A stretch of 64,000 nucleotides of DNA. Origin: Bacillota bacterium. Lineage in GTDB: Bacteria > Bacillota > Bacilli > Paenibacillales > NBRC-103111. The notes beneath the pieces are model-generated. The model worked only from the letters and a program-made list of their open reading frames with translations. It did not search any database and was not told where the DNA came from. The position numbers and the translations under genes were made by a program. Shown in pieces: positions 1 through 64,000 of this stretch; the first letter of the stretch is position 1, and each line of letters begins with the position of its first letter. The DNA is taken from contig JAEWIS010000023.1 of the NCBI GenBank assembly GCA_023386955.1, forward strand, positions 186,001-250,000. The letters are read 5' to 3'.

Positions 1-72
1 GCCTACCAGGCGAAGCTGCGGAAGCTGGGGGATGAACGGAGAATGCTTTACGGCAACAGGCCGCTTTTTTGA
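1..72 (+). CDS. C-terminal fragment of an unidentified protein
   Basis: Frame 1 is open from the window edge to a TGA at 70-72, giving 23 residues that end NRPLF. The piece is basic and helical-looking (KLRKLGDERR) and carries no recognisable domain. It may be the tail of a real upstream gene or a chance open frame; the codon choice resembles the neighbouring genes. No terminator is obvious right after it. Confidence 0.4.
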   Translation, partial: AYQAKLRKLGDERRMLYGNRPLF

Positions 73-109
73 TCGGCCCAAGAATCCCCTTTACACCCTT
101 GTACCCTTT

Positions 110-172
110 GTGAAGGCTTCGAGCCATCTTAAGGGGGACGGGGTGTTTTTGTGCTGGCCTTTAAGCCTTCAC
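110..172. repeat. 10-bp perfect inverted repeat
   Basis: GTGAAGGCTT at 110-119 is repeated inverted as AAGCCTTCAC at 163-172 with a 43-nt loop, in the leader of the glycosyltransferase gene. It could be a regulatory stem-loop or a protein-binding dyad. No T run follows, so it is not a standard terminator. Confidence 0.4.
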
Positions 173-258
173 ACAGGTTTAACCCTTCCGGGACGCGGGA
201 ATAGTGGATAAGGTCGGGGTTTCCCCACATGAAACCACACCGGAAAGGAGCGTACCGC

Positions 259-1500
259 ATGAAGCTGTTAGCTAATTCCCGCCGTATTCCGGAGATTCTG
301 ATGGTCCCAGTTTTGGGATTGGCCTTGTACTTGCGTCTGCATTTTCTGCGAAATGGTCAATTGGAGCCGTTGGAGTGGGATCAGCTGAATTACACCAAGA
401 TGGCTCTGCAATGGTTGGAGACAGGCGTTTACGCCTATCGGGATACGGTCCCCAATACCTTGGTAACACCGGGGTTTCCTGCATTTCTCGCACTGATGTT
501 TCGGATGTTCGGGTATGAGCAGCCGGAAAATACGCTGATGCTGGTTAGAGAGCTTCAATGCTTTATTGCGTTGATTGCCATCTGGTTCATATTCCGCACA
601 GGCAGCAGGCTGTTTACGCCGGGGGCGGGACTGCTGGCCGCACTTTTTGCAGCCATTTATCCCTCTTACGTCTGGTCCGCCTCGCTAATTTTGACGGAGG
701 TCATTTTTCTTTCGTCGTTTTCCGTGCTGCTATTCCTGCAGGTGCAGATCATCCAGGAAAACCGGGGGATAGACCATATTTTGGCGGGGGCGGCGCTGGC
801 TGTGACGGTGCTGATCCGTCCCAATGTGCTGCCTTTGGCGGTAGTACCTTACCTGTTTTTGTGGATCAAAAATCGGAGTCTTCCCTGGGCCATGATTCTT
901 CGTGGCGCTATCTCCTTCGGCATTCTCATGCTTCCCTGGTGGGTGCGAAACTGGGTCACCTTCCATGAGTTTATCCCTATCGCCAAGGGTGAAGCGGGCA
1001 ATCCGTTTCTGGGCGGAACAGATCCTTACTTCCGGGGAACCATCGACTGGGAAACCATCGGGGAAGAGGGACAGTTCCAGGAGGGCCTAAGGAGAATACG
1101 GGAGGGGCTAATCCAGGACCCGCTGCTGTGGATCGGGTGGTTTACAGTGGGCAAGTTCCACGTGTTCTTCCGGACACTCTGGGTGGGCTCCTATCCCTTC
1201 TCTGTACCGGAGTGGTACTTCTACCTGCTCAATAAGCTGCACTTCGTATTGGTGTATTCCGGGTTGGCTGTGCTGCCGGTGATGGCGCTGCGGGGCAGGG
1301 GGGCTTACGGGTATCTGCTGGCCGGTTTGGCGGTATTTTGGGGGGTGCATCAAGTGTTTATTCCGGTGGACCGCTACTTGTACGGGATGCTTCCTTTCCT
1401 AATGCTGGGGGTAGCTGGAGCAGCCGCCCAGTTAACTGCCGCCGTTGCGGCTCGCGGCAGGCTGTTATGGCCCACCTTGAGACGGACCGCCCAGGAGTAG
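259..1500 (+). CDS. Polytopic membrane glycosyltransferase, GT39/ArnT-like (GT-C fold)
   Basis: Predicted integral membrane protein of 413 aa that probably transfers a sugar from a lipid-linked donor on the outer face of the membrane. The first hydrophobic helix is followed by an acidic loop (EWDQLNY, about residues 30-40), the position where GT-C enzymes carry their catalytic acid, and about ten further hydrophobic segments follow, including WWVRNWVTF. An ATG at 229 is available, but AAAGGAG at 244-250 lies 8 nt before the ATG at 259, so 259 is preferred. The acceptor cannot be read from the sequence. A bidirectional terminator follows, so it is probably monocistronic. Confidence 0.75.
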   Translation: MKLLANSRRIPEILMVPVLGLALYLRLHFLRNGQLEPLEWDQLNYTKMALQWLETGVYAYRDTVPNTLVTPGFPAFLALMFRMFGYEQPENTLMLVRELQCFIALIAIWFIFRTGSRLFTPGAGLLAALFAAIYPSYVWSASLILTEVIFLSSFSVLLFLQVQIIQENRGIDHILAGAALAVTVLIRPNVLPLAVVPYLFLWIKNRSLPWAMILRGAISFGILMLPWWVRNWVTFHEFIPIAKGEAGNPFLGGTDPYFRGTIDWETIGEEGQFQEGLRRIREGLIQDPLLWIGWFTVGKFHVFFRTLWVGSYPFSVPEWYFYLLNKLHFVLVYSGLAVLPVMALRGRGAYGYLLAGLAVFWGVHQVFIPVDRYLYGMLPFLMLGVAGAAAQLTAAVAARGRLLWPTLRRTAQE

Positions 1501-1513
1501 TTTTTCCTATATA

Positions 1514-1562
1514 AAAAGCCACCCCCGCTCCGGATGCCGGAGGACTGGGGATGGCTTTTGTT
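1514..1562. terminator. Bidirectional terminator between convergent genes
   Basis: AAAAGCCA (1514-1521) pairs with TGGCTTTT (1552-1559), with inner CCCC/GGGG and CCGG/CCGG pairing. T-rich tracts occur on both strands. It lies between the + glycosyltransferase gene and the - CBS gene. Confidence 0.8.
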
Positions 1563-1583
1563 GCTTTTTTCAAGCATACATCG

Positions 1584-2000
1584 TTATTTTACACTGTTGT
1601 TCAAAAGGCTTTTGGCTGAATACTCAATAATCTCGCCGCGCCGCACAATCCCGATAAAAATTCCGTTGTCATCCACAACGGGAACGAAGTTCTGGACCTT
1701 GGCCAGGCGAAGCAGATCCTCCATATTGGAATCGATCCGCACGGTTTCATGCTTGGTGCGCAGCGGCACATCGTCCAGGGTGAAGTGGTGGGCGGTTTCG
1801 AAGTTCAGGTCTTGCTTGGATTTGAAGAACCAAAGCAGGTCACCCTCTGTCACTGTACCGGCATAAGCACCGTTTTCCTTGAGAATCGGCACAGCGGTAT
1901 AGCGGTGGAATTCCATCTTCTCCAACGTCTGGCGGAGGGTGGAGTGGGTGGACAAACAGACGACCTCCTGCTTAGGCAAAAGAAAAAAAGCAATATTCAT
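1584..2000 (-). CDS. Paired-CBS-domain protein
   Basis: Small cytoplasmic protein of 138 aa made almost entirely of two CBS motifs: about residues 5-60 (YTAVPILKENG...GTVTEGDL) and 75-130 (FVPVVDDNGIFIGIVRRGEII). CBS pairs bind adenine nucleotides, and the stand-alone Firmicutes proteins of this size include the c-di-AMP receptor DarB/YkuL; whether this is an orthologue cannot be decided here. The open frame extends to 2105, but AAGGAG lies about 9 nt before the ATG at 2000, which starts MNIAFFLLPK, so that start is used. Confidence 0.8.
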   Translation of the reverse strand: MNIAFFLLPKQEVVCLSTHSTLRQTLEKMEFHRYTAVPILKENGAYAGTVTEGDLLWFFKSKQDLNFETAHHFTLDDVPLRTKHETVRIDSNMEDLLRLAKVQNFVPVVDDNGIFIGIVRRGEIIEYSAKSLLNNSVK

Positions 2001-2170
2001 GTTTGGCTGACTCCTTATCAGAACAATTATCAGTCCCTCTCCCATTGTACCAGAAGTTGCCGGAGGATGGTACTTTGCCGGAATGTCCCGTTCACTTAAC
2101 CGCATAGAAAATCTCAGCCCGCTTATCCTAATAAGGCAAAAAGCTTACCAAAAGAGGAGTGGACGGACGG

Positions 2171-2707
2171 ATGAATCGTGCTTTGGGAACGGCTCTCTTA
2201 AGCGTAGGCGCCGCGCAGCTGCTGAAGGTGCCCATATCGTTTGCCAATACAGGGCAATGGAAATGGTCTGCGCTTACTGAATCCGGCGGGATGCCCAGCT
2301 CCCACTCCGCAGGTTCGGCTTCGCTTGCAACTTATACCGCCCTCAAAAAAGGAACCCATTCCATGGAATTCGCCATCAGCGCCCTTTATGGCCTGATCGT
2401 GATGGCGGACGCCATGGGAGTGCGGCGGCATGCCGGAGAAATCGCCGTAGAGGTGAATGCCCTGGGACAGCGGGTAGAGGTGCTATCCGGTCGCCGGCCT
2501 CCAGGCATACGCCGCAAGCGCCCTGCAGCAGAGCTGGAGGAGAGACTGGGTCATATGCCTATCGAGGTGGCTGCCGGGACTGCTCTCGGGATTGGTATCG
2601 GAGTTGCCAGCTTTTTCAGTGAATGGGGAAGGGCTAAGCCTGCGGCGGTTGTCCAAGGGGCCACGAAGGATTGGCTCTCATGGGCCCGGAAGCGGATCGG
2701 GGTTTGA
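2171..2707 (+). CDS. Divergent PAP2-family membrane protein (YuiD/DUF212-like)
   Basis: Protein of about 178 aa related to the divergent PAP2 (acid phosphatase/VanZ-like) family that includes B. subtilis YuiD. The family signature is clear: GGMPSSHSAGSASLATY around residues 42-58 (phosphatase-type SSH motif) and GVRRHAGE around 85-92, followed by a charged segment and a C-terminal hydrophobic helix with glycine repeats (GIGIGV). An upstream in-frame GTG at 2159 overlaps the ribosome site GAGGAG, so the ATG at 2171 is the better start. Substrate unknown; a membrane-bound phospholipid or isoprenyl phosphate would be typical of the wider superfamily. Confidence 0.8.
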   Translation: MNRALGTALLSVGAAQLLKVPISFANTGQWKWSALTESGGMPSSHSAGSASLATYTALKKGTHSMEFAISALYGLIVMADAMGVRRHAGEIAVEVNALGQRVEVLSGRRPPGIRRKRPAAELEERLGHMPIEVAAGTALGIGIGVASFFSEWGRAKPAAVVQGATKDWLSWARKRIGV

Positions 2708-2771
2708 CGGATGGGATCAAGCAAGCTATGATGATTCCTATCTTAAAGAATAGATAGGAGCCTGATGATCC

Positions 2772-3209
2772 GTGACCATTATCCCAGTTACAACCCGCCA
2801 GGAGCTGGATGCCTGCCTGGCCATCCGCATGAAGGTATTCGTTGACGAGCAGCAGGTTCCCGCTGATGAGGAACTGGACGAATATGATGTTTCCCCGCAG
2901 GCTTGCCATCATGTGCTTTTATATGATGGAGACAAGCCTGCTGCCACCGGCCGCTGGAAGGTATATGAGGATGGCACCGCCAAGCTCCAGCGGGTTGCAG
3001 TGATGAAGGAATACCGCGGTGGCGGCACGGGACGCCTGTTGATGGAGGCGCTGGAGGACAGTGCACGCCAAGCCGGAATGAAGCGGACCATCCTGGACGG
3101 CCAGTGTCAGGCCGAGGGTTTTTATAATAAGCTGGGTTATGTTACGGTTTCCACGGAGCCTTTCCTGGATGCAGGTATTCTCCATGTGCGGATGCAGAAG
3201 GAGCTGTAA
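2772..3209 (+). CDS. GNAT-family N-acetyltransferase (YjcF/ElaA-like)
   Basis: Protein of 145 aa with the GNAT fold. Acetyl-CoA binding is indicated by the VAVMKEYRGGGTGRLLMEAL segment (about residues 77-96, R/QxxGxG/A motif as RGGGTG), and the N-terminus IRMKVFVDEQQVP with EELDEYD is typical of the YjcF/ElaA subgroup. The substrate is unknown. The start is a GTG at 2772 with AGGAG at 2756-2760, 11 nt upstream. It converges on argS with a 19-bp gap. Confidence 0.8.
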   Translation: MTIIPVTTRQELDACLAIRMKVFVDEQQVPADEELDEYDVSPQACHHVLLYDGDKPAATGRWKVYEDGTAKLQRVAVMKEYRGGGTGRLLMEALEDSARQAGMKRTILDGQCQAEGFYNKLGYVTVSTEPFLDAGILHVRMQKEL

Positions 3210-3228
3210 ATAAGTCCCGGTTATCCCT

Positions 3229-5118
3229 TTACATCCTCTCGGGAGCGGGCAGGCCAAGCACCTGGAAGCTATCTCCCAGGGTCTGCCTGGTACGGTCCGT
3301 CAGCCACAAGCGGAATTGGAGCAGCGATTCCTCACCAGCCTTCAGAATGTGGCAGCGGGCATAAAATTGGTTAAACAGCGTCGCCAGTTCATGGGCATAA
3401 TGGGCAATCAACTGAGGCGCCAGCTCGGCTCCTGCCGCGGCAAGAGTTTCCTGCCAGCCGGACAGGTGGCGCAGCAGCCCGTGCTCCTCCTCCGCAAGCA
3501 GCGGGAAGCTTTCCGGTACTGCGAACGCAGTGACGCCGGAGGCTTCTTTTACTTTGTGGAGAACCTTACAGGAGCGGGCATAAGCATACATCAGGTAGAT
3601 GCCTGTATTGCCAGTGACCTCCGTCGCCTGATCCAGATCAAATACGACCTCCGTCTGCAAGCTGTAGCGCAGCAGGTAATAACGGATTGCGGCAGCAGCC
3701 AGCACCTTGCTGGAGACTCCGTTTTGGTCCTCTTGCTTGTTGTGGATAATCTCCTCCATCCGGGTGAGCAGGGTCTGATTGCGGATACCGATGCCCTGTC
3801 TGCCTGACATAGCGTAGGAGGGTTTTCCCGCACTGGTGTCCACCCCCAGCTCGGCCGCTGAAGCTGGGCTTAGCGAAACCACGCCGTAAGCCACATGGTG
3901 GAGGTTGTCCGCCTGCTTATGAAAACCAAGAGCGGCCAGCGCCTGCTTCACCACCGCCTGCGGATACTCCTGGCGCTGGTCGATGACGTTAATGACCATC
4001 TCGCCGCTTCCGAAGGGCAGGTCTCCCGCACCTTCCGCCGCCGTGGTCCAAACCGGGGCGTTCCAGGGCTGGTACCGGAAATTCCGTCCCAGTAGACCGA
4101 ACTTCCACAGGTGGTAGGCAATGTCCTTGGCCGTATAGGTCAGAATACCGTTGGAGCGTACCAGCACCTTGTCGGCCACAAACTCCGTCTCTGCTTCTGT
4201 TGCACTTTCCCCCTCATGCTGCTTCAGTATCCAACAGCCTGCAAGCTTGCCTTCCTCCACCCGGACAAAAAGCCCCGTCGTCTCCAGCAATTGGGCTGCC
4301 GCATCCCAGAAGCCCTCCCGCACAATATTACTCTCCCACACCAGAAGATCGTAACCGATTTGAAAACCGGCCATTTCCTCCAGATGCTCCTTCACAATCC
4401 GCTCTGCCGTTACGGTTCCCAGCCATGCAAGATTATTCCCGCCTTCTTCCAGTGCATGGAGCACACGGCTCCGCTCCTCCGTAAGCCCTGGCTTCTCCTG
4501 ATACCTGCGGTTTATCGCCGCATACAGGTCCCAGCAGTAATCGCCGAAGCGCTGCTGCGTACCCTCCATGGGAAGCTGGAGAAGTCCCACCATCGTATCT
4601 GCCAACTGGTTGCCCAAGTCATCGATGTAGTTGTGGATCTCCACCTGGTAGCCCAGCCGCTTTAACAATCTGCCCAGGGTATCCCCGATGCACGAATTGC
4701 GGAGATGCCCGATATGGGCACTTTTATTAGGGTTTATACTAGTGTGTTCAATAATCACTTTCCCGGACGGGGCAGGGGGCAGGGAGAAGGAGGAACAGGC
4801 CCATTCCCGCCAATCCACATAGAAGTTGACAAACCCGGGAGGCGCGGTTTCAATCCGGGCCATCATGCGGCCAAGCCACGGGTCCAGCCGCAGGAGTCTG
4901 GCCAGCTCCTCCGCCAGCTTCATCGGGGGAAGGCGCAGCCGCTTGGCCAACTGGAGGGGAGCGTTAGTTGCATAATCCCCATGCCGCAGCTGTCCCGGCT
5001 GCTCTACAGTAAGCCGCAGCTCTCCAGCACTGCCCACGCTCCCGTCTCCGGCTTCCCGCAGCAGCTCCCTTACCCCATTTTCCACAGACGCTCTGACCTT
5101 TTGACCCAACATGCCCAT
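3229..5118 (-). CDS. argS: Arginyl-tRNA synthetase
   Basis: Charges tRNA-Arg with arginine (class Ia synthetase, cytoplasm). The order is an N-terminal Add-1-type domain (about 1-115), a catalytic core opened by INPNKSAHIGHLRNS with the HIGH signature, the strand EIHNYIDDLGNQ, a loop AMSGRQGIGI at the place of the KMSKS motif, and a C-terminal DALR anticodon-binding domain ending LGLPAPERM. At 629 aa it is longer than the usual 550-580 aa enzyme, and the HTSINPNKSAHIGH sequence differs from the B. subtilis type, so it belongs to a divergent ArgS branch. GGAGG stands 7 nt before the start. A T-box leader precedes it, implying induction by uncharged tRNA-Arg. Confidence 0.93.
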   Translation of the reverse strand: MGMLGQKVRASVENGVRELLREAGDGSVGSAGELRLTVEQPGQLRHGDYATNAPLQLAKRLRLPPMKLAEELARLLRLDPWLGRMMARIETAPPGFVNFYVDWREWACSSFSLPPAPSGKVIIEHTSINPNKSAHIGHLRNSCIGDTLGRLLKRLGYQVEIHNYIDDLGNQLADTMVGLLQLPMEGTQQRFGDYCWDLYAAINRRYQEKPGLTEERSRVLHALEEGGNNLAWLGTVTAERIVKEHLEEMAGFQIGYDLLVWESNIVREGFWDAAAQLLETTGLFVRVEEGKLAGCWILKQHEGESATEAETEFVADKVLVRSNGILTYTAKDIAYHLWKFGLLGRNFRYQPWNAPVWTTAAEGAGDLPFGSGEMVINVIDQRQEYPQAVVKQALAALGFHKQADNLHHVAYGVVSLSPASAAELGVDTSAGKPSYAMSGRQGIGIRNQTLLTRMEEIIHNKQEDQNGVSSKVLAAAAIRYYLLRYSLQTEVVFDLDQATEVTGNTGIYLMYAYARSCKVLHKVKEASGVTAFAVPESFPLLAEEEHGLLRHLSGWQETLAAAGAELAPQLIAHYAHELATLFNQFYARCHILKAGEESLLQFRLWLTDRTRQTLGDSFQVLGLPAPERM

Positions 5119-5163
5119 GCCGCCACCTCCACAATTGGTTCCATTCTCGTTTCTGCGTAAAAC

Positions 5164-5404
5164 AAAAAAAGCCTCCGTCTCATCAAAGAGACGAAAGCTG
5201 ACGCATTCGCGGTACCACTCTTATTGCCTCCCACTTACGGGAAGCCACTCGGACAAAGATAACGGTTTTACCGGGATTCCGCTGGAGGAATCCATCTCAT
5301 GGGCCCGTTCGCATGAGGGAGGCGTACCGGGTTCCACCATCTCCGGCTCGCTGGGACTGCCTGCCCGAATGCTACTCTTCCATTTCACAGATATTGAAAA
5401 TATT
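5164..5404 (-). promoter_or_regulatory. T-box riboswitch leader of argS
   Basis: Read on the minus strand, the conserved T-box AGAGTGGTACCGCG lies at 5221-5208, followed by a terminator stem CGTCTC/GAGACG (5193-5176) and a run of seven T (5170-5164). UGGU in the bulge would pair with an NCCA end having discriminator A. The upstream part folds as a stem I-like region. A CGG triplet (Arg codon) at 5307-5305 sits in a plausible specifier position, but I could not prove it. The leader ends about 45 nt before the argS start, so read-through should depend on uncharged tRNA-Arg. Confidence 0.9.
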
Positions 5405-5410
5405 GGACCC

Positions 5411-5439
5411 ATTATAGCAGCTGCCATCGCTCGCCGCAA
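5411..5439 (-). promoter_or_regulatory. SigA-type promoter of the argS leader
   Basis: On the minus strand, TTGCGG (5439-5434), a 17-bp spacer and TATAAT (5416-5411) form a near-consensus vegetative promoter just upstream of the T-box leader. Confidence 0.8.
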
Positions 5440-5474
5440 GACCCCGGGTGGGGACTTTATCGGAATGCGTACTC

Positions 5475-5650
5475 GAAAAACCAACTATAAATCATGGTAG
5501 CCTCCCGAAATCGGCCATTGTTTATGAAAAATCATATATAAAACCCCACTCCCAGCCCAATGCGCCGGATTAAGCTTGAAAAATCATATACAACATCCTT
5601 GATTGGCCCTATCCCCGGCAATTATGCTCGAAAAATCATACATAGTATAG
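5475..5650. repeat. Four degenerate repeats at a 51-52 bp period
   Basis: GAAAAATCATATATAA-like words occur at 5526, 5578 and 5630, spaced exactly 52 bp, with a weaker copy (GAAAAACCAACTATAA) at 5475. Each is followed by a C/G-rich stretch, and the unit body is only loosely conserved. It lies between the argS promoter and the tRNA terminator and does not code. Confidence 0.6.
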
Positions 5651-5677
5651 AAAAAACCCTTGATATTCAAGGGTTTT
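5651..5677 (-). terminator. Terminator of the tRNA-Thr gene
   Basis: AACCCTTGA (5655-5663) and TCAAGGGTT (5667-5675) form a 9-bp stem with a TAT loop. The minus strand has a T run (5656-5651) immediately downstream. Confidence 0.85.
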
Positions 5678-5678
5678 A

Positions 5679-5749
5679 TGCCGAGTAGCAGAATCGAACT
5701 GCTAATTGTGCATTACGAGTGCACTGTTATGCCATTTAACTAACTCGGC
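5679..5749 (-). tRNA. tRNA-Thr, anticodon CGU
   Basis: The minus strand folds into a complete 71-nt cloverleaf. The acceptor stem is GCCGAGT/ACTCGGC with discriminator A; there is a short D arm with GTT/AAC, an anticodon stem GTGCA/TGCAC enclosing CTCGTAA (anticodon CGT, reading ACG), and a T stem AGCAG/CTGCT with loop TTCGATT. CCA is not encoded. A SigA-type promoter and a terminator flank it, so it is an independent unit. Confidence 0.93.
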
Positions 5750-5768
5750 AAAAACAATGGCAAAAAGA

Positions 5769-5797
5769 ATTATAGTACAACAAATCCCATTTTTCAA
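5769..5797 (-). promoter_or_regulatory. SigA-type promoter of tRNA-Thr
   Basis: On the minus strand, TTGAAA (5797-5792), 17 bp, then TATAAT (5774-5769) lies about 20 bp before the mature tRNA 5' end. Confidence 0.85.
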
Positions 5798-5892
5798 TGG
5801 GGTTATCAAAAAATTTCGGCGGTTATTTAAATTGCCTATGAAACCTCATAACTGGTAGAATGTACCTACCAAACTACCAAGGAGAGGTTTAA

Positions 5893-6540
5893 ATGAAGAA
5901 GATCGCCATTGCAGGAATGATTACTGCGGTTTCGTTTGTATCCATGTCCATCGGAGCTGTCGCGGCCTCCAATCTGGAAGAAATTCAAGCCTATTTGAAC
6001 AAGGGAGTATCCATTACCCTGCACGGCGAAAAGTGGACGCCTAAGGACAGCGATGGCAGCACACTCTATCCGATCACCTATAACGGCAGCACCTACCTAC
6101 CGGTTCGGGCTGTAGCGGAAGCCGCGGGATTGCCTGTGGAGTGGAAGGGGGACACTCAAACGGTTGCTCTTGGTGAGAGCAAGACGGAGGTGGTCAGCCT
6201 GAGCGAGAACGAGATGGTCATGAAATATATTGATGTGTATATCAACGGTACTGATCTGTCGGCAAAGCAGCAGTTTGTGAAGGATTACATTCATTCAGAA
6301 TCGCAGCAATTGTTTGGCTTCGGAGCAATGGGGCAGTCTGATGACAGACGTTCGGGCTCGAAAATTATCCAATCTATTAAACATATAAATGAAAAAAATG
6401 GAAAGATGGGAAGGATGGTGCTCGTGCAATCCGACAATGCTATTGAAGACATTTTTTATTTCGTCGATAACAAAATTGCATTTGTTTACACCAATTCTGA
6501 TAAAGAGATATTTCCCGAAATTAGAAACATCTTTAATTAA
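5893..6540 (+). CDS. Secreted stalk-domain (copper amine oxidase N-terminal-like) protein
   Basis: Protein of 215 aa with a clear signal peptide (MKKIAIAGMITAVSFVSMS...AVAAS, cleavage near residue 25) and one copper-amine-oxidase N-terminal-like stalk domain (about 30-95; YNGSTYLPVRAVAEAAGLPVEW). The C-terminal 110 residues are not recognised. Such proteins are abundant in Paenibacillus and are usually cell-surface or secreted without catalytic function of their own. GGAGAGG precedes the ATG by about 6 nt. A terminator follows at 6627. The second such protein of this window lies at 9921. Confidence 0.75.
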   Translation: MKKIAIAGMITAVSFVSMSIGAVAASNLEEIQAYLNKGVSITLHGEKWTPKDSDGSTLYPITYNGSTYLPVRAVAEAAGLPVEWKGDTQTVALGESKTEVVSLSENEMVMKYIDVYINGTDLSAKQQFVKDYIHSESQQLFGFGAMGQSDDRRSGSKIIQSIKHINEKNGKMGRMVLVQSDNAIEDIFYFVDNKIAFVYTNSDKEIFPEIRNIFN

Positions 6541-6626
6541 CTGCATGGGTGAATAGCTTATGTATACAGGTTTTGATTTATAAGCCTAACAAAACAAGAA
6601 ACCGTCGCTACTCCGTACTGCCACAC

Positions 6627-6671
6627 ATCCGCCTGCGTCTCCCATTTTGGGAAATGCAGGCGGATTTTTTT
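6627..6671 (+). terminator. Rho-independent terminator
   Basis: ATCCGCCTGC (6627-6636) pairs with GCAGGCGGAT (6656-6665), followed by T6 (6666-6671). Confidence 0.9.
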
Positions 6672-6765
6672 AGGCGCACTTTTGAACCACCGGCCGCAGG
6701 CGGGCATATTGTATTCTACGCGAGCGCCTCGTGAAGGCACCCCTACGAAAGGTCGGTGGATAAGC

Positions 6766-6975
6766 ATGTCCAAAAACAAAACCGTCAAAAAGAATGACCC
6801 GCCCTCAAGTCTCGACCGGAACCGCTTCAATATGAAGGTAGTCACCTCCGATACCTGCCGGTCCTGCAAAACCCCTTGCTCCCGCGGGTTACGGTATGTG
6901 GAGCACATGAATGAGCCCGGCTCCGTCGGCATCGGGGTGCCCTGCATTCTGACCCGGGGCAAAGGCTACAAGTAG
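6766..6975 (+). CDS. Small cysteine-containing protein of unknown function
   Basis: Protein of 69 aa, basic at the N-terminus (MSKNKTVKKND), with a cluster TCRSCKTPCSRG (about 35-46) giving CxxCxxxC and a fourth cysteine in GVPCILTRGKGYK. The arrangement suggests metal binding, but there is no match I can name. The longer open frame from 6682 lacks a ribosome site; GGTGGA lies 6 nt before the ATG at 6766. A convergent terminator at 6991 separates it from the Spo0E-like gene. Confidence 0.6.
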   Translation: MSKNKTVKKNDPPSSLDRNRFNMKVVTSDTCRSCKTPCSRGLRYVEHMNEPGSVGIGVPCILTRGKGYK

Positions 6976-6990
6976 CCGGCTCCACTCTTG

Positions 6991-7020
6991 AAAACAAAAA
7001 TAAACCGCCTATCAGGCGGC
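6991..7020 (-). terminator. Terminator of the spo0E-like gene
   Basis: CCGCCT (7005-7010) pairs with AGGCGG (7014-7019). The minus strand then reads TTTATTTTTG. It may also serve the convergent small gene on the + strand. Confidence 0.75.
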
Positions 7021-7047
7021 ACTCACGAGTCGGATCCTTATGGAATT

Positions 7048-7224
7048 CTATGTAATGCCTAACCGCTGCCGTTTCATCTCCTGTACAATCAGAACATCCA
7101 GACGCTGGCTCAGGGCAAGCACCCGGGGATCCAGAAGGTTAAACTGGTTCTGTTCGGCGAGATGGACCAGCAGCTTTTTCAATTCGCAGATTTCAACATC
7201 TAGTCTGTTGGGCAAAGGCTGCAT
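7048..7224 (-). CDS. Spo0E-like aspartyl-phosphate phosphatase
   Basis: Protein of 58 aa on the minus strand, below the usual ORF length cut-off. It begins MQPLPNRLDVEICELKKLLV and contains LALSQRLDVLIVQEM, the SQxLD signature of the Spo0E/YisI/YnzD family, on a two-helix hairpin of the right length. These proteins dephosphorylate Spo0A~P and delay sporulation. GGAGG lies 7 nt before the ATG at 7224. It is divergent from the amidase gene and has its own terminator. Family membership is seen in the motif; the target is inferred from the family. Confidence 0.85.
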   Translation of the reverse strand: MQPLPNRLDVEICELKKLLVHLAEQNQFNLLDPRVLALSQRLDVLIVQEMKRQRLGIT

Positions 7225-7393
7225 GCGTCGTCCTCCACGAAAGAAACGTTGTTGGATGAAGTGTTATTTATTGGATTATTAATTGTAACGGATAAATATC
7301 CGCCAGATCAAGCGGTTGTTGTTGGAAAGCCCGGACTAATCCGGCCGCGCCCGAATAGACTGGTTGTATCAAACGCCGGAGAGGGGGATCGGC

Positions 7394-8167
7394 ATGGACA
7401 TCGTCTGGAAAGGCAATCAGCATACCAACTCTAGCCCGCGTAACGGGATTGTTCCTTTTGTCATCGTCAATCACATCTCGACAGGCACCATGAGCAGTAT
7501 GGACAACTGGTTTACCGACCCCAACAACCAGGTTTCCTCCGCCCATTTCGGGGTAGCCCGGGACGGCAGGATCCATCAATATGTGGCCGTGGACCGGATG
7601 GCCTGGGCTAACGGGATTCCGCAATCACAATTTGCCAGAGCGACAGCCCAAGTCGTGCATGATATGAATATGAATCCGAACCTATACACCGTCTCCATCG
7701 AACACGAAGGAACAAATGGAGATTTGACGGAAGCCCAGTTCCAATCCTCCGTTTGGCTGCACCGGCATATCCGGAAGATCATCCGGGATACCTGGCAGAG
7801 GGATTTTCCGCTGGACACCTACCATGTGTTGGGGCATTACCAAATCAATCCGGTCCAGAAGCCGGACTGTCCGGGGCCGAAATTTCCTTGGGCCCGGCTG
7901 TACCAAACCCTGGCTGAGCCGGAGATAGGAGATGAGGAGATGGAAGAGCTGCTTGCCCGTTTAACGGCATTGGAAGCGCAAAAGGCGCAGTTGGAGGCGA
8001 GAGTGGCGGCGCTGGAGGCTGTGGAGCATCTTCCGGGCATACCCGAATGGGCGCAGGAGGCTGTAAACAAAGCAGTCGCCCAAGGGCTGATTGATACCCC
8101 GCAGGGAGGCTCCTTTGATTTCTACCGTTTTCTGACCATTCTAAACCGCAAGGGCCTGCTCGGGTAA
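7394..8167 (+). CDS. N-acetylmuramoyl-L-alanine amidase (Amidase_2) with coiled-coil tail
   Basis: Cleaves the amide between muramic acid and the peptide stem of peptidoglycan. The Amidase_2/T7-lysozyme-like domain spans about residues 10-170: the first zinc ligand is in VNHISTG, the others in VLGHYQINP and KPDCPGPKF, with EHEG between them. It is followed by a heptad-rich coiled coil (EEMEELLARLTALEAQKAQL) and a short C-terminal segment ending GLLG. There is no signal peptide, which is phage-endolysin-like and may point to an old prophage origin or mother-cell lysis. GAGAGGGG stands about 7 nt before the ATG at 7394; the upstream ATG at 7364 has no ribosome site. Confidence 0.82.
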   Translation: MDIVWKGNQHTNSSPRNGIVPFVIVNHISTGTMSSMDNWFTDPNNQVSSAHFGVARDGRIHQYVAVDRMAWANGIPQSQFARATAQVVHDMNMNPNLYTVSIEHEGTNGDLTEAQFQSSVWLHRHIRKIIRDTWQRDFPLDTYHVLGHYQINPVQKPDCPGPKFPWARLYQTLAEPEIGDEEMEELLARLTALEAQKAQLEARVAALEAVEHLPGIPEWAQEAVNKAVAQGLIDTPQGGSFDFYRFLTILNRKGLLG

Positions 8168-8191
8168 TGCAACAAAGTCTATCACGCTACG

Positions 8192-8236
8192 AAAAAACGG
8201 CACCTCCCGGGAAAGGATTTCCCTAAGGGGGTGCCG
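8192..8236 (-). terminator. Terminator of gltX
   Basis: CGGCACC (8198-8204) pairs with GGTGCCG (8230-8236); on the minus strand T6 follows at 8197-8192. Confidence 0.85.
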
Positions 8237-8249
8237 TGTTGTGTTTTCC

Positions 8250-9701
8250 TTACAGCCGTGCCAGGCTTGCCTTCAGACGGCTCAGGGCTTCGGCCTTGCC
8301 GATAATCTCCAGAATGTCTGTGGCGCCTCCAGGTGTGTTCATCAGGCCGGAAACGGCCACACGGGCTACCCACATCAGGGCTCCGGCTTTGATGCCGGCA
8401 GCTTCACTCAGGTTCTTCAGACGCTCGAACAGAGCATCATTCTCCCAAACATCCGCCGATTCCAGCGAATCGATGATGGTGGGGAGCAGTTCCTTGGCCA
8501 GCTCGGCAGTGACCTTGTTCTTCTTGTTGACGAACAGCTCCACATCCAGCTCCGGCATGGCTTCGAAGAAGGCGACCATCTCCGGGATCTGGGAAAACTT
8601 CTCCAGACGGGACTGGATCAGGGTCAGCAGCTTGTCCTTGTTGATTTCCGGCTTCGTAATGGCCTTCTCCAGGTAAGGAGCGGCCAAGGTACGGAAGGCG
8701 TCAACGGGCAGCTTGCGGATGTATGCGCTGTTGAACCAAAGAAGCTTGTCGTAGTCGAATACAGCCGGGGACTTGTTGATGGTGTCCACACTGAATACAC
8801 GAGACAGCTCCTCCAGGTTGAAGAACTCTTCATTGGTGTTCCCCGGGCTCCAGCCCAGAAGCGCAATGTAGTTAATGATAGCCTCGGGCAGGTATCCATC
8901 CTCCACCAGATCCTGGAAGCTTACGGAGCCGTGGCGCTTGGACAGCTTGGACACCGAGCCATCCTCATTCCGGCCCATAATGAGCGGCAGATGCACGAAG
9001 ATTGGCGTTTCCCAGCCGAACATGCTGTACAGCTGCACATACAGAGGGGTGGAGGTGACATACTCGGAGCCGCGGACCACATGGGTAATATCCATCAGAT
9101 GGTCGTCCACTACGTTGGCCAGATTGTATGTAGGATAACCGTCGGCTTTGATCAGGACTGCATCCTGAAGCTCCGCATTGTCAATGGAGATTTCGCCGAA
9201 TACCGTGTCCGTATAGGAGGTTGTGCCGGTCAAAGGATTCTTTTGGCGGATGACATACGGCAGGCCGGCTGCCAGCTTGGCTTCCACCTCGGCCTGGGAC
9301 AAGCTCCGGCAGTGGCGGTCATAGCCGCCTGAACCGTTTTCCCCTTGGAGAGAGGAGAGGCGTTCTTTATCGCAGAAGCAATAGTACGCATGGCCGTTCT
9401 CCACCAGCTTGCGGGCATGCTCCAGGTAAATGTCTTTGCGTTCGCTTTGCACGTAAGGCCCGCGGCTGCCGCCGATATCGGGGCCTTCATCGTGGTGCAA
9501 TCCCGCCAGGTTCAGGGTATCATAGATGACCTGGACGGCTTGATCCACCAGCCGTTCACGGTCCGTATCCTCGATCCGGAGTATGAAGGTGCCTCCTTTG
9601 GACTTGGCCAGCAGATAGGCGTATAGAGCGGTTCTCAGGTTGCCGATATGCATGTAGCCGGTTGGGCTGGGTGCGAATCTGGTTACGATGGGGTTCATCA
9701 T
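8250..9701 (-). CDS. gltX: Glutamyl-tRNA synthetase
   Basis: Attaches glutamate to tRNA-Glu (class Ic). Signatures: RFAPSPTGYMHIGNLRTALY at the N-terminus (HIGH-type), RIEDTDRER, GRNEDGSVSKLSKRHGSVSF (KMSKS as LSKRH), and a helical anticodon-binding C-terminus ending SLARL. At 483 aa the length is normal; in Firmicutes that use Gln-tRNA amidotransferase it is usually non-discriminating. The open frame runs to 9836, but the family N-terminus begins at the ATGATG at 9701/9698, and AAGGAG is about 12 nt upstream. A strong terminator follows. No cysS or epf neighbours are visible. Confidence 0.94.
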   Translation of the reverse strand: MMNPIVTRFAPSPTGYMHIGNLRTALYAYLLAKSKGGTFILRIEDTDRERLVDQAVQVIYDTLNLAGLHHDEGPDIGGSRGPYVQSERKDIYLEHARKLVENGHAYYCFCDKERLSSLQGENGSGGYDRHCRSLSQAEVEAKLAAGLPYVIRQKNPLTGTTSYTDTVFGEISIDNAELQDAVLIKADGYPTYNLANVVDDHLMDITHVVRGSEYVTSTPLYVQLYSMFGWETPIFVHLPLIMGRNEDGSVSKLSKRHGSVSFQDLVEDGYLPEAIINYIALLGWSPGNTNEEFFNLEELSRVFSVDTINKSPAVFDYDKLLWFNSAYIRKLPVDAFRTLAAPYLEKAITKPEINKDKLLTLIQSRLEKFSQIPEMVAFFEAMPELDVELFVNKKNKVTAELAKELLPTIIDSLESADVWENDALFERLKNLSEAAGIKAGALMWVARVAVSGLMNTPGGATDILEIIGKAEALSRLKASLARL

Positions 9702-9920
9702 GGTTACGTGGCTGCTCCTTCTTGAATCTTGTTTATAAGCTACTCCATATTGTAGCAGGAAGCCGGCATAAAGCCAATGCCCCGGGAGTTTGGGGGCCTG
9801 TCGGGAGGGCTGTGAAAAGGGAGAGCTTTTTTTCAAGAAAAAATTAACTTGCTTCGCAACTCTTTCCGTTTGTCCGAGTATAACTTGGTATCAAATTTCT
9901 TCAGCATGCGGAGGTACATA

Positions 9921-10532
9921 ATGACGAGATTCAGAAGAGTGGCAGCTTTGACGCTGGCCTTCTTCCTGGTGGCCGGAGGAGCGGCGATTGCCGGCTCCCG
10001 GTGGGGCTCCTACGAAGGATATTCCAAGGTCCAGGTGAATGCCAACGGATCAACAATTAACAGCGCGGTTCCCGCGATCATGATGAATGGCGCAACGATG
10101 CTGCCCTTGCGGGAGACTGCATCGGCGTTGAATTCCTTTATCAAGTGGGATGACGGCAGTCAGACGGCCAATATCTACCGGCCCAATGTGAACATGATCG
10201 TGTCCCAGGAGCTGGATGAGAAGAAAGGCACCGTCACCAGCATTTCCAAACCCTTCTTTAAAGTAGGCTTGGGGTACAATATCCGGTTTTTCGTTTTCGT
10301 CCAGATGGATTCCCTCAAGACCACTGTGGACGGCTTCAAAATCAGTGTACTGGATCCCAACGGCAATGAGCTGGACAGCCGGGTATCCTCCGAATCCATC
10401 TATGATTATCTGTGGTCCAACGCCGCCTTCAATATCAAATTCTCCGAAGCCGGGAATTATACCGTCCGGTTCGCCCTTAAGGTGGACGGAGATTTCGTAA
10501 CCGTAGGCGAAAAGCTGATCGTATCTGAGTAA
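9921..10532 (+). CDS. Secreted stalk-domain protein
   Basis: Protein of 203 aa with a signal peptide (MTRFRRVAALTLAFFLVAGGAAIAG) and a copper-amine-oxidase N-terminal-like stalk domain (about 35-85; MMNGATMLPLRETASALNSF, IKWDDGSQTANIYR). The second half (about 95-200) looks like a beta-sandwich of Ig type (SEAGNYTVRFALKVDG). It is probably extracellular; binding partner unknown. GGAGG stands 6 nt before the ATG at 9921, so the longer frame from 9849 is rejected. A short terminator hairpin follows. Confidence 0.75.
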   Translation: MTRFRRVAALTLAFFLVAGGAAIAGSRWGSYEGYSKVQVNANGSTINSAVPAIMMNGATMLPLRETASALNSFIKWDDGSQTANIYRPNVNMIVSQELDEKKGTVTSISKPFFKVGLGYNIRFFVFVQMDSLKTTVDGFKISVLDPNGNELDSRVSSESIYDYLWSNAAFNIKFSEAGNYTVRFALKVDGDFVTVGEKLIVSE

Positions 10533-10586
10533 CCTCTGCCAAGCGCAGGTCGCCTTCCAAAACGAAACCGATTATGTTACATTGAG

Positions 10587-10615
10587 AAGAGTCGCCGTCA
10601 GGTGACTCTTTTCTT
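10587..10615 (+). terminator. Rho-independent terminator
   Basis: AAGAGTC (10587-10593) pairs with GACTCTT (10604-10610), followed by TTTCTT. Confidence 0.65.
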
Positions 10616-10663
10616 GTATCATATCCGCAATACCAGATGCTGATTGAAGAAGGTGACTGACTG

Positions 10664-11158
10664 ATGAATCATAACAGTGGCAATGTTTGGTTTGAGCGTT
10701 TCGCCAATGCCGGCGAGAATGAATACGCGCTTGTAGGCAGTGAGCTTGTCCGCGGCGGCTATGCTGCCTTCAGCGACCTGCTGGACGGCTTGCGCCGGCG
10801 TTTGGCCGAGGCGGAAGAGGAGCAAATGGATCAATTGAAGGAGATGGTGGAGAAGGGCAGGCGTCTGATTCCTGATCCCGGAGCCATCAGTCCGTCATGG
10901 GAGACCGTATGGGAGGATTTCGACCGGTACATCGGCTATAAGCAGGAGGCGATGTCCACAGTAGCGGTGCCGGAGCGGGCAGGGGAGTGGCAGATTGTCA
11001 TGAACAACCCCTATACCAATGAAGGAATCGCCTGTTACCCCGGTTTGTCCTTTCCAGAGGCGACATATCTCTACGCATACTTCCGCAAGGATCTGAAGAA
11101 GAATGAATATCTGCGGCTGCAAAAAATCGTGAATCTGCTGATGGTGCAGGGCGACTGA
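10664..11158 (+). CDS. Conserved-looking cytoplasmic protein of unknown function
   Basis: Protein of 164 aa without signal or membrane segment and no domain I recognise. It has an acidic helical middle (LRRRLAEAEEEQMDQLKEMVEKG), tryptophan-rich stretches (SWETVWEDFDRYIGYKQEAM) and a segment ITNEGIACYPGLSFPEATYLYAYFRKDLKKNEY-like in pattern, which reads as a genuine folded protein. AAGGTG precedes the ATG. Codon use matches the flanking core genes. It is followed by the DUF1292 gene 80 bp later and may share its transcript. Confidence 0.6.
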   Translation: MNHNSGNVWFERFANAGENEYALVGSELVRGGYAAFSDLLDGLRRRLAEAEEEQMDQLKEMVEKGRRLIPDPGAISPSWETVWEDFDRYIGYKQEAMSTVAVPERAGEWQIVMNNPYTNEGIACYPGLSFPEATYLYAYFRKDLKKNEYLRLQKIVNLLMVQGD

Positions 11159-11238
11159 TTTTGGAGCTTCATTGACCTGCTTCTGGGAAAATGTTACGAT
11201 ACAAGAAGCACGTACATCACATGAAATGAGGTTTCCAA

Positions 11239-11541
11239 ATGACCGAACACAACCACGATTGCGGTTGCGGGCATGATCATGACCATGAACACGAAGAAGA
11301 AGTCTTCTTGATTGCCGATGAAGAAGGCGTCGAACGCGAAATGGTAATGGTTTATTCCTTCGAATGCGACGAGAACGTATACGCTGTGCTGCTTGACCGG
11401 AACAATCCGGAATCCGACGGCGTCATCTTCCGTATTGAACAGGAAGGCGAGGACGCTTACCTGGTCAACATCGAGAACGATGAAGAGTGGCAGAAGGTTG
11501 TTGCCGCTTATGACGAGATCGTTGCCAGCGAACAACAATAA
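11239..11541 (+). CDS. DUF1292 family protein (YrzB-like)
   Basis: Protein of 100 aa, very acidic, with a His-rich start (HDCGCGHDHDHEHEEE) followed by the DUF1292 core (about 22-95: YSFECDENVYAVLLDRNNPESDG, VNIENDEEWQKV). The family is common in Firmicutes, often near yrrK/yrzL-type genes; its role is unknown. The His/Cys head could bind metal. GAGG precedes the ATG by about 8 nt, and a strong hairpin terminator follows. Confidence 0.8.
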   Translation: MTEHNHDCGCGHDHDHEHEEEVFLIADEEGVEREMVMVYSFECDENVYAVLLDRNNPESDGVIFRIEQEGEDAYLVNIENDEEWQKVVAAYDEIVASEQQ

Positions 11542-11557
11542 ATAATGCCTGTAAGTC

Positions 11558-11586
11558 AAAGCCCGCTCCGGTCAGGAGCGGGCTTT
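11558..11586. terminator. Bidirectional terminator
   Basis: AAAGCCCGCTCC (11558-11569) pairs with GGAGCGGGCTTT (11575-11586), between convergent genes. Confidence 0.85.
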
Positions 11587-11613
11587 GCTGCGTTCGCAGT
11601 GGGATATATCAGG

Positions 11614-12033
11614 CTACTTGCGGGGGTTGTAATACATCACCCGGCCATTGAACAGATGCAGCTCGGCCTTGAGCTTACGGGCCAGATGCTTGCAGAATTC
11701 ATTGGCCTTGGACTTATCCCCGTGGGTGGCGCCGTCCGGCAGCACCACTTGGATATAATGGCGTTCCTGGCCATCGCTGTCCTCCGTACCTACTCCGGTC
11801 ACAATGTACCGGTAAGCCTGATGGTTGCCTTTTAAGTAAAACCAGGTATCCTTGCCTTTGGGTGCGGTTTCAATCGTATACGGAAAACCCTTGTCATCGT
11901 ATTCCCAGTCCAATTGCTGTGCTGTCAGCTCCAGCTGGCTCCTGTAAGCGTTCAGGAGCTCCCTCAGATCCTCCAGGGATACGGATGGCACCGCAGATCC
12001 CTCCACCAGCTTGATATAGGCATTCTGGCTCAT
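11614..12033 (-). CDS. Small protein, probably DUF1885-like
   Basis: Protein of 139 aa, no signal or membrane segment. The opening MSQNAYIKLVEGSAVPSVSLEDLRELL and the later YRYIVTGVGTEDSDGQERHYIQVV and KANEFCKHLARKLKAELHLF resemble, from memory, the Bacillaceae DUF1885 proteins whose structure is known but function is not; that assignment is tentative. GGAGG stands 7 nt before the ATG. It lies downstream of speA but is separated from it by a terminator. Confidence 0.6.
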   Translation of the reverse strand: MSQNAYIKLVEGSAVPSVSLEDLRELLNAYRSQLELTAQQLDWEYDDKGFPYTIETAPKGKDTWFYLKGNHQAYRYIVTGVGTEDSDGQERHYIQVVLPDGATHGDKSKANEFCKHLARKLKAELHLFNGRVMYYNPRK

Positions 12034-12107
12034 AACAATCCCTCCGTCAGCAGCGGTACCTTCACAATTTCGTCACTAGTATCATATCACTAAAAACGCA
12101 TTCATTC

Positions 12108-12148
12108 AAAAAAACATCCCGGATGCCTCGGAGGAGACATTCGGGATG
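12108..12148 (-). terminator. Terminator of speA
   Basis: CATCCCGAATG-type stem (12148-12138 with 12125-12115) followed on the minus strand by T7 (12114-12108). Confidence 0.85.
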
Positions 12149-12169
12149 CTGATTCTTGCATGGGGGACA

Positions 12170-13642
12170 TCAGAAGATAGCGGAGGTTTCCACAATCACC
12201 TTCACGAACTCCAGCGTGCGGTCCTCCGGTCCTTTGACCGGCAGGCCCACCTCTACGTGGTCCACAATATAATCGATGTTCTCCTGGGAGATAACCTCTC
12301 CCGGAAGCAGAATAGGAATACCGGGAGGATAGGCATAGATGAATTCTGCAATGATCCGGTCCGCCGATTCCCGGAAGGGGATCAGCTCGGTATCGCCATA
12401 AAAGGCGTCCCGCGGTGACAGGGTCAATTGGGGGATAGGAGGCGTCTCCAGGACCACCAGCTCCATAGCTTGGCGGATGTTGTAGTTCTCCTCGGACAGC
12501 TCTCTTAAGGCTGCCAGAAGCAGCTTTACGGTCCCCACATTGTCCCCGGGGGTGATGAAGCACAGAATGTTATACAGGTCGGACATCTCGACTTCAATGT
12601 TATGATGCTCCCGCAGCCAGTTCTCCACATCAAAGCCGGTCAGGCCCAGCTCCCGCACGTGGATGGTCAGCTTGGTCGGGTCCAGATCATAGGTGGCGCC
12701 TTCACCGAGAATCTCCCGCCCGAAGCAACGCAGTCCGGGAATTTCGTTGATCCGCTCCCGGGCATAATTGCTGAGCCGGATGGCCTCATCGGCCATAGCC
12801 TCCCCGTGAAGCGCCAGGTTGCGCCGCGCGGTGTCCAGGGACGCCAGCAGGATATACGAGGTGGAGGTGGTGGTCAGCATGCTGAACAGCGTCTGCACAC
12901 GCTTGAAGTTGATGCGGTTGCCCTTCATGTTCAGGATGGAGCTTTGGGTCATGGAGCCGCCCAGCTTGTGCATACTGGTGGCAGCCATATCCGCGCCGGC
13001 TTCCATCGCAGACAAAGGCAGCTTGTCGCTGAAGCCGATTAGTGCGCCGTGGGCTTCGTCCACCAGAACAGGAATATCGTAGCTGTGGACCACCTCGACG
13101 ATTTCCCGGAGATCGGCCGAGATGCCGAAGTAGGTCGGGTTGATGACCAGAACCGCCTTGGCGTCCGGATGTTTCTCCAGGGCGCGGCGGACGGAGCGGG
13201 TGGATACCCCGTGGTCAATGCCATATATGGGATCGCGGAAGGGCTTCAGAAAGATCGGCTTGGCTCCCGCCAGAATGATGGCGGACAGCACAGACTTGTG
13301 AGCGTTCCGCGGTACGATTATTTTGTCGCCTTCATTGCACACGGCCATGATCATGGTCATGATGACCGTGCTTGTGCCCTGCACGGAAAATATGGTGTAG
13401 TCCGCTTTATAAGCGTCCGCCGCAAGCCGCTGGGCTTCCCGGATTACCGCCGTCGGCTGGTGAAGATCGTCCAGCGGGGCTATATTGATTAAATCGATGG
13501 ACAACGCATTGTCCCCGATAAAATTCCGGAATTCAGGATCCATGCCAACCCCTTTTTTGTGGCCGGGTATATGGAATTGGACTGGATTATTCTCCGCATG
13601 TCGAAGCAATGTGGAGAATAAGGGGGCTTGCAGGTGGTCCAT
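12170..13642 (-). CDS. speA: Arginine decarboxylase, PLP fold type I
   Basis: Converts arginine to agmatine, the first step of the agmatine route to polyamines. It is 490 aa, the same length as B. subtilis SpeA, and closely similar along its length: QFHIPGHKKGVGMDPEFR near residue 22, SVQGTS, VLVINPTYFGISADL, VDEAHGALIGF with the PLP-binding Asp, and SMHKLGGSMTQSSIL carrying the Schiff-base lysine (about residue 227). The C-terminal Orn/Lys/Arg decarboxylase domain ends FVKVIVETSAIF. It is probably monocistronic, with a terminator downstream. Related lysine decarboxylases share the fold, so substrate is inferred from the similarity to SpeA. Confidence 0.9.
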   Translation of the reverse strand: MDHLQAPLFSTLLRHAENNPVQFHIPGHKKGVGMDPEFRNFIGDNALSIDLINIAPLDDLHQPTAVIREAQRLAADAYKADYTIFSVQGTSTVIMTMIMAVCNEGDKIIVPRNAHKSVLSAIILAGAKPIFLKPFRDPIYGIDHGVSTRSVRRALEKHPDAKAVLVINPTYFGISADLREIVEVVHSYDIPVLVDEAHGALIGFSDKLPLSAMEAGADMAATSMHKLGGSMTQSSILNMKGNRINFKRVQTLFSMLTTTSTSYILLASLDTARRNLALHGEAMADEAIRLSNYARERINEIPGLRCFGREILGEGATYDLDPTKLTIHVRELGLTGFDVENWLREHHNIEVEMSDLYNILCFITPGDNVGTVKLLLAALRELSEENYNIRQAMELVVLETPPIPQLTLSPRDAFYGDTELIPFRESADRIIAEFIYAYPPGIPILLPGEVISQENIDYIVDHVEVGLPVKGPEDRTLEFVKVIVETSAIF

Positions 13643-13840
13643 CAGAACATCCCTTCCTCTCTTGCGGATTCGCCGCTAAAAAAATCAAACAAAATGAGTA
13701 TATCAAATCGCAACTAGGATGCAAGCAGAATTTTAGATTTTGGCGGAATTTTGTACAGAAAGGGGGGGGCGGACACAAAAATTTTCGGTTTTTGGCTGGT
13801 TTTCTTGCGGATATGGAAGGAAATGGGGTTAAACATTTAC

Positions 13841-13879
13841 AAAAAAATAAAAAACCTGAGGCTATAGCCAGCAGGCTTT
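13841..13879 (-). terminator. Terminator of the tetR-type gene
   Basis: On the minus strand AAGCCTGCTGGCTATAGCC (13879-13861) forms a stem with the following GCCTCAGGTTTT, then T-rich sequence (TTTTTTATTTTTTT). Confidence 0.65.
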
Positions 13880-13887
13880 AAACAAAA

Positions 13888-14553
13888 TCAGGAGCGTTTG
13901 GCAATGCCGTGCATCAGCACATCTATCGTCCAGTTGATTTCTTCCTCATCATCAATGGGGATTTCCGGCAGCAAAATCGAATGGGTCAGCACCATCCCCA
14001 CAATGGTAGTGACGCTAAAACGGATGATGCGAAAGCTGGGAGCCTCCATAATCTGGCCCTGCTCCTGGAAGTGTGCGTACAGCCGGCCGATCCGTTCAAA
14101 CACGTATTGGGAGAACAATACCTTGACCTGGCCCAAGAGCTCAGGCTGGAACGGCAGCTCCTGAATCACAATCCGCAGAATCTTGGCATTCTTGCGTGCG
14201 AAATTCAGCCGGTCACGGAGCACGGTTTTATAGAAATCCTCAATTTCGGTATAAGGCTGATCAAGAACCTTGGCGAAATCCCGCATAAACAAGGGGGCGA
14301 CTGTTTTCGCCAGGATGGGGCCTACAATGGACAAGAGCAAATCCCGTTTGGTTTTGTAGTGGCGGAAAATGGTGCCCTCCGCAACCCCGGCACGCTGGGC
14401 AATTTCGCTGGTGGAAGCGGCTGAATAGCCTTTCTCGGAAAAAATTTCGGTAGCGGCTTGAATGATCTTCAATTGCTTCTCCGTTTTTTTTCCGTCATTG
14501 CCTTCCATAAGCAGCAGCATGTCCTCCAGCCATTGCTCTGTATTCTCTGCCAT
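13888..14553 (-). CDS. TetR-family transcriptional repressor
   Basis: Protein of 221 aa with an N-terminal TetR HTH (about 25-75: IIQAATEIFSEKGYSAASTSEIAQRAGVAEGTIFRHYKTK) and a ligand-binding helical C-terminal domain, of the YhgD-like type. AAGGGGGA precedes the ATG. It is the last gene of the ATPase-permease-tetR unit, starting 54 bp after the permease. Two copies of a GTGAGTAATCACTCA palindrome flank the promoter at the head of this unit; I infer that this protein binds them and represses its own operon, being released by a toxic compound exported by the transporter. Confidence 0.85.
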   Translation of the reverse strand: MAENTEQWLEDMLLLMEGNDGKKTEKQLKIIQAATEIFSEKGYSAASTSEIAQRAGVAEGTIFRHYKTKRDLLLSIVGPILAKTVAPLFMRDFAKVLDQPYTEIEDFYKTVLRDRLNFARKNAKILRIVIQELPFQPELLGQVKVLFSQYVFERIGRLYAHFQEQGQIMEAPSFRIIRFSVTTIVGMVLTHSILLPEIPIDDEEEINWTIDVLMHGIAKRS

Positions 14554-14606
14554 AGACGTTCCCCCTTAAATGCGCCAAGAAATGACACTTTCCTTGCACT
14601 ACCTTA

Positions 14607-15647
14607 CTATATTTTCCGGTGCTTGCGCAATGCGAGCACATTGGCTGCCATAAAAAAGAGCGACAGCCCCAACAGCACATACACATCCACCGCGATAGCG
14701 TCCCAGCCCTGTCCGCGTATCATCACATTGCGCAGGGCATCCGCGCCGTATTTCAGGGGCATCAGATGGGACAGCCAGCGCAGCCACCCGGACATGCTCT
14801 CCAGATCGAACAGACCGGAGAAAAAAACCTGGGGCACGATTACCAGCGGGATAAACTGCACCATCTGGAATTCGGTATTGGCGAAGGCCGACAGGAAGGT
14901 ACCGAAGCTTAAGGCCGTGACAGATAAGAGCAGGGTAATCAGCAGTACGTACCAGAAGGAGCCCACCATGAGCATACCTAGCACTTGGATGCAGTACCAG
15001 GCGATCAGAACGGCCTGCAGCAGGGTGAAAATACCGAAGCCGGCAATGTAACCGGCGACAATCTCCCAACGCCGCAGAGGGGTGGCCAGCAGCCTTTCCA
15101 GCGTACCGCTGGTCCGTTCCTTCAGAAAGGAGATGCCGGAGATCAGGAAGACGAAGAAAAAGGCGAACACACCAATGAGTACCGGACCGAAGCTGTCAAA
15201 GGAGGCCATGTCTGCCGATCCGTGCAGGTAGTTGAACACGGGAACCGGGGCAGCAGCAGCGGGCGCCATAGCAGCGGCTTGTGTCTGGAAGGTCTTCTGC
15301 AGCAGCAGCATCACCGCCCGGTTCCGGGAGGGATCGCTGCCTTCCAGCTTGACCTGCGGCTTCTGGCCGTCCAAGGTCAGGTAAGCATCCGCTTTTCGGC
15401 TCTCTAAAGCAGCTTCGGCTTCGGTTACAGAGCTGTATTCCGTTACAGATGCACCGTTTTGGGCGACAGCCGCAGAGAGGTTGGCGGGAACACCCACTGT
15501 ACCGATTTTGGGGACATAGGTATCTCCGTTAAAAACCAGGTACATCAATGTCAAAATCAGCAGGGGAGCGGCGATCATTAATGCCATGGTACGTTTGTCG
15601 CGGATAAATTGCCGCAATATGCGGATAATCAAGGCCCGGATTCTCAT
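14607..15647 (-). CDS. ABC-2 type transporter permease
   Basis: Membrane component of an exporter, 346 aa. One N-terminal helix (IAAPLLILTLMYLVF) is followed by a large external domain (about 45-170, with an Ala/Pro-rich piece) and five hydrophobic helices containing LKERTSGTLERLLATPLRRWEI, the ABC-2 permease signature. The start is the ATG at 15647, which overlaps the ATPase stop (ATGA, 4 bp) and so is translationally coupled; the longer frame from 15773 runs inside the ATPase gene and is rejected. Confidence 0.87.
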   Translation of the reverse strand: MRIRALIIRILRQFIRDKRTMALMIAAPLLILTLMYLVFNGDTYVPKIGTVGVPANLSAAVAQNGASVTEYSSVTEAEAALESRKADAYLTLDGQKPQVKLEGSDPSRNRAVMLLLQKTFQTQAAAMAPAAAAPVPVFNYLHGSADMASFDSFGPVLIGVFAFFFVFLISGISFLKERTSGTLERLLATPLRRWEIVAGYIAGFGIFTLLQAVLIAWYCIQVLGMLMVGSFWYVLLITLLLSVTALSFGTFLSAFANTEFQMVQFIPLVIVPQVFFSGLFDLESMSGWLRWLSHLMPLKYGADALRNVMIRGQGWDAIAVDVYVLLGLSLFFMAANVLALRKHRKI

Positions 15648-16378
15648 GCGCGGATACCTCCGTAATACAGGAATGCCTCTTCGATGGTATGGCTTCCCGT
15701 GTCGTCCTTCAGCGCTTGCGGGGTACCTACGGCAATCAGGCTGCCGTCCCGGACCATGCCCAGCCGATGGCATTTGTCCGCCTCATCCATCACATGGGTG
15801 GTAACGAGAATGGTGGTGCCGCCGCGGCTAAGGTTCTCCAGCTCATCCCAGATGGATTTGCGAAGCACCGGATCGATACCGACGGTGGGCTCATCCAGTA
15901 TCAACACCTCAGGCTGGTGCATCAAAGCGATGGCCAGGGATAACCGGCGCTTCATGCCCCCGGAATAGGAGGCAACAGGCTTTTTCATATGCTCCGTCAA
16001 ATTCACCAGCTCCAAAACCTCCGCCATCCGCTTAACCAGCCGTGAGCCTTTTAGTCCGAACAACGAACCGAAGAACTCCATATTTTCCTTGGCGGACAGC
16101 TCGCTGTACATAGCATCCGACTGGGCCATATACCCAATTTTCGTAAGCATCTCCAGTTTAGGCATGAGGGTGCCCAAAACGGTTACCGTCCCGCTTGTCG
16201 CTTCATCGATCCCCGCCAATATTTTTACCAGGGTGGTTTTGCCGGAGCCGGAAGGGCCCAGCAGACCAAAGATTTCCTTGTGGTAAACCTGCAGATGAAT
16301 GCCGTGGAGCACCTCTTTTTCCTGGAACCGCCTGCTGACTCCCTCGGCTCGAAGACAGATCGTCCGGTCTGTTTCCAT
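15644..16378 (-). CDS. ABC transporter ATP-binding protein
   Basis: ATPase subunit, 244 aa. Walker A GPSGSGKTT (about 40-48), Q-loop MAQSDAMY, signature YSGGMKRRLSLA, Walker B LILDEPTVGIDP and switch His TTHVMDE are all present. Together with the downstream permease it forms a drug- or lipid-type exporter. GGAGG lies 6 nt before the start. Transcription should start between the two TetR-type operators at 16428-16494. Confidence 0.9.
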   Translation of the reverse strand: METDRTICLRAEGVSRRFQEKEVLHGIHLQVYHKEIFGLLGPSGSGKTTLVKILAGIDEATSGTVTVLGTLMPKLEMLTKIGYMAQSDAMYSELSAKENMEFFGSLFGLKGSRLVKRMAEVLELVNLTEHMKKPVASYSGGMKRRLSLAIALMHQPEVLILDEPTVGIDPVLRKSIWDELENLSRGGTTILVTTHVMDEADKCHRLGMVRDGSLIAVGTPQALKDDTGSHTIEEAFLYYGGIRA

Positions 16379-16427
16379 TGTTTTTCCTCCTTAGAAGAAC
16401 CTACTTCAAGTGTTGACTGGTTGCAAA

Positions 16428-16443
16428 GTGAGTAATCACTCAC
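16428..16443. promoter_or_regulatory. TetR-type operator 1
   Basis: GTGAGTAATCACTCAC: 6-bp perfect half-sites GTGAGT/ACTCAC around AATC. It lies just downstream of the -10 box of the minus-strand promoter. Confidence 0.85.
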
Positions 16444-16449
16444 AAGTTG

Positions 16450-16478
16450 ATTATAGTCTGGCGAATGGCTTTTGTAAA
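16450..16478 (-). promoter_or_regulatory. SigA-type promoter of the ABC-tetR operon
   Basis: On the minus strand TTTACA (16478-16473), 17-bp spacer, TATAAT (16455-16450). Operator 2 abuts the -35 box and operator 1 covers the start region, a geometry expected for repression. Confidence 0.85.
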
Positions 16479-16494
16479 GTGAGTAATCACTCAT
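16479..16494. promoter_or_regulatory. TetR-type operator 2
   Basis: GTGAGTAATCACTCAT, identical to operator 1 except for the last base; the AAA before it is also shared. The centres of the two copies are 51 bp apart, close to five helical turns. Confidence 0.85.
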
Positions 16495-16502
16495 TATACT
16501 GT

Positions 16503-16554
16503 GAAAAAGAAGAGCCGTCCTTATCCCATTGGATGGGCCAGCTCTCTTCAGGTC
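16503..16554 (-). terminator. Probable terminator of the deacetylase gene
   Basis: The minus strand contains GAGAGC...GCTCTTC with an inner CCCATCCAATGGG hairpin and then TTTTTC. The outer stem is imperfect. Confidence 0.5.
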
Positions 16555-16556
16555 TT

Positions 16557-17627
16557 TTATTTACCCTTATTGGTTTCCAGCAGCTGCGGAAGGGTGACCA
16601 GCTCATACCCTTTGGCTCGGAGACCTGAGATCAGCTCGGGCAAAGCGTCAATGGTCCCTTGCAAGCTCCCGTCCGGGCCGGTAGCGCAGTGCATCAGGAT
16701 AATGGCTCCCGGCTTGGCCGCCTCCATGGACCGCTTCAGCACCTGCTCGCCGGATACCCCACGCCAATCCTCGGGATCAACGTTCCAGTTGACTGTGAGG
16801 TACCCTTCATCCTTAAGCCAAGCCAGCTCATCATCGGTAACTGCACCATATGGAGGACGGATCAGCCGGGGCGTATAACCCGCCAGCGGGGACAGGGCGG
16901 CTTCGGACTTCTCGATATCCTCAATAAATTTGTCCATGGTGAGCTTTTTCAATTGGGCATGGTTATACGTGTGGTTGCCCAGCACATGACCTTCACGGGC
17001 AATCCTTTTTACTATTTCCGGATGTTTTTCGGCCAGCTTGCCAATGACAAAAAAGGTTGCCTTCACGTTGTGTTTTTTAAGAATATCCAGCACCTGTGGG
17101 GTGTATAGGGTGTCCGGCGCATCATCAAAGGTGAGGGCAACCTGCTGTTTGGTGCTGCTTCCGCGGAAAATAAAGCTGTCAGCATATTTCTGGCGCAGCT
17201 CTTTCAGCGAATGTGCCTTAGCCGCTCCGGCGCTGCCGGAATGGGCTTTGCTGCGGCCTGCCGCTTGCTCCGCCTTGCGGGCGCCTGCAGGCTTGTCCTT
17301 TTTGGGGGACGCCTTCTTGGCCGCGGCAGGAGCATCTGATGGTTTGGCTGGCGGGCTGGGCTGAGTCGAGGGTACTTCCGCAGGGGCGGTAGCCGAAGGA
17401 GACGGAACCGGACTGGGTGAAGCCGTCGGAGATGCGGAAGAAAGCACAGAGTCTATGGCTGCTGCAGGATTGGGAAGAACTGGGGCCGGCTGGGCCAACG
17501 ATACGGTTGGGAAGGGCTCAGACAGCGGGGACACGTTCCTCTCCCCGGTTCGACCCATGCAGCCGCTTAGGAGCAGCACGAATGCCGCGCAAAAGGGAAT
17601 CCATCTGTTCAATCCGTTCACTCCCAT
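16557..17627 (-). CDS. Lipoprotein polysaccharide deacetylase (NodB domain)
   Basis: Surface-anchored N-deacetylase of peptidoglycan or another GlcNAc polymer. The 356-aa protein has a lipobox (FVLLLSGC, Cys near 23), a Pro/Ala/Ser/Lys-rich linker (about 30-145) and a complete NodB domain (about 160-350): TFDDAPDT (catalytic Asp and metal Asp), GNHTYNHAQ (metal His pair), RPPYGAVTDDE, NWNVDPEDW and AIILMHCATG (motif 5 His). The linker is unlike neighbouring genes in composition but typical for wall-spanning proteins. Substrate cannot be read. Nearby sporulation genes do not prove a role in cortex synthesis. Confidence 0.88.
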   Translation of the reverse strand: MGVNGLNRWIPFCAAFVLLLSGCMGRTGERNVSPLSEPFPTVSLAQPAPVLPNPAAAIDSVLSSASPTASPSPVPSPSATAPAEVPSTQPSPPAKPSDAPAAAKKASPKKDKPAGARKAEQAAGRSKAHSGSAGAAKAHSLKELRQKYADSFIFRGSSTKQQVALTFDDAPDTLYTPQVLDILKKHNVKATFFVIGKLAEKHPEIVKRIAREGHVLGNHTYNHAQLKKLTMDKFIEDIEKSEAALSPLAGYTPRLIRPPYGAVTDDELAWLKDEGYLTVNWNVDPEDWRGVSGEQVLKRSMEAAKPGAIILMHCATGPDGSLQGTIDALPELISGLRAKGYELVTLPQLLETNKGK

Positions 17628-17749
17628 TCACTTTGGTCATATATTCAGCATGCCCCGGGAGATTGGATTCATGACCCTTGTTAAGAAGGCAATTTCTTCT
17701 GACGGGAAGGGGTCACTTTGATGGAATGGTTTGTGTTGTGGTGTGTTGC

Positions 17750-18005
17750 GCTGTAACGAGGCTATGGCGTCGTAATGGAATTCTGGCGTCTTAGCGGAAC
17801 TTTAGCGCCTAACGGAACTCAGAAGCCGTTAGGTGGCAAAATGAGGCGTTCTGGAGCGCTAACGGAACCCAGAGGCTTTTAGAGATGGAGAAAGCTTCCG
17901 ATTAAGTAGTTTTAGCCGGCTAAGAGCTTCTCCGTTCCGTTAGCCGCGACAACACACGGAAATCTGCCTTTAACGGTCGCATATTTCCGTTAGCGGCCGC
18001 GAGTG
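17750..18005. repeat. Spacer with repeated TAACGGAA / TTCCGTTA words
   Basis: The gap 17628-18071 holds no credible gene. It carries TAACGGAAC at 17810 and 17860, a variant TAGCGGAAC at 17792, and inverted TTCCGTTA at 17934 and 17985. CCTAACGG...CCGTTAGG (17808-17832) and GGAGAAAGCT...AGCTTCTCC (17888-17933) form stems. This looks like a family of short intergenic palindromic repeats. Confidence 0.6.
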
Positions 18006-18020
18006 CAGCACCAAACGTAC

Positions 18021-18057
18021 AAAAAGCAGGCCCCGGATACAATAACCGGAGCCTGCC
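18021..18057 (-). terminator. Terminator of the GH28 gene
   Basis: GCAGGCTCCGG (18056 leftward) pairs with CCGGGGCCTGC; the minus strand then has T5 (18025-18021). Confidence 0.85.
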
Positions 18058-18071
18058 TGCTTACCTTGCGT

Positions 18072-19589
18072 TTAATCCAACTTGCGGACGGGAACCGCTG
18101 CCGCGGACAGATCATTGCGCTCCAGCTCCAAGCGGGAGAGCTCCGTTTCTTCCAGGGTCAGGTACACCTCTGTCTCTGGCAGCGCTGTGCTGTCGGACAG
18201 CCTCAGACCGGTGACACGGGTCATCTCCAGCGCGCTAACGCCGGGTTTCGCCGCTGTGCCGCGGAAGCTGCGTACCCGCAGATCCTCTACATCCTCAGCT
18301 GCCAAGGCTTGGGTCCAATGGCGATTAGGCTCGCCCTGCCAATGAATCTCCACGTCGCTCAGAGCTACGTCCTTGGCATAATTCAGATACATGGCCGGCA
18401 CCGGGTGGGGGAAGATGCCGCGATCTGAGGGCTGGGTGTCGAACACACCGCCGGGATAGCCACTTTTCACCCGCATGGTCTGCTTCACGTTCCGGATGGT
18501 AATTCCTTCAATGAAGCTCTCCGGGGAGCCTCCAATGAACATGCCGCCCTCGGACTCGATCAGGAGCTGATCGAACCGGATATTGCGGATTTTACCGGGA
18601 GCAGGGGCATCCGGCTTATTCCGGCGTTCTGCGGTCATGAAGATGGGCTCGGATTTGCCCCACCATCCGCCATGGCGCCGGTTGGTGTCTTCCTCATTGC
18701 TGAACAGGCGGGTTTCAATAAACAGATTGGAGAACAGCATGTTTTCCATGGTTGCACCGTCCCGCACCCAGATGCCCACACCCCGGTTGGAATTGCGGAT
18801 CACACAGTTGGATACGGTGATATTGCGGATGTCCCCATGGGTTTCCGTGCCGATTTTGATCGCCGAGTCATGGGATTGCAGGGTGCAGTTGGTGACCGTG
18901 ATGTTCTCACAGGCTCCGTAACGCTCGGCGCCGTATTTGGTGGCTTTGACCACAATGCAGTCATCGCCGGTTTCGATATGGCAGTTGGAGATATGCACAT
19001 CCTGACAGCTGTCGGGATCAATACCGTCGTTGTTGGGACCACGAACCTGGCCGAGAATCTTCACACCAGTTACCGTCACCTGGCGGCAGCCGGTCATGTG
19101 CATGCCCCAGGAGGAGGCGTGGTAGAGGGTCACGTCCCGGAAAACTACATTCACACAGCCCTCCAGATCGATAAGCTTGGGACGGAATTCACGGATGATC
19201 TTCAGCACCGTGTCCGAACCTTCATCCTCCGGCTCCAGGAACTGCTCGCCCCGTCCATCGATTGTACCAAGACCGGTAACGGCAATATTCACTGCATGGC
19301 GGGCACAGAGGAGCGCCTTATTTCCCTGGCCTTCGCTCAAGAATTGCCCGGCTTCACCCTCCGGCGCGACGAAGTCCGCTTCCTCCATGCTGCTTAAGAG
19401 CCGCGCGGCGGGAGCCAGATGCAGCTCCACATAAGAGCGGAGCATCAGGGTGCCGGTAAGAAACGATCCCGCAGGGATGAGGACAGTACCGCCTCCTTGC
19501 TCTGCGCAGGCGTCGATCGCCTGTTGTATGTTTGTGGTGGAGAGGGTAGTGCCGTCCCCGATTGCGCCGAAATCCTTGATGTTAATCAT
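18072..19589 (-). CDS. Glycoside hydrolase family 28 (polygalacturonase-like)
   Basis: Parallel beta-helix enzyme of 505 aa acting on pectic chains (endo/exo-polygalacturonase or rhamnogalacturonase type). It starts with the usual MINIKDFGAIGDG and carries the GH28 motifs NNDGIDPDSC (first catalytic Asp), ETGDDCIVVKA (second Asp pair), GTETHGDI (the GHG-type His) and RNSNRGVGIWVRDG (the RIK-like segment). No signal peptide, so it probably acts on imported oligosaccharides. The ATG at 19589 begins the family N-terminus; GGAGG is about 12 nt upstream, rather far, so a nearby alternative start is possible. It follows the GH106-like gene by about 65 bp, an apparent operon. Confidence 0.85.
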   Translation of the reverse strand: MINIKDFGAIGDGTTLSTTNIQQAIDACAEQGGGTVLIPAGSFLTGTLMLRSYVELHLAPAARLLSSMEEADFVAPEGEAGQFLSEGQGNKALLCARHAVNIAVTGLGTIDGRGEQFLEPEDEGSDTVLKIIREFRPKLIDLEGCVNVVFRDVTLYHASSWGMHMTGCRQVTVTGVKILGQVRGPNNDGIDPDSCQDVHISNCHIETGDDCIVVKATKYGAERYGACENITVTNCTLQSHDSAIKIGTETHGDIRNITVSNCVIRNSNRGVGIWVRDGATMENMLFSNLFIETRLFSNEEDTNRRHGGWWGKSEPIFMTAERRNKPDAPAPGKIRNIRFDQLLIESEGGMFIGGSPESFIEGITIRNVKQTMRVKSGYPGGVFDTQPSDRGIFPHPVPAMYLNYAKDVALSDVEIHWQGEPNRHWTQALAAEDVEDLRVRSFRGTAAKPGVSALEMTRVTGLRLSDSTALPETEVYLTLEETELSRLELERNDLSAAAVPVRKLD

Positions 19590-19653
19590 ATGTGTTTTAA
19601 GCCTCCCAGGTTTAGTAAACAGCAGGTCCATTACAGGCAGAGCTGACAATCAA

Positions 19654-22600
19654 TCAGACCGGCTCCACCCTGTGCTGGATATAGTCGAAATATTTGCCTT
19701 CCAATAAGCCGATGAGCGTGCTGGTCACCCGCACCTCCAACTCATTGGTACCCTGTCGCAAGAGACTGGCATTCGCCTCCCAAGTGTAAGGGGACCAAAG
19801 CCGGACTCCCAGAGGCTCACCGTTCAGCAAGACCTCAACCGGATCATGGGCAGCCCAATCCCTGAAGCTTAAGGCCAGCCTGTCCGCCTCAGGAAGCTCG
19901 TCCAGCTCGAAGCTCTTGCGGAAGGACCACACACCTGCATAATATGGATAACCCGGGTAATAGGTATCCATAACCAAGCTGTCCACCTCTGCCGGAGGTT
20001 CACCAAGCACAGGAGCTCCATTTTCCCCGAAGGTCACCCCAAAATCTCCGTACAGATACAGCGCATCGGTGACACCATCCCAATCATGGCTCACGCTCGC
20101 ATGAACAACAAGCTCATTCCAGCCCTCTACAAGGGCGTTTTCTACCCTGCAGAGCAGGTTGGAATTGTCATAAATCAAAGCCTGCCGGAAATCGCCGGGT
20201 TGGAAGGGATGTCCGTTCAACTCCAGTCTCCAACCGCCGCGGATGGCCGATTCATCCATCAACAAGCTGCATTCCCCGGGTAGGCGGGATACATTGAACC
20301 GTGTCCGGTAGGTACACTGCAGCGGGTAGCCCACCTTAAGCTTCTTGGGCGTGCCGAAGATCTGTGAGAAGGAAAGGGGAAGCCGCTCCTCCTGAGCCAG
20401 ATCCTCACATTGGTCGATAAAAGTCTTGGCGGCCACGATAGCAGACTCATCTGAATCGCCAACAGATAGCCGGAAAAACTCCAGGCGCAGGGCGTTAGGT
20501 TGAAGGGCGGTCTGCTGCCACGGTCCTTCAGCACCTAATCTGAGGCTCCAGGTTTTGGTAGAGGCGGCTGATGCTCTGCCAACTGCTTTCGCAAGGTCTG
20601 CGTTCGCCCCTGTACCTTCTGAAGTCGCCGGACGAAGCCGGAGCAGGAAGGACCCGTAGGGAGCCACTTCACGGGCAATGGAGATTTCCATGCCCGCTTC
20701 CTCCGTAAATAAGGGCTGCACCTCTCCGGTTTCCAAATCCATCCACTCGGCCTGTATGAGCACCTGTCCGAAGGTATCTCCCCAGATCTGGGCGGGCTCC
20801 AGCCGGATAGTGCAGCTGTGGGTTTGTCCTTCCTGGTTGGCAGCGAACACCACATATGATCCGTCCGGCATAAACCGGCTTTGCAGGAGAAAAGGAGCCT
20901 CCTCACTGCCGAAGTCCAGGGTAACGGCTCTGGGGAGAGCAAGGTCCAGCAGCGCATCCAGCACAGGCAGGACCAATTCCTCTGTCTTTTCCGCATAAGG
21001 AATGAAGCAGCAACGTGCCAATTCCACCTGGTGGGTTTCCTCCGCACCCGGCGCCACTTCATGGAACAATGCCGCAGCATCCGCTGCCACCGGACTGCCT
21101 TCTTGAATCAGCTCCGACGGCAGGCTGCCCATAGCGATAATCCTGCCTCCCGCCGCAGCAAATTCCTGCAGCTTCGTCCATGCCGCCGACTCCAAATTCG
21201 TTACCGGAGGCAGCACTAATACCGAATAGCTTGCTTTGCCGATGACTAAACAGCCGTCCTCCACAGTCGCTTCCGCCAAAATCTCCGGGTCCATGTGGTC
21301 AAAATCCCGCCGGGTCTGCAGCAGATGACAGGAAAGCTGTGTCCAGGCTTCCTTCAGGCGTTCCATGGCCTGACGCTCCAAGGAACTGGTTCCGGCATAT
21401 TCAAAATGATGCAATGGATTGGAGCGGTGTGTCCACATGGAGGTGGTAGGATCCAGCAGGGCGATCCGGATATCCGCCGTCCCCGTAGACATGATGTAGC
21501 TCAACCGTGCCGCATAATCTGCCAAACCCTTGAAATTCGGCCAATAGGGATTCTGGTAGAATTGGGAGGGAGGCGCATCATGCTGGGTCAGCCCGTCCAC
21601 CGTATAGAAAAAAGCATGAAACGTATACATATTGGTGCCCATGGCCGCCATCCGGTCAATCATCCACTTGGCATCCTGCAGGTTCATGGACCAGCCGACA
21701 CTGTGAAAACACTCGTCCAGGCAGCGCTCTCTCCCCAATTGGCGGGCGATGGAGCTGGCCATCTTCGGATTGTCCCGGAAGCTGGCGGCGTATCTGCGGA
21801 GCACCCAAGGCAAGGGCCGCCCCAGCTTCTCGTGGGCGCTGTCGCCTCCGGGAATATGGCTGAACCGCTGGGTGGTCATCCGAAAGGAGGGCACCTCGGC
21901 CACATATTGAAGCCCGTGTGTTTCGCACCAGTCATATACCTGCTTGTGGTAGGAACCTGTCATCAGCTCATGAACCGTTTGGTAATAGTCATAGCGGATG
22001 CGAGGCGCATCGGGATACGCTTCATGGGTGATGGCAGGCAGATGGGCGATAAGCGAATATTCATTGCGCGCGAGGAAAGCTTCCTCCAGCTTGGGAGACC
22101 AGGGGATGCTGCCCAAGAGTCCCACCTCATCGGTGAACATACCCTTGACCGTACCTCCGAATTCATCTCCAAAATACTTGGCGTACCGCTCATGGGTCAG
22201 CCGGATGAAGGTCGCCATGGCTTCCCGGTTGCATGGGTCTACATAAGTGCCGTAATATTTGAAGTCCTGAATTTCCTCCTCCTGGTAAACCATAACCTCC
22301 CACGGGCCACTGTCTGCCGGAGACTGCCATTCCAGAGCATATTGGGTGTTGTATGTAAAAAAACGCTTCTGGTTGTATGTGGTCAGGCCAGTTTTCTGGA
22401 AGATAGGCTCCGTCTGGATATTGCCGATATAGTCTGCGATATCAACCGCTTCGTCCCATATGTACCCGCCATCCTCCGCAATCGGGACAGCCTTGGCGGA
22501 CAGTACCTTGGCCCAAGGCAGCTCCAGCTTCACCAGCTCTCCGGCGGCGGGGCGGGCCTGTTTAACCACGAGAGTTTTGTGCTTGGCGTCCGGATGCAGC

Positions 22601-22896
22601 AGTGTCACTTCCCCGCCGGCGATACCGCTCGGGTAGGGATATTCGTCATAGAGCCATACCTGCAGGCCGGCTTGTTTGGCGGCAAGAATGGCCGTACGTA
22701 CCTTTGCGAACCAACTCTCCGACAGGTACGGAATCTGCAATCCCTGGCGCGGGCAGATAAAAAAACCGCCTACCCCTTTATCCGCCATCTCGCGGATTTG
22801 CCGTTCGATCTCCGCATCCTCCATCTTCCCGTTCCAGAACCAAAAGGGCATAATCCGGAAGTCATTGCCGGGATTCTTAAACAGAGCATCCTCCAC
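19654..22896 (-). CDS. Large glycosyl hydrolase, GH106-like (putative alpha-L-rhamnosidase)
   Basis: Cytoplasmic protein of 1080 aa. The start (RIMPFWFWNGKMEDAEIERQ, then MADKGVGGFFICPRQGLQ and VWLYDEYPYPSGIAGG) matches the pattern of the GH106-type TIM-barrel rhamnosidases and relatives. The C-terminal third contains jelly-roll sugar-binding modules of the GH2 type (LSFRDWAAHDPVEVLLNGEPLGVRLWSPYTW). Start GTG at 22896 with AGGAGG 9 nt upstream. Paired with the GH28 gene it fits rhamnogalacturonan breakdown, with rhamnose removed by this enzyme. The family call is from pattern memory and the substrate is inferred. Confidence 0.7.
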   Translation of the reverse strand: MEDALFKNPGNDFRIMPFWFWNGKMEDAEIERQIREMADKGVGGFFICPRQGLQIPYLSESWFAKVRTAILAAKQAGLQVWLYDEYPYPSGIAGGEVTLLHPDAKHKTLVVKQARPAAGELVKLELPWAKVLSAKAVPIAEDGGYIWDEAVDIADYIGNIQTEPIFQKTGLTTYNQKRFFTYNTQYALEWQSPADSGPWEVMVYQEEEIQDFKYYGTYVDPCNREAMATFIRLTHERYAKYFGDEFGGTVKGMFTDEVGLLGSIPWSPKLEEAFLARNEYSLIAHLPAITHEAYPDAPRIRYDYYQTVHELMTGSYHKQVYDWCETHGLQYVAEVPSFRMTTQRFSHIPGGDSAHEKLGRPLPWVLRRYAASFRDNPKMASSIARQLGRERCLDECFHSVGWSMNLQDAKWMIDRMAAMGTNMYTFHAFFYTVDGLTQHDAPPSQFYQNPYWPNFKGLADYAARLSYIMSTGTADIRIALLDPTTSMWTHRSNPLHHFEYAGTSSLERQAMERLKEAWTQLSCHLLQTRRDFDHMDPEILAEATVEDGCLVIGKASYSVLVLPPVTNLESAAWTKLQEFAAAGGRIIAMGSLPSELIQEGSPVAADAAALFHEVAPGAEETHQVELARCCFIPYAEKTEELVLPVLDALLDLALPRAVTLDFGSEEAPFLLQSRFMPDGSYVVFAANQEGQTHSCTIRLEPAQIWGDTFGQVLIQAEWMDLETGEVQPLFTEEAGMEISIAREVAPYGSFLLRLRPATSEGTGANADLAKAVGRASAASTKTWSLRLGAEGPWQQTALQPNALRLEFFRLSVGDSDESAIVAAKTFIDQCEDLAQEERLPLSFSQIFGTPKKLKVGYPLQCTYRTRFNVSRLPGECSLLMDESAIRGGWRLELNGHPFQPGDFRQALIYDNSNLLCRVENALVEGWNELVVHASVSHDWDGVTDALYLYGDFGVTFGENGAPVLGEPPAEVDSLVMDTYYPGYPYYAGVWSFRKSFELDELPEADRLALSFRDWAAHDPVEVLLNGEPLGVRLWSPYTWEANASLLRQGTNELEVRVTSTLIGLLEGKYFDYIQHRVEPV

Positions 22897-23035
22897 TTGT
22901 GTTTGCCTCCTGTCTCGATTGTAACCAAGTCCATACCCTTACAATGTAGCGGTTTTGCTCTTTTCCGGCAATCTTCATTTCTTGCTGCGGTTTGGACTGG
23001 ATTCGCACTTTTTTGCTATAGCCCCTCCGGACGCC

Positions 23036-23060
23036 AAAAAAACCCGCTCGCGAGAGCAGG
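23036..23060 (-). terminator. Terminator of namA
   Basis: CCTGCTC (23060-23054) pairs with GAGCGGG (23049-23043) on the minus strand, followed by T7 (23042-23036). Confidence 0.8.
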
Positions 23061-23078
23061 TCTTTACCTTTTCCTATC

Positions 23079-24101
23079 TTACGCCCTTGTAACCCAGCCA
23101 CGTTCGTAGGGAGCGGGAGCCTTTATAGAAATCCCAAGCTCTGCGGCAGCGGTCCGGGGCCAATAGGGATCCCGTAGAAACGCCCGCCCGATGAAAATCA
23201 GATCGGCCTGGTCCGAAGTCAGAACCTCCTCCGCGTAGCCCCCGGTGCTGATCAGACCCACCGCTCCGGTAGCAATGCCTGCCTCCTTGCGGATTTCGGC
23301 CGCATAAGGCACCTGGTAGCCCGGGTAATACTTAATATCCGCGAGCACTACGCCCCCTGTGCTGGTATCGATCAGGTCCACGCCCAGGGCTTTCATCTCC
23401 CGGGCAAAGTAGAGGATGTCCTCCCTGGTATTGCCGCCGGTTGCATATTCCTCTGCCGAAATCCGGACAAACAGGGCCCCCGGCTTTTCCCTCTTCACAG
23501 CCTCAATCACCTGGCGGAGGAGCGTAAAGCGGTTTTCCCGGGAGCCGCCGTATTGATCCTGTCTGTGATTGGTCAAGGGGGACAAAAACTCGTTCAGCAG
23601 ATAGCCATGTGCGGCGTGCAGCTCCACCACGTCGAAGCCTGCCTGCACCGCTCTCCGGGCAGCGGCTGCGAAGGCGGCGATCACCTGGGCGATCCCTTCG
23701 GCTGTCAGCTCCTCCGGTACAGGCATATCCGGGAATGCCAACGGGGACGGGGCAACACCTTTGTCAGCTGCGGTGGTTTTGCGGCCCGCATGACCCAGTT
23801 GGATGCCTGCCTTGGATCCGGCTTCATGGATAGCCTCTACCAGTGCCGTGAGTGCAGGCACCTGGCTGTCCTCCCAAATCCCCAAATCCCGGACGCTGAT
23901 CCGTCCCTCGGGGAGCACGGCAGTGGATTCCAAAAGGATCAGGCCCGCTTGGCCAACAGCGCGGCTTACGTAGTGTGTGACGTGCCAGGGGGTGACAATG
24001 CCGTCCTCCTTGTGGACGGAATACATGCACATGGGGGACATCACAATCCGGTTCTTCAGCTCAACCCCGCCGATTTTGGCAGGGGAAAACAGTGTGTTCA
24101 T
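23079..24101 (-). CDS. namA: NADPH dehydrogenase, Old Yellow Enzyme family (YqjM/NamA-type)
   Basis: FMN-dependent ene-reductase that reduces activated C=C bonds and nitro compounds with NADPH. The 340-aa single TIM barrel shows VMSPMCMYS (the Cys that tunes the flavin in YqjM), QLGHAGRK, ELHAAHGYLLNEFLSPLTN (the His pair that binds substrate), RQDQYGGSRENR and FIGRAFLRDPYWP. AAAGGAGG is well placed before the ATG. The length equals the B. subtilis enzyme (338 aa). It is divergent from dacF. Confidence 0.9.
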   Translation of the reverse strand: MNTLFSPAKIGGVELKNRIVMSPMCMYSVHKEDGIVTPWHVTHYVSRAVGQAGLILLESTAVLPEGRISVRDLGIWEDSQVPALTALVEAIHEAGSKAGIQLGHAGRKTTAADKGVAPSPLAFPDMPVPEELTAEGIAQVIAAFAAAARRAVQAGFDVVELHAAHGYLLNEFLSPLTNHRQDQYGGSRENRFTLLRQVIEAVKREKPGALFVRISAEEYATGGNTREDILYFAREMKALGVDLIDTSTGGVVLADIKYYPGYQVPYAAEIRKEAGIATGAVGLISTGGYAEEVLTSDQADLIFIGRAFLRDPYWPRTAAAELGISIKAPAPYERGWVTRA

Positions 24102-24228
24102 AGGAAAGCCTCCTTTTGGGCAGAAAAAAATAGTTTCTTATTCATTTAATAGAGGGTTAATCGATAAGACTAATCGTAATTCATCCTCGGAGAATGCGCA
24201 AATGAACCGCCTGCATTTTGTGGAATGA

Positions 24229-24258
24229 GAATATTTTCCACAGAAATGGGCGATACTG
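24229..24258 (+). promoter_or_regulatory. SigF/SigG-type promoter of dacF
   Basis: GAATA (24229-24233), a 15-bp spacer and GGCGATACTG (24249-24258). The -10 matches GGNNAHAMTR at every position; the -35 differs from GYATA at one base. B. subtilis dacF is forespore-expressed under SigF, so the fit is good. Confidence 0.65.
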
Positions 24259-24309
24259 GTAAGCAGGATGTGGATCTGCGACATTTTTTTAGGAGGGAAT
24301 TGAGAACCG

Positions 24310-25485
24310 ATGCCAAGAAAGATAGGATTGACCACACTAGTATGTCTGCTTTTGGCTGGAATCATGATGCCTTACGCTTTGGCCGAGGAGAAGCAGGCCG
24401 CCCCTGTGGACCTTAGCCCCAATGCCCGCTCGTCCATTCTGATGGATGCGGATACGGGTACTGTCATATTCGAGAAGAATCCCGACGAGAAGCTGCCCCC
24501 GGCCAGTATTACGAAGATTATGACCATGCTCTTGACCATGGAGGCCATTGATCAAGGCAAGCTGGCGATGGATGAAAAGGTCCGGACCAGCGAATATGCG
24601 GCATCCATGGGCGGGTCGCAGATTTTCCTGGAGGTTGGGGAGGAAATGACGGTCCAGGATATGCTGAAGGGCATCGCTATGGCCTCCGGCAATGACGCCT
24701 CTGTGGCCATGGCCGAGAAGCTGGGCGGGTCGGAGCAAGGCTTCGTGCAGATGATGAACGATAAGGCCAAGGAGCTGGGCATGAACAATACCCACTTTGT
24801 AAACCCCAACGGTCTGCCGGCGGATAATCATTACACCACAGCCCGTGATATCGCCATTATGTCCCGAGAGCTGCTGAAGCATGAAGGTATCACCCAATTT
24901 ACCAGCCAATACCAGGATTATCTGCGGAAGGATTCGGCCAAACCCTTCTGGCTGGTGAATACTAATAAGCTGGTGCGTTTCTATCCGGGAGCCGACGGCC
25001 TGAAAACCGGTTATACCGGCGAAGCGAAATTCTGTCTGTCCGCTACGGCCAAACGGGATAATTTCCGTGTGGTGACGGTGGTTCTGGGCGAACCGGATAC
25101 GAAAACACGCAACGCCGAGGTCACTAAGCTCTTCGATTATGCGTTCTCTCAATATACCAATCAGCTGATCGTGAAAACCGGTGATGCCTTAGGCGATGTG
25201 AAGGTGAAAAAGGGCAAGCCCGAAACCTTCCCGCTGACCGCTCCGCATCAATACAGCGTGCTCCTGAAGAAGGGCGAAGCCGGCCAGGATCTCCGCCACG
25301 AGCTGCAGCTGGATGAGGGCTTGAAGGCTCCCATCGCAGCAGGAACGCCTATCGGCAAGATTATCGTATATAAGGGCGACCAGAAGCTGACGGAGTTCCC
25401 CGTGGAGGCTCCCATGGACATCCCCGAAGCCGGCTTCTGGGATATGCTGAAGCGTACGGCGGGACGGCTGTTCTTCCTGGATTAA
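24310..25485 (+). CDS. dacF: D-alanyl-D-alanine carboxypeptidase DacF (PBP5-like)
   Basis: Removes the terminal D-Ala of peptidoglycan stem peptides, here most likely during spore cortex formation. The 391-aa protein has a signal peptide ending in YALAEE, SITK (SxxK nucleophile, about 66-69), the ASGND motif (SxN), LKTGYTG (KTG) and a C-terminal PBP5_C domain (about 290-385). It sits directly upstream of spoIIAA, as in B. subtilis. GGAGGG precedes the ATG. A SigF-type promoter 50-80 bp upstream supports forespore expression, and read-through into spoIIA is possible since no terminator is seen. Confidence 0.92.
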   Translation: MPRKIGLTTLVCLLLAGIMMPYALAEEKQAAPVDLSPNARSSILMDADTGTVIFEKNPDEKLPPASITKIMTMLLTMEAIDQGKLAMDEKVRTSEYAASMGGSQIFLEVGEEMTVQDMLKGIAMASGNDASVAMAEKLGGSEQGFVQMMNDKAKELGMNNTHFVNPNGLPADNHYTTARDIAIMSRELLKHEGITQFTSQYQDYLRKDSAKPFWLVNTNKLVRFYPGADGLKTGYTGEAKFCLSATAKRDNFRVVTVVLGEPDTKTRNAEVTKLFDYAFSQYTNQLIVKTGDALGDVKVKKGKPETFPLTAPHQYSVLLKKGEAGQDLRHELQLDEGLKAPIAAGTPIGKIIVYKGDQKLTEFPVEAPMDIPEAGFWDMLKRTAGRLFFLD

Positions 25486-25579
25486 CGAGGGCGTTAGCCT
25501 GCTGTCCTTCGCAAATCCTGCCTGTTTTTGGAGAAGGCACCCGCACTTTCTGGCTGTTTTCTTCTAGTTTTGTCGGCAG

Positions 25580-25609
25580 GCAGGAATCCATTTCTTGGGT
25601 GTAGAATGT
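25580..25609 (+). promoter_or_regulatory. SigH-type promoter of the spoIIA operon
   Basis: GCAGGAATC (25580-25588), a 12-bp spacer and GTAGAATGT (25601-25609) match the SigH pattern RNAGGAWWW-N11-12-RNNGAATWW closely. The spoIIA operon of B. subtilis is transcribed by SigH with Spo0A~P, so position and pattern agree. Confidence 0.7.
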
Positions 25610-25643
25610 GTCTCACAAGCCAGATAGAGGAGTGAGCACATTC

Positions 25644-25997
25644 ATGAGTTTACATGTTGAAATGGAGCAGGGCAGCAAGGCGCTTATTGTCCGGCTCAAG
25701 GGTGAGCTGGATCACCATACGGCTGATGCAGTCAAGCAGCGGATGGAAGAGGCCATCAACCGGGGGAATGCCAGCCATGTGGTGGTGAATCTCCGGGACC
25801 TGAAGTTTATGGACAGCTCCGGCTTAGGCGTGATTCTGGGACGCTACAAGCAGGTCACCGGGAAGGGCGGCAAGATGGTGCTTTGTGAGGTAAGCCCCAC
25901 CGTGTACCGGCTGTTCGAAATGTCCGGCCTGTTCAAGATTCTGGCGGTGAAGGAGAACGAGCGTCAAGCGATCTCCAGTCTGGAGGTCGTATCATGA
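25644..25997 (+). CDS. spoIIAA: Anti-sigma F factor antagonist
   Basis: STAS-domain protein of 117 aa, the family's exact usual length. Unphosphorylated SpoIIAA binds SpoIIAB and frees SigF in the forespore. The phosphorylated serine lies in [16 protein letters not shown] (about 55-70), with [11 protein letters not shown] near the N-terminus. The upstream frame to 25608 is rejected; GAGGAG lies 11 nt before the ATG at 25644. The stop overlaps the spoIIAB start (ATGA). Confidence 0.95.
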
Positions 25998-26443
25998 GCG
26001 AGTTCCACAACCATATGAAGATTGAATTCGCCAGCATTTCGGAAAATGAGGGCTTCGCCCGGGTGGTTGTTGCCGCCTTCGTCTCCCAACTGGACCCGAC
26101 GCTGGATGAGCTGACAGATATCAAAACCGTGGTGTCCGAGGCCGTAACCAATGCCATCATCCACGGCTACGACAACGATCCCAACGGCATTGTAACCATC
26201 TCGGCAGAGATTAACGGAGACGTGGTACGGGTTACCGTGTCGGACCGCGGAGCAGGTATCGCCGATCTGGAGCAGGCCAGGCAGCCGCTGTACACCTCCA
26301 AACCGGAGCTGGAGCGGTCGGGGATGGGCTTTACCATCATGGAGAATTTTATGGATCAAATGGAAGTCGAAACCATTGTGAACCAGGGTACGACAGTGAC
26401 TATGACAAAGCGGATCGAATCCAAAAAAGCTTTGTTCAACTAG
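25994..26443 (+). CDS. spoIIAB: Anti-sigma F factor, serine kinase
   Basis: GHKL kinase of 149 aa that holds SigF inactive and phosphorylates SpoIIAA. N-box [17 protein letters not shown] (about 44-60), G1 box [13 protein letters not shown] and G2 [13 protein letters not shown] are intact. A 4-bp overlap with spoIIAA couples their translation; sigF follows after 12 bp with its own ribosome site. Confidence 0.95.
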
Positions 26444-26455
26444 GGAGTTTGATCT

Positions 26456-27211
26456 ATGGATGTGGATTTGAAGAATGCCTCCCATACGTATCTGGACGAT
26501 AGTGAGGTCAAGCGGCTCATCGCCTTGAGCCAGTCCGGAGATACCATCGCCCGTGACACGCTGGTCAGCTGCAATATCCGTCTGGTCTGGTCCGTGGTAC
26601 AGCGCTTCCTGAACCGGGGCTACGAGGCGGAGGATCTGTTCCAGATCGGCTGCATCGGGCTGCTGAAATCCGTGGACAAGTTCGATTTGTCCTACGACGT
26701 GAAATTCTCTACCTACGCCGTCCCCATGATTATCGGAGAAATCCAGCGGTTCCTGCGGGACGACGGCACCCTGAAGGTCAGCCGGTCTCTGAAGGAGCTG
26801 GCCAACAAGGTGCGCAAGGTCAAGGACGAGCTATCCAAAACCATCGGGCGGCTGCCCACCATCAAGGAAGTGGCGGATGAATTGGGGATCACCCCGGAAG
26901 AGGTGGTGTTCGCCCAGGAGGCCAACAAGCCTCCATCCTCCATCCACGAAACCGTCTTCGAAAACGACGGCGACCCCATCACCCTGATGGACCAGATCGC
27001 AGACGAAACCCAGGAGAAATGGTTCGAGAAGCTGGCCTTAAACGAAGCCATCGGCGGCCTCTCCGAGCGGGAGCGCCTCATCGTCTACCTGCGCTACTAC
27101 CGCGACCAAACCCAGTCCGAGGTGGCCTCCCGCCTGGGCATCTCTCAGGTCCAGGTCTCCCGGCTGGAAAAGAAAATATTGCAAAGCATTAAAAACCAGA
27201 TCGCGCAATAG
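26456..27211 (+). CDS. sigF: RNA polymerase sporulation sigma factor F
   Basis: Forespore-specific sigma factor (spoIIAC), 251 aa. Region 2 contains CNIRLVWSVVQRFLNRGYEAEDLFQIGCIGL and KFSTYAVPMIIGEIQRFLRDDG, and region 4 has the HTH QSEVASRLGISQVQVSRLEKK. Length and motifs match SigF rather than SigG. GGGAG precedes the ATG. A terminator hairpin overlaps the stop codon. The next core gene is not spoVA as usual; an AT-rich cassette region follows. Confidence 0.95.
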   Translation: MDVDLKNASHTYLDDSEVKRLIALSQSGDTIARDTLVSCNIRLVWSVVQRFLNRGYEAEDLFQIGCIGLLKSVDKFDLSYDVKFSTYAVPMIIGEIQRFLRDDGTLKVSRSLKELANKVRKVKDELSKTIGRLPTIKEVADELGITPEEVVFAQEANKPPSSIHETVFENDGDPITLMDQIADETQEKWFEKLALNEAIGGLSERERLIVYLRYYRDQTQSEVASRLGISQVQVSRLEKKILQSIKNQIAQ

Positions 27212-27226
27212 CGGTCTGGTTTTTTG
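27194..27226 (+). terminator. Terminator of the spoIIA operon
   Basis: AACCAGA (27194-27200) pairs with TCTGGTT (27215-27221), followed by T5. The stem begins inside the sigF coding end. Confidence 0.8.
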
Positions 27227-27387
27227 CTTGTGCGGCAGACAGGGAGGGAGCGGAGGAGGTGACGGTTTTCGGGATTTCGACATATGCAAAATTTGGATGA
27301 AATCGTATACTGGAGGGAGAAGTTGGACAAAGCAACAGACACTTTGTACGATTCATACAGATAATTTACAATTCAGGAGGAATTATC

Positions 27388-27855
27388 ATGCTAAATAATG
27401 GACTGCTAAATCCGGAGAATTTTGAGATTGATGAAGATTGCTGTGAAGACGTGGAAACCTGTATAGAGGCTTGCAACAGGCTTATCGAGAAATGGACACC
27501 CGAGTTGGAAAATGAGATGCTGGAGGCTTTTATAAAGCTTTATTATGCTGAGATGTATGAACAGTGGGGGCCTGACGATGAGGAAGAAAGCACAGCGTAG
27601 TGGCAGGAAATCAAGTCACCCGCGGACCTGATCAGACACACAGGTACAGATGTGACGCTGTATGCCTTAGAAGACGGCATATATGCCCGAAGTAAAACAG
27701 AGGAAGACAAATATGAGTCACAAAATGTGGATGTGTGCGTGATCCTGAGTCTCAATTGTCCCTGGGATGAAGAGCATGGTTGGGCAGCTGTTTTTGTAGA
27801 TGAAAAATTCGTTAAAGTTGGCCGTGATATTGTGGATTGCGTTTGGTTGGATTAG
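27388..27855 (+). pseudogene. DUF6985-like gene split by an in-frame TAG
   Basis: One reading frame of 156 codons interrupted once, by TAG at 27598-27600. The first part (70 aa) is acidic with RLIEKWTPELENEMLEAF and ends EQWGPDDEEESTA; the second continues WQEIKSPADLIRHTG and ends in SLNCPWDEEHGWAAVFVDEK, a pattern I associate with DUF6985-type proteins of unknown function. AGGAGGA stands 6 nt before the ATG. There is no frameshift, and the sequence similarity to the family continues across the stop, so a single TGG-to-TAG type change is likely. It is either a recent pseudogene or read through. Confidence 0.7.
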
Positions 27856-27963
27856 GGCGTGGCTATTCACGCGGCGGAACTGGCTGTCCCTTGTTCTGCA
27901 GGTTTTTTCGAGGATTCGGAATTAGTGTAGCCTTTCGGATTCATCAATGCAACAACGTTAGAT
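27856..27963 (+). repeat. Degenerate attC-like site 0 (left edge of the array)
   Basis: TATTCACGCGGCGG at 27864-27877 and CAACAACGTTAGAT at 27950-27963 align with the two ends of the complete sites, and CCCTTGTTCTGCAGG with their first internal hairpin. The left R box and the middle are lost or decayed. The following cassette starts GTTAGATGTAATTT. Confidence 0.6.
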
Positions 27964-28026
27964 GTAATTTATGAAGAACCTTAGAAAACATAAAAAAACA
28001 ATTTTAATAAATAGGAGAAATAAAAA

Positions 28027-28452
28027 ATGTATTCGCCCAGGCATATCGTTTCGGCTGCTGCAATCGTAATAAATGATAAGAACGAGTTACTACTTATTAA
28101 AGGGCCCAGAAGAGGTTGGGAAATGCCAGGCGGGCAAGTAGAAGTAGGAGAGTCTTTAAGTGATGCAGCAATAAGAGAAACAAAAGAAGAATCGGGAATA
28201 GACATAGAAATCATAAGGTTTTGTGGGATATTTCAGAATGTTGGGAATTCAATATGTAATACCTTGTTTTTGGCTAAGCCAGTTGGTGGAGAATTAATTC
28301 AAACACCTGAAAGCCTGGAATCTGGCTTCTTTCCTATTGAAGAGGCACTAGAAAAAGTAACATGGAAGGATTTTAGAAAAAGAATAGAGTACTGTCTAAA
28401 GACTGAAACTCAACCATTTTGTGTTGAATTTCACGATCAGAAGAATATTTGA
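28027..28452 (+). CDS. Nudix hydrolase
   Basis: Hydrolyses a nucleoside diphosphate linked to another moiety; the precise substrate is unknown. The 141-aa protein contains the Nudix box GGQVEVGESLSDAAIRETKEESGI with all conserved Gly/Glu/Arg positions (about 38-60), followed by FNVGNSI-like strands and a short C-terminal helix. AT-rich codon use differs sharply from the upstream sporulation genes. GGAG precedes the ATG. The cassette's own 3' site is missing: its opening GTTAGATGTAATT has no inverted partner before the next site, so this cassette has been fused with the remains of another. Confidence 0.85.
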   Translation: MYSPRHIVSAAAIVINDKNELLLIKGPRRGWEMPGGQVEVGESLSDAAIRETKEESGIDIEIIRFCGIFQNVGNSICNTLFLAKPVGGELIQTPESLESGFFPIEEALEKVTWKDFRKRIEYCLKTETQPFCVEFHDQKNI

Positions 28453-28462
28453 AAAGAGAGGA

Positions 28463-28627
28463 ATGAAATATAGCAAGGTATTCGCAAGTAACCTTTTTAA
28501 ACCAGGTGTGCGTGAAAGGTTAATAAAAGATGCTACTAAAAACGATTGGAAACCACTTGAGGAAAAGCAAGTTGTAAGGATTTTAGATAGTAGTTTTATT
28601 ATTGATGAATACAACAACGTTATCTGA
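28463..28627 (+). CDS. Possible small protein or gene remnant
   Basis: A 54-aa frame beginning MKYSKVFASNLFKPGVRERL, 10 bp after the Nudix stop. The ribosome-like AGAGAGG is only one base from the ATG, which is too close, and no family is recognised. It could equally be the tail of a second cassette gene that lost its start when two cassettes fused. The next 200 bp (28628-28844) hold only short frames and I see no gene in them. Confidence 0.25.
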   Translation: MKYSKVFASNLFKPGVRERLIKDATKNDWKPLEEKQVVRILDSSFIIDEYNNVI

Positions 28628-28844
28628 ATTTCCCCAAAGCTTATAAATAACTTAATGGAAGTTGAGACTATGAAGATAAAGATATTAGAAATTAATTTTC
28701 AGAAGAAGAACAAAATAATAGTATATTTTTCATGCACGATCGGAGAAGGTATAGGTGTTTAACTGAAGAAGAAATTAATGTATTGAGAAAGATGAAAACT
28801 TGAACAAAACTCAGAAAGCAACCTCGATGAAAACATGTTACTTC

Positions 28845-29028
28845 ACATAACAACGTATTCACGCGGCGGGCCTTACGGCCCTTGGTCTGCAAGAGGCATT
28901 TAGAGGAAGTGGACTCAGCAGACAACCTCTGCGAACCTAACCGCGTAGCGGCCGGTCTGGACCCAGCTGCGCTGTTGGATCCGTGCTTCCTTAAGGTTCT
29001 CGGGTTCGTGAATACAACGACGTTAACT
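28845..29028 (+). repeat. attC-like site A (184 bp)
   Basis: Opens ACATAAC AAC GTATTCACG and closes CGTGAATAC AACGAC GTTAACT. The outer stem GTATTCACG/CGTGAATAC is perfect. Internal hairpins: GGGCC/GGCCC, GTCTGC/GCAGAC, and AACCTAA/TTAAGGTT enclosing CCGCGTAGCGG. Its left box pairs with a lost cassette start; its right end opens the methyltransferase cassette. Confidence 0.8.
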
Positions 29029-29063
29029 GAAATCACCCAAATTAATAAAGGAGATAAATTCAT

Positions 29064-29684
29064 ATGTCACAAATCCATGAGTACATATTAAGTTTTATAG
29101 CATTTGACAACAAACAATTGAGTGTTATTAGTGAACAAGAGAGAAGAAGAAACGATATACAACCAAGTGTGGGACCGGAGGTTGCTAAGCTACTTGGTTT
29201 ATTAATACGTGTAGTGAATGCCAAAAGAGTCCTTGAAATTGGAACATGCCTAGGTTATTCAACTGTTTGGTTTGGGCAAGCGGTAAAGGAAACTAATGGA
29301 AAATTGGTATCAATTGAATATAACGAACAATTATTTAATGAAACAAAGAAGAATGTAGAACTAGCTGGCTTGGACCAATATGTAGATTTAAGGCTAGGAG
29401 ATGCTAGTGAAGAAATAAAAACTTTGGAGGGACCTTTTGATATTATCATTCAAGATAGTGATAAGAAACTATACCCAGAAATGTTAGAAGATTGTGTTCA
29501 GTTAATTCGTGTTAATGGAATGATAGTTGCTGATGATACATTATTCAAACCAATGGGGATACCTGATAAATTTAGCAAACCAATGGATGAGTATAATCAG
29601 AAGGTGTTTTTGGATACCAGACTGTATAGCACAATCCTTCCAATTGGAGATGGAGTTACGATAAGTGTAAAAGTTAAGGAGTAA
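29064..29684 (+). CDS. SAM-dependent O-methyltransferase, class I
   Basis: Methyl transfer from S-adenosylmethionine to a small acceptor, of the caffeoyl-CoA/catechol type (COG4122-like). The 206-aa protein has an N-terminal helical cap, VLEIGTCLGYSTVWFG (SAM motif I, about 56-71), VSIEYNEQ (motif acidic residue), LRLGDASEEIKTL and FDIIIQDSDKKLYPEMLEDC, where metal-dependent family members carry D-x-D; here QDSDK keeps both acids. AAGGAG precedes the ATG. The cassette is complete: GTTAACTGAAATC at its start is perfectly inverted as GATTTCAGTTAAC before site B. Confidence 0.88.
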   Translation: MSQIHEYILSFIAFDNKQLSVISEQERRRNDIQPSVGPEVAKLLGLLIRVVNAKRVLEIGTCLGYSTVWFGQAVKETNGKLVSIEYNEQLFNETKKNVELAGLDQYVDLRLGDASEEIKTLEGPFDIIIQDSDKKLYPEMLEDCVQLIRVNGMIVADDTLFKPMGIPDKFSKPMDEYNQKVFLDTRLYSTILPIGDGVTISVKVKE

Positions 29685-29715
29685 CTTTGGGGGAATCTCA
29701 GAGAAGGGTTGATTT

Positions 29716-29882
29716 CAGTTAACACCGCATACCCGCTACTGTCGGCTACGCCGACCTTGGTCTGCCCGAGGATTTTCGGAGAAGTAGATCAGGCAGACAA
29801 CCCTGCGAGGCTAAGTGGCAAAGCCACCCGCTCACTACGTTCGCTTAAGCCTCTCGGGTTCGTGAATACAACGAGGTTATGT
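29716..29882 (+). repeat. attC-like site B (167 bp)
   Basis: R'' AGTTAAC, R' GTTATGT. Its left extension GATTTCAGTTAAC (29710-29722) matches the inverted start of its cassette 13/13. Internal stem GAGGCTAAG/CTTAAGCCTC and hairpin GTGGC AAA GCCAC. The L stem is imperfect on the left (GCATACCCG). Confidence 0.85.
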
Positions 29883-29942
29883 GAAACTCAGCTAAAGATA
29901 TATTAAGTTCAAACATCAATATAAATCGAAGGGATTGATTTA

Positions 29943-30395
29943 ATGGATTGGATTCCGTTAATCGATCAGGAAGAGATTAATAAATTTATGAATGCATTTG
30001 GAAGATTTCACGATGCATGCTTAAAAGAATTATATTTATGGACCGATCATTACGTAAATAATGATTTTGCAATGAATGTTAGCAACAAACTAGATAACCG
30101 AATTAGGGTATTATTTCAAAGGCAATGGAATGACCCTTCCGCTGTAGAACTATTATTTGAAGAAGTAGTTAAACTTTGCATTTCTCCAAGCTCTGAGAAT
30201 TATGATTCGATTATTTTTGGAGCTTCTTTATATTTTGAGAATGGTATATGTTATTGGGCGGATGATAGTAATTGGAGACATGATAAACAATTTAACTATG
30301 AAGTGAACTGGATAGCCGCAAGGAAAGTTAGCTGGAGAGAACCGCGTCGCGGCCGGTCGGGGGCCAGCTTCGCTTATGGCTCTGTGCTTCCTTAA
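29943..30395 (+). CDS. Unknown cassette protein, 3' end fused to a broken attC site
   Basis: Open frame of 150 aa. The first 128 or so residues are natural-looking (MDWIPLIDQEEINKFMNAFG, HDACLKELYLWTDHYVN, acidic and aromatic-rich) and of no family I recognise. From about RKVSWREPRRGRSGASFAYG onward the frame is translated from the right half of an attC-like site, so the original C-terminus and the left half of the site have been deleted. The ribosome site GAAGGGATTG is weak. The protein may still be made, with a foreign 20-residue tail. Confidence 0.55.
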   Translation: MDWIPLIDQEEINKFMNAFGRFHDACLKELYLWTDHYVNNDFAMNVSNKLDNRIRVLFQRQWNDPSAVELLFEEVVKLCISPSSENYDSIIFGASLYFENGICYWADDSNWRHDKQFNYEVNWIAARKVSWREPRRGRSGASFAYGSVLP

Positions 30396-30429
30396 GGTTC
30401 TCGGGTTCGTGAATACAATCACGTTATCT
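30338..30429 (+). repeat. Right half of attC-like site C (truncated)
   Basis: Aligns with site A from its GAACCTAACCGCG region to the end: CCGCGTCGCGG hairpin, CTTCCTTAAGGTTCTCGGG, CGTGAATAC, AATCAC, GTTATCT. The left R and L boxes are absent, deleted together with the end of the preceding gene. Confidence 0.8.
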
Positions 30430-30465
30430 GCAATACCCTGAAGAACATTAATGACATTTTTACAA

Positions 30466-30778
30466 GAGAGGAAGATCGCATTTGAAGGCATGCCGTGGAA
30501 GGAGACTTGAAGAGGCAACAGCTACTGGCACTTTTGAGGATCGGATGATTGTATTTGAGGGCATGCCGTGGCAGAGGACTCGAAGAGGCAACAGCCACCG
30601 GCACTTATGAAGATCGGAAGATCGTATTTAAGGGCATGCCGTGGCAGAGGACTCGAAGAGGCAACAGCCACCGGCACTTTTGAAGATAAGAAGATCGTAT
30701 TTAAGGGCATGTCGTGGAAGGGAATTCGAGGAGGCAACAGCCGCCGACACTTTTGAGTGATAGAATGATAACTCGAAG
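30466..30778 (+). ncRNA. Non-coding cassette: four 73-bp tandem repeats, each able to form a hairpin
   Basis: GGCATGCC-type words recur at 30487, 30560, 30633 and 30706, exactly 73 bp apart. As 73 is not a multiple of three, no frame repeats, and neither strand has a convincing gene. Each unit has TGCCGTGG...CCACCGGCA able to pair; in unit 4 both arms change together (TGTCG with CGACA), and unit 1 has a G-T alternative. This compensatory change suggests a selected RNA or ssDNA fold. The cassette is bounded by GTTATCTGC (30423) and its inverse GCAGATAAC (30792). Transcription is not shown. Confidence 0.5.
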
Positions 30779-30793
30779 AGGTCAGGGCACAGC

Positions 30794-30950
30794 AGATAAC
30801 ACCGTATTCACGCGGCGGCCCTTACGGGCCTTGGTCTGCAGAGGCATTTCGAGGAAGCGGTTTCAGCAGACAACCCTGCGAGGCTAAGTCTTCGACCCGG
30901 CGCTGACGCGCCTTAAGCCTCTCGGGTTCGTGAATACAACAACGTTATCG
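30794..30950 (+). repeat. attC-like site D (157 bp)
   Basis: R'' AGATAAC, L'' GTATTCACG, L' CGTGAATAC, R' GTTATCG. Internal pairs GGCCC/GGGCC, GTCTGC/GCAGAC, GAGGCTAAG/CTTAAGCCTC, GGCGC TGAC GCGCC. The left edge GCAGATAAC is the inverse of the start of the tandem-repeat cassette (9/9). Confidence 0.85.
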
Positions 30951-30993
30951 GAAATCAGTGTAATGCAGTGAACTGCAAATAAAGGGGCAGGAC

Positions 30994-31479
30994 ATGAAAA
31001 ACATAATCAGAAACATTCTTTGGGCTATAATCATTTTCCCTTTTTTTATTAGTATATTTATGATAGATCATTTTTTGTTTTGGTTACTTTTCGGGTGTTA
31101 TGTATGTTTAATTGGTTTGCTTCTTTTGGTTATTGGATTATTTAGTAAACTAATGAAGATTGAAGGGAATATTAAACGTTTTTTTACAAGATTATATCTG
31201 CTTGTTTTTGGCATAGGTATGTTGGCTTTCTTTTGGATTGTATGGAGTTCAAGTTTTTTGGATGTTAATGCGTATTTTTCAAAGGACTATAAGACAATAA
31301 AGGGATTTCCTAGTCATATAGGTAGTCGGTCATCCAAAAGTCTGTTTCAAACAATAGAGATTAACAAAATAGAACTTAAAAGTGTTTATGAAATAAATTA
31401 CAAAGACATTGATAAAGAGTTTGAAGCATTGTACCTACCAAATTCAAAATATGTAATTAGGCTTTGGAAATACAAATAA
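30994..31479 (+). CDS. Unknown membrane protein in a cassette
   Basis: Protein of 161 aa. Three hydrophobic helices (about 8-27, 30-52 and 66-88: IIFPFFISIFMI, FLFWLLFGCYVCLIGLLLLV, LYLLVFGIGMLAFFWIVW) are followed by a soluble C-terminal half of about 70 residues (YSKDYKTIKGF-like, then EINKIELKSVYEINY). No family is recognised. The sequence is strongly AT-rich. AAAGGGGC lies before the ATG. The cassette is intact: GTTATCGGAAATCAG at its start against CTGACTTCCGATAAC at its end, 14/15. Confidence 0.65.
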   Translation: MKNIIRNILWAIIIFPFFISIFMIDHFLFWLLFGCYVCLIGLLLLVIGLFSKLMKIEGNIKRFFTRLYLLVFGIGMLAFFWIVWSSSFLDVNAYFSKDYKTIKGFPSHIGSRSSKSLFQTIEINKIELKSVYEINYKDIDKEFEALYLPNSKYVIRLWKYK

Positions 31480-31511
31480 TATGAATGTTGATCAAAGAAG
31501 ACACTGACTTC

Positions 31512-31667
31512 CGATAACACCGTATTCACGCGTCGGGCCTGAAGGCCCTTGGTCTGCAAGAGGCATTTCAAGAAGCGGATTCAGCAGACACCCTGCGAGG
31601 CTAAGTCTTCGACCCGGCGCTTGCGCGCCTTAAGCCTCTCGGGTTCGTGAATACAACAACGTTATGT
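31512..31667 (+). repeat. attC-like site E (156 bp)
   Basis: R'' CGATAAC, L stem GTATTCACG/CGTGAATAC, R' GTTATGT; the internal hairpins are as in site D (GGGCC/GGCCC, GTCTGC/GCAGAC, GGCGC/GCGCC). The left edge matches the inverse of its cassette start at 14 of 15 positions. Confidence 0.85.
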
Positions 31668-31699
31668 GTAATTGTCCAAGAGCCATTGAAGAACAGCCC

Positions 31700-32142
31700 A
31701 TCAGGAATCAAAATCTTGAAACCCAATTTGTTTGAAGAGAATTCTAGGAAGAATAGAATGAAGGTCCCGCCTGGGGATGACAACGAGCAAGCAGCTCGTT
31801 CGGCGGAACCTTCATTCGTGGGATACAGGTTTCAGTGGGTTTCAAGACCGAAAGATTCCCGAACAAAATCGTCTTAAGGTCTTTACCCATCTTGATTTTC
31901 AATACTCATTGGTAAGGGCTTAGAAGGGATTTATCCGATTCAGAGATTGGAAAAGGCGAAAGGACTGGATAGGGATGGTTGAAGAGCCGGTGCCCGCCTC
32001 CTTAGCAACAATCGCGATATTCCAGCCTTGCCGCCAACCTGGTAAGCCCCTTCGACGCAAATCGGATGAATCCCAAAGCCCTATTTGAAAGAGTATTGAA
32101 AAACCTGATAAGGGATGGGTAAGGACCTGAAAGGACGATTTC
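31700..32142 (+). ncRNA. Non-coding cassette with long nested inverted repeats
   Basis: No frame of the cassette looks like a gene. Stem 1: GGAATC...CTTGAAACCCA (31704-31725) with TGGGTTTCAAG...GATTCC (31836-31859). It encloses a hairpin GAATGAAGGTCCCGCC (31756-31771) with GGCGGAACCTTCATTC (31802-31817), whose tip has AACGAGC/GCTCGTT. Stem 2: 31867-31940 with 32060-32140, sharing AAATCGTC, TTACCCATC, TTTTCAATACTC, AGGGCTT and ATCCGATT against their inverses; its 120-nt loop pairs further (GGCGAAAGGACTGGA with TTCCAGCCTTGCC). It could be a structured RNA, or a MITE-like element inside a cassette; strand is assumed from the cassette orientation. Confidence 0.5.
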
Positions 32143-32172
32143 TTGGGCTGGCTCGAGGAAGGGGACAACTAC

Positions 32173-32336
32173 ACATAACACCGTATTCACGTGTCGGGCC
32201 TGTCGGCCCTTGGTGCTGGAAGCGGTTCGGCATTTTGCCTGAACCGGCTGCGCGCACAACCCTGCGAGGCTAAGTCTTCGACCCGGCGCTGACGCGCCTT
32301 AAGCCTCTCGGGTTCGTGAATACATTCACGTTAGGC
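32173..32336 (+). repeat. attC-like site F (164 bp)
   Basis: R'' ACATAAC, R' GTTAGGC (the standard integron form). The second hairpin is of a different type from D/E: GTGC/GCAC with inner CGGTTC/GAACCG and GGCA/TGCC replaces GTCTGC/GCAGAC. The left edge GACAACTACACATAAC matches the inverse of the cassette start at 15/16. Confidence 0.85.
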
Positions 32337-32404
32337 GAAACCATCAGATGTAAAACATTATTAAAACCTTAAAACACAAAATAAAGAAAGAGAGGGGTAA
32401 AAAA

Positions 32405-32944
32405 ATGCAAATTCTTCTATTATTATTTTTGCTTTTCTCCAATTTTTTTTATTCGCCGAATGAAAACAATAGTACTTTTAATTACACCAATACAAAGCTG
32501 GGATTTAGTTTAGAGTTACCAACAAATTGGAAGGGTAAAGTATACATTCAAGAATCTGATTCAAGGGTATCGTTTATGTATAAATCTGTATCAGGCAACG
32601 AGGATGCTGAATTATTCGATATATTTTTAATTTCACCAATACAATATAAAGTACATGAAGAGTATGTTGGGTTTTATAGATATTTTGGTCAAAGGGATGA
32701 GTTAGTTATAGCCAAATTTTCTCCTACGGGAGTTCCATATGATGATTTAAACTCCTTGCAGAAACAAGATTTTGATAATTTTTTTATTTTGTATAAAGAT
32801 GTTAACTCTATTTTAGAAACATTTAAATTAACAAACGAACATGACAATAGCATATATAAACAAGTTATTAAAGAAAGTTCAGTGAAAGACGAAGAATTTA
32901 GGAAAGAATATGAAAGAATCATAAGGGATGAGTTAAAGAATTAA
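32405..32944 (+). CDS. Secreted or membrane-anchored cassette protein, PsbP/DUF1795-like pattern
   Basis: Protein of 179 aa with a hydrophobic N-terminus (MQILLLLFLLFSNFFYSP), then NTKLGFSLELPTNWKGKVYIQES, the opening typical of small PsbP/DUF1795-like surface proteins, and a charged helical tail (SSVKDEEFRKEYERIIRDEL). The C-terminal DVNSILETFKL also fits that fold, where a final helix follows the sheet. Function unknown. GAGAGGGG precedes the ATG. Cassette start GTTAGGCGAAACCATC against GATGGCATCGCCTAAC at its end, 14/16. Confidence 0.6.
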   Translation: MQILLLLFLLFSNFFYSPNENNSTFNYTNTKLGFSLELPTNWKGKVYIQESDSRVSFMYKSVSGNEDAELFDIFLISPIQYKVHEEYVGFYRYFGQRDELVIAKFSPTGVPYDDLNSLQKQDFDNFFILYKDVNSILETFKLTNEHDNSIYKQVIKESSVKDEEFRKEYERIIRDELKN

Positions 32945-32973
32945 CAATCATGAAAGTAACTCAAGATGGCATC

Positions 32974-33135
32974 GCCTAACACCGTATTCCTACTGCGGGC
33001 CATTCGGCCCTTGGTCTGCAAGAGGATATTCGATGAAGCGGAATCAGCAGACACACCTGCACCACCTAACCGCATCGCGGCTGGCCCTAGCGGGCCTTAA
33101 GGTAGTGAGGCGTCAGGAATACAAGAACGTTATAT
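32974..33135 (+). repeat. attC-like site G (162 bp), compensatory variant
   Basis: R'' GCCTAAC, R' GTTATAT. The L stem has changed on both sides: GTATTCCT with AGGAATAC in place of GTATTCACG/CGTGAATAC. The inner stem is CACCACCTAA/TTAAGGTAGTG in place of GAGGCTAAG/CTTAAGCCTC, with hairpins CCGC ATC GCGG and GGCCC TAGC GGGCC. Confidence 0.85.
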
Positions 33136-33192
33136 GCAATCAGCCCAGAACTAGTATTTAAAAAGACTTACAGGAAGGAGGGAAGAAGAATC

Positions 33193-33459
33193 TTGAAGTT
33201 CTATTTAAGCATTAAACATAGATTTTACAAGATGTTTCCTGTAAGGAAGGATCGGATAAGAATTACCAGTTCATTAATGTCGCTACTTCCCGTTTTCATC
33301 GTGTTGAGTCTAGGTGGGCCATTGGAATACAGGGATTATATTGTAATAACAATATGTATGATATTAATAATTGCGTCAGTGTTAAGTGCTTTAATGGATA
33401 GACTAAAAGACTATGTATTAAAGATGATAAAAACTAGAGAAAACAAATTCAAAAGTTAA
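33193..33459 (+). CDS. Small unknown membrane protein in a cassette
   Basis: Protein of 88 aa, basic N-terminus (FYLSIKHRFYKMFPVRKDR) and two hydrophobic helices (ITSSLMSLLPVFIVLSLG and DYIVITICMILIIASVLSAL), then a basic tail. A TTG start at 33193 has AAGGAGGG about 10 nt upstream, a strong ribosome site that decides the start. No family recognised. It is the smallest coding cassette. Start GTTATATGCAATCAGCC against GGCTGACTTCATATAAC at its end, 15/17. Confidence 0.55.
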   Translation: MKFYLSIKHRFYKMFPVRKDRIRITSSLMSLLPVFIVLSLGGPLEYRDYIVITICMILIIASVLSALMDRLKDYVLKMIKTRENKFKS

Positions 33460-33556
33460 GAGCAAATTTAGTGACTGGGAAAACTGTGAAACATTTTAAA
33501 GAATATTAGGGATTTTTCCAAGGAATCGTGAGTATCTCAGTGAAGTGGCTGACTTC

Positions 33557-33717
33557 ATATAACATCGTATCTACACTGCGGGCCATACGGCCCTTGGTCT
33601 GCAGAGGCATTGCGGAGAAGCTGAATCAGCAGACAACCCTGCGAGGCTAAGTGGCAGAGCCACCCGGCCCTGACGGGCCTTAAGCCTCTCGGGCTCGTAG
33701 ATACAACAACGTTATAT
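33557..33717 (+). repeat. attC-like site H (161 bp), compensatory variant
   Basis: R'' ATATAAC, R' GTTATAT. L stem GTATCTAC/GTAGATAC: both arms differ from the common GTATTCACG/CGTGAATAC yet pair perfectly. Inner hairpins GTGGC AGA GCCAC and GGCCC TGAC GGGCC. Confidence 0.85.
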
Positions 33718-33762
33718 GACATCTATGCAAGAAACTTATTGAAGGTTGGGACAGGAAGCCTA

Positions 33763-34494
33763 ATGAAGAAAATTACAATCAATAATTTAACCCACCGGGA
33801 CCAGGTGTCGTTGTTTGATTACTGGAGAATCATTGATTCAATTGATGAATTTAATGCATCCTTTGAAGAAGGATCAATTAATGGAATTATCGGAGAGTTA
33901 GGTCATGGAGGTTAGCTTCTTTCAGCTATTTTGTGTGGAAGAATCAACAATGAAGCTATAGTTAATACTATAACACTTTCCGGAATGCCGTCAGGTATAG
34001 AAAGCCTTCGAAGGATATCTTGTTATGTGGGCGAAGGTGTTGCAGAAGCCCCTTATAGAAGACTTCAGAACTATCCCAGAAAATTAATGCGGAAAATCAT
34101 TGGTGTTAAGACAGTGATGGAGCATATTCGAGAAGGACTGATCAAAAGTAAAAGTGAATTGTGTTTTTCTGAAATTGCGGAGATGTTTGAACTAACTGGA
34201 ATGTACGACAATGATGAAAGAATAGGTAGAATTAACCGGCCATTAGAATTTCAAAGTGGTGAAGTTTGGCGTGCATCTATGGCAATAGGTGTTGCATATC
34301 AGAAAAAATTATTTTGCTTTCCTTGGTTAGAACCAGAGTTTTTGATAAATGTATTATCGAAAGAAAATCAGAAGTACATTGAAAGGATAAGGGATATTGG
34401 AGGAACGATTATAGTTCCTGTAAGTAATGTTGAATATTTTAATAACAAAGTTGATCAAACAATATATTTAAAGAAACCAAAGAACAGAATTTGA
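33763..34494 (+). pseudogene. Degenerate ABC-ATPase-like gene split by an in-frame TAG
   Basis: A single frame of 244 codons from the ATG at 33763, interrupted once by TAG at 33913-33915. The first piece starts MKKITINNLTHRDQVSLFDY and reaches GIIGELGHGG; after the stop it continues LLSAILCGRINNEA and then ISCYVGEGV, PRKLMRKIIGVKTVMEHIRE, SGEVWRASMAIGVAYQKKLFCFPWLEP. From memory, related proteins read GGWALS at the stop, a modified Walker A loop, so TAG replaces a Trp codon. The later blocks resemble the signature (SGE-RA) and Walker B regions of ABC ATPases in a degenerate form. GGAAG precedes the start. Cassette ends match 17/18. Confidence 0.65.
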
Positions 34495-34530
34495 TAGCTT
34501 TGATAGTTACTCGGTGAAGGCATAGACGTC

Positions 34531-34698
34531 ATATAACACCATATTCACGCGGCGGGCCTGATGGCCCTTGGTGCTGGAAGCGGCTCGGCAATTGGCCTGA
34601 ACCGGCTGCGCGCACAACCCTGCGAGGCTAAGTGGCGGAGCCACCCGGCAGCAAGCTGCCTTAAGCCTCTCGGGTTCGTGAATACAACAACGTTATGT
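34531..34698 (+). repeat. attC-like site I (168 bp)
   Basis: R'' ATATAAC, R' GTTATGT. Same alternative second hairpin as site F (GTGC/GCAC with CGGCTC/GAACCG type arms). Third hairpin GTGGC GGA GCCAC then GGCAGC AA GCTGCC. Left edge GCATAGACGTCATATAAC matches the inverse of its cassette start 17/18. Confidence 0.85.
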
Positions 34699-34729
34699 GA
34701 AATACACGCAATATGAAATGAGGGTAAAG

Positions 34730-35359
34730 ATGCCAGAATATTCTCAAATTCAAACCTATATAAAGTGCGATCAAAACAATATTAAAGAGGTCATGAATGA
34801 TGTTATAAACACATTAAATGAATGCGGGATTAAAGATGCTAAAATAATTTCTGATTTTTGTGGATTAGAGTGGGAAGTAGATGAGGATGGGTCCATGTAT
34901 GTGAGTGGAGGAGATGAAACAAGAGAATTTATGTTTGCTGGCCAACTTATTCACATTCGTCCTTATGTTATGGAATGGACTTCAAAAAGCATAAAAAAAT
35001 TGCAACAATCGTGGCTTGAAGTGAGCCTTCTCTTTTGGGCTGAGGAGATTGTACAATGTAGTTTCGATTATGTATTAAAAGAAGAACATAGATCAGTAAT
35101 TTGGAAGTTAATGACTACATTCTCACAACTCCATAATCAAACTGGTGTATATTTTACTAACGAAGCAACGGATGGCCGCCCTTGGGAAGCCTTGATACAG
35201 AATGACTTGAATAGTATATGGATGTTTGATGCTGCAATAATAAATAAGGCAAGTATGAATTGTTATCAAGCTCTTGACGAATCAATATTTTTCTCGAATT
35301 ACCAGGAGAATGATTTATTAATAGCTCGGAAACAAACATGGATTAAAGAACCTTGGTGA
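34730..35359 (+). CDS. Unknown cytoplasmic protein, last cassette
   Basis: Protein of 209 aa, starting MPEYSQIQTYIKCDQNNIKE. No signal or membrane segment and no family recognised. The first 75 residues look like a compact alpha/beta domain (NTLNECGIKDAKIISDFCGLEWEV), the rest is helical with many aromatics (SWLEVSLLFWAEEIV, RSVIWKLMTTFSQLHNQTG). The frame is open from a GTG inside the R' box at 34697, but GAGGG before the ATG at 34730 marks the start. Cassette start GTTATGTGAAATACACGC against GCCTGTACTTCACATAAC at its end, 16/18. Confidence 0.55.
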   Translation: MPEYSQIQTYIKCDQNNIKEVMNDVINTLNECGIKDAKIISDFCGLEWEVDEDGSMYVSGGDETREFMFAGQLIHIRPYVMEWTSKSIKKLQQSWLEVSLLFWAEEIVQCSFDYVLKEEHRSVIWKLMTTFSQLHNQTGVYFTNEATDGRPWEALIQNDLNSIWMFDAAIINKASMNCYQALDESIFFSNYQENDLLIARKQTWIKEPW

Positions 35360-35385
35360 TTGTATATCAGGAAGGCCTGTACTTC

Positions 35386-35400
35386 ACATAACACCGTATT
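35386..35400 (+). repeat. Left end of a truncated attC-like site J
   Basis: ACATAACACCGTATT equals the opening 15 bp of the complete sites and then the similarity stops abruptly at 35400. The rest of the site is missing, so this is where the array has been cut from its original right-hand continuation. Confidence 0.8.
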
Positions 35401-35438
35401 ATGCGATGTGTTTTTTGAACCCCTCAAAACGCCCTCAG

Positions 35439-35461
35439 CCCTTGTGCCACAAGGGTTTTTC
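35439..35461 (+). terminator. Rho-independent terminator at the right edge of the array
   Basis: CCCTTGTG (35439-35446), C, CACAAGGG (35448-35455), then TTTTT. Confidence 0.8.
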
Positions 35462-35523
35462 CCATTTCCATACTTCGCTTTTCTTGCTCGCGCCGCGCAT
35501 AACTTTGATTTGGTCAGCCTAGA

Positions 35524-35593
35524 TATACGCGCCTGTTGCGATTTGTCGTTTAGTAGTTATACGAGCAAATGATATACGCAACAGGGTTATACG
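35524..35593. repeat. Inverted repeat and TATACG repeats in the gap 35401-35813
   Basis: CCTGTTGCG (35532-35540) is inverted as CGCAACAGG (35577-35585). TATACG occurs at 35524, 35558, 35573 and 35588, the last three exactly 15 bp apart. The 410-bp gap between the broken site J and the helicase gene has no gene that I can see. The repeats could be operator sites or a recombinase site. Confidence 0.5.
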
Positions 35594-35813
35594 CAGCTGT
35601 TGATGCGATCATAACGTCGTAAATGATTAAAGTCAAGGACTAACCTCGGTTACTAATAATTCATCAGCATCCTATGGATTATACTGCTTGTAATTGAACC
35701 CGAGTAGCGCATAAGGGACAAAACTATTGGGCTGGATCGGAAAGCTAATATATGGAATTTGTTGTTAACATTATGATGTAGAGATCAAGCAACTCCTAGG
35801 GGATTTATTCAAA

Positions 35814-38800
35814 ATGGTAATATGGGAACGGATATGTGATATTTCAAAAATGACTCTAGACGTTGGAGAAACCAACTTGTACAACGAGACTGTATTCCCG
35901 ATGCTACTTCTGTACCTCATTCTTTATAAGACGGACATACGTCTGAACCCTGTCAAAGCAGAAATGGTAGAGCAAGAATCGCAAAGATACTTGTCTTCAA
36001 AAAGATGCGTGAATATTTCGACATCCTTTGATAAAATAATAAGCAGTAGAACTATTGAAATAAGATTTCTTAAATATATGGTGGAAATACATAAGGGGCG
36101 CTGTAAAATGAGCTATTTCTCAGAAACTTATAGTGAATTACGATATCCTATTTCTTCTGATAACACGATTGGTTTGAGAAATGCTCAATTAGGTGCAATA
36201 CATGCTATCGCTTCTTATCATACGTTGCGGAAAAAGACTTCAGGTATAGTTGTGATGCCTACTGGATCTGGAAAAACTGCGGTTCTAATGATGACACCAT
36301 ACATCACTGCCAGTAAAAAAGTGTTGATTGTTACTCCAAGTGTAATGGTGCGCGGGCAAATCCATAAAGATTTTACTGAACTAAAGACACTTAAAAAAGC
36401 TAAAGCTTTTTCTGAAGCGATCAGTCCTCCAACGGTTTATGAACTTAAGAACAAATACTCAGATGATCTTCAATCAGATATTGAAGCTTCGGATGTAGTC
36501 ATATCAACCCCCCAATGTGCTTTATCATTATCTGAAAGCAATATCAAATACATATTTGATTTAGTCCTCATTGATGAAGCTCATCATGTACCAGCGCAGA
36601 CGTGGCAACAGATTCTTATAAATTTGAAGGAAGCTAATCAGTTTCTGTTTACAGCTACTCCTTTTCGGATGGATCGAAAAGAATTAAAAGGGGAAATTGT
36701 ATATACATATCCTTTGTCGATGGCATATCGCGATGGAATTTTCGGAGAAGTTCGTTATATTCCAATTGATGAAGCACCAGAAAAAGATAAACTTATTGCA
36801 AAAGAAGCGGAACGCATTTTCTTTAATGATAGGCAACAGGGATATGATCATTATCTGATGATACGAACCGATACAAGAGAAAAAGCTAGACAACTTGAGC
36901 AACTATATCAAGAAGAAACGACATTGATTTTGAAGCGCATAGATAGTTCTATGTCTTTTAGAACTGTTGAGATATGTATAAATGATTTAAAGGAAAAACG
37001 TATTGATGGTATTATTTGTGTTGATATGCTGGGTGAAGGATTCGATTTTCCTAATTTAAAAATTGCGGCTATCCACTCACCACATAAATCACTTGCCAGC
37101 ACTCTTCAATTTATCGGAAGATTTGCACGAACAAATGCTGAAAATATTGGCGTGGCAAAATTTATAGCCATGAATAATGAAGAACTGATAATAGAAAACT
37201 ATAGGCTTTTTACTAATGATGCTGTGTGGCAGGAAATTATTGTAGATATGAGTGAACGAACAATTCGAAAAGAAGAGGAAGTAAAAAAGAATCTTGGAGA
37301 GTATGTTCGAGGTGACGGTACTTCATCTTCTGAAGATGTAATCTCTTTACATAGTTTAAGACCGAATTGTCACGCAAAAGTTTATCAAATCTCGGGATTT
37401 AATATCAAAGGGGAATTTCCGAAAATTTGCGGTGTAGGAGATAACATTTATAGAAATCCTGCTGACAATACGATTGTAGGCGTAGGTATAATCAAAAATC
37501 GACCCAAATGGTCAGAAACTGAACATGTATTGGATGTTCAAAATTACCTTTTTATTGTACATTTTCAGAAAGCAACATCGTTACTTTTTATATATTCACA
37601 AATGAAGAGCGAATTGGACTATCAATTGATTGCAGAAGCTTTTACTGCGGATTATGATAAAATACCAAGAAACGAAATTCATAGAGTACTAGGTGAGCTA
37701 CAAGAATTTGAAATGTTTAATACAGGCATGCAAAATAGATTTTCGGAATCTGGTGAATCTTATCGTATTTATGCTGGCTCTAATGTAGCCTCAACGATTG
37801 ATCCGATAACTGGTAAGATGTACTCCGCTGGACATGTTTTCTGCAAAGCTGTAGCTGGTGCAGATCCAGTTACAATTGGATATAGTAGCGGATCGAAAAT
37901 CTGGAGCAGTTCGTATTCGCTTATCTCAGATTATGTTAAATGGTGCGATTTATATGGTCTTAAAATTGCTAACGCATCAATGAAAGTTCGCACAAACACA
38001 AATTATGATTTAATGCCGTTACCACAGAGACTTAAACAATTTCCTGAAAAAGTGTTTTTCTGTTTTTTTTCAGATAGGACTTATACTTCACCTCCCGTTG
38101 TAATGCATAGTACGGACGAGATTACTGAAACAATATTAACTGATGCAATTTTAAATATAGTTTCCGTTTCTCATGATGAAATACTAGTTGAAGTAAACCT
38201 TCTTGATTTTTCTGAATTAATTGTTTGTAGGGTTAATGGAAAATGTTACTGCACCGAGCCTACCATACTTCTAAGGGATGGTAGGAATAGGATTTATCTT
38301 TCTGATTATTTGTGTAATTTTCCGCTAGTTTTTAAGACCACAGACGATGCTTTAATTGAAGGTAATGAAATATGTTCGGGTGCACCAAGTGCCATTGTTT
38401 TTTCTTCTGAGAGCATTATAGGTGTTAACTGGCCTCAATATAAAACAGATATTCGATGTGAGTTTGGCAAAGCAAGGCCAGGATTAAAAGCAATACAAGA
38501 TGTTTTAGAAGAAATTCTGATTGAACAAGACGATTTTGAATACTTGCTCTATGATCATGGATCAGGTGAAATTGCCGATTACATTACGATAAGGGAAACA
38601 GAATACAAACTTGAAGTTATACTTTATCATGTAAAGGCAATGGGAGGGAAAAGGTTTAATGCGGATGTAAATGATATTTATGAGGTTACCCAACAAGCTA
38701 TAAAATCAATAATATGGGTGAAATCTAGAGGGACTATCTTAGAAAAAATAAGGAGCCGTAGAAAAAGCAACCACAGCATTATGAAAAAGGGTCAGTTTCA

Positions 38801-38981
38801 TCAACTGGAGAAATCACTAAAACAAAACAAGATTTTTACTACTAAAATTGTTATCGTTCAGCCAGCTATCAGTAAAGGAGTTGACCTACCCTCTAAATAT
38901 CAGGAGGTTTTGGCAGCTACAAGTTTTTATATTAAAAATAGCGGTCGTGTTACTGAACTTGGTATATGGGGAAGTTCGTGA
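35814..38981 (+). CDS. Superfamily 2 DEAD/DEAH helicase with nuclease-like C-terminus (possible defence protein)
   Basis: Protein of 1055 aa. The helicase core occupies about residues 115-480: Walker A VMPTGSGKTAVL, VLIVTPSVMV (Ia), LVLIDEAHHVPAQTW (DEAH, motif II), FLFTATPFRMDR (motif III), CVDMLGEGFDFPNL and LQFIGRFARTN (motifs V and VI). The C-terminal part has GSGEIADYITI followed by KLEVILYHVKAMGGKRFNADVNDIYEV, a D...hHxK pattern I have seen as the PD-(D/E)XK-like end of large phage-defence helicases, where the Glu of ExK is not clear here. It is AT-rich and stands alone next to the cassette array. Role in defence is inferred from architecture and context. Confidence 0.78.
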   Translation: MVIWERICDISKMTLDVGETNLYNETVFPMLLLYLILYKTDIRLNPVKAEMVEQESQRYLSSKRCVNISTSFDKIISSRTIEIRFLKYMVEIHKGRCKMSYFSETYSELRYPISSDNTIGLRNAQLGAIHAIASYHTLRKKTSGIVVMPTGSGKTAVLMMTPYITASKKVLIVTPSVMVRGQIHKDFTELKTLKKAKAFSEAISPPTVYELKNKYSDDLQSDIEASDVVISTPQCALSLSESNIKYIFDLVLIDEAHHVPAQTWQQILINLKEANQFLFTATPFRMDRKELKGEIVYTYPLSMAYRDGIFGEVRYIPIDEAPEKDKLIAKEAERIFFNDRQQGYDHYLMIRTDTREKARQLEQLYQEETTLILKRIDSSMSFRTVEICINDLKEKRIDGIICVDMLGEGFDFPNLKIAAIHSPHKSLASTLQFIGRFARTNAENIGVAKFIAMNNEELIIENYRLFTNDAVWQEIIVDMSERTIRKEEEVKKNLGEYVRGDGTSSSEDVISLHSLRPNCHAKVYQISGFNIKGEFPKICGVGDNIYRNPADNTIVGVGIIKNRPKWSETEHVLDVQNYLFIVHFQKATSLLFIYSQMKSELDYQLIAEAFTADYDKIPRNEIHRVLGELQEFEMFNTGMQNRFSESGESYRIYAGSNVASTIDPITGKMYSAGHVFCKAVAGADPVTIGYSSGSKIWSSSYSLISDYVKWCDLYGLKIANASMKVRTNTNYDLMPLPQRLKQFPEKVFFCFFSDRTYTSPPVVMHSTDEITETILTDAILNIVSVSHDEILVEVNLLDFSELIVCRVNGKCYCTEPTILLRDGRNRIYLSDYLCNFPLVFKTTDDALIEGNEICSGAPSAIVFSSESIIGVNWPQYKTDIRCEFGKARPGLKAIQDVLEEILIEQDDFEYLLYDHGSGEIADYITIRETEYKLEVILYHVKAMGGKRFNADVNDIYEVTQQAIKSIIWVKSRGTILEKIRSRRKSNHSIMKKGQFHQLEKSLKQNKIFTTKIVIVQPAISKGVDLPSKYQEVLAATSFYIKNSGRVTELGIWGSS

Positions 38982-39435
38982 TTAGCTTGAGTTGTTTATA
39001 ATACATGACCAATTCTTAAATAGTCGTTAGAGTGGGTTCAATTTGATGCAGGCTTGGTTGGTTATATATTACAAAACTCAGGCTAATGATGTGCCTAACG
39101 TATAAGCGTTCACGACAATGTAGACACAATTACACCGGCAAAGTATGAGAGCGCTGTCACTAAAGCAGGAGGACCAAGTATTTGCTTAGTTTATCGTTTT
39201 CAACGTGATAACAGGAACTCAGTCTGGCTATTTTTCTGAACCTGCAATTGCACCTTATCGTTAAAAGGTCGGAAATACATCTGAACCATATCCAAACAGA
39301 AATAGCTGAATTAGTTACAAAGAAAAAGAGCTCTGCCGCAGTAACTCTTGGTTTTTCCTTACGATGGCAATCATAGGTGCAGTGTTGAGCATGAAAAGTT
39401 ATATCTATGACTCAAAAACGAGGGAGGTGAAACTC
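38982..39435. other. Gap without a recognised gene
   Basis: AT-rich; no frame looks coding. GCCTAACGTATAAGCGTTCACGAC begins at 39093 and starts with the same heptamer as an R'' box (GCCTAAC), but no partner GTTAGGC or site body is nearby, so I do not call a site. Probably remnants of mobile DNA. Confidence 0.4.
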
Positions 39436-39762
39436 ATGGCTAAATATTCGGATGAGGAAATAAGAAATATGTCCAAGATCACGTTAAGAATCGCTGCAGA
39501 CTATCTCGGAATCTCTCCTAATTTACTTACACTTGGCATGCGCAACAATTTACTGCCCATAGGCTTTACGGTCCGTAACGAAGACCGTTACAAGGATAGT
39601 TGGTCTTACACCATCGTCCCGGAACGTCTCATTGCCTATAATCATGGAAAGATCAACACGGTACAGATAGAAGGAATCGAGAATAATCTGAATACCATTA
39701 TTAAGCAATTCGAAGAAATGAAGCAGGACTTAGTTTTTTTATTAAACGGAAAAGAGGAATAG
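39436..39762 (+). CDS. Small HTH-like protein (excisionase-type pattern)
   Basis: Protein of 108 aa beginning MAKYSDEEIRNMSKITLRIA. The segment ITLRIAADYLGISPNLLTLGMRNNLLPIGF (about 13-42) has the pattern of a winged-helix DNA-binding or MerR/excisionase-like motif (AADYLG then a second helix and a basic wing). The end is an amphipathic helix (NTIIKQFEEMKQDLVFLLNG), perhaps for dimerisation. GGGAGGTG lies 8 nt before the ATG at 39436; the upstream ATG at 39364 lacks one. It stands about 200 bp before a protein of accessory-element type and may regulate it. Confidence 0.55.
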   Translation: MAKYSDEEIRNMSKITLRIAADYLGISPNLLTLGMRNNLLPIGFTVRNEDRYKDSWSYTIVPERLIAYNHGKINTVQIEGIENNLNTIIKQFEEMKQDLVFLLNGKEE

Positions 39763-39959
39763 GAGGGATAAAACCGTTTTATGCCTTGATTGCTCCAGTG
39801 GCAGAGGGCGAACCATATATTCGGAGTTCTATATCAGCTTCTGCCGATTTCCCACACCAACAAGCAATTCCAGTTGAAGTACAACACATAATCGATATGG
39901 GAAACCCAATTAAGCCCGATGCAGTCATCACAAAAAGCGATAGAAGGGAGGAGACCCCT

Positions 39960-41615
39960 ATGGATGAAAATCCGCTACTCGCGATTTCTCGCCAGCAGCT
40001 ATACGATGAGATATGGGAGATTTCGGTTGCCGGTGTTGCCAAAAAGTATGATCTTCCGTATACACATCTCATGAAGCAGATCAAAGCCGCGGATATCCCG
40101 GTTCCTCCTTCCGGCTATTGGGTGAAGCTTGGTTTCGGCAAGCCTGTTACTAAGTTGGAACTACCTGAACCAGCAAATGAAATGATTTCTATCTTCAAAA
40201 CGGCATTGGCTACTCGTAAAACAAAGCAAGCATCCCTTATGACGTTGCCCCAAACGAAGATAGAAAGTCCAACATCTGATATCCCAAAAGAGCTGGAATA
40301 CATTGATTCAACGGTGGAGAGAAAGAAAATCTCCATTTCAACACTATTAAATGAAGAAGATGTTCTGGAAGAGCCCTTCGAAGTGACGGAAACTTTCGAA
40401 GAAGCTGGGAGACTGTACAATATTTATGATAGGCACACCTTATACAAAGAGGTCTGGGATATCCCCGTAACCGAAGTAGCGAAGAAGTACAGCGTCTCTG
40501 ATGTGATGATCCATAAGGTGTGCAAATCTTTGGATATCCCCATTCCTCCAGCCGGGTATTGGGCCAAGCTCCGTGCGGGAAAGCAAGTTGCAAAACCTCC
40601 GCTCTCGGAGAGCAACCACTTCACCAAGAGAACAGGCGTGAGAACCGCACCTGAGCATGAGCCGCAGACCGACAGGGAAAAGCTTGCTTTTTTAGAGGAA
40701 GAAGAGCGGACAGTCGTTCTCGCGATTGCGGAGCAAATAGTAATTCCCGACGAGAACACCAAGATGCATCCCACAATCATTGCACACCGTAAAGCGGTTG
40801 CAGAGTGGAGGAAGAAACGGAATGAACAAGAAGCAAGAGGGTGGAACCGGCGCGCGATGGACACACCTTTAATATTGGCCGATACGGTGTCAGAGGAAAA
40901 GTTAACCCGTGTCCTGCGAATGTTAGATTCCCTCATAAAAGCAATGGAGCCATTAGGTTGTTCATTGACCAATGAACTGAAGTTTGTGGTTCATGGAGAA
41001 GCGGTTTCATTGTCTGTTACAGAGGCAAAGGATGAGGTCAAGCATGTTCCAACGCAGACTGAAAACATCCAACTTGTCAAATATGAAGAAGATAAGCGCC
41101 GCGGCTCATGGGCCTCAAAGCCAAACATTCGGAAGTACGATCATGTTTATAACGGAAGGATCAGTTTTACTGTACATCACAAAAAGACATTCCGTGACTG
41201 CAAATCTTATCTTGTGGAAGAGCGGCTTGGGGACATCATGATTGAGTTGTATGAAGCCTCAAATCTACTTCGAATTGAACGTCAGGAGCGCGAGGAAGCT
41301 GAACGGAAGCGCCAGGAGGAGGAGAAGCGGAAGGAAGAACGAAAGAAACGCTATAATATAGAAGTTGATCGGACATTGGAGTTAGTGAATATTGCGGACG
41401 ACTATGAAACTGCCTGCAAGATCAGGCGCTATATTATGGCAGTTGAGGCTTCCGACAATATTGACAAGGCCAAAATGGAATGGATAAATTGGGCTAAAGC
41501 GAAAGCAGATTGGTTTGATCCTACAATTGCAAAAAGGGATGAACTCTTAGGAAAGCGAGAGCATGCCAAGAATTTGAGTCAGAAGAAGTTGGAGCATGCG
41601 TGGTATGGTTGGTGA
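39960..41615 (+). CDS. Accessory-element protein with a duplicated HTH-like module
   Basis: Protein of 551 aa. Two related segments, about residues 12-62 (YDEIWEISVAGVAKKYDL... PVPPSGYWVKLGFGKPV) and 160-210 (YKEVWDIPVTEVAKKYSV... PIPPAGYWAKLRAGKQV), follow the pattern LYxEVW-xPVxxVAKKYxVSD...IPxPPxGYWAKLxxGK seen in proteins carried by genomic islands. The rest is helical, with a long charged coiled coil (ERQEREEAERKRQEEEKRKEE, about 435-460). No enzyme motif. AAGGGAGGAG lies 6 nt before the ATG at 39960, so the longer frame from 39786 is rejected. Function unknown; nucleic-acid binding is inferred from the HTH-like repeats. Confidence 0.65.
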   Translation: MDENPLLAISRQQLYDEIWEISVAGVAKKYDLPYTHLMKQIKAADIPVPPSGYWVKLGFGKPVTKLELPEPANEMISIFKTALATRKTKQASLMTLPQTKIESPTSDIPKELEYIDSTVERKKISISTLLNEEDVLEEPFEVTETFEEAGRLYNIYDRHTLYKEVWDIPVTEVAKKYSVSDVMIHKVCKSLDIPIPPAGYWAKLRAGKQVAKPPLSESNHFTKRTGVRTAPEHEPQTDREKLAFLEEEERTVVLAIAEQIVIPDENTKMHPTIIAHRKAVAEWRKKRNEQEARGWNRRAMDTPLILADTVSEEKLTRVLRMLDSLIKAMEPLGCSLTNELKFVVHGEAVSLSVTEAKDEVKHVPTQTENIQLVKYEEDKRRGSWASKPNIRKYDHVYNGRISFTVHHKKTFRDCKSYLVEERLGDIMIELYEASNLLRIERQEREEAERKRQEEEKRKEERKKRYNIEVDRTLELVNIADDYETACKIRRYIMAVEASDNIDKAKMEWINWAKAKADWFDPTIAKRDELLGKREHAKNLSQKKLEHAWYGW

Positions 41616-42004
41616 TTAGTAATTTTGTGCTTGCCGCTTATGTTCTTACAACAGAAAAGGGAATGACTTTTTTGGTAATGGAATCCTAGTATGAATGAGG
41701 AATAAAAGAAATTGGAACAAGATTAGCACAAATGATAATGCAAATCTAGCAAGCAGGCCACCTAATACTTGGTTTGCTTGCTTTTGTATTTATGAAGGGT
41801 TCTCAAAGTATACATTTATCATAATAGTTCAAATGTATAATTAAATGAAAACATGTTACTTTAAATAAAGGGCCTCGAGAATCATCCTGATAGGACTCAC
41901 AATATGTATCTTTGTATATTTGTTTGCGCTTACTTGAATTAAGGATAGTGGTATCCATCTGTAATAAGGATATCAACAAAGCTACGAACGGTAGGGGACG
42001 AAAT
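41616..42004. other. Gap holding a terminator and a 17-bp direct repeat
   Basis: Contains a terminator at 41749-41785 and ATGAAAACATGTTACTT at 41845-41861, identical to 28827-28843 just left of attC-like site A. The open frame before the DUF6259 gene (from 41912) has no ribosome site. No other feature seen. Confidence 0.5.
41749..41785 (+). terminator. Rho-independent terminator
   Basis: GCAAGC (41749-41754) with GCTTGC (41776-41781), inner CCA/TGG, then TTTT. Confidence 0.7.
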
Positions 42005-44221
42005 ATGATTATTCATCATCAAACAGGGCTATCAATGACAATAAGTGATTTAAATGGAACACTTTTGTCCATAAGTAATGGTAAAAAAGAATTCATTTTA
42101 ATGAACGAGAAAGGTGGTTCTCTTTTCACCATTCGTTTAAGAGATGCGATTGGAAAATTTATTGATATAACGGCAAAGAACGCTAGTTGCTTCAACATAA
42201 AGAAAATTTTGGAGGATGCGCAGACCAGGGTGGAAATGGTCTTCTCGGATTTTGACTACCATGATATTCATGTAAAGGTAGAGGTAAGATTCACAGATGA
42301 TCGCCCTTTTAGCTATTGGAGGCTGGCGGTTGAGAATCACACGGATTTGGTTATAGAATGGATTGAATTTCCCGAAATTGTAGTGCCCAATGATCTTCCA
42401 GCAGCGGGAGGCTCTGCCACCATTCTGTGGCCAGCGATGGAGGGGGCTTTAATTCAGGATGCAACATTTCGTGATGAAAATTGGGTGAAATATAGTCCCG
42501 TGGAATATCCCAATAAAGGCTTTGACGGATATTATCCGGGCCCTTGCCCTATACAAATGATGGCTTATTATGATGATCATGAAGGATTATATATAGCTGC
42601 GCATGACGGAAATTTTAATGTAAAGTCAATAGAGTATTATCCACATAATGATGGAATCAAGTTAGAATTCCGGTTGTTTCCCGGCGTAGGGCAAGGCAGT
42701 TATGAAATGGATTATGATATGGTGCTTGGAATGTTTAATGGAGATTGGCATGACGCTGCGGAAATTTACAGAGATTGGCGCGAAGGAAGTATAGGAGCGA
42801 AACTGAGCAAGCTGGCAAATCGCCTTGATCTTCCACAGTGGCTTGAAGAGTCCCCTGTTACAGTTGTTTATCCTATAAGAGGACAAATGCATATGGGGGA
42901 CATGACTCCCAATGAAGAGTTCTTCCCCTTTATTAATGCGATGCCTATTATGAAAAAACTAGCTAATGAGCTGGACAGCAAGCTTCTGGCGCTGCCCATG
43001 CAATGGGAAGGAACGGCGCCATGGGCTCCTCCCTATGTTTGGCCCCCCCTTGGAGGTGTAGAGAGCTTTGAGCAATTTGTTCAAGCTTTGCATGCCGAGG
43101 GACATTACGTAGGAGTTTACTGTAGTGGAATTGCATGGACTAATCAGAGTGGACTTATACCCGAGTACAACAGGCAGCAGGAGTTTGAAGAGCTAGACCT
43201 GATTAGGGTTATGTGCGATTCTCCTGAAGGTGGTCCCAACTCGAATATCTGCCAGGGTCCCATACGCTCAGGATATGATATGTGCCCATCAAGTGAATTT
43301 GTACACCAAGTGTCGATTGACGAAATCAGGAAAATTGCTGCCAGCGGCTGCGATTATATTCAATTTTTTGATCAGAATCTTGGTGGTGCTTCTTACTTCT
43401 GTTACAGCAAGAATCACGGGCATCCTCCAGTGCCGGGCAAATGGCAGATTCAGGATATGCGGGATTTAATGCAGGAACTGACAGAAGCCGTAAAACCTTT
43501 TGAACGTCAGGTTATCATTGGCTGTGAAGGGGGGGCAGCAGAGCCTTATATGGATTTGCTCCCTTTTAACGACTTACGGTTTGAGATCAACTATATGACG
43601 GGTACCCCTGTGCCGCTCTATGCTTATGTTTATCATGAATATGTAAATAATTTTATGGGAAATCAGAATGGTGCAGGTACAGTAATCAATTTTTCGGCTT
43701 CCCCACTGAATCTATTACAACGAATATCCTATTCTTTCGTTGCTGGTGATATGCTGACGGTGGTTTTGGCTGAACTTGGGCAAATTCATTGGGATTGGTG
43801 TACGCCATGGGAGGGAGATAAGCCAGACCAGTTTAGCACAATGATCCTGATCCGGCATTTGAATGGATGGAGAAGAGGGGAAGGCAAGCCCTTTCTTCAA
43901 CATGGGAAAATGGTAAAGCCATACCCGCTGGAGGGAGTAGGTAATATTCCCATGATGTTGAACAACGGCAAAGCTCTTGCTACACCCGCGTTGCTCACCA
44001 GCAGATGGATCAGTAGTGATGGGCGAAATGCACAGGTAGTTGTGAATTATACAATGGAGGAGCAACAATTTAGCATTAAACCGGCTTTGGATTGTGGTAG
44101 TATACGCGTGTTCCATAATTATGATGCGAAGGGGACTCCCCCCATTCAGGATACACACAGCTTAAGATGCTCCATTCCAGCCTTGTCAGCAATGATGATT
44201 GAATTTCTGAACGAAGATTAG
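42005..44221 (+). CDS. DUF6259-type glycoside hydrolase
   Basis: Cytoplasmic protein of 738 aa. An N-terminal beta-sandwich (about 1-270, LEFRLFPGVGQGSYEMDYDM) leads into a TIM-barrel (about 280-620) with SPVTVVYPIRG, LALPMQWEGTAPWAPPYVWPP, GHYVGVYCSGIAW, CDYIQFFDQNLGG (a likely catalytic Asp) and IIGCEGGAAEPYMDL (a likely Glu). The ending is a small beta domain (VVNYTMEEQQFSIKPALDC). The layout resembles uncharacterised alpha-galactosidase-like DUF6259 proteins; substrate unknown. The ATG at 42005 follows TAGGGGAC; the upstream ATG at 41912 is not supported. The SGNH gene follows after 14 bp, so they form one unit. Confidence 0.65.
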   Translation: MIIHHQTGLSMTISDLNGTLLSISNGKKEFILMNEKGGSLFTIRLRDAIGKFIDITAKNASCFNIKKILEDAQTRVEMVFSDFDYHDIHVKVEVRFTDDRPFSYWRLAVENHTDLVIEWIEFPEIVVPNDLPAAGGSATILWPAMEGALIQDATFRDENWVKYSPVEYPNKGFDGYYPGPCPIQMMAYYDDHEGLYIAAHDGNFNVKSIEYYPHNDGIKLEFRLFPGVGQGSYEMDYDMVLGMFNGDWHDAAEIYRDWREGSIGAKLSKLANRLDLPQWLEESPVTVVYPIRGQMHMGDMTPNEEFFPFINAMPIMKKLANELDSKLLALPMQWEGTAPWAPPYVWPPLGGVESFEQFVQALHAEGHYVGVYCSGIAWTNQSGLIPEYNRQQEFEELDLIRVMCDSPEGGPNSNICQGPIRSGYDMCPSSEFVHQVSIDEIRKIAASGCDYIQFFDQNLGGASYFCYSKNHGHPPVPGKWQIQDMRDLMQELTEAVKPFERQVIIGCEGGAAEPYMDLLPFNDLRFEINYMTGTPVPLYAYVYHEYVNNFMGNQNGAGTVINFSASPLNLLQRISYSFVAGDMLTVVLAELGQIHWDWCTPWEGDKPDQFSTMILIRHLNGWRRGEGKPFLQHGKMVKPYPLEGVGNIPMMLNNGKALATPALLTSRWISSDGRNAQVVVNYTMEEQQFSIKPALDCGSIRVFHNYDAKGTPPIQDTHSLRCSIPALSAMMIEFLNED

Positions 44222-44235
44222 AGAGGATGTAACCT

Positions 44236-44850
44236 ATGGATGAGAAAAGGATCGAAAGAGTCTTATTTGTGGGAAATAGCATTACCAAACACCCGATAGC
44301 GCCTGAACTGGGCTGGTTCGGAGAATGGGGGATGGCCGCCAGCTCCGAAGAGAAGGATTATGTTCATCTCCTGATGAGAGAGATTCATAACTATTATCCT
44401 AAGGCAAATTATCAAAGCGTTTATGCTGCTGCATTTGAAAGAAGCTACTGGGACTATGATCTTGTTCGGTTGAAGGAACTGCGTCAGTTTGAGCCAGATC
44501 TAATTATTATGAAGATCGGTGAAAATGTAAATGATGTAGAGTGCGTAGAGAGGAACTTCCAGCATTATTTTTTGCGGCTTATTGACTATCTTAACCCCAC
44601 AGACAGTGCTGCCGTTATTATTGTAAATGGCTTTTGGGCAAACAAATATATTAATGAAAAAATTAGGATGGCCGCTGAAAAAAGAAGATTAGCTTTTGTC
44701 GATTTAAGCAGCTTGCATGGTCAGAATATATATATGGCTAAAGACCAATTTGAGAATGAGGGGGTAGGGCTTCACCCTTCTGACGTAGGAATGGAAGAAA
44801 TAGCACACTTGATTTGGAAAGAAATAGTGAGTTTATATGAATTAAATTGA
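44236..44850 (+). CDS. SGNH/GDSL-family hydrolase (probable carbohydrate esterase)
   Basis: Protein of 204 aa with block I VLFVGNSITKH (Ser in the GNS variant, about residues 11-20), block III KIGENVND (Gly-x-Asn) and block V LHPSDVGMEEIAHLIW (Asp/Ser-x-x-His replaced by HPSD, His about 180). Likely removes acetyl or other ester groups from a polysaccharide or oligosaccharide. No signal peptide. GAGAGG lies before the ATG. It forms a unit with the preceding glycosidase gene and is followed by a large stem-loop. Confidence 0.78.
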   Translation: MDEKRIERVLFVGNSITKHPIAPELGWFGEWGMAASSEEKDYVHLLMREIHNYYPKANYQSVYAAAFERSYWDYDLVRLKELRQFEPDLIIMKIGENVNDVECVERNFQHYFLRLIDYLNPTDSAAVIIVNGFWANKYINEKIRMAAEKRRLAFVDLSSLHGQNIYMAKDQFENEGVGLHPSDVGMEEIAHLIWKEIVSLYELN

Positions 44851-44864
44851 ACAAGATATATATC

Positions 44865-44903
44865 GAATAGGACCCGGATGATAATTACATCTAGGTCCTA
44901 TTC
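44865..44903 (+). terminator. Stem-loop after the esterase gene, probable terminator
   Basis: GAATAGGACC (44865-44874) pairs perfectly with GGTCCTATTC (44894-44903), inner GATG/CATC. There is no clear T run after it, so attenuation or RNA protection is also possible. Confidence 0.5.
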
Positions 44904-45004
44904 AACTCATTTGAGCTTCTACAAGGAGCTCAAGAAAGAGGTTGTATTTCTCAAAAAACGACGTTAACATATTAATTATGAAGCAATATTTTGGAGGAAT
45001 GCTC

Positions 45005-46738
45005 TTGAAGCAACTAAAACCTAACTCAATCTTGTCACGTCTGCTTCTAAGTTTTCTTCTGATTGTAATACCTGTCGTATCCATAGGAATAGTTATGATT
45101 GTTTGGGAAAAGCATGCCATTCGAATACAGATTGAACAATCAGCAATGGACAATGTTTCATTTTTGCAAACTAACTTTGAAAATGAAATCGAGAATATAA
45201 ATTTGTTGCAATATAATCTTCTTGGAGACAATGGTCTTAACGAATTGGTTACTCAATTTGACTCACTATCAACATCAGATTTTTATTCTCGTATTCGGAC
45301 CATTCGTCAACGTCTGCAGGTAGTGGTGAATAGTAGTAACTACATTGAAAATGTAACTGTTTACATGCCGGGAATGGGTCATATCATTTCCGCAAAAAAC
45401 GGTTTTTTACCTATTAATGAAACCGAATACAATCGTTTTTATCAGTCTCAACTTAGAAGTAAGTATCCAATTGTAATTGATGAAACTGGTATATATGTTA
45501 CTTCCCTTTTTCCGCTTAGGGTAGAGTCAAAGGAGCCACCATTATATTTTGTTAAGGCTGATCTTTCCGTTAATAAAATCAAAGGTTACCTTGGAAAATT
45601 CAATAAATACAGTACCAGCAATACCGCTCTTTATAATTATTCTTCAGGTAGTTGGATTTTGAGTTCCCAAAGCAATATGGATAGCGAAAGTTTAGAAATG
45701 TCCAATATTGTTAATTTGGAAGCAAAGGGCTCAAAAAGACTAATTCGGATGTTCGATCAGAATTTTTATGTTGGTTCAGCTTATTCCGAGTATCTTAATC
45801 TTTCGTTTTATCACTTTATCCCAATCGAAGAAATATTCAAAATACCTAATAAATACACCAAAATATTGTGGATCTATGGTGTCTTTTCCGTGCTAATTAT
45901 GCTCATTTATTTGCTATTCATTAATCGGTTAGTGCGATATCCGATTAATGCTTTACTTAGAGCTTTTAGGAAAGTAGAAGAGGGAGATCTGGGGGTACGT
46001 TTGCATATTAAAGCTGCCCAGGAGTTTAATGATCTGTTTAAGGGCTTTAACATTATGGCAAAGCAACTAAATGAACTTATTGATAAAATTTATAAACAGG
46101 AGTTGTATGCAAAAAAAACGGAGTTGAAGCAGTTACAATCGCAAATAAATCCTCATTTCCTGTACAATAGTTTTTTTATTTTACGACGAATGATCAAGCG
46201 CCGAGATGTTGAGGGAGCAGATGAACTCAGCTCATACCTGGGAAACTATTTTCAATATATTACTCGGAATGCCTCGGATGAGGTGCCATTGTACAATGAG
46301 TTCGAACATGCGAGGAGTTATATTCAAATCCAACAGGTGCGTTATGTTGAACGTTTCTCTATCGAAATTGGTAAATTACCTGAGAAATACGTTAATTTTC
46401 TGGTGCCGCGAATTATCTTACAGCCAATAGTTGAAAATGCCATCGAACATGGACTAAAAGCTGAGCTTAAAGAAGGAACTGTGAGTATACAATTTGAGAG
46501 CAGGAATACAGGACTGATAATTACTGTGGAGGATAGTGGCAGTAAATTAAGTGATGATGATATTCTTAATCTGCAGAAGATTTTGTCTTCAGATGATGAA
46601 AGTTTAGAAACAACCGGAATTATTAATGTACATCGAAGAATCAAACTTAAGTATGAGAAGGGTAGTGGGCTCTGGGTATCCAGAAGCGGTTTAGGAGGTT
46701 TACGTGTGGAGATGAGAATTATCGTGGCAACCTCGTAA
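45005..46738 (+). CDS. Sensor histidine kinase, YesM/LytS-type
   Basis: Membrane sensor of 577 aa: first helix ILSRLLLSFLLIVIPVVSIG (about 10-30), an extracellular dCache-like domain (about 45-280), second helix ILWIYGVFSVLIMLIYLLFI (about 290-310), HAMP (RYPINALLRAFRKVEEGDLGVRL), His_kinase QLQSQINPHFLYNSFFILRR (phospho-acceptor His in NPHFLYN) and an HATPase domain with ILQPIVENAIEHGLK (N box) and VEDSG (G1). A TTG at 45005 lies 7 nt after GGAGG; the ATG at 44999 is only 1 nt from it, so TTG is preferred. Pairs with the following AraC-type regulator; the ligand is presumably a sugar or a binding protein. Confidence 0.87.
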   Translation: MKQLKPNSILSRLLLSFLLIVIPVVSIGIVMIVWEKHAIRIQIEQSAMDNVSFLQTNFENEIENINLLQYNLLGDNGLNELVTQFDSLSTSDFYSRIRTIRQRLQVVVNSSNYIENVTVYMPGMGHIISAKNGFLPINETEYNRFYQSQLRSKYPIVIDETGIYVTSLFPLRVESKEPPLYFVKADLSVNKIKGYLGKFNKYSTSNTALYNYSSGSWILSSQSNMDSESLEMSNIVNLEAKGSKRLIRMFDQNFYVGSAYSEYLNLSFYHFIPIEEIFKIPNKYTKILWIYGVFSVLIMLIYLLFINRLVRYPINALLRAFRKVEEGDLGVRLHIKAAQEFNDLFKGFNIMAKQLNELIDKIYKQELYAKKTELKQLQSQINPHFLYNSFFILRRMIKRRDVEGADELSSYLGNYFQYITRNASDEVPLYNEFEHARSYIQIQQVRYVERFSIEIGKLPEKYVNFLVPRIILQPIVENAIEHGLKAELKEGTVSIQFESRNTGLIITVEDSGSKLSDDDILNLQKILSSDDESLETTGIINVHRRIKLKYEKGSGLWVSRSGLGGLRVEMRIIVATS

Positions 46739-46775
46739 AGAGGTTGTAATTCTAAAGAAAAGAAAGGGGATCACC

Positions 46776-48452
46776 ATGTACAAAACGCTTATTGTAGACG
46801 ATGAAGCTTACGTGGTGGATTATTTGATTGAATTGCTAGAGGGCAAAGACCGATATGAAATGGATATATACAGTGCCCGAACAGTTGGCGAGGCGTTACT
46901 TTGGCTCGAACGTACTAAAATAGATATTATTATCACTGATATCCGTATGCCCGGTATGAGTGGTATTGAACTTGCTGAGAGAGTCAAACTGACTTGGCCT
47001 CAATGCAAGGTTATCATTTTAAGTGCCCATGCGGAGTTTAACTATGCATTCGAAGCCATCAAGAATAATGTAATTGGGTACATTCTGAAAACAGAAGACG
47101 ATGAACGAATTCTTGAGGAGGTTGACAGGGCGGTAAGGCTCATTGGGGAAGAAATGAAAAGTGAAGAATTGTTAGACCAAACGAAAAAGTATGTGGAAGA
47201 TTCCTTTTCTATCATACGCAAGGATCTCTTGCTTAGATTGCTGAAGGAGGAAGATGCAATTTTTCATACACTATTCGATGAGCTTCAAACTGTCGGTTGT
47301 AAGTTGTCAGTTGATAGGAAATTTATTCTATTTGCAGGTAGGATGGAGAACAATTTAAACATAGGAGTAATAGATAGATTCACTCGAACTGGTTTACTGT
47401 GTAATTTTGTGTATAAATATTTTTCTCCTAACTACTACTGTGAATACATTGAATATGCACAAGATAAATTTATGTGGTTGCTGCAGCCTAAAGAGGTTTC
47501 ACAGGAAATAAACGAAGAGGAAATGAATAGAGAAAAATGGCATGTTTTTTTTGAAGGGATATTAGATACAATTCAACAGGCCTTTATGGCTAGTTGTGGC
47601 ACTTGCATCTCGTTTGCTTTAAATGGGGAATGGTTAAAAGTGTCACAACTATCGGGAATGTTTCGGTACTTAGATTATGTGCTGAAGCAGCACCATTCTG
47701 ACAATGTAGGGTTTGTGGTCACGGATTTTGGTATGACATTTACTGAGATAGAGCCCCAGGATTATTCCCTTAAGCAAATGATATTTTTCATCGTTGAAAA
47801 ACTGCGGGTTGACCTTGAGAATGGAAATCAAAGTGCATTTATGGAGGGGTTGGATCGTGTTTGTTCGAAGCTTGGTGAATTTAGCAGTTTGAGAAATACA
47901 ATGGCTTGGGAAATCTATAATTCCGTGGCTGGAGTAATCATTTCCTTTATGAATCAACGAAATTTGGTAGGAAAAGTTTCGGAAAAAATTGGTATTCAAG
48001 TATTATTAAGTCCTCAATTGGCAGATGGATGGATCGGGGTTGCTAAGTTCTTTCGTCATATATCAGAAGTTATTTTTGCTATACAGGATGAACACCAAAG
48101 AAGTACATCTAACAATATTATACAGTTTCTAAAACATTATATAGATGAACATATTACGCAAGATGTTTCACTTGTCAAGCTATCGGAGGTAACTGGATAC
48201 AGCAATGCGTATTTGTCTAAGATTTTCAAAAAGAAAACTGGTGAATCAATCAATGATTATATCACAAGAAAGAAAATCGAGTTGATTAAAGAACTTATGA
48301 AAGATGAGCATCTAACCATTGGGGAGATTGCAAACAAAGCAGGCTTTGAGTATAGGACATATTTTAACAGGTTTGTCAATAAGCAAACAGGAATGCCTCC
48401 ACATGAATGGAGAAGGAATATCCTGATTCGATCTAAAAAAGAAGGTCAGTAG
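46776..48452 (+). CDS. Response regulator, YesN/AraC-type
   Basis: Cytoplasmic regulator of 558 aa. Receiver domain at the N-terminus (1-120) with the acid pair VDDEAYV, phospho-Asp in IITDIRMPGMSG (about residue 55) and Thr/Lys contacts (ILSAHAEF, YILKTEDD); a long middle region; then an AraC double HTH (about 455-550: VSLVKLSEVTGYSNAYLSKIF and LTIGEIANKAGFEYRTYFNRFV). It starts 37 bp after the kinase gene with GAAAGGGG upstream, an evident two-component pair. Likely activates the Lpl-type operon that starts at 48567. Confidence 0.9.
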   Translation: MYKTLIVDDEAYVVDYLIELLEGKDRYEMDIYSARTVGEALLWLERTKIDIIITDIRMPGMSGIELAERVKLTWPQCKVIILSAHAEFNYAFEAIKNNVIGYILKTEDDERILEEVDRAVRLIGEEMKSEELLDQTKKYVEDSFSIIRKDLLLRLLKEEDAIFHTLFDELQTVGCKLSVDRKFILFAGRMENNLNIGVIDRFTRTGLLCNFVYKYFSPNYYCEYIEYAQDKFMWLLQPKEVSQEINEEEMNREKWHVFFEGILDTIQQAFMASCGTCISFALNGEWLKVSQLSGMFRYLDYVLKQHHSDNVGFVVTDFGMTFTEIEPQDYSLKQMIFFIVEKLRVDLENGNQSAFMEGLDRVCSKLGEFSSLRNTMAWEIYNSVAGVIISFMNQRNLVGKVSEKIGIQVLLSPQLADGWIGVAKFFRHISEVIFAIQDEHQRSTSNNIIQFLKHYIDEHITQDVSLVKLSEVTGYSNAYLSKIFKKKTGESINDYITRKKIELIKELMKDEHLTIGEIANKAGFEYRTYFNRFVNKQTGMPPHEWRRNILIRSKKEGQ

Positions 48453-48566
48453 ATTTTAGTGGATTGAATAGTATACATGAGCCATGATTGTTGAATTGTT
48501 GGGCTGATTTGTTCATGTTACCATGGTTTCAGAGGCCTCAAGAAATACTAGGGAGGAAAAAGAACA

Positions 48567-50234
48567 ATGATGAAAAAGAAGAAAAAGGCACTTTTATTTT
48601 TTTTGTGTGCTATGGTAACGCTTACAGCATGTGCTAAAGACGATGCAGCCCCTTCACCCAACTCGTCACCTGATTCATCACCAGTGAAAGCAGATCCATT
48701 CGGAAAATATGATCAACTGGTAACCTTGACGGCGGCAAGGGAACTGGATTCGGGAACTAAATTTAATCCCAGCAATCCCGAACAAAAATCTATCCAGGAA
48801 AACGTTTGGCAAACCGCATACAAGGATTATCTGAACATCAACATCAACTACATCTGGACTCCCGCCCCCGCCGAGTATAATACCAAATGGAATACGGCGA
48901 TTGCTTCCAACAATATTCCGGACATCGCCCCAGTTGACGCCACCATATATAAGCAACTGCTGGAAGCGGGGCTTGTGGAGGACATGACGGATTATTTCGA
49001 AGCATACGCTAGCGATCTTTATAAGCAATATGTCAAGGATGATGGCGGGATCACAATGAATTTCATGAAAACAAACGGACGCTTGTACGGCTTGCCCATC
49101 ACCGGAACCCAGCCTGACGACAGCAATCTGCTGTGGATTCGCAAGGACTGGTTGGATAAAGTAGGGCTGCCGGAGCCGAAAACGATGGATGAGTTGTATA
49201 AGGTTGCAAAGGCCTTTGTGGATGCCAAGTTGGGTGGCAAGGATACGTATGGAATAAGCGCCAACGACACCATAGATACCTACTCCAGCAGTCTGGTCGG
49301 CTTCTTGAATGGTTTTGGAGCGTATTACAACATTTGGATCAAGGACGAGAAAACCGGAAAATTGGCATATAGCACAATTCAACCGGAGACCAGAACCGCT
49401 TTATTGAAGCTTCAGGAGATGTACAAACAGGGCTTGATTCGCAAGGACTTCGCAGCAATTAAGTATGAAACCGCAGTTGAAGATGTGGTATCCGGCAAAG
49501 TCGGTATCGAGTTCGGCAAATACGGCTCGTCACTGGGAGAAATTCAAAATAATTTGGCAGCGAATCCAAGTGCGAAGTGGAAGGTGCTAGAGATTCCAAC
49601 GAATACCGGATCGCCCGTAATTGTACAAGGCTCGGCTACCCCTAGCAGATATCTGTTTGTAAAAAAAGGGATTAAGCATCCTGAGGCTGCAGTGAAAATT
49701 GAAAATCTGAATGCCTCGCTAATAACGTTCCCGGAATATAAACCCGAGAAATATAGCCTGTCTACCGACGGCATTTCCCTTGCCGCGTATAAGTTTGCGC
49801 CGATTAATCCTCCTTGGAAAGGCTTCTCCGCTTATAAAGAAGTATCGACAGCCCTTACTAGCGGAGATGCATCCAAATTGAGTACTGTCAACGGGGCAAA
49901 GATTTATTACGATAAAATTAAACAGGCTGGAAGTGGAGCCACCAAGGCGGCAAGCGAAGCCTATAACTTAATTTTTGGAAATGAAAGTGCCTTCAAGGTG
50001 ATTGAGCAATTGCGGGAGAGCAACCGTATTAAGGTTGACGCTGCCCAAACATTGCCGACGAAAACCCAAAGCTATTTGGGAGACAGCCTGAAGACGCCTC
50101 TTGATACGGCAATGTTGGCCGTGATAATGGGCGATGATATTAACGTATTTGATAAAGCAGTAACCGCTTGGAAGAATGGCGGTGGCGATACTATTACTAA
50201 TGAACTGAACAAGTGGTACGATACTACGAAGTGA
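48567..50234 (+). CDS. Extracellular sugar-binding lipoprotein (LplA-type)
   Basis: Solute-binding protein of an ABC importer, 555 aa. Lipoprotein signal LLFFLCAMVTLTACAKDD (Cys near residue 22), a Ser/Pro/Asp linker, then the type 1 substrate-binding fold with NININYIWTPAPAEYNTKWN, NNIPDIAPVD and the conserved TNGRLYGLPI...LLWIRKDWLDKVGLPEPKTMDE found in LplA-like family members. GGGAGG precedes the ATG (start at the first of two Met). The substrate cannot be named; most relatives bind oligosaccharides of plant cell walls. First gene of a run that reaches 58884. Confidence 0.88.
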   Translation: MMKKKKKALLFFLCAMVTLTACAKDDAAPSPNSSPDSSPVKADPFGKYDQLVTLTAARELDSGTKFNPSNPEQKSIQENVWQTAYKDYLNININYIWTPAPAEYNTKWNTAIASNNIPDIAPVDATIYKQLLEAGLVEDMTDYFEAYASDLYKQYVKDDGGITMNFMKTNGRLYGLPITGTQPDDSNLLWIRKDWLDKVGLPEPKTMDELYKVAKAFVDAKLGGKDTYGISANDTIDTYSSSLVGFLNGFGAYYNIWIKDEKTGKLAYSTIQPETRTALLKLQEMYKQGLIRKDFAAIKYETAVEDVVSGKVGIEFGKYGSSLGEIQNNLAANPSAKWKVLEIPTNTGSPVIVQGSATPSRYLFVKKGIKHPEAAVKIENLNASLITFPEYKPEKYSLSTDGISLAAYKFAPINPPWKGFSAYKEVSTALTSGDASKLSTVNGAKIYYDKIKQAGSGATKAASEAYNLIFGNESAFKVIEQLRESNRIKVDAAQTLPTKTQSYLGDSLKTPLDTAMLAVIMGDDINVFDKAVTAWKNGGGDTITNELNKWYDTTK

Positions 50235-50313
50235 CGGTAACTTGGCCATTCTGCCTGACCGTAATCATGAAACCGCCGGTCAGGCAGAAGCAATTTGAAG
50301 GGAGTCTATAAGC

Positions 50314-51207
50314 ATGAAGGCGCTAAAACGAGATTACCTGCTGCATATGATGCTGTTGCCCTCTGTAATTATTTTATTTATTTATCACTATATCCCTATT
50401 TTCGGAAGCTCTATTGCTTTTCTTGATTACAAAACGTATCTGGGTATCCTGAAATCAGATTTTGTTGGAATGGATAATTTCATAACCCTGTTTTCTACAC
50501 CAGGGTTTGGTCAGGCGTTGTATAATACTATCTTTATCGCTTTGTGGAAGATTGTCACCGGTATTGTTGTGCCCGTTATATTTGCTCTCTTGCTCAATGA
50601 GGCACGGCTGACCTTGTTTAAACGTACGGTCCAAACCATTATTTATTTGCCATATTTCATCTCATGGGTACTGTTGGCGGGGATCATAGTGGACATCTTG
50701 TCTCCTACGGCGGGAATTGTGAATGAATTGTTGAAATGGTTCGGCTTCGAGCCGGTCTTCTTCCTGGGTAGCAACAAGTGGTTTCCGACTGTATTGATTA
50801 GTACAAATGTCTGGAAGGAATTCGGGTACGGTACAATTATCTATATGGCAGCCCTAGCTGGTGTAAATCCTGCGCTTTATGAGGCGGCCTTAATTGATGG
50901 AGCCACCCGCTGGAAACAGACGATTCATGTCACACTGCCCTGTATTGCTCCAACGATTGTGCTGCTCACTGTCCTTGGTTTGGGGAATATTCTCAACGCA
51001 GGCTTCGAGCAAATATTCAATCTGATGAATCCAGTTACGATGAAAAGCGGGGACATTATCGATACGGTGGTCTATCGGTTGGCCTTCCAGAATGCCAGAT
51101 TCAGCATTGCAACAGCCGCGGGTTTATTTAAATCGGTCATATCCTGCATTCTTGTCATCGTATCGTATAAGCTTGCTTATCGGTTGACCGGTTATAAAGT
51201 GATTTAG
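50314..51207 (+). CDS. ABC sugar permease, LplB-type
   Basis: Integral membrane protein of 297 aa with six hydrophobic helices (first LLPSVIILFIYHYIPIFG). The EAA loop is EAALIDGATRWKQTIHVTLPCIAPT (about 190-215), the contact for the ATPase. The carbohydrate-transport layout is normal. No ATPase gene is present in the locus, so a shared MsmX-type ATPase encoded elsewhere is expected. GAAGGGAG stands before the ATG; it follows the binding protein by 79 bp. Confidence 0.9.
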   Translation: MKALKRDYLLHMMLLPSVIILFIYHYIPIFGSSIAFLDYKTYLGILKSDFVGMDNFITLFSTPGFGQALYNTIFIALWKIVTGIVVPVIFALLLNEARLTLFKRTVQTIIYLPYFISWVLLAGIIVDILSPTAGIVNELLKWFGFEPVFFLGSNKWFPTVLISTNVWKEFGYGTIIYMAALAGVNPALYEAALIDGATRWKQTIHVTLPCIAPTIVLLTVLGLGNILNAGFEQIFNLMNPVTMKSGDIIDTVVYRLAFQNARFSIATAAGLFKSVISCILVIVSYKLAYRLTGYKVI

Positions 51208-51224
51208 GAGAGGAAAGAGAAGCC

Positions 51225-52106
51225 ATGCCTTTTCATAAAGAGTCCATCGGCAATAGGATTTTCATCATCGCAAATTATTTGTTTCTTACTATCGCTTCCT
51301 TAGTGTGTATCTTTCCTATGCTTCACATTGTAGCTGTGTCGTTAAGCTCAAAGGTAGCGGTTAGTTCCGGTTCCGTTATCGCTTGGCCAGTGGACTTTCA
51401 GCTTAACACATACAAGTTCGTGGTTAGTAATCCCAAATTTTACACGGCCTTCGTCGTTTCAGTAGAACGGACGCTGCTGGGCATCGTTTGCAGTATGGTA
51501 CTTACTATTCTTGCCTCTTATCCCCTGTCTCTCAGCAAGCATAAGTTTAAGGCGCGGGGGTTTTATGTCTGGTACTTTCTCATTACCATGCTGTTTGGTG
51601 GCGGTTTAATCCCCACATACCTGATTGTCAACAGCACCGGGCTGATTGATACGATCTGGGCTCTTATTATTCCCAATGCAGTCCCGATCTTCAATGTGAT
51701 TCTGCTCCAGAATTTTCTCAAGGAGATTCCGTATGAAATTTCTGAAGCGGCATATATCGACGGAGCAGGGCATGGAACGTTGTTAACCAGGATTCTTCTT
51801 CCATTATCCAAACCTGTCATTGCAACATTGATTCTTTTTGTGGCGGTCTATCATTGGAACTCCTGGTTTGATGGCATGATCTTTTTGAACAGCACGGATA
51901 AGTTCCCTCTGCAAACCTATCTGCAGACTATTGTAGTGAAGGTAAACATTAATGCCGCCGCCGAAATTTTGGATAATAATGAGGTTGTGCAGAAGAATGC
52001 CAAGGCCGCCCAGATTGTGGTTGCCATGCTCCCGATTTTGGCTGTATATCCGTTTTTACAAAAGTACTTTACCAAAGGCATTGTAATGGGAAGCGTGAAG
52101 GGCTAA
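51225..52106 (+). CDS. ABC sugar permease, LplC/YtcP-type
   Basis: Second permease, 293 aa, six helices. Opens with the characteristic MPFHKESIGNRIFIIANYLF; the EAA loop is SEAAYIDGAGHGTLLTRILLPLSKP, and the C-terminus has VVAMLPILAVYPFLQKYFTKGIVMGSVKG, the usual ending of this subfamily. It starts 17 bp after LplB with GGAGAGG upstream. Forms the membrane channel with the previous gene. Confidence 0.92.
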   Translation: MPFHKESIGNRIFIIANYLFLTIASLVCIFPMLHIVAVSLSSKVAVSSGSVIAWPVDFQLNTYKFVVSNPKFYTAFVVSVERTLLGIVCSMVLTILASYPLSLSKHKFKARGFYVWYFLITMLFGGGLIPTYLIVNSTGLIDTIWALIIPNAVPIFNVILLQNFLKEIPYEISEAAYIDGAGHGTLLTRILLPLSKPVIATLILFVAVYHWNSWFDGMIFLNSTDKFPLQTYLQTIVVKVNINAAAEILDNNEVVQKNAKAAQIVVAMLPILAVYPFLQKYFTKGIVMGSVKG

Positions 52107-52147
52107 TGGGATTATCATGTTAAAAAAATGAAGGAGTGGGAAGTATC

Positions 52148-53494
52148 ATGATACTAGAGCAACCCCGCAGGATTCCCGTCGTGGATGAGGTAGATATCTG
52201 TGTGCTGGGAGGAAGTTGTACCGGGGTATCGGCTGCACTTAGGGCAGCTAGGTTGGGAGCTAAGGTCGCCATTGTGGAGAAAATGAATTGTTTTGGGGGA
52301 AATGCCACCTCGGGAATGGTCTGCATCTGGCACTCCTTGTATGACTCGGAATTCAAAAAGCAAATTATCGCAGGCACCACCCAGGAGATTGTAGAGCGAT
52401 TGAAAAGGCGTAAGTATGCGATTGAAGAACATCTGGGCAAAGCGCCGCCAGCCAGAATGGCCAATATCATGGCTTACTATTTGAACACGGAAGAGTTGAA
52501 GATCGAACTGGACGAGATGATTCTGGAAGCGGGTGTCCATCCTTATCTGCACACGACTTATGTGGCACCATATGTGGAAGACGGGATGCTTCAAGCGGTT
52601 ATTGTTGAGAATAAGTCAGGTCGCCAAGCGATTAAGGCTAAACAATTCATCGATGCAACAGCGGACGGTGATCTCTGCGTTCATTTAGGATTGGAGAACT
52701 ACCGTTCGGAGGGATTGCAGCCGGCAACCACCTGCGCCAGAGTCTACGGTTATTCCCGGATTCCTTCCGCTCATGCGGTTATCTCAGAGCACCGACAGGA
52801 ATGCAACATGGTCGATACCGGGTATACAAGCCACATTCCTGGAACAGCGGAAGTGCAGTTTTGGGCCAAAAGCAGCGTGTACAAGGATTGCTCTATTGGC
52901 AACGAACTGACTCAAGCGGAAATTGAAGGGAGGAGACAGATTCGAGCCCAGATGGATGTGCTGAGAAAATATGCAGAAGGCGGTGAGGAGATTGCGCTGT
53001 TGTCTCTGGCATCATCAATTGGTACAAGGCAGACTAGGCATATCAAATGTCAGTATCAATTGAAGAACGAGGATGTTATGAATGGCAGAAGATTTTCGGA
53101 TGCTATTGCTAACGGTTCATATCCTTCCGACATTCATTACGCTGATAAGCCTGGGGTCAGTTACTACTATTTGGATGGTGTGCAGGTAGATATGATCACT
53201 GCATATTCAGAAACCCGTTGGCGTCCCGTGACAGAGGTGAACCCGACATTCTGGCAGATCCCATACCGGTCGTTGGTTCCCGGAACCTACCCGAATCTGC
53301 TGGTTTGCGGCAGAGCCATCGACGCCGATCCGGGAGCATTCGGAGCGATTCGGGTGATGGTCAATATGAACCAGACGGGAGAGGCGGCGGGAGTAGCGGC
53401 CTTCGAAGCATTGAATAGCGGCAAATCGACGGAGAACGTGGACGTTACAGCAGTTCGAAAAAAGTTGCAGGCAGGCGGTTCTATTATCTTTTAA
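52148..53494 (+). CDS. FAD-dependent oxidoreductase (FAD_oxidored family)
   Basis: Protein of 448 aa with an N-terminal Rossmann fold VDICVLGGSCTGVSAALRAARLGAKVAIVEK (the GxGxxG position is GGSCTG, about 17-22), NCFGGNATSGMV (FAD-contact Cys/Gly motif of the family), QFIDATADGD and a C-terminal FAD segment LVCGRAIDADPGAFGAIRVM. This family often accompanies sugar operons and is thought to oxidise a hydroxyl group of a carbohydrate, but the reaction is unproven. GAAGGAGTGG stands before the ATG at 52148; 42 bp after the permease. Confidence 0.82.
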   Translation: MILEQPRRIPVVDEVDICVLGGSCTGVSAALRAARLGAKVAIVEKMNCFGGNATSGMVCIWHSLYDSEFKKQIIAGTTQEIVERLKRRKYAIEEHLGKAPPARMANIMAYYLNTEELKIELDEMILEAGVHPYLHTTYVAPYVEDGMLQAVIVENKSGRQAIKAKQFIDATADGDLCVHLGLENYRSEGLQPATTCARVYGYSRIPSAHAVISEHRQECNMVDTGYTSHIPGTAEVQFWAKSSVYKDCSIGNELTQAEIEGRRQIRAQMDVLRKYAEGGEEIALLSLASSIGTRQTRHIKCQYQLKNEDVMNGRRFSDAIANGSYPSDIHYADKPGVSYYYLDGVQVDMITAYSETRWRPVTEVNPTFWQIPYRSLVPGTYPNLLVCGRAIDADPGAFGAIRVMVNMNQTGEAAGVAAFEALNSGKSTENVDVTAVRKKLQAGGSIIF

Positions 53495-53515
53495 TCATTA
53501 TGAGGAAGTGAAGCG

Positions 53516-54574
53516 TTGCGCATGTACAAAGTTAATCAAGAACTGTGTACAAGGAATGCAAGAGCAAATGACGAATTCTTTAGAACCTTTGTGCGGAATA
53601 GCATTGCACCAAATCTAGCAATTGCCGTTGTTCATAAAGGGGAATTGGTTTACCACTTCATGGAGGGGACTGTATCCTTTTCTAATGAAACGCCGGTTAC
53701 TTGTAACAATCGATTTAACATCGGCTCTGTGTCCAAGATGATTACTGCTGCATTATTAATTAAGTTATGTGAAAAAGCAGATCTCACTCTGGATGATCCA
53801 GTCAAACGCTTTGTGCCGGAAATGAAGCATCCGCAAGTAACTCTACTGCACTTGCTAACCCATGCCTCAGGCATCCGCTCCGAGCGACTCCCTTGGCCCA
53901 AGATAGGCGGAATTCGCCTTTATCTGGATGGGCTGTATGCCAATATGGAGTGGGATGCCTTGCCGGGTGAGCAATTCGGCTATTATTCGCCGGGGTACAC
54001 CATTCTGATGGATGTGCTGGAACGGGTATCCAGTCTGACCCTGGAGGAACTGGCGCAAGAGACGTTGTTCCGGCCCTTGGGGATGGCTTCGACCACTTAT
54101 GGTATGTCGGTGCTGAATCCGGCTGAAGTTATTATCCCGATCCTTGCCGACAGACAAACGTCGGCCATTGAATATGACGGTCTCGCTGTTACGGGTGACA
54201 GCGGCATTCATTCAACCGCTTGCGATTTGGTGAAATTCGGGGCGATGATTTTAAACCGGGGCTGGGCTGGCGGGGGCAGGGTATTTACGGAGGCTTCCAT
54301 CGATTTGATGTTTCGCGAAGCCACGGGAGGACGCTATTCCCGCACTCCCCTTGGCATGCAGAAGACGGCCCGTGACATCCACCGTTGCTTCAGCGATCTT
54401 AATTCGCTACAAACAGTTGGTCATCCCGGCTTTAGCGGCTGTCACCTGTGGATTGATCCTGTCTACGAAACGACGGGGGTCATCATCAGCAACAGCATTT
54501 ATATGCATGGTGATTGGAGAAATTACCGTCTCCTTGCAACTCGTTCTATGAGCTTGGCATTGGATAGGGAATAA
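53516..54574 (+). CDS. Serine hydrolase, beta-lactamase class C fold
   Basis: Protein of 352 aa, no signal peptide. SxxK in GSVSKMITAALL (Ser about 71), YSPGYTILM giving the YxN-like tyrosine motif (third residue altered to Pro), and HPGFSG at the place of the KTG/HTG motif. In a carbohydrate operon such a protein is more likely an esterase or D-amino acid peptidase than a beta-lactamase. Start is TTG at 53516 (GAGG 10 nt upstream) or ATG at 53522; 21 bp after the oxidoreductase gene. Confidence 0.8.
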   Translation: MRMYKVNQELCTRNARANDEFFRTFVRNSIAPNLAIAVVHKGELVYHFMEGTVSFSNETPVTCNNRFNIGSVSKMITAALLIKLCEKADLTLDDPVKRFVPEMKHPQVTLLHLLTHASGIRSERLPWPKIGGIRLYLDGLYANMEWDALPGEQFGYYSPGYTILMDVLERVSSLTLEELAQETLFRPLGMASTTYGMSVLNPAEVIIPILADRQTSAIEYDGLAVTGDSGIHSTACDLVKFGAMILNRGWAGGGRVFTEASIDLMFREATGGRYSRTPLGMQKTARDIHRCFSDLNSLQTVGHPGFSGCHLWIDPVYETTGVIISNSIYMHGDWRNYRLLATRSMSLALDRE

Positions 54575-54618
54575 GCTTTATTGTGTCCGGCATTCAAAAA
54601 CGATAGGGAGGTATGGTC

Positions 54619-57231
54619 ATGATGCAAGGACATATGTGGGAAACTAAGAAACGGGTCCGGTTTTTTTTGCTGGTGTTGGCTGTTATGCTGATGCAATTAT
54701 TATTCTCTTTGGAGGTAAAAGCTTCAGGAAACGATGATTACGATGTAGGCGTGTTTTACTTCAGCAGTTGGAATCCGGAGCTTAATCCGACTGGGCTCAA
54801 AAAATTCGAGCAGACCTATGGCCGGATGGGTGATTACTGGAGCGGTGTAAAGGATCACTTGACCGATCCGGGGCTATGGGGATACGGACCTATTCCTTAC
54901 CGTGAGCCCTTGGCGGGCTGGTATGACGATCGGCAGCAAAGCGTAGTCGATCAACAGATTTTACAGGCGGCCAGCCGGGGGATTGATCATTTTGCTTTCT
55001 ACTATTATTGGAAAGAGGTCGGCGGTGGAGAACGACCGGGACAACAGGCCATCCATCATTTTACTCAATCCCCTTATAAGGATCTTATGGATTTCTATAT
55101 TTATTTTGTCCCGGACGGTAAGTGGCCGGCAGGAGATTGGAATTCACTGATTGTACCTAAGTTTGTGGAGTTTATGCAGGACCCGTCCTATAAGAGAACT
55201 CCGGACGGAAGGCCCATTGTTGGATTCTATACCAACATGCTGTATCAATTGGGAAGCGACGTGCAGATTACTACAGCCCTTCAACAACTTCGCACCGCTG
55301 CGCAGAATGCGGGGCTACCCAACCCGCTGCTTCTCGTCAACGGATACCGAACCTTGCAAAGCCAGACGGATCTGGGATTTGACGGTTTTCTACCTCTGAA
55401 TTTGGCCGGTATAGGCCTGGACAGCAACCAAAATGTGCCTGCCGATTATGCGGTTTCCTATCCTCCCGCGTGGAACAATTTCGTTTATGCCAACTATCCC
55501 GCAGGAAGCGGATACGAGAATTACGAGAATTATTTATTCGTTCCCGGAGGATTAAGTGCATTCGATCCCAGACCTTGGGGCAAAGGGTACGAGAAATATG
55601 TATATGCAGATCCCAGTCCTCTAAAATTCAGGGCCCAATTGCAGAACATTAAGAATTACTTGGATTCCCATCCTACATCCCTGAACATGTCCACCATCTA
55701 TGCCTGGAATGAGAATGCGGAAGGCGGCGTGATTGAACCGACCACAATGGACGGCTTCGGATATTTGAATGCGATTCAAGAGACGTTTGGATTAAGCAAT
55801 GAAGCATATAAGCAGAAAGTTCAACAAACGGGTTTGAATGATCTGGACCCAAGCTTAAGATTGGAAATTTCACCTGAGTATGCAGTGGCAACCGAAGATC
55901 AGATTGTAAAGATTAAAGGCCAGGTGACCAACCAGTTTTCGGTGCCGATTGACACAGGAACCGTTACTCTGAATACGTATGGCTGGAACGTGATAAATTC
56001 TGCAGGTACCGTACTGAATGGGCTGGCTCCAGGGGATTCACAAGCGGTTGAATTCCAGGTGAAGGTTGGAAATGATTCGGATTGGACCAGGCATGGACTA
56101 ACGGCTATTGGAAATACTGTGATAGCAGGTCAAACGGTTAGCGAGTCGGTATCCACCTTTGTTGTAAAAACTCCCGATGTGTATGGAGTAACAGAGCCTC
56201 CTGGGGCCACTATTATTCCAGGAAGCAGTGTGGATCTACAGGTCAATATCCGTAATTACTCCTTACTTCCCCATACGGGAGAATTTCATCTAAGTTTGCC
56301 GGTAGGCTGGGTCATAACAGATCAAGGGGAAGGCACATTCGCCCTGTCGGGATATAACGGCGGAGTTCACACGAACAGGAAAATTTCTAAGACATTCCGA
56401 CTTGCCGTACCGGTGGATACACCGGATGGAAATTACCAAATCCAAACCTATGTGACTTCGGCCGGTGTGACTACAGTATCCACAACGACAGTTGTTGTCG
56501 GCAATTATTTGACGAACGGCAGCTTTGAGACGGATGCAAATGCGGATGGCATAGCCGATTCCTGGTACAGAATGAGTACGACGGAGCAACTGAGTCTTTC
56601 AACAGATGCCGTTGATGGTGCGCATTCACAAAAAATTGTGTTTACGGGATACGGTGGGGGAATCCGGCAGGAATGGTTTACAGTAGAGCCCGGTAAAACC
56701 TATTTTGTGGAAGCATGGGTGAAGGTGGAACAAGGTATTTTGAGAGTAAGCGAGGATGAAGCGGATGCCCAATATGTCTTCCTGGGTACAAATGCTTATC
56801 AGGATGTAACGGGAAATACATGGAAGAAAATCAGCTTCCAATACACTCCCAAAACAAATGCGGCCAAAATGAGCATACGCCTGAGAGCCTGGTCTTCCCT
56901 TCAAACGGTCGCCTATGTGGATCATGTCCGGTTTTATAGTGCGCCATCGGTGCCGGTTAACGGGGTAACTTTCGACAAAGCGTCCGTTGAGCTTATGGCG
57001 GGGGAATCGGAAGAGCTTACCGCAACTGTGAACCCCGCGAATGCAATGAACAAAACCGTAACCTTTACCTCTAGCGATCCTTCCGTTGCAACAGTAACCC
57101 AAACGGTATATAACCCCGCTAATGGCCAAACGACGGCAACTGTTCATGCCAAGGGGATCGGTACCGCAACGATAACGGCCATTTCGCTGGACGGTCTTAA
57201 AACGGCAACTTGTACCATTACAGTGGAATGA
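54619..57231 (+). CDS. Secreted GH99-like hydrolase with CBM and Big_2 domains
   Basis: Secreted protein of about 870 aa. Signal peptide ending SLEVKASGND; a GH99/WbsX-like barrel (about 35-395) with DVGVFYFSSWNPELNP, IDHFAFYYYWKEVGG and YAWNENAEGGVIEP (Glu of the WNE type as the likely catalytic residue); beta-sandwich linkers (about 410-615); a CBM4/9-like module (about 635-770, NGSFETDANADGIADSWYRM ... AYVDHVRFYS); and a C-terminal bacterial Ig-like Big_2 domain (VNGVTFDKASVELMAGESEEL). The ribosome site GGGAGG fits the ATG at 54619 better than 54613. Likely cuts an internal alpha-linked or mannose-rich glycan; substrate is not known. Confidence 0.75.
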   Translation: MMQGHMWETKKRVRFFLLVLAVMLMQLLFSLEVKASGNDDYDVGVFYFSSWNPELNPTGLKKFEQTYGRMGDYWSGVKDHLTDPGLWGYGPIPYREPLAGWYDDRQQSVVDQQILQAASRGIDHFAFYYYWKEVGGGERPGQQAIHHFTQSPYKDLMDFYIYFVPDGKWPAGDWNSLIVPKFVEFMQDPSYKRTPDGRPIVGFYTNMLYQLGSDVQITTALQQLRTAAQNAGLPNPLLLVNGYRTLQSQTDLGFDGFLPLNLAGIGLDSNQNVPADYAVSYPPAWNNFVYANYPAGSGYENYENYLFVPGGLSAFDPRPWGKGYEKYVYADPSPLKFRAQLQNIKNYLDSHPTSLNMSTIYAWNENAEGGVIEPTTMDGFGYLNAIQETFGLSNEAYKQKVQQTGLNDLDPSLRLEISPEYAVATEDQIVKIKGQVTNQFSVPIDTGTVTLNTYGWNVINSAGTVLNGLAPGDSQAVEFQVKVGNDSDWTRHGLTAIGNTVIAGQTVSESVSTFVVKTPDVYGVTEPPGATIIPGSSVDLQVNIRNYSLLPHTGEFHLSLPVGWVITDQGEGTFALSGYNGGVHTNRKISKTFRLAVPVDTPDGNYQIQTYVTSAGVTTVSTTTVVVGNYLTNGSFETDANADGIADSWYRMSTTEQLSLSTDAVDGAHSQKIVFTGYGGGIRQEWFTVEPGKTYFVEAWVKVEQGILRVSEDEADAQYVFLGTNAYQDVTGNTWKKISFQYTPKTNAAKMSIRLRAWSSLQTVAYVDHVRFYSAPSVPVNGVTFDKASVELMAGESEELTATVNPANAMNKTVTFTSSDPSVATVTQTVYNPANGQTTATVHAKGIGTATITAISLDGLKTATCTITVE

Positions 57232-57252
57232 CACCATCCAAGGAGCAAACAT

Positions 57253-58884
57253 GTGATGCGGGACAATATAAGTTTAAGGGAAAAAATCGGACAGACTATT
57301 ATGATCAAAGCCGACCCAGATATGCATATCCGGCTTTGCGGAAGTCTTGAAGCGTTCCTGCGGCAATACCCGGTGGGAGGCATATTCGTAGGCGCTGAGA
57401 TTATCAAGTCCGTTCAATCATCGTCCATTGAATTAAGGAATGTGATTCGGCGCTATCAGCAGGCGAGCCCAATTCCCTTGCTGGTAGCGGCTGATGTGGA
57501 GAGTGGAGCGGGAGGGATTGTATCAGATCTGACCTTACTTCCCCGGCAGATGAGTCTGGGGGCGACGGAATCGCCGGACCTGGCTTATGAATATGGAGCC
57601 ATCTCTGCCAGAGAAGCAACCTCTATGGGCATTAACTGGTCTTTCTCACCGGTGTGCGATCTGAATATGAACCGGTATAACGTCATTGTCAACAGCCGAG
57701 CTATTTCGGACCATCCGGATAAGACGCTTGATCTGTTAATTCCCATGATCAAGGGGATGCAAGAGAACGGGCTTGCCGCTACCGCCAAGCATTTTCCCGG
57801 CGACGGTGTCGACCATAGGGACCAGCACTTGGTGACGACATGCAATTCCTTAACCTATGAACAATGGTCCGCCAATCATGGCAAGGTATTCCGGCGGCTG
57901 GTAGAGGAAGGGGTTCAGACGATCATGGCCGGGCATATCGCCTTTCCCGCTGTTCAAAGTCGAAAGCATCAGAACTGCTTCTTGCCCGCCACTCTCTCGG
58001 AGGAAATCATTAAGGACCTTCTGAAGGTGCAAATGAATTTTAAAGGTGTTGTTGTTTCAGACGCTCTGGATATGGGGGGATTTATCCGAGCCTACGGCGA
58101 TTGCGACATGGCGGAGATTGAAGCTTTTAAAGCAGGAATAGATGTTATGCTGTGGCCCTTCCTCAGCTTTTTTGATAATCTGGAGACTGCTATTACCAAT
58201 GGTACGGTGGGGATAGCCAGGTTGGAGGATGCTATTGGGCGAATTTTCAATTTAAAAGAAAGCGTGGGACTCATTAATCAGGGGAATAATCCTAAGAGGC
58301 AGCCTCTTATTAATAATGAAGTCGTTTCCCACATTTCAGGTGCAGTTCTCGCACAAACCATTGCTCAGAAGAGCCTTACTCTGGTTACAAATAGTTTGAA
58401 TGTGCTACCCTTGGAAAAGAAGAAGATTAAAAGAATCAAAATGGTGGGCATAACGCCCAATGATGAACTTTTCGGTTTGACAGATGTACTTCGGGATGAG
58501 TTTGAAAGGCGCAATATTCAAGTAGAAGTTGTCCGCAACCTGGATACGTATGGAGAAGATTTGCGGTTAATGAATCAAAATTTTGACTTTATCCTCTATG
58601 TCTTGTTCTATGCTATGCAGAAGCCCTTAGGGACAATTCAATACTATGAGGCAGAAGCAAGAAGCGTGGTAAGTGCTCTTTCATTTGCACAGGATAGAAG
58701 TATTTTCCTTTCCTTTGGTTCGCCATATTATTATGCAGAATATTTCCAAAATGCTAATACCTTCATAAATGCTTACTCATCCGATTATGAAACATTAAAA
58801 TCTGCTGTGGCCGCTATTTGTGGAGAAATTCCTTTCGAGGGAAAATCACCTGTAGAATTATATGGACGTATGAATGATTTATAA
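57253..58884 (+). CDS. Glycoside hydrolase family 3 (NagZ/beta-N-acetylhexosaminidase-like)
   Basis: Cytoplasmic retaining glycosidase of 543 aa. (beta/alpha)8 domain with LVAADVESGAGG, KHFPGDGVD (about 175-183, acid/base His in the KH(F)xGDG motif of NagZ-type members) and VVVSDALDMGGF (nucleophile Asp about 270). The second domain (about 385-535) is an alpha/beta sandwich of the GH3-C type (LPLEKKKIKRIKMVGI, SIFLSFGSPYYYAEYF). Start GTG at 57253 or ATG at 57256, AAGGAG 7-10 nt upstream, 21 bp after the GH99-like gene. Last gene of the operon; a terminator follows. Confidence 0.85.
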   Translation: MMRDNISLREKIGQTIMIKADPDMHIRLCGSLEAFLRQYPVGGIFVGAEIIKSVQSSSIELRNVIRRYQQASPIPLLVAADVESGAGGIVSDLTLLPRQMSLGATESPDLAYEYGAISAREATSMGINWSFSPVCDLNMNRYNVIVNSRAISDHPDKTLDLLIPMIKGMQENGLAATAKHFPGDGVDHRDQHLVTTCNSLTYEQWSANHGKVFRRLVEEGVQTIMAGHIAFPAVQSRKHQNCFLPATLSEEIIKDLLKVQMNFKGVVVSDALDMGGFIRAYGDCDMAEIEAFKAGIDVMLWPFLSFFDNLETAITNGTVGIARLEDAIGRIFNLKESVGLINQGNNPKRQPLINNEVVSHISGAVLAQTIAQKSLTLVTNSLNVLPLEKKKIKRIKMVGITPNDELFGLTDVLRDEFERRNIQVEVVRNLDTYGEDLRLMNQNFDFILYVLFYAMQKPLGTIQYYEAEARSVVSALSFAQDRSIFLSFGSPYYYAEYFQNANTFINAYSSDYETLKSAVAAICGEIPFEGKSPVELYGRMNDL

Positions 58885-58920
58885 TGGAGCGGCTTCATTT
58901 TGGCTGGATTAAAGATTAAG

Positions 58921-58947
58921 GCGTTGATCATTCGGTCAACGCTTTTT
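58921..58947 (+). terminator. Terminator of the carbohydrate operon
   Basis: GCGTTGA (58921-58927) pairs with TCAACGC (58936-58942), then T5. Confidence 0.88.
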
Positions 58948-59018
58948 CATTTATTTCATTGGTTGAGACATAGAAAAAAGAAAATTCATTATGTGTTGTA
59001 GGTAAAGGAGTTTGAATT

Positions 59019-59660
59019 ATGAACATAATTACAATTTTCTGGATTCAAAATAATCAGAAATGGGATCAAATCATTGCCAACCTGTTATTTTCCTTGGAGG
59101 ATATTGTAATAGTAGAGACTGCTCAAACAATAGAACAAGCTAAGTCTTTTATGGAAAATTCCGTATTCGATATTTTGCTACTGGACTTGGATCTGAATGT
59201 ATTAAAGTTGGAGCAAATAAACCATATTTTGAAAGCAATCCATGAAGGAACTTTTAAAACGATTGTCGTTTTACCTGAGGATAATGCGGAGTGGGTTAGT
59301 GATGCTTTTCTAGCAGGGGCCAGTAATGTCATTAGCCAATCTCAATATTTTGATTTGCCAAATGTGATACGTGAGGTATCTAAAGTGGAATATCAATGTA
59401 TGCACCCTATTAGCTTAAAGCTTCTCCGTAGTGAAATGAAACGATTAAAGCAAATTGAAGGAATTTGGTTTTTGACAAGGAGCGAGCGCGAGATATTGGA
59501 ACTTATTAACCACGGGTATAGTCGGAAACAGGTCATGGCACACCTGCATGTTTCTGAAAGTGCAGTGAAAACCCATGTGTTCCATGCTATTAAGAAAATG
59601 AAAGTTAAAAATGGGAAGGAAGCTGCTGCTTTGGCAAAACGCAAGGGCTGGATTCATTGA
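59019..59660 (+). CDS. LuxR/NarL-type regulator with receiver-like domain
   Basis: Protein of 213 aa. The N-terminus (1-125) has the receiver pattern with FDILLLDLDLN as the phospho-Asp region, but the first acidic pair is missing (ITIFWIQNNQKW instead of DD), so it may not be phosphorylated normally. C-terminal LuxR HTH: LTRSEREILELINHGYSRKQVMAHLHVSESAVKTHVFHAIKKM (about 150-195). No kinase lies next to it. GTAAAGGAG stands before the ATG. Targets unknown; the position between sugar genes suggests local control. The following 207 bp to the AraC gene show no feature. Confidence 0.78.
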   Translation: MNIITIFWIQNNQKWDQIIANLLFSLEDIVIVETAQTIEQAKSFMENSVFDILLLDLDLNVLKLEQINHILKAIHEGTFKTIVVLPEDNAEWVSDAFLAGASNVISQSQYFDLPNVIREVSKVEYQCMHPISLKLLRSEMKRLKQIEGIWFLTRSEREILELINHGYSRKQVMAHLHVSESAVKTHVFHAIKKMKVKNGKEAAALAKRKGWIH

Positions 59661-59867
59661 AAATACAAAAAAAGTAAAAATAAACCTTAATAGTAATAAT
59701 AAGTAATTATTTAGGGAGCTAATACATTTTTAACTAGCCGATGCATTACATTAGATAGCTAAAGAATAGGTCATATTTATATTTGCAAACGTATTGATTT
59801 AATTAAGAATTGATCAGTACCCAAAACTGAAGAAGAGCCAGCATTATTGGTCAATAACCGCAATCTA

Positions 59868-60788
59868 TCAAAGCTTTGATGCATTAGTTCCAGAAAAATG
59901 AAGTTTTTGTTTGTACTGTCCGGGCGTAAGACCATACACACGCTTGAAGACATGAATGAAATAATGAGGTTCCCAATTGAAACGTCCAGCTAGCTCAGAA
60001 ACGGACAAGTCAGGTTGTTTTTCTATCCAGAGGGCTGCCTGTTGCATACGAAGTCGCTGCAGATAGGTATGAGGTGAGAGGCCATAAGCCTTTTGGAACA
60101 GCCGTTGAAAGTGTTGGACAGAATAACCTACAGCTGTAGCCAGATTAGAAATTAATAATGGTTCGCAAAAATGCTCATACATTAATTCCGTTGCCCGTTG
60201 CAGTGGTTCGCATGGGTGCTTATTTGCCAACCGGGGCAACACCTCAGCATGCATTCTATTCTCTGTAAGCAACAGTAGAAAGTCATATAGCAATCGTGAA
60301 GCTTGCATCATCTGCTTAGGTTTAGCTCCATCCGCTATCTCCCATATCTCCCGTAACGGCTCTTCAAGCATTCTTCCATTATGGAGAGAGATAGGCGTCT
60401 CAATGGGCAAACCGCAGTTCTCTACTATAGATTGAACAGCTCCTCCACTAATCCCCAGATATCCCACGACCCACGGTTCCTCATTAACCGCGGCATATTG
60501 GTGTGCCTGTCCTGCCTGAATAAGCATGGCTTCATTAGTCCCAAGTACTACGGTCTGTTGTATATTCACAGCGTCGTGCGGGCTTACAGGAGTGAATTCA
60601 TTCGTGCATGAAGAGGGTCCACCTAAAAAATCGAATTGTCCACATCCGGCAAAAGTAATGAAACATTGCATGACTGGGTAGCCGTTAGGACGCGACTGAT
60701 AGGATTGCTCATGGGCACCCGCGCTATACAACTGCAGGGGGAGGAGTGTTATTGGATTGGTCAGCGAAAGGCGAAATGGCAATTGCAT
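59868..60788 (-). CDS. AraC-family transcriptional regulator
   Basis: Protein of 306 aa: N-terminal cupin sensor domain (about 20-165, GHQYAAVNEEPWVVGYLGISGG-like) and a C-terminal double HTH (about 205-300: LLISNLATAVGYSVQHFQRLFQKAYGLSPHTYL and LSVSELAGRFNWEPHYFIHVFKRVYGLTPGQYK). GGAGG lies 6 nt before the ATG at 60788, so the ATG at 60809 is rejected. Divergent from the GH2 gene with a 113-bp spacer, the usual arrangement for an activator of a sugar gene. Confidence 0.87.
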   Translation of the reverse strand: MQLPFRLSLTNPITLLPLQLYSAGAHEQSYQSRPNGYPVMQCFITFAGCGQFDFLGGPSSCTNEFTPVSPHDAVNIQQTVVLGTNEAMLIQAGQAHQYAAVNEEPWVVGYLGISGGAVQSIVENCGLPIETPISLHNGRMLEEPLREIWEIADGAKPKQMMQASRLLYDFLLLLTENRMHAEVLPRLANKHPCEPLQRATELMYEHFCEPLLISNLATAVGYSVQHFQRLFQKAYGLSPHTYLQRLRMQQAALWIEKQPDLSVSELAGRFNWEPHYFIHVFKRVYGLTPGQYKQKLHFSGTNASKL

Positions 60789-60901
60789 ACGATTCCTCCA
60801 CATGTTCATTTTGTGTTATCATATCATGCTTTTATGTTAACGAATACCGCTGCTCTACTTTTACAATATGAGTATACGACTAGGGAAAAGGAGCAGACAA
60901 G

Positions 60902-63268
60902 GTGGAAATTAAACAGACGCGTGAAAGCATATTATTCGATAATGATTGGTTGTTTGTTCAAGAAAAGATAACCGTTCCCTATGCGGTTAAAGCGGGTATG
61001 ACTGGGGGAATTACCGACACAGGAAGTATGAAGGAGGGAGATTGGCTTAAGATTGCTTACGTAGACAGAGGAATGGACCTTCAAGAAATGAAATGGGAAT
61101 TAATCAACCTACCCCATGATTGGTGCGTGGAGCAGCAATATTTGGCAAGTGACGATATTGGTGTGCGTCCCGGCAGCCATGGGTACCTGCCTAGTGGGAC
61201 AGGTTTTTACCGTAAGAAATTCACAATTCCTATGCAAGGATTGGGGAAAAAATGGAGTATACGCTTCGATGGGGTTACTGGATCAAGCACAGTTTGGGTA
61301 AATGGCCACCTTCTGATAGAGCACCGGGGAAGCTATCTGGGATTTACTTGTGATCTTACGGATGTTCTCCGCTACGGAGTTGAAGGTGAGAACGTTATTG
61401 TAGTTAAGGTAGATACGACCGACCATGAAGGCTGGTGGTATGAAGGAAGTGGCATATATCGTCATGTTTGGTTGGAATATAGGGAGAGGCTGCATATTGC
61501 TGAGCATGGAATTCAAGTAACGACGCCGATGATCACAGAAGCAGATGCATTAATAAGTGTTCAAATACAGTTGAAAAATGAAATCAATATCGAAGCCAAT
61601 GCTCGACTGGAAATGACAATAGCTGATGAAGATGGAACGCAAGTTGCCTTCAACTCGTTAAATGCAATTGTTCCTATATATAGTGATATCATATTAGAAC
61701 AACAGTTAACAGTGGAGCATCCCTTGCTTTGGTCAATAGAGCATCCCAATTTATACACAGTCACAGTAATGGTTTGGAAAAGTGATGAAATTACGGACAT
61801 ATATCAGGTCGTGTTTGGGATTCGAAGTTTTATGTTTGACAAGGAAAAGGGGTTCATTCTTAACGGGATTCCCACTCCAATTAAGGGAACTTGCAACCAC
61901 CAGGATTTTGCCGGAGTAGGAGTTGCTCTTCCTGACAGCCTTATCGAATACAAGCTCAGGCTGCTAAAGGAAATGGGGAGCAACGCTTACCGGAGCGCCC
62001 ACCACCCAGCAACACCGGAGTTGCTTGATTTATGTGATCGGCTGGGTATATTGGTTATCGAAGAAAATAGGAAGTTGGACTCCGGATCTGTGGGCCTTCA
62101 GCAGCTTGAGCGGTTGATTAGACGGGATGGTAACCATCCGTCTATCATCATGTGGTGTTTGGAGAATGAAGAGGTTCTTGAGGGAACAGTAACTGGGGCA
62201 AGGATTCTTCGGACCATGGCGGATACGGCTCATAGACTTGATCCAAGCAGACCGGTGGTAGCTGCTATGAATCATGGTTGGAATGAAGGCGGATACAGTG
62301 ACGCAGTTGATATTGTGGGTTACAATTATGGTCAACGCGACAGCCAGGACGTCCGCGATAAGAGGAATCATCCCAACCGGCTTATAATTGGTACGGAAAG
62401 CGCAAGCTTTACCACTACCAGAGGTGAGTACTCCGATGATCCGGTGAAGGGATATTGCTCTGCTTATGGCACCAACATCCCCTCGTGGAGCTGTAGCCCG
62501 GAGAAAGCTTGGAACGATGTCTTACAAAATTCATTTCTGACGGGTGTGTTTCTATGGACAGGCTTTGATTACCGCGGCGAGCCAACTCCGTATTTGTGGC
62601 CATGTATTAATTCCCACTTCGGCATTATGGATACCTGTGGCTTTCCCAAGGATATCTATTATTATATTAAGGCTGCGTGGACCGAAGAAGTGGTTCTTCA
62701 TCTGTTCCCTCACTGGAACTGGGTTGGCATGGAGGGCAAACTCATCGATGTGAGGGCCTATACCAATATGGATCAAGTGGAGCTTTTTGTTAATGGAGTT
62801 AGTTTGGGTAAACAGCAGACCACCTCTCCTGGAGAATTAAAATGGTATGTAAAGTACGAGCCTGGAGAACTGCGTGCAGTTGGTTGGCAGAAGGGGGTGG
62901 CATGTGTAGAATCTATAGTGACCACCACAGAAGCCCCTTACCGGATTCACCTATATCCTGACCGAACTATGCTGCTTCCAGACGGAATGGATACCATTCC
63001 AATAAGAGTTGCCGTGACAGATAAGCATGGACGGGTAGTTCCTTATGCAGATAACGACATCTTATTTTCATTAACCGGTTCTGGGCGAATATTAGGTGTG
63101 GGTAATGGTAATCCAAGTAGCCATGAGCCGGATAAGGCCAGCCGTCGTCGTACGTTCCATGGATGGTGCATTGTTTTGATCCAAAGTGGTAAGGAACCAG
63201 GCATGTTGCGTCTTCGGGCAACAAGTGCCGGTTTGGTTGGAACAGAAGTAGAGCTGCAAATAAAATAA
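60902..63268 (+). CDS. Glycoside hydrolase family 2
   Basis: Cytoplasmic enzyme of 788 aa, beta-galactosidase/beta-glucuronidase-like. Sugar-binding jelly roll (about 10-200: WELINLPHDWCVE, GTGFYRKKFTIP, VWVNGHLLIEHRGSYLGFTCDL), Ig-like domain (about 205-310), TIM barrel (about 315-590) with RSAHHPATPELLDLCDRLG, IMWCLENEEVLEG (acid/base Glu about 420 in NE) and LIIGTESAS (nucleophile Glu about 498), and C-terminal DUF4982-like domain. GTG start with AAGGAG 8 nt upstream. The catalytic neighbours do not settle the sugar. Confidence 0.87.
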   Translation: MEIKQTRESILFDNDWLFVQEKITVPYAVKAGMTGGITDTGSMKEGDWLKIAYVDRGMDLQEMKWELINLPHDWCVEQQYLASDDIGVRPGSHGYLPSGTGFYRKKFTIPMQGLGKKWSIRFDGVTGSSTVWVNGHLLIEHRGSYLGFTCDLTDVLRYGVEGENVIVVKVDTTDHEGWWYEGSGIYRHVWLEYRERLHIAEHGIQVTTPMITEADALISVQIQLKNEINIEANARLEMTIADEDGTQVAFNSLNAIVPIYSDIILEQQLTVEHPLLWSIEHPNLYTVTVMVWKSDEITDIYQVVFGIRSFMFDKEKGFILNGIPTPIKGTCNHQDFAGVGVALPDSLIEYKLRLLKEMGSNAYRSAHHPATPELLDLCDRLGILVIEENRKLDSGSVGLQQLERLIRRDGNHPSIIMWCLENEEVLEGTVTGARILRTMADTAHRLDPSRPVVAAMNHGWNEGGYSDAVDIVGYNYGQRDSQDVRDKRNHPNRLIIGTESASFTTTRGEYSDDPVKGYCSAYGTNIPSWSCSPEKAWNDVLQNSFLTGVFLWTGFDYRGEPTPYLWPCINSHFGIMDTCGFPKDIYYYIKAAWTEEVVLHLFPHWNWVGMEGKLIDVRAYTNMDQVELFVNGVSLGKQQTTSPGELKWYVKYEPGELRAVGWQKGVACVESIVTTTEAPYRIHLYPDRTMLLPDGMDTIPIRVAVTDKHGRVVPYADNDILFSLTGSGRILGVGNGNPSSHEPDKASRRRTFHGWCIVLIQSGKEPGMLRLRATSAGLVGTEVELQIK

Positions 63269-63307
63269 CAACATGGCTTTGCTGATCATGAAAGGGAGAT
63301 TGGGCTT

Positions 63308-64000
63308 ATGGGGGGACTTGCCCGTAATATACGGAAGAAATATCTGCGGCGCATTTATTTATGGATCATGCTGGCTACTACGGTGCTTATCATTGTGTTT
63401 TCGGTGGGGCTTTATTTGAATATGGAAGATGCGGTATTGAAAAAGGAAGCCGTCAATAATGAAAAAATATTGGGACAATTAAAGTATAGTATCGATAATA
63501 TGCATGATGTAATCCGTACCATGGGCGCCTCCCTTTATTACAGTAATGAATCCCAATCTCTGATGTTTGCCCAGTCAGAGGGGGCTGTTTACGATTTGAT
63601 CAGCAAGATGGCAATTATAGAGAAAAGTATCAACGCCTTTTCATTTATCCATTCTGTGAATATCTATAACGGCACGTTGGATACCTTTTACTCCACGTAC
63701 CAAAGCCTCTCGAATGTGGATTATAATCTAAAGGCCTTAGTAAACTCCAGCTCCGGGTTGCAAAAGATGAAGTTTATCCCTCTGTCCATCGAAAATGGGT
63801 ATGGGCAGAGGGAGGACTTACTTTCGTTCGCGGTGTTCGAATCGGTGAGTTCCACAGGCAAACCGGATGGTGCGGTCATCATTAATATTCGGACCCAATG
63901 GCTCGTCGATAATATCCGTAGCCTGACACATAATAACGGTACCGGAGCGGATATGGTTTCAATTATTGACAAGGATAGCATGGTACTCTTTGGCACGGGG
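63308..64000 (+). CDS. Membrane sensor protein, N-terminal part (histidine kinase or AraC-type), cut by window end
   Basis: Open for all 231 codons from the ATG at 63308 to the window edge. MGGLARNIRKKYLRRIYLWI is followed by the helix MLATTVLIIVFSVGLYL (about 20-38) and an extracellular dCache-like region (SIDNMHDVIRTMGASLYYSNE, NIYNGTLDTFYSTYQS, ENGYGQREDLLSFAVFESV). This N-terminus occurs both in YesM-type kinases and in AraC regulators with a built-in sensor; the missing C-terminus decides. GGGAG precedes the ATG, 39 bp after the GH2 gene. I built this reading by hand from the sequence. Confidence 0.75.
   Translation, partial: MGGLARNIRKKYLRRIYLWIMLATTVLIIVFSVGLYLNMEDAVLKKEAVNNEKILGQLKYSIDNMHDVIRTMGASLYYSNESQSLMFAQSEGAVYDLISKMAIIEKSINAFSFIHSVNIYNGTLDTFYSTYQSLSNVDYNLKALVNSSSGLQKMKFIPLSIENGYGQREDLLSFAVFESVSSTGKPDGAVIINIRTQWLVDNIRSLTHNNGTGADMVSIIDKDSMVLFGTG

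Follow-up and report, generated by a model that had tools for sequence, protein, structure and literature searches.

The window (the whole 64-kb stretch of Bacillota DNA that was analysed, chromosomal and probably from a relative of Paenibacillus) carries a single one-directional array in which cassettes alternate with structured, attC-like sites (Table 1). Our two-ended detector, trained on sites from the window and its relatives with the window's own included, recognizes eight sites as complete within the array, and detects no site end anywhere in positions 1-24000 and 40001-64000, 48 kb of the window. (It replaces, together with a set of 699 distinct cassettes, an earlier and looser pairing of ends that had given 489 sites.) Of the incomplete sites, the one ahead of 27957 is degenerate, those ahead of 28619 and 30423 lack their left part, and the one that follows 35392 is cut off. 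The expectation from a reading of the sequence alone that cassettes hold single ORFs is borne out in part, and fails for 30423-30800 and 31661-32179, which have no convincing gene, and for 33711-34537, whose frame is interrupted. Rfam models find nothing within the array at gathering scores. The array is CALIN-like, because no recombinase of the family described below is encoded in the 64-kb window. In the spoIIA operon, the closest of the sampled genomes is 75% identical to the window.

Table 1. Cassettes and sites of the array, in window coordinates
Feature	Coordinates	Strand	Remarks
Degenerate first site	27849-27956	+	Right end still legible as TTCATCAATGCAACAACGTTA
Cassette	27957-28589	+	NUDIX ORF 28027-28452 (Pfam); left arm at 3' end not found
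Site, right end alone	28590-28618	+	Left part absent
Cassette	28619-28851	+	Own pairing weak: 8/9, then 2/7
attC-like site	28852-29021	+	Two-ended detector
Cassette	29022-29723	+	O-methyltransferase ORF 29064-29684 (Pfam)
attC-like site	29724-29875	+	Two-ended detector
Cassette	29876-30340	+	ORF 29943-30395 extends into truncated site; left arm not found
Truncated site	30341-30422	+	Right part present
Cassette, no convincing gene	30423-30800	+	Tandem repeats of 73 nt
attC-like site	30801-30943	+	Two-ended detector
Cassette	30944-31518	+	ORF 30994-31479, no Pfam match
attC-like site	31519-31660	+	Two-ended detector and fold prediction
Cassette, no convincing gene	31661-32179	+	
attC-like site	32180-32329	+	Two-ended detector
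Cassette	32330-32980	+	ORF 32405-32944, no Pfam match
attC-like site	32981-33128	+	Two-ended detector
Cassette	33129-33563	+	ORF 33193-33459, no Pfam match
attC-like site	33564-33710	+	Two-ended detector
Cassette, reading frame interrupted	33711-34537	+	No Pfam match for either piece
attC-like site	34538-34691	+	Two-ended detector
Final cassette	34692-35392	+	ORF 34697-35359 (start 34730 for Pfam), no Pfam match
Final site, end of array	35393-35402	+	Cut off past left edge

Cassette ends and the fold of the sites

The sequence-only reading had matched eight cassette starts to the left edges of their own 3' sites, and every one of these pairs is present where it was placed. For nine window cassettes (these eight plus 28619-28851), scored at positions 5-9 and 12-18 from GTT, 93 of 108 positions match the cassette's own 3' arm; a start compared with another cassette's end matches at a mean of 5.43 positions out of 12, and none of 200,000 random reassignments reaches 93. 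The same pairing holds in most of the 699 distinct cassettes of the window and its relatives. Their own ends match at 0.88-0.93 for positions 5-9 and 0.58-0.88 for positions 12-18, versus 0.34-0.93 and 0.27-0.50 for the ends of other cassettes at the same locus; positions 8-9 are almost universally conserved. The pairing is discontinuous, consisting of 9 nt (GTTAnnnGA), two conserved non-complementary positions, and a second block of about 7 nt that ends at position 18. That the paired sequence is no fixed terminal repeat, a point chosen beforehand as a test of the idea, agrees with the finding of 329 different 7-mers among 395 distinct pairs. Canonical arrays taken as a control (five plasmid and six viral-contig loci, 6 of the 11 giving no site with a crude detector) leave four usable pairs, all class 1, with pairing over about 7-12 nt and near chance at 13-18; four are too few to call the second block absent from canonical sites. 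A search of viral contigs with the site pattern gives no match.

Each site has the form R''-L''-...-L'-R' with GTT, and is predicted to fold as a hairpin on the bottom strand. Across 764 sites the L stem shows compensatory changes, with pairs +5..+12 with -8..-15 being 0.85-0.98 Watson-Crick and pair +4/-7 being 0.47 Watson-Crick plus 0.49 A.C; no extrahelical base occurs in this stem, and the length difference is one of spacers (3 versus 6 nt). Bottom-strand folding is the predicted choice, being computed as the stabler in 578 of the 764 sites; for 31500-31679 the predicted energies are -33.1 kcal/mol (z -2.72) on the bottom strand and -29.9 kcal/mol (z -1.78) on the top. In 507 of 547 cases the hairpin is predicted to gain stability from the cassette's own start, while with a start chosen at random the median change is 0, and a free circle with the full 18-nt outer stem is predicted to be a median 7.9 kcal/mol stabler.

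Recombinase and attI-like site in relatives

In relatives, arrays of this kind are preceded by a co-oriented tyrosine recombinase gene. Co-oriented sites lie downstream of it in 34 of 40 recombinase regions (281 sites in total), and none in about 2 kb upstream in those 34; one of them, L166, additionally has two opposite-direction sites downstream. Three of the six regions without a downstream array have only 191-1001 bp of contig remaining, and the other three encode a shorter, IS91-linked kind of recombinase. The proposal that a recombinase would adjoin such arrays is upheld in most regions; the proposal that it would be IntI-type is not, by the tests made, the enzyme lacking the IntI insertion and standing apart from IntI in our tree. 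The family has an Xer-like fold and catalytic columns that are invariant or almost so in 34 homologues, preceded by an N-terminal domain that is possibly HARP-like. The IntI profile aligns to the array recombinases in two stretches with profile positions 180-232 unmatched, IntI4 likewise splits with chain residues 182-237 unmatched, and 14 residues of the array recombinases occupy the place of the IntI insertion. Three array recombinases score 205, 213.3 and 196.1 bits against TIGR02249, whose cut-off is 265, and none of 19 site-bearing genomes has a match above it. The tree, for which the program issued a long-branch warning, places two IntI rows in their own group (support 100/100), Xer rows in a separate group (98/97), and 26 array recombinases in one group with support of only 66/56. 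This recombinase is the probable agent of cassette excision and of the insertion of new cassettes.

Matches to the recombinase occur in 78 of 295 sampled genomes of the window's likely family at E <= 1e-110 (101 at 1e-60), and in 19 of 398 genomes phylum-wide (38 at 1e-60). Sixteen further phylum regions were picked from 44 recombinase places, partly for longer contigs, and 13 of these show the own-pair signature downstream of the recombinase; L262, L263 and L265, the last with 212 bp remaining, do not. (The control consisted of shuffles in 2-nt blocks, five for each region; the test is palindromic, which makes opposite-strand counts equal and no control.) Among ten class-level regions, L210, L212, L213 and L214 have arrays or sites, L215, L218 and L219 have scattered ends only, L216 and L217 have no site ends, and L211 has none with hardly any contig remaining.

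An attI-like site lies 67-203 bp past the end of the recombinase match; of 47 loci examined, 43 could be compared, and in 40 of these the first cassette matches its own end at 12-16 of 16 positions. Loci that share an upstream flank have unrelated first cassettes, and the break comes directly past GTTA: in 17 loci, forming 59 pairs with similar upstream flank, identity per base is 0.83-1.0 over -10 to +3 and about 0.3 beyond. Near-identical cassettes are found in different species, and both the sharing and the exchange break at GTTA, in agreement with the proposed junction at GTT. The test on cassette gain and loss likewise came out in favour, with first cassettes exchanged at a fixed flank. 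It would appear that cassettes move as units, and that the attI-like site adjoining the recombinase gene serves as the insertion point. Comparison across loci shows, at the level of sequence, a unit of GTTA, own left arm and site, an exchange point fixed behind the recombinase gene, units common to several species, and an 18-nt cassette-specific pairing between the two ends of each cassette.

Interpretation and alternatives

Own-end pairing, the GTT junction, and recombinase-headed arrays in relatives uphold the central claim that a Firmicute has a cassette array of the integron type. We are confident that the window holds a cassette array of an integron-like capture system, in which a recombinase of the array-head family likely inserts and excises at the G of GTTA. 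That the system works like an integron is supported, because an attI-like head follows the recombinase, first cassettes appear to be exchanged past GTTA, and cassettes recur across species. That it is an IntI/attC integron is not supported. Transfer of a canonical integron into Firmicutes is very improbable: 14 residues stand where the IntI insertion should be, 196-213 bits fall below the cut-off of 265 with 0 of 19 site-bearing genomes above it, and the two IntI rows group separately at 100/100. The L stem also lacks the extrahelical base of attC.

We give hardly any credence to the view that a terminal-inverted-repeat transposon, or a MITE-like repeat, was copied along the array with passenger genes. 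The inverted repeats at the ends of each unit and the repetitive, structured sites would fit, but the paired sequence changes between units, adjoining units have one site in common, and the arrays run in one direction behind a recombinase gene. Next to no weight attaches, similarly, to the sites being RNA elements (terminators, or processing or regulatory hairpins) of an ordinary operon with the recombinase a bystander; predicted structure on the top strand and the mostly co-oriented genes would fit, but the bottom strand is favoured, Rfam gives no match at gathering scores in the array, and this account leaves no room for ends that pair with each other from either side of an entire gene, for a fixed exchange point, or for cross-species sharing of units. 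A further alternative, compatible with the integron-like reading, concerns the window copy only: it may be a stranded array, or its cassettes may be moved by the host's XerC/D instead of a dedicated recombinase. The absence of a family member from the 64 kb, the damage to several sites and one reading frame, and the Xer-like fold of the enzyme family all speak for this, and we regard it as possible, if on the unlikely side; the own pairing retained in the window counts against a long-dead array, which should have lost it.

Under the integron-like reading, the recombinase would act on the bottom strand of a site folded as a hairpin. Excision would bring a cassette's own two arms together, giving the full 18-nt outer stem in the free circle only, and the completed hairpin would then enter the attI-like site that follows the recombinase. 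The N-terminal domain, possibly HARP-like, may hold or anneal the hairpin stem, replacing the I2 insertion of IntI. The window array would be movable only by an enzyme encoded elsewhere in the genome, or is stranded. We lean, with some reserve, towards an integron lineage of the Firmicutes' own, phylum-wide and with a Bacteroidota plasmid cousin, in which HARP-domain, I2-less recombinases and single-strand capture evolved apart from IntI, and in which the 18-nt outer stem of a long bottom-strand hairpin marks the correctly excised circle for insertion at attI.

No description of the system was found in the literature searched, which was mostly titles and the openings of abstracts, with subscription journals and preprints largely outside it. 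This would be a second integron system, in Firmicutes and parallel to that of Gram-negative bacteria; in one Firmicutes family, about a quarter of the genomes sampled have a match to the recombinase of this system, whose logic is that of an integron. Such a system would reveal which parts of the IntI machinery, the I2 domain and extrahelical bases among them, are needed for cassette capture, add another instance from which to study how single-strand site-specific recombination arose, open up a large pool of mobile genes of mostly unknown function, and offer a possible tool for Gram-positive hosts.

Comparison with known systems

Integrons (IntI/attI/attC, as in Vibrio superintegrons and class 1) share with these arrays a recombinase, an attI or attI-like site, mostly one-ORF cassettes, the GTT junction, an R''-L''...L'-R' site with a predicted bottom-strand fold, and the occurrence of arrays without integrase (CALIN). 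IntI carries the I2 insertion, described as an IntI-specific additional domain around patch III (PMC9668308, PMC4792948), whereas the array recombinases lack I2 and have an extra N-terminal domain. They are co-oriented with their arrays, while in the class 1 stretches compared intI1 runs against the direction of its cassettes. attC is described as having extrahelical bases in its L'' arm (PMC2727003); the array sites have none, and have spacers of 3 versus 6 nt instead. The own-pairing block at positions 12-18 is an extra feature of the array cassettes, seen in 0 of just 4 class 1 pairs.

The IS91-linked tyrosine recombinases (L135/L205 type) fall with the array recombinases in the tree, away from IntI (91/72), and score about 181-225 bits against them, but are 283-305 aa long, lack the N-terminal domain, and, in three scored regions, are not followed by a co-oriented array. 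The adjoining IS91 transposase is Pfam-confirmed for L135 only; L203, L215, L216 and L217 have a similar-sized ORF at the same place. XerA, XerC and XerD group separately from the array recombinases in the tree. Xer recombinases act at single dif sites, and are not known to be associated with cassette arrays.

The IntegronFinder 2.0 survey gives one complete Firmicutes integron (PMC9024848). The Firmicutes cases named there, the Limnochorda pilosa integron and scattered CALINs (PMC9024848), resemble the present system in belonging to Firmicutes and in having cassette arrays; they were identified through IntI and attC models, a point of difference from the arrays reported here.

The cassette row and the pairing of cassette ends

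The window's row of cassettes lies behind ORFs that we take to be dacF and the spoIIAA-spoIIAB-sigF operon, and has a GC content of 0.37-0.42 against about 0.51-0.57 before it. It contains eight complete sites (the attC-like sequences between cassettes), each with a left edge ...TAAC-ACC-GTATTCACG, a structured but variable middle, and a right edge CGTGAATAC-AACAAC-GTTA.... The sites collected here served to train a detector, which found no site ends in 48 kb of the window outside the array. Two of the scanned cassette ORFs match Pfam families (NUDIX, O-methyltransferase); the remaining scanned ones have no Pfam match.

Features of the window and of one compared region
Feature	Coordinates	Strand	Remarks
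Cassette row	window, about 27.85 to 35.40 kb	+	all sites on this strand
Repeat cassette	window, 30423-30800		largely 73-nt tandem repeats, 82-87% alike; without a convincing gene
Helicase gene	window, 35814-38981		1055 aa, ResIII/DEAD-type; begins about 420 bp past the array end
T-box leader and tRNA-Thr	window, 5184-5750	-	
Recombinase gene, then small co-oriented genes	L274 (Chryseobacterium plasmid), about 7100-10250		recombinase 38% identical

The sequence-only reading held that each cassette start is complementary to the left arm at the same cassette's 3' end, and the eight pairs it listed are all present. For nine window cassettes the own-end match is 93/108, which random reassignment of ends reached in 0 of 200,000 tries. 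The rule is general in relatives, with the same profile in a first set of 408 cassettes (150-3000 nt, right end to next left end, from 115 loci and the window, leaving out ends without GTT or AAC) and a second of 699 (improved detector, 150-2500 nt, duplicates removed, from the window, L001-L115 and L166-L202). Counting from the cassette start, positions 1-4 are GTTA, 8-9 are GA, and 10-11 are conserved and mostly non-complementary. Positions 5-7 are variable and pair with the own end at 0.91, 0.88 and 0.88, as compared with 0.49, 0.34 and 0.37 for ends of other cassettes at the same locus; positions 12-18, also variable, pair at 0.88 dropping to 0.58 (other cassettes, 0.27-0.50), with background past 18. 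Over 12-18 the own match is 7/7 in 250 of the 699 cassettes, 6/7 in 210 and three or fewer in 102. Because own ends match at 12-18 and neighbouring cassettes across a site rarely do (at least 6 of the 7 positions in 6 of 449 distinct cases), the pairing is a property of the cassette and not of the site found in the array.

Site folding and a proposed model of exchange

Across 764 distinct sites the L stem (+5 to +12 with -8 to -15) is Watson-Crick in 0.85-0.98, shows compensatory changes (e.g. TA 638 / CG 73, AT 635 / GC 68, TA 712 / CG 32), has spacers of 3 nt on the left and 6 nt on the right, and contains no extrahelical base. Its outermost pair, +4/-7, is Watson-Crick in 0.47 and A.C in 0.49. 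Top-strand A.C pairs, which are T.G on the bottom strand, occur at +1/-1 in 721 of the 764; the same bias holds at R-arm positions 10-11 (359 to 3) and is small elsewhere (42 to 37 and 138 to 100). The bottom strand is predicted to fold better in 578 sites and the top strand in 175, while in 11 the two tie. Substituting a cassette's own start for its neighbour's makes the predicted bottom hairpin more stable in 507 of 547 cases, by a median of 7.9 kcal/mol, as against a median change of 0 with a random cassette's start.

In the mechanism we propose, the recombinase would bind a site's bottom strand in folded form and carry out the exchange at the G of GTTA; the released cassette's own arms would complete an 18-nt outer stem, and the completed hairpin would be inserted at an attI-like site behind the recombinase gene. 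The cassette units, the exchange point and the own pairing are based on sequence comparison; we infer the strand used, the circle and what the N-terminal domain does. The second pairing block (12-18) probably serves recognition of the circle, because hundreds of cassettes conserve it even though it is of no use to their sites in the array. A possible alternative is that the two ends of a cassette pair while the DNA is single-stranded and the cassette not yet excised, which would need the same complementarity.

The attI-like site, GAAGTTCGTAAATWAGAc|GTTA or a variant, stands 67-203 bp past the end of the recombinase match, ahead of the first cassette. Among 47 loci examined (L092/L167 and L120/L201 each being one locus, with L184, L185 and L188 close kin), four had no left end within 2.5 kb. 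With the junction set at whichever GTT (or TTT) of the first 450 nt pairs best with the own end, a choice that favours high scores, first-cassette pairing is 12-16 of 16 in 40 of 43 loci and 8-10 in L166, L077 and L196. From 17 loci selected for similar-looking flanks, 59 pairs are 80% or more identical over the 60 nt upstream; per-base identity is 0.83-1.0 from -10 to +3, then 0.25-0.37 in blocks past +10, and one pair has a downstream blastn match (19 nt, other strand). This passage from identity to divergence shows that the first cassette is exchanged at a fixed point.

Cassettes are also shared between genomes. Blastn between them gave 101 pairs, of which the 39 with at least 85% identity over at least 300 nt were inspected with 700 nt of flank. 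Homology begins 12-17 nt before GTT in both members of 15, this being the L' arm common to sites (8 of the 15 are a cassette recurrent in seven species; L006/L012 lie in one genome), and stops 4-12 nt beyond the next GTT in 6; the remaining pairs have other limits, in many cases through a missed boundary. For example, P. gallinarum shares 919 nt with P. solani (96.8%, -16 to +4), P. antibioticophila shares 1214 nt with P. albidus (95.6%, from -16), and Cohnella terricola shares 750 nt with P. lycopersici (93.5%, from -32). The recurrent cassette accounts for 21 of the 39 pairs; it is about 800 nt long, 86.5-98.3% identical, and found in Paenibacillus and Saccharibacillus (L004, L095, L109, L091, L111, L074, L075). 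L052 and L060, on one contig of one MAG and with flanks in common, carry 2.2 kb with cassettes 100% identical in adjacent stretches, a fresh duplication or an assembly artefact.

The array recombinase and its distribution

The tyrosine recombinase heading arrays in relatives is about 380-405 aa when intact and has Phage_integrase and SAM-like Pfam domains. In 34 homologues the R, K, H, R, H columns are invariant and the Y column nearly so, all of which we take to be catalytic. Of 7999 proteins scored in a search, 7664 are relatives at E <= 1e-40; sources named among the 120 matches listed are Paenibacillus, Saccharibacillus, Cohnella, Gorillibacterium, other Paenibacillaceae/Bacillales, and uncultured or compost samples. 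The site's right-edge 20-mer occurs in 115 genome-collection stretches, with only Paenibacillus, Cohnella, Saccharibacillus, Fontibacillus and Paenibacillaceae as record names, and was not found in viral contigs.

Within the window's likely family, 101 of 295 genomes match the recombinase at E <= 1e-60; setting aside the 23 with matches weaker than 1e-110 (fragments or a shorter, IS91-linked kind) leaves 78. Of 40 listed places taken as regions, 34 have a co-oriented array downstream (281 sites, the first 332-4444 bp past the match) and no sites in about 2 kb upstream of each; L166 also has two downstream sites of opposite direction. Three others have only 191, 601 and 1001 bp of contig remaining, and three (L203-L205) are of the shorter kind (192-218 bits), with 5 sites upstream, 17 opposite-direction downstream and 0 co-oriented downstream. 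In L135 and L205 a related 283-aa recombinase gene directly precedes an IS91-type transposase gene (confirmed by Pfam in L135), beside a site array.

Wider searches matched 28 of 398 genomes at class level and 38 of 398 at phylum level (19 at E <= 1e-110), in overlapping samples whose looser counts take in fragments and the shorter kind. Downstream of the recombinase, the own-pairing signature is present in 13 of 16 phylum-level regions taken from 44 places listed, with 44 pairs in total as compared with 0-0.4 per region after shuffling; in 10 the first pair starts 89-213 bp after the match. The L boxes differ in sequence by region, with the stem and the short left and longer right spacers retained; predicted folding of the printed sites is better on the bottom strand in 17 of 19, on the top in 1 and tied in 1. 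On the Chryseobacterium plasmid, reading by eye shows the same kind of pairing between the start and end of some genes, e.g. GTTATACGATATTTT with GTTATACGATGTTTT, with A/G at position 11. Scored automatically, this region has 7 pairs, several of them not of that form, as compared with 0.5 after shuffling. In two further regions (L273, L275) the signal is not above shuffles. A cousin system on Bacteroidota plasmids is possible.

Comparison with integrons

The attC and IntI hallmarks used here come from portions of PMC2727003, PMC4792948 and PMC9668308. A passage of PMC8618304 places Firmicutes among phyla with integrons, and one of PMC9024848 states that its survey found a complete integron in only one Firmicute, Limnochorda pilosa. 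No account of this recombinase and cassette family was found in the literature searched, mostly by titles and the starts of abstracts. IntI profile matches occur in 19 of 19 site-bearing genomes and in all 14 controls, never over the cut-off; the best are split and lack profile positions 180-232, several of them in loci with sites. Three array recombinases score 205, 213.3 and 196.1 bits with NCBIfam TIGR02249, against a cut-off of 265. The Firmicutes arrays share the logic of integrons, with an enzyme and a site that differ from IntI and attC.
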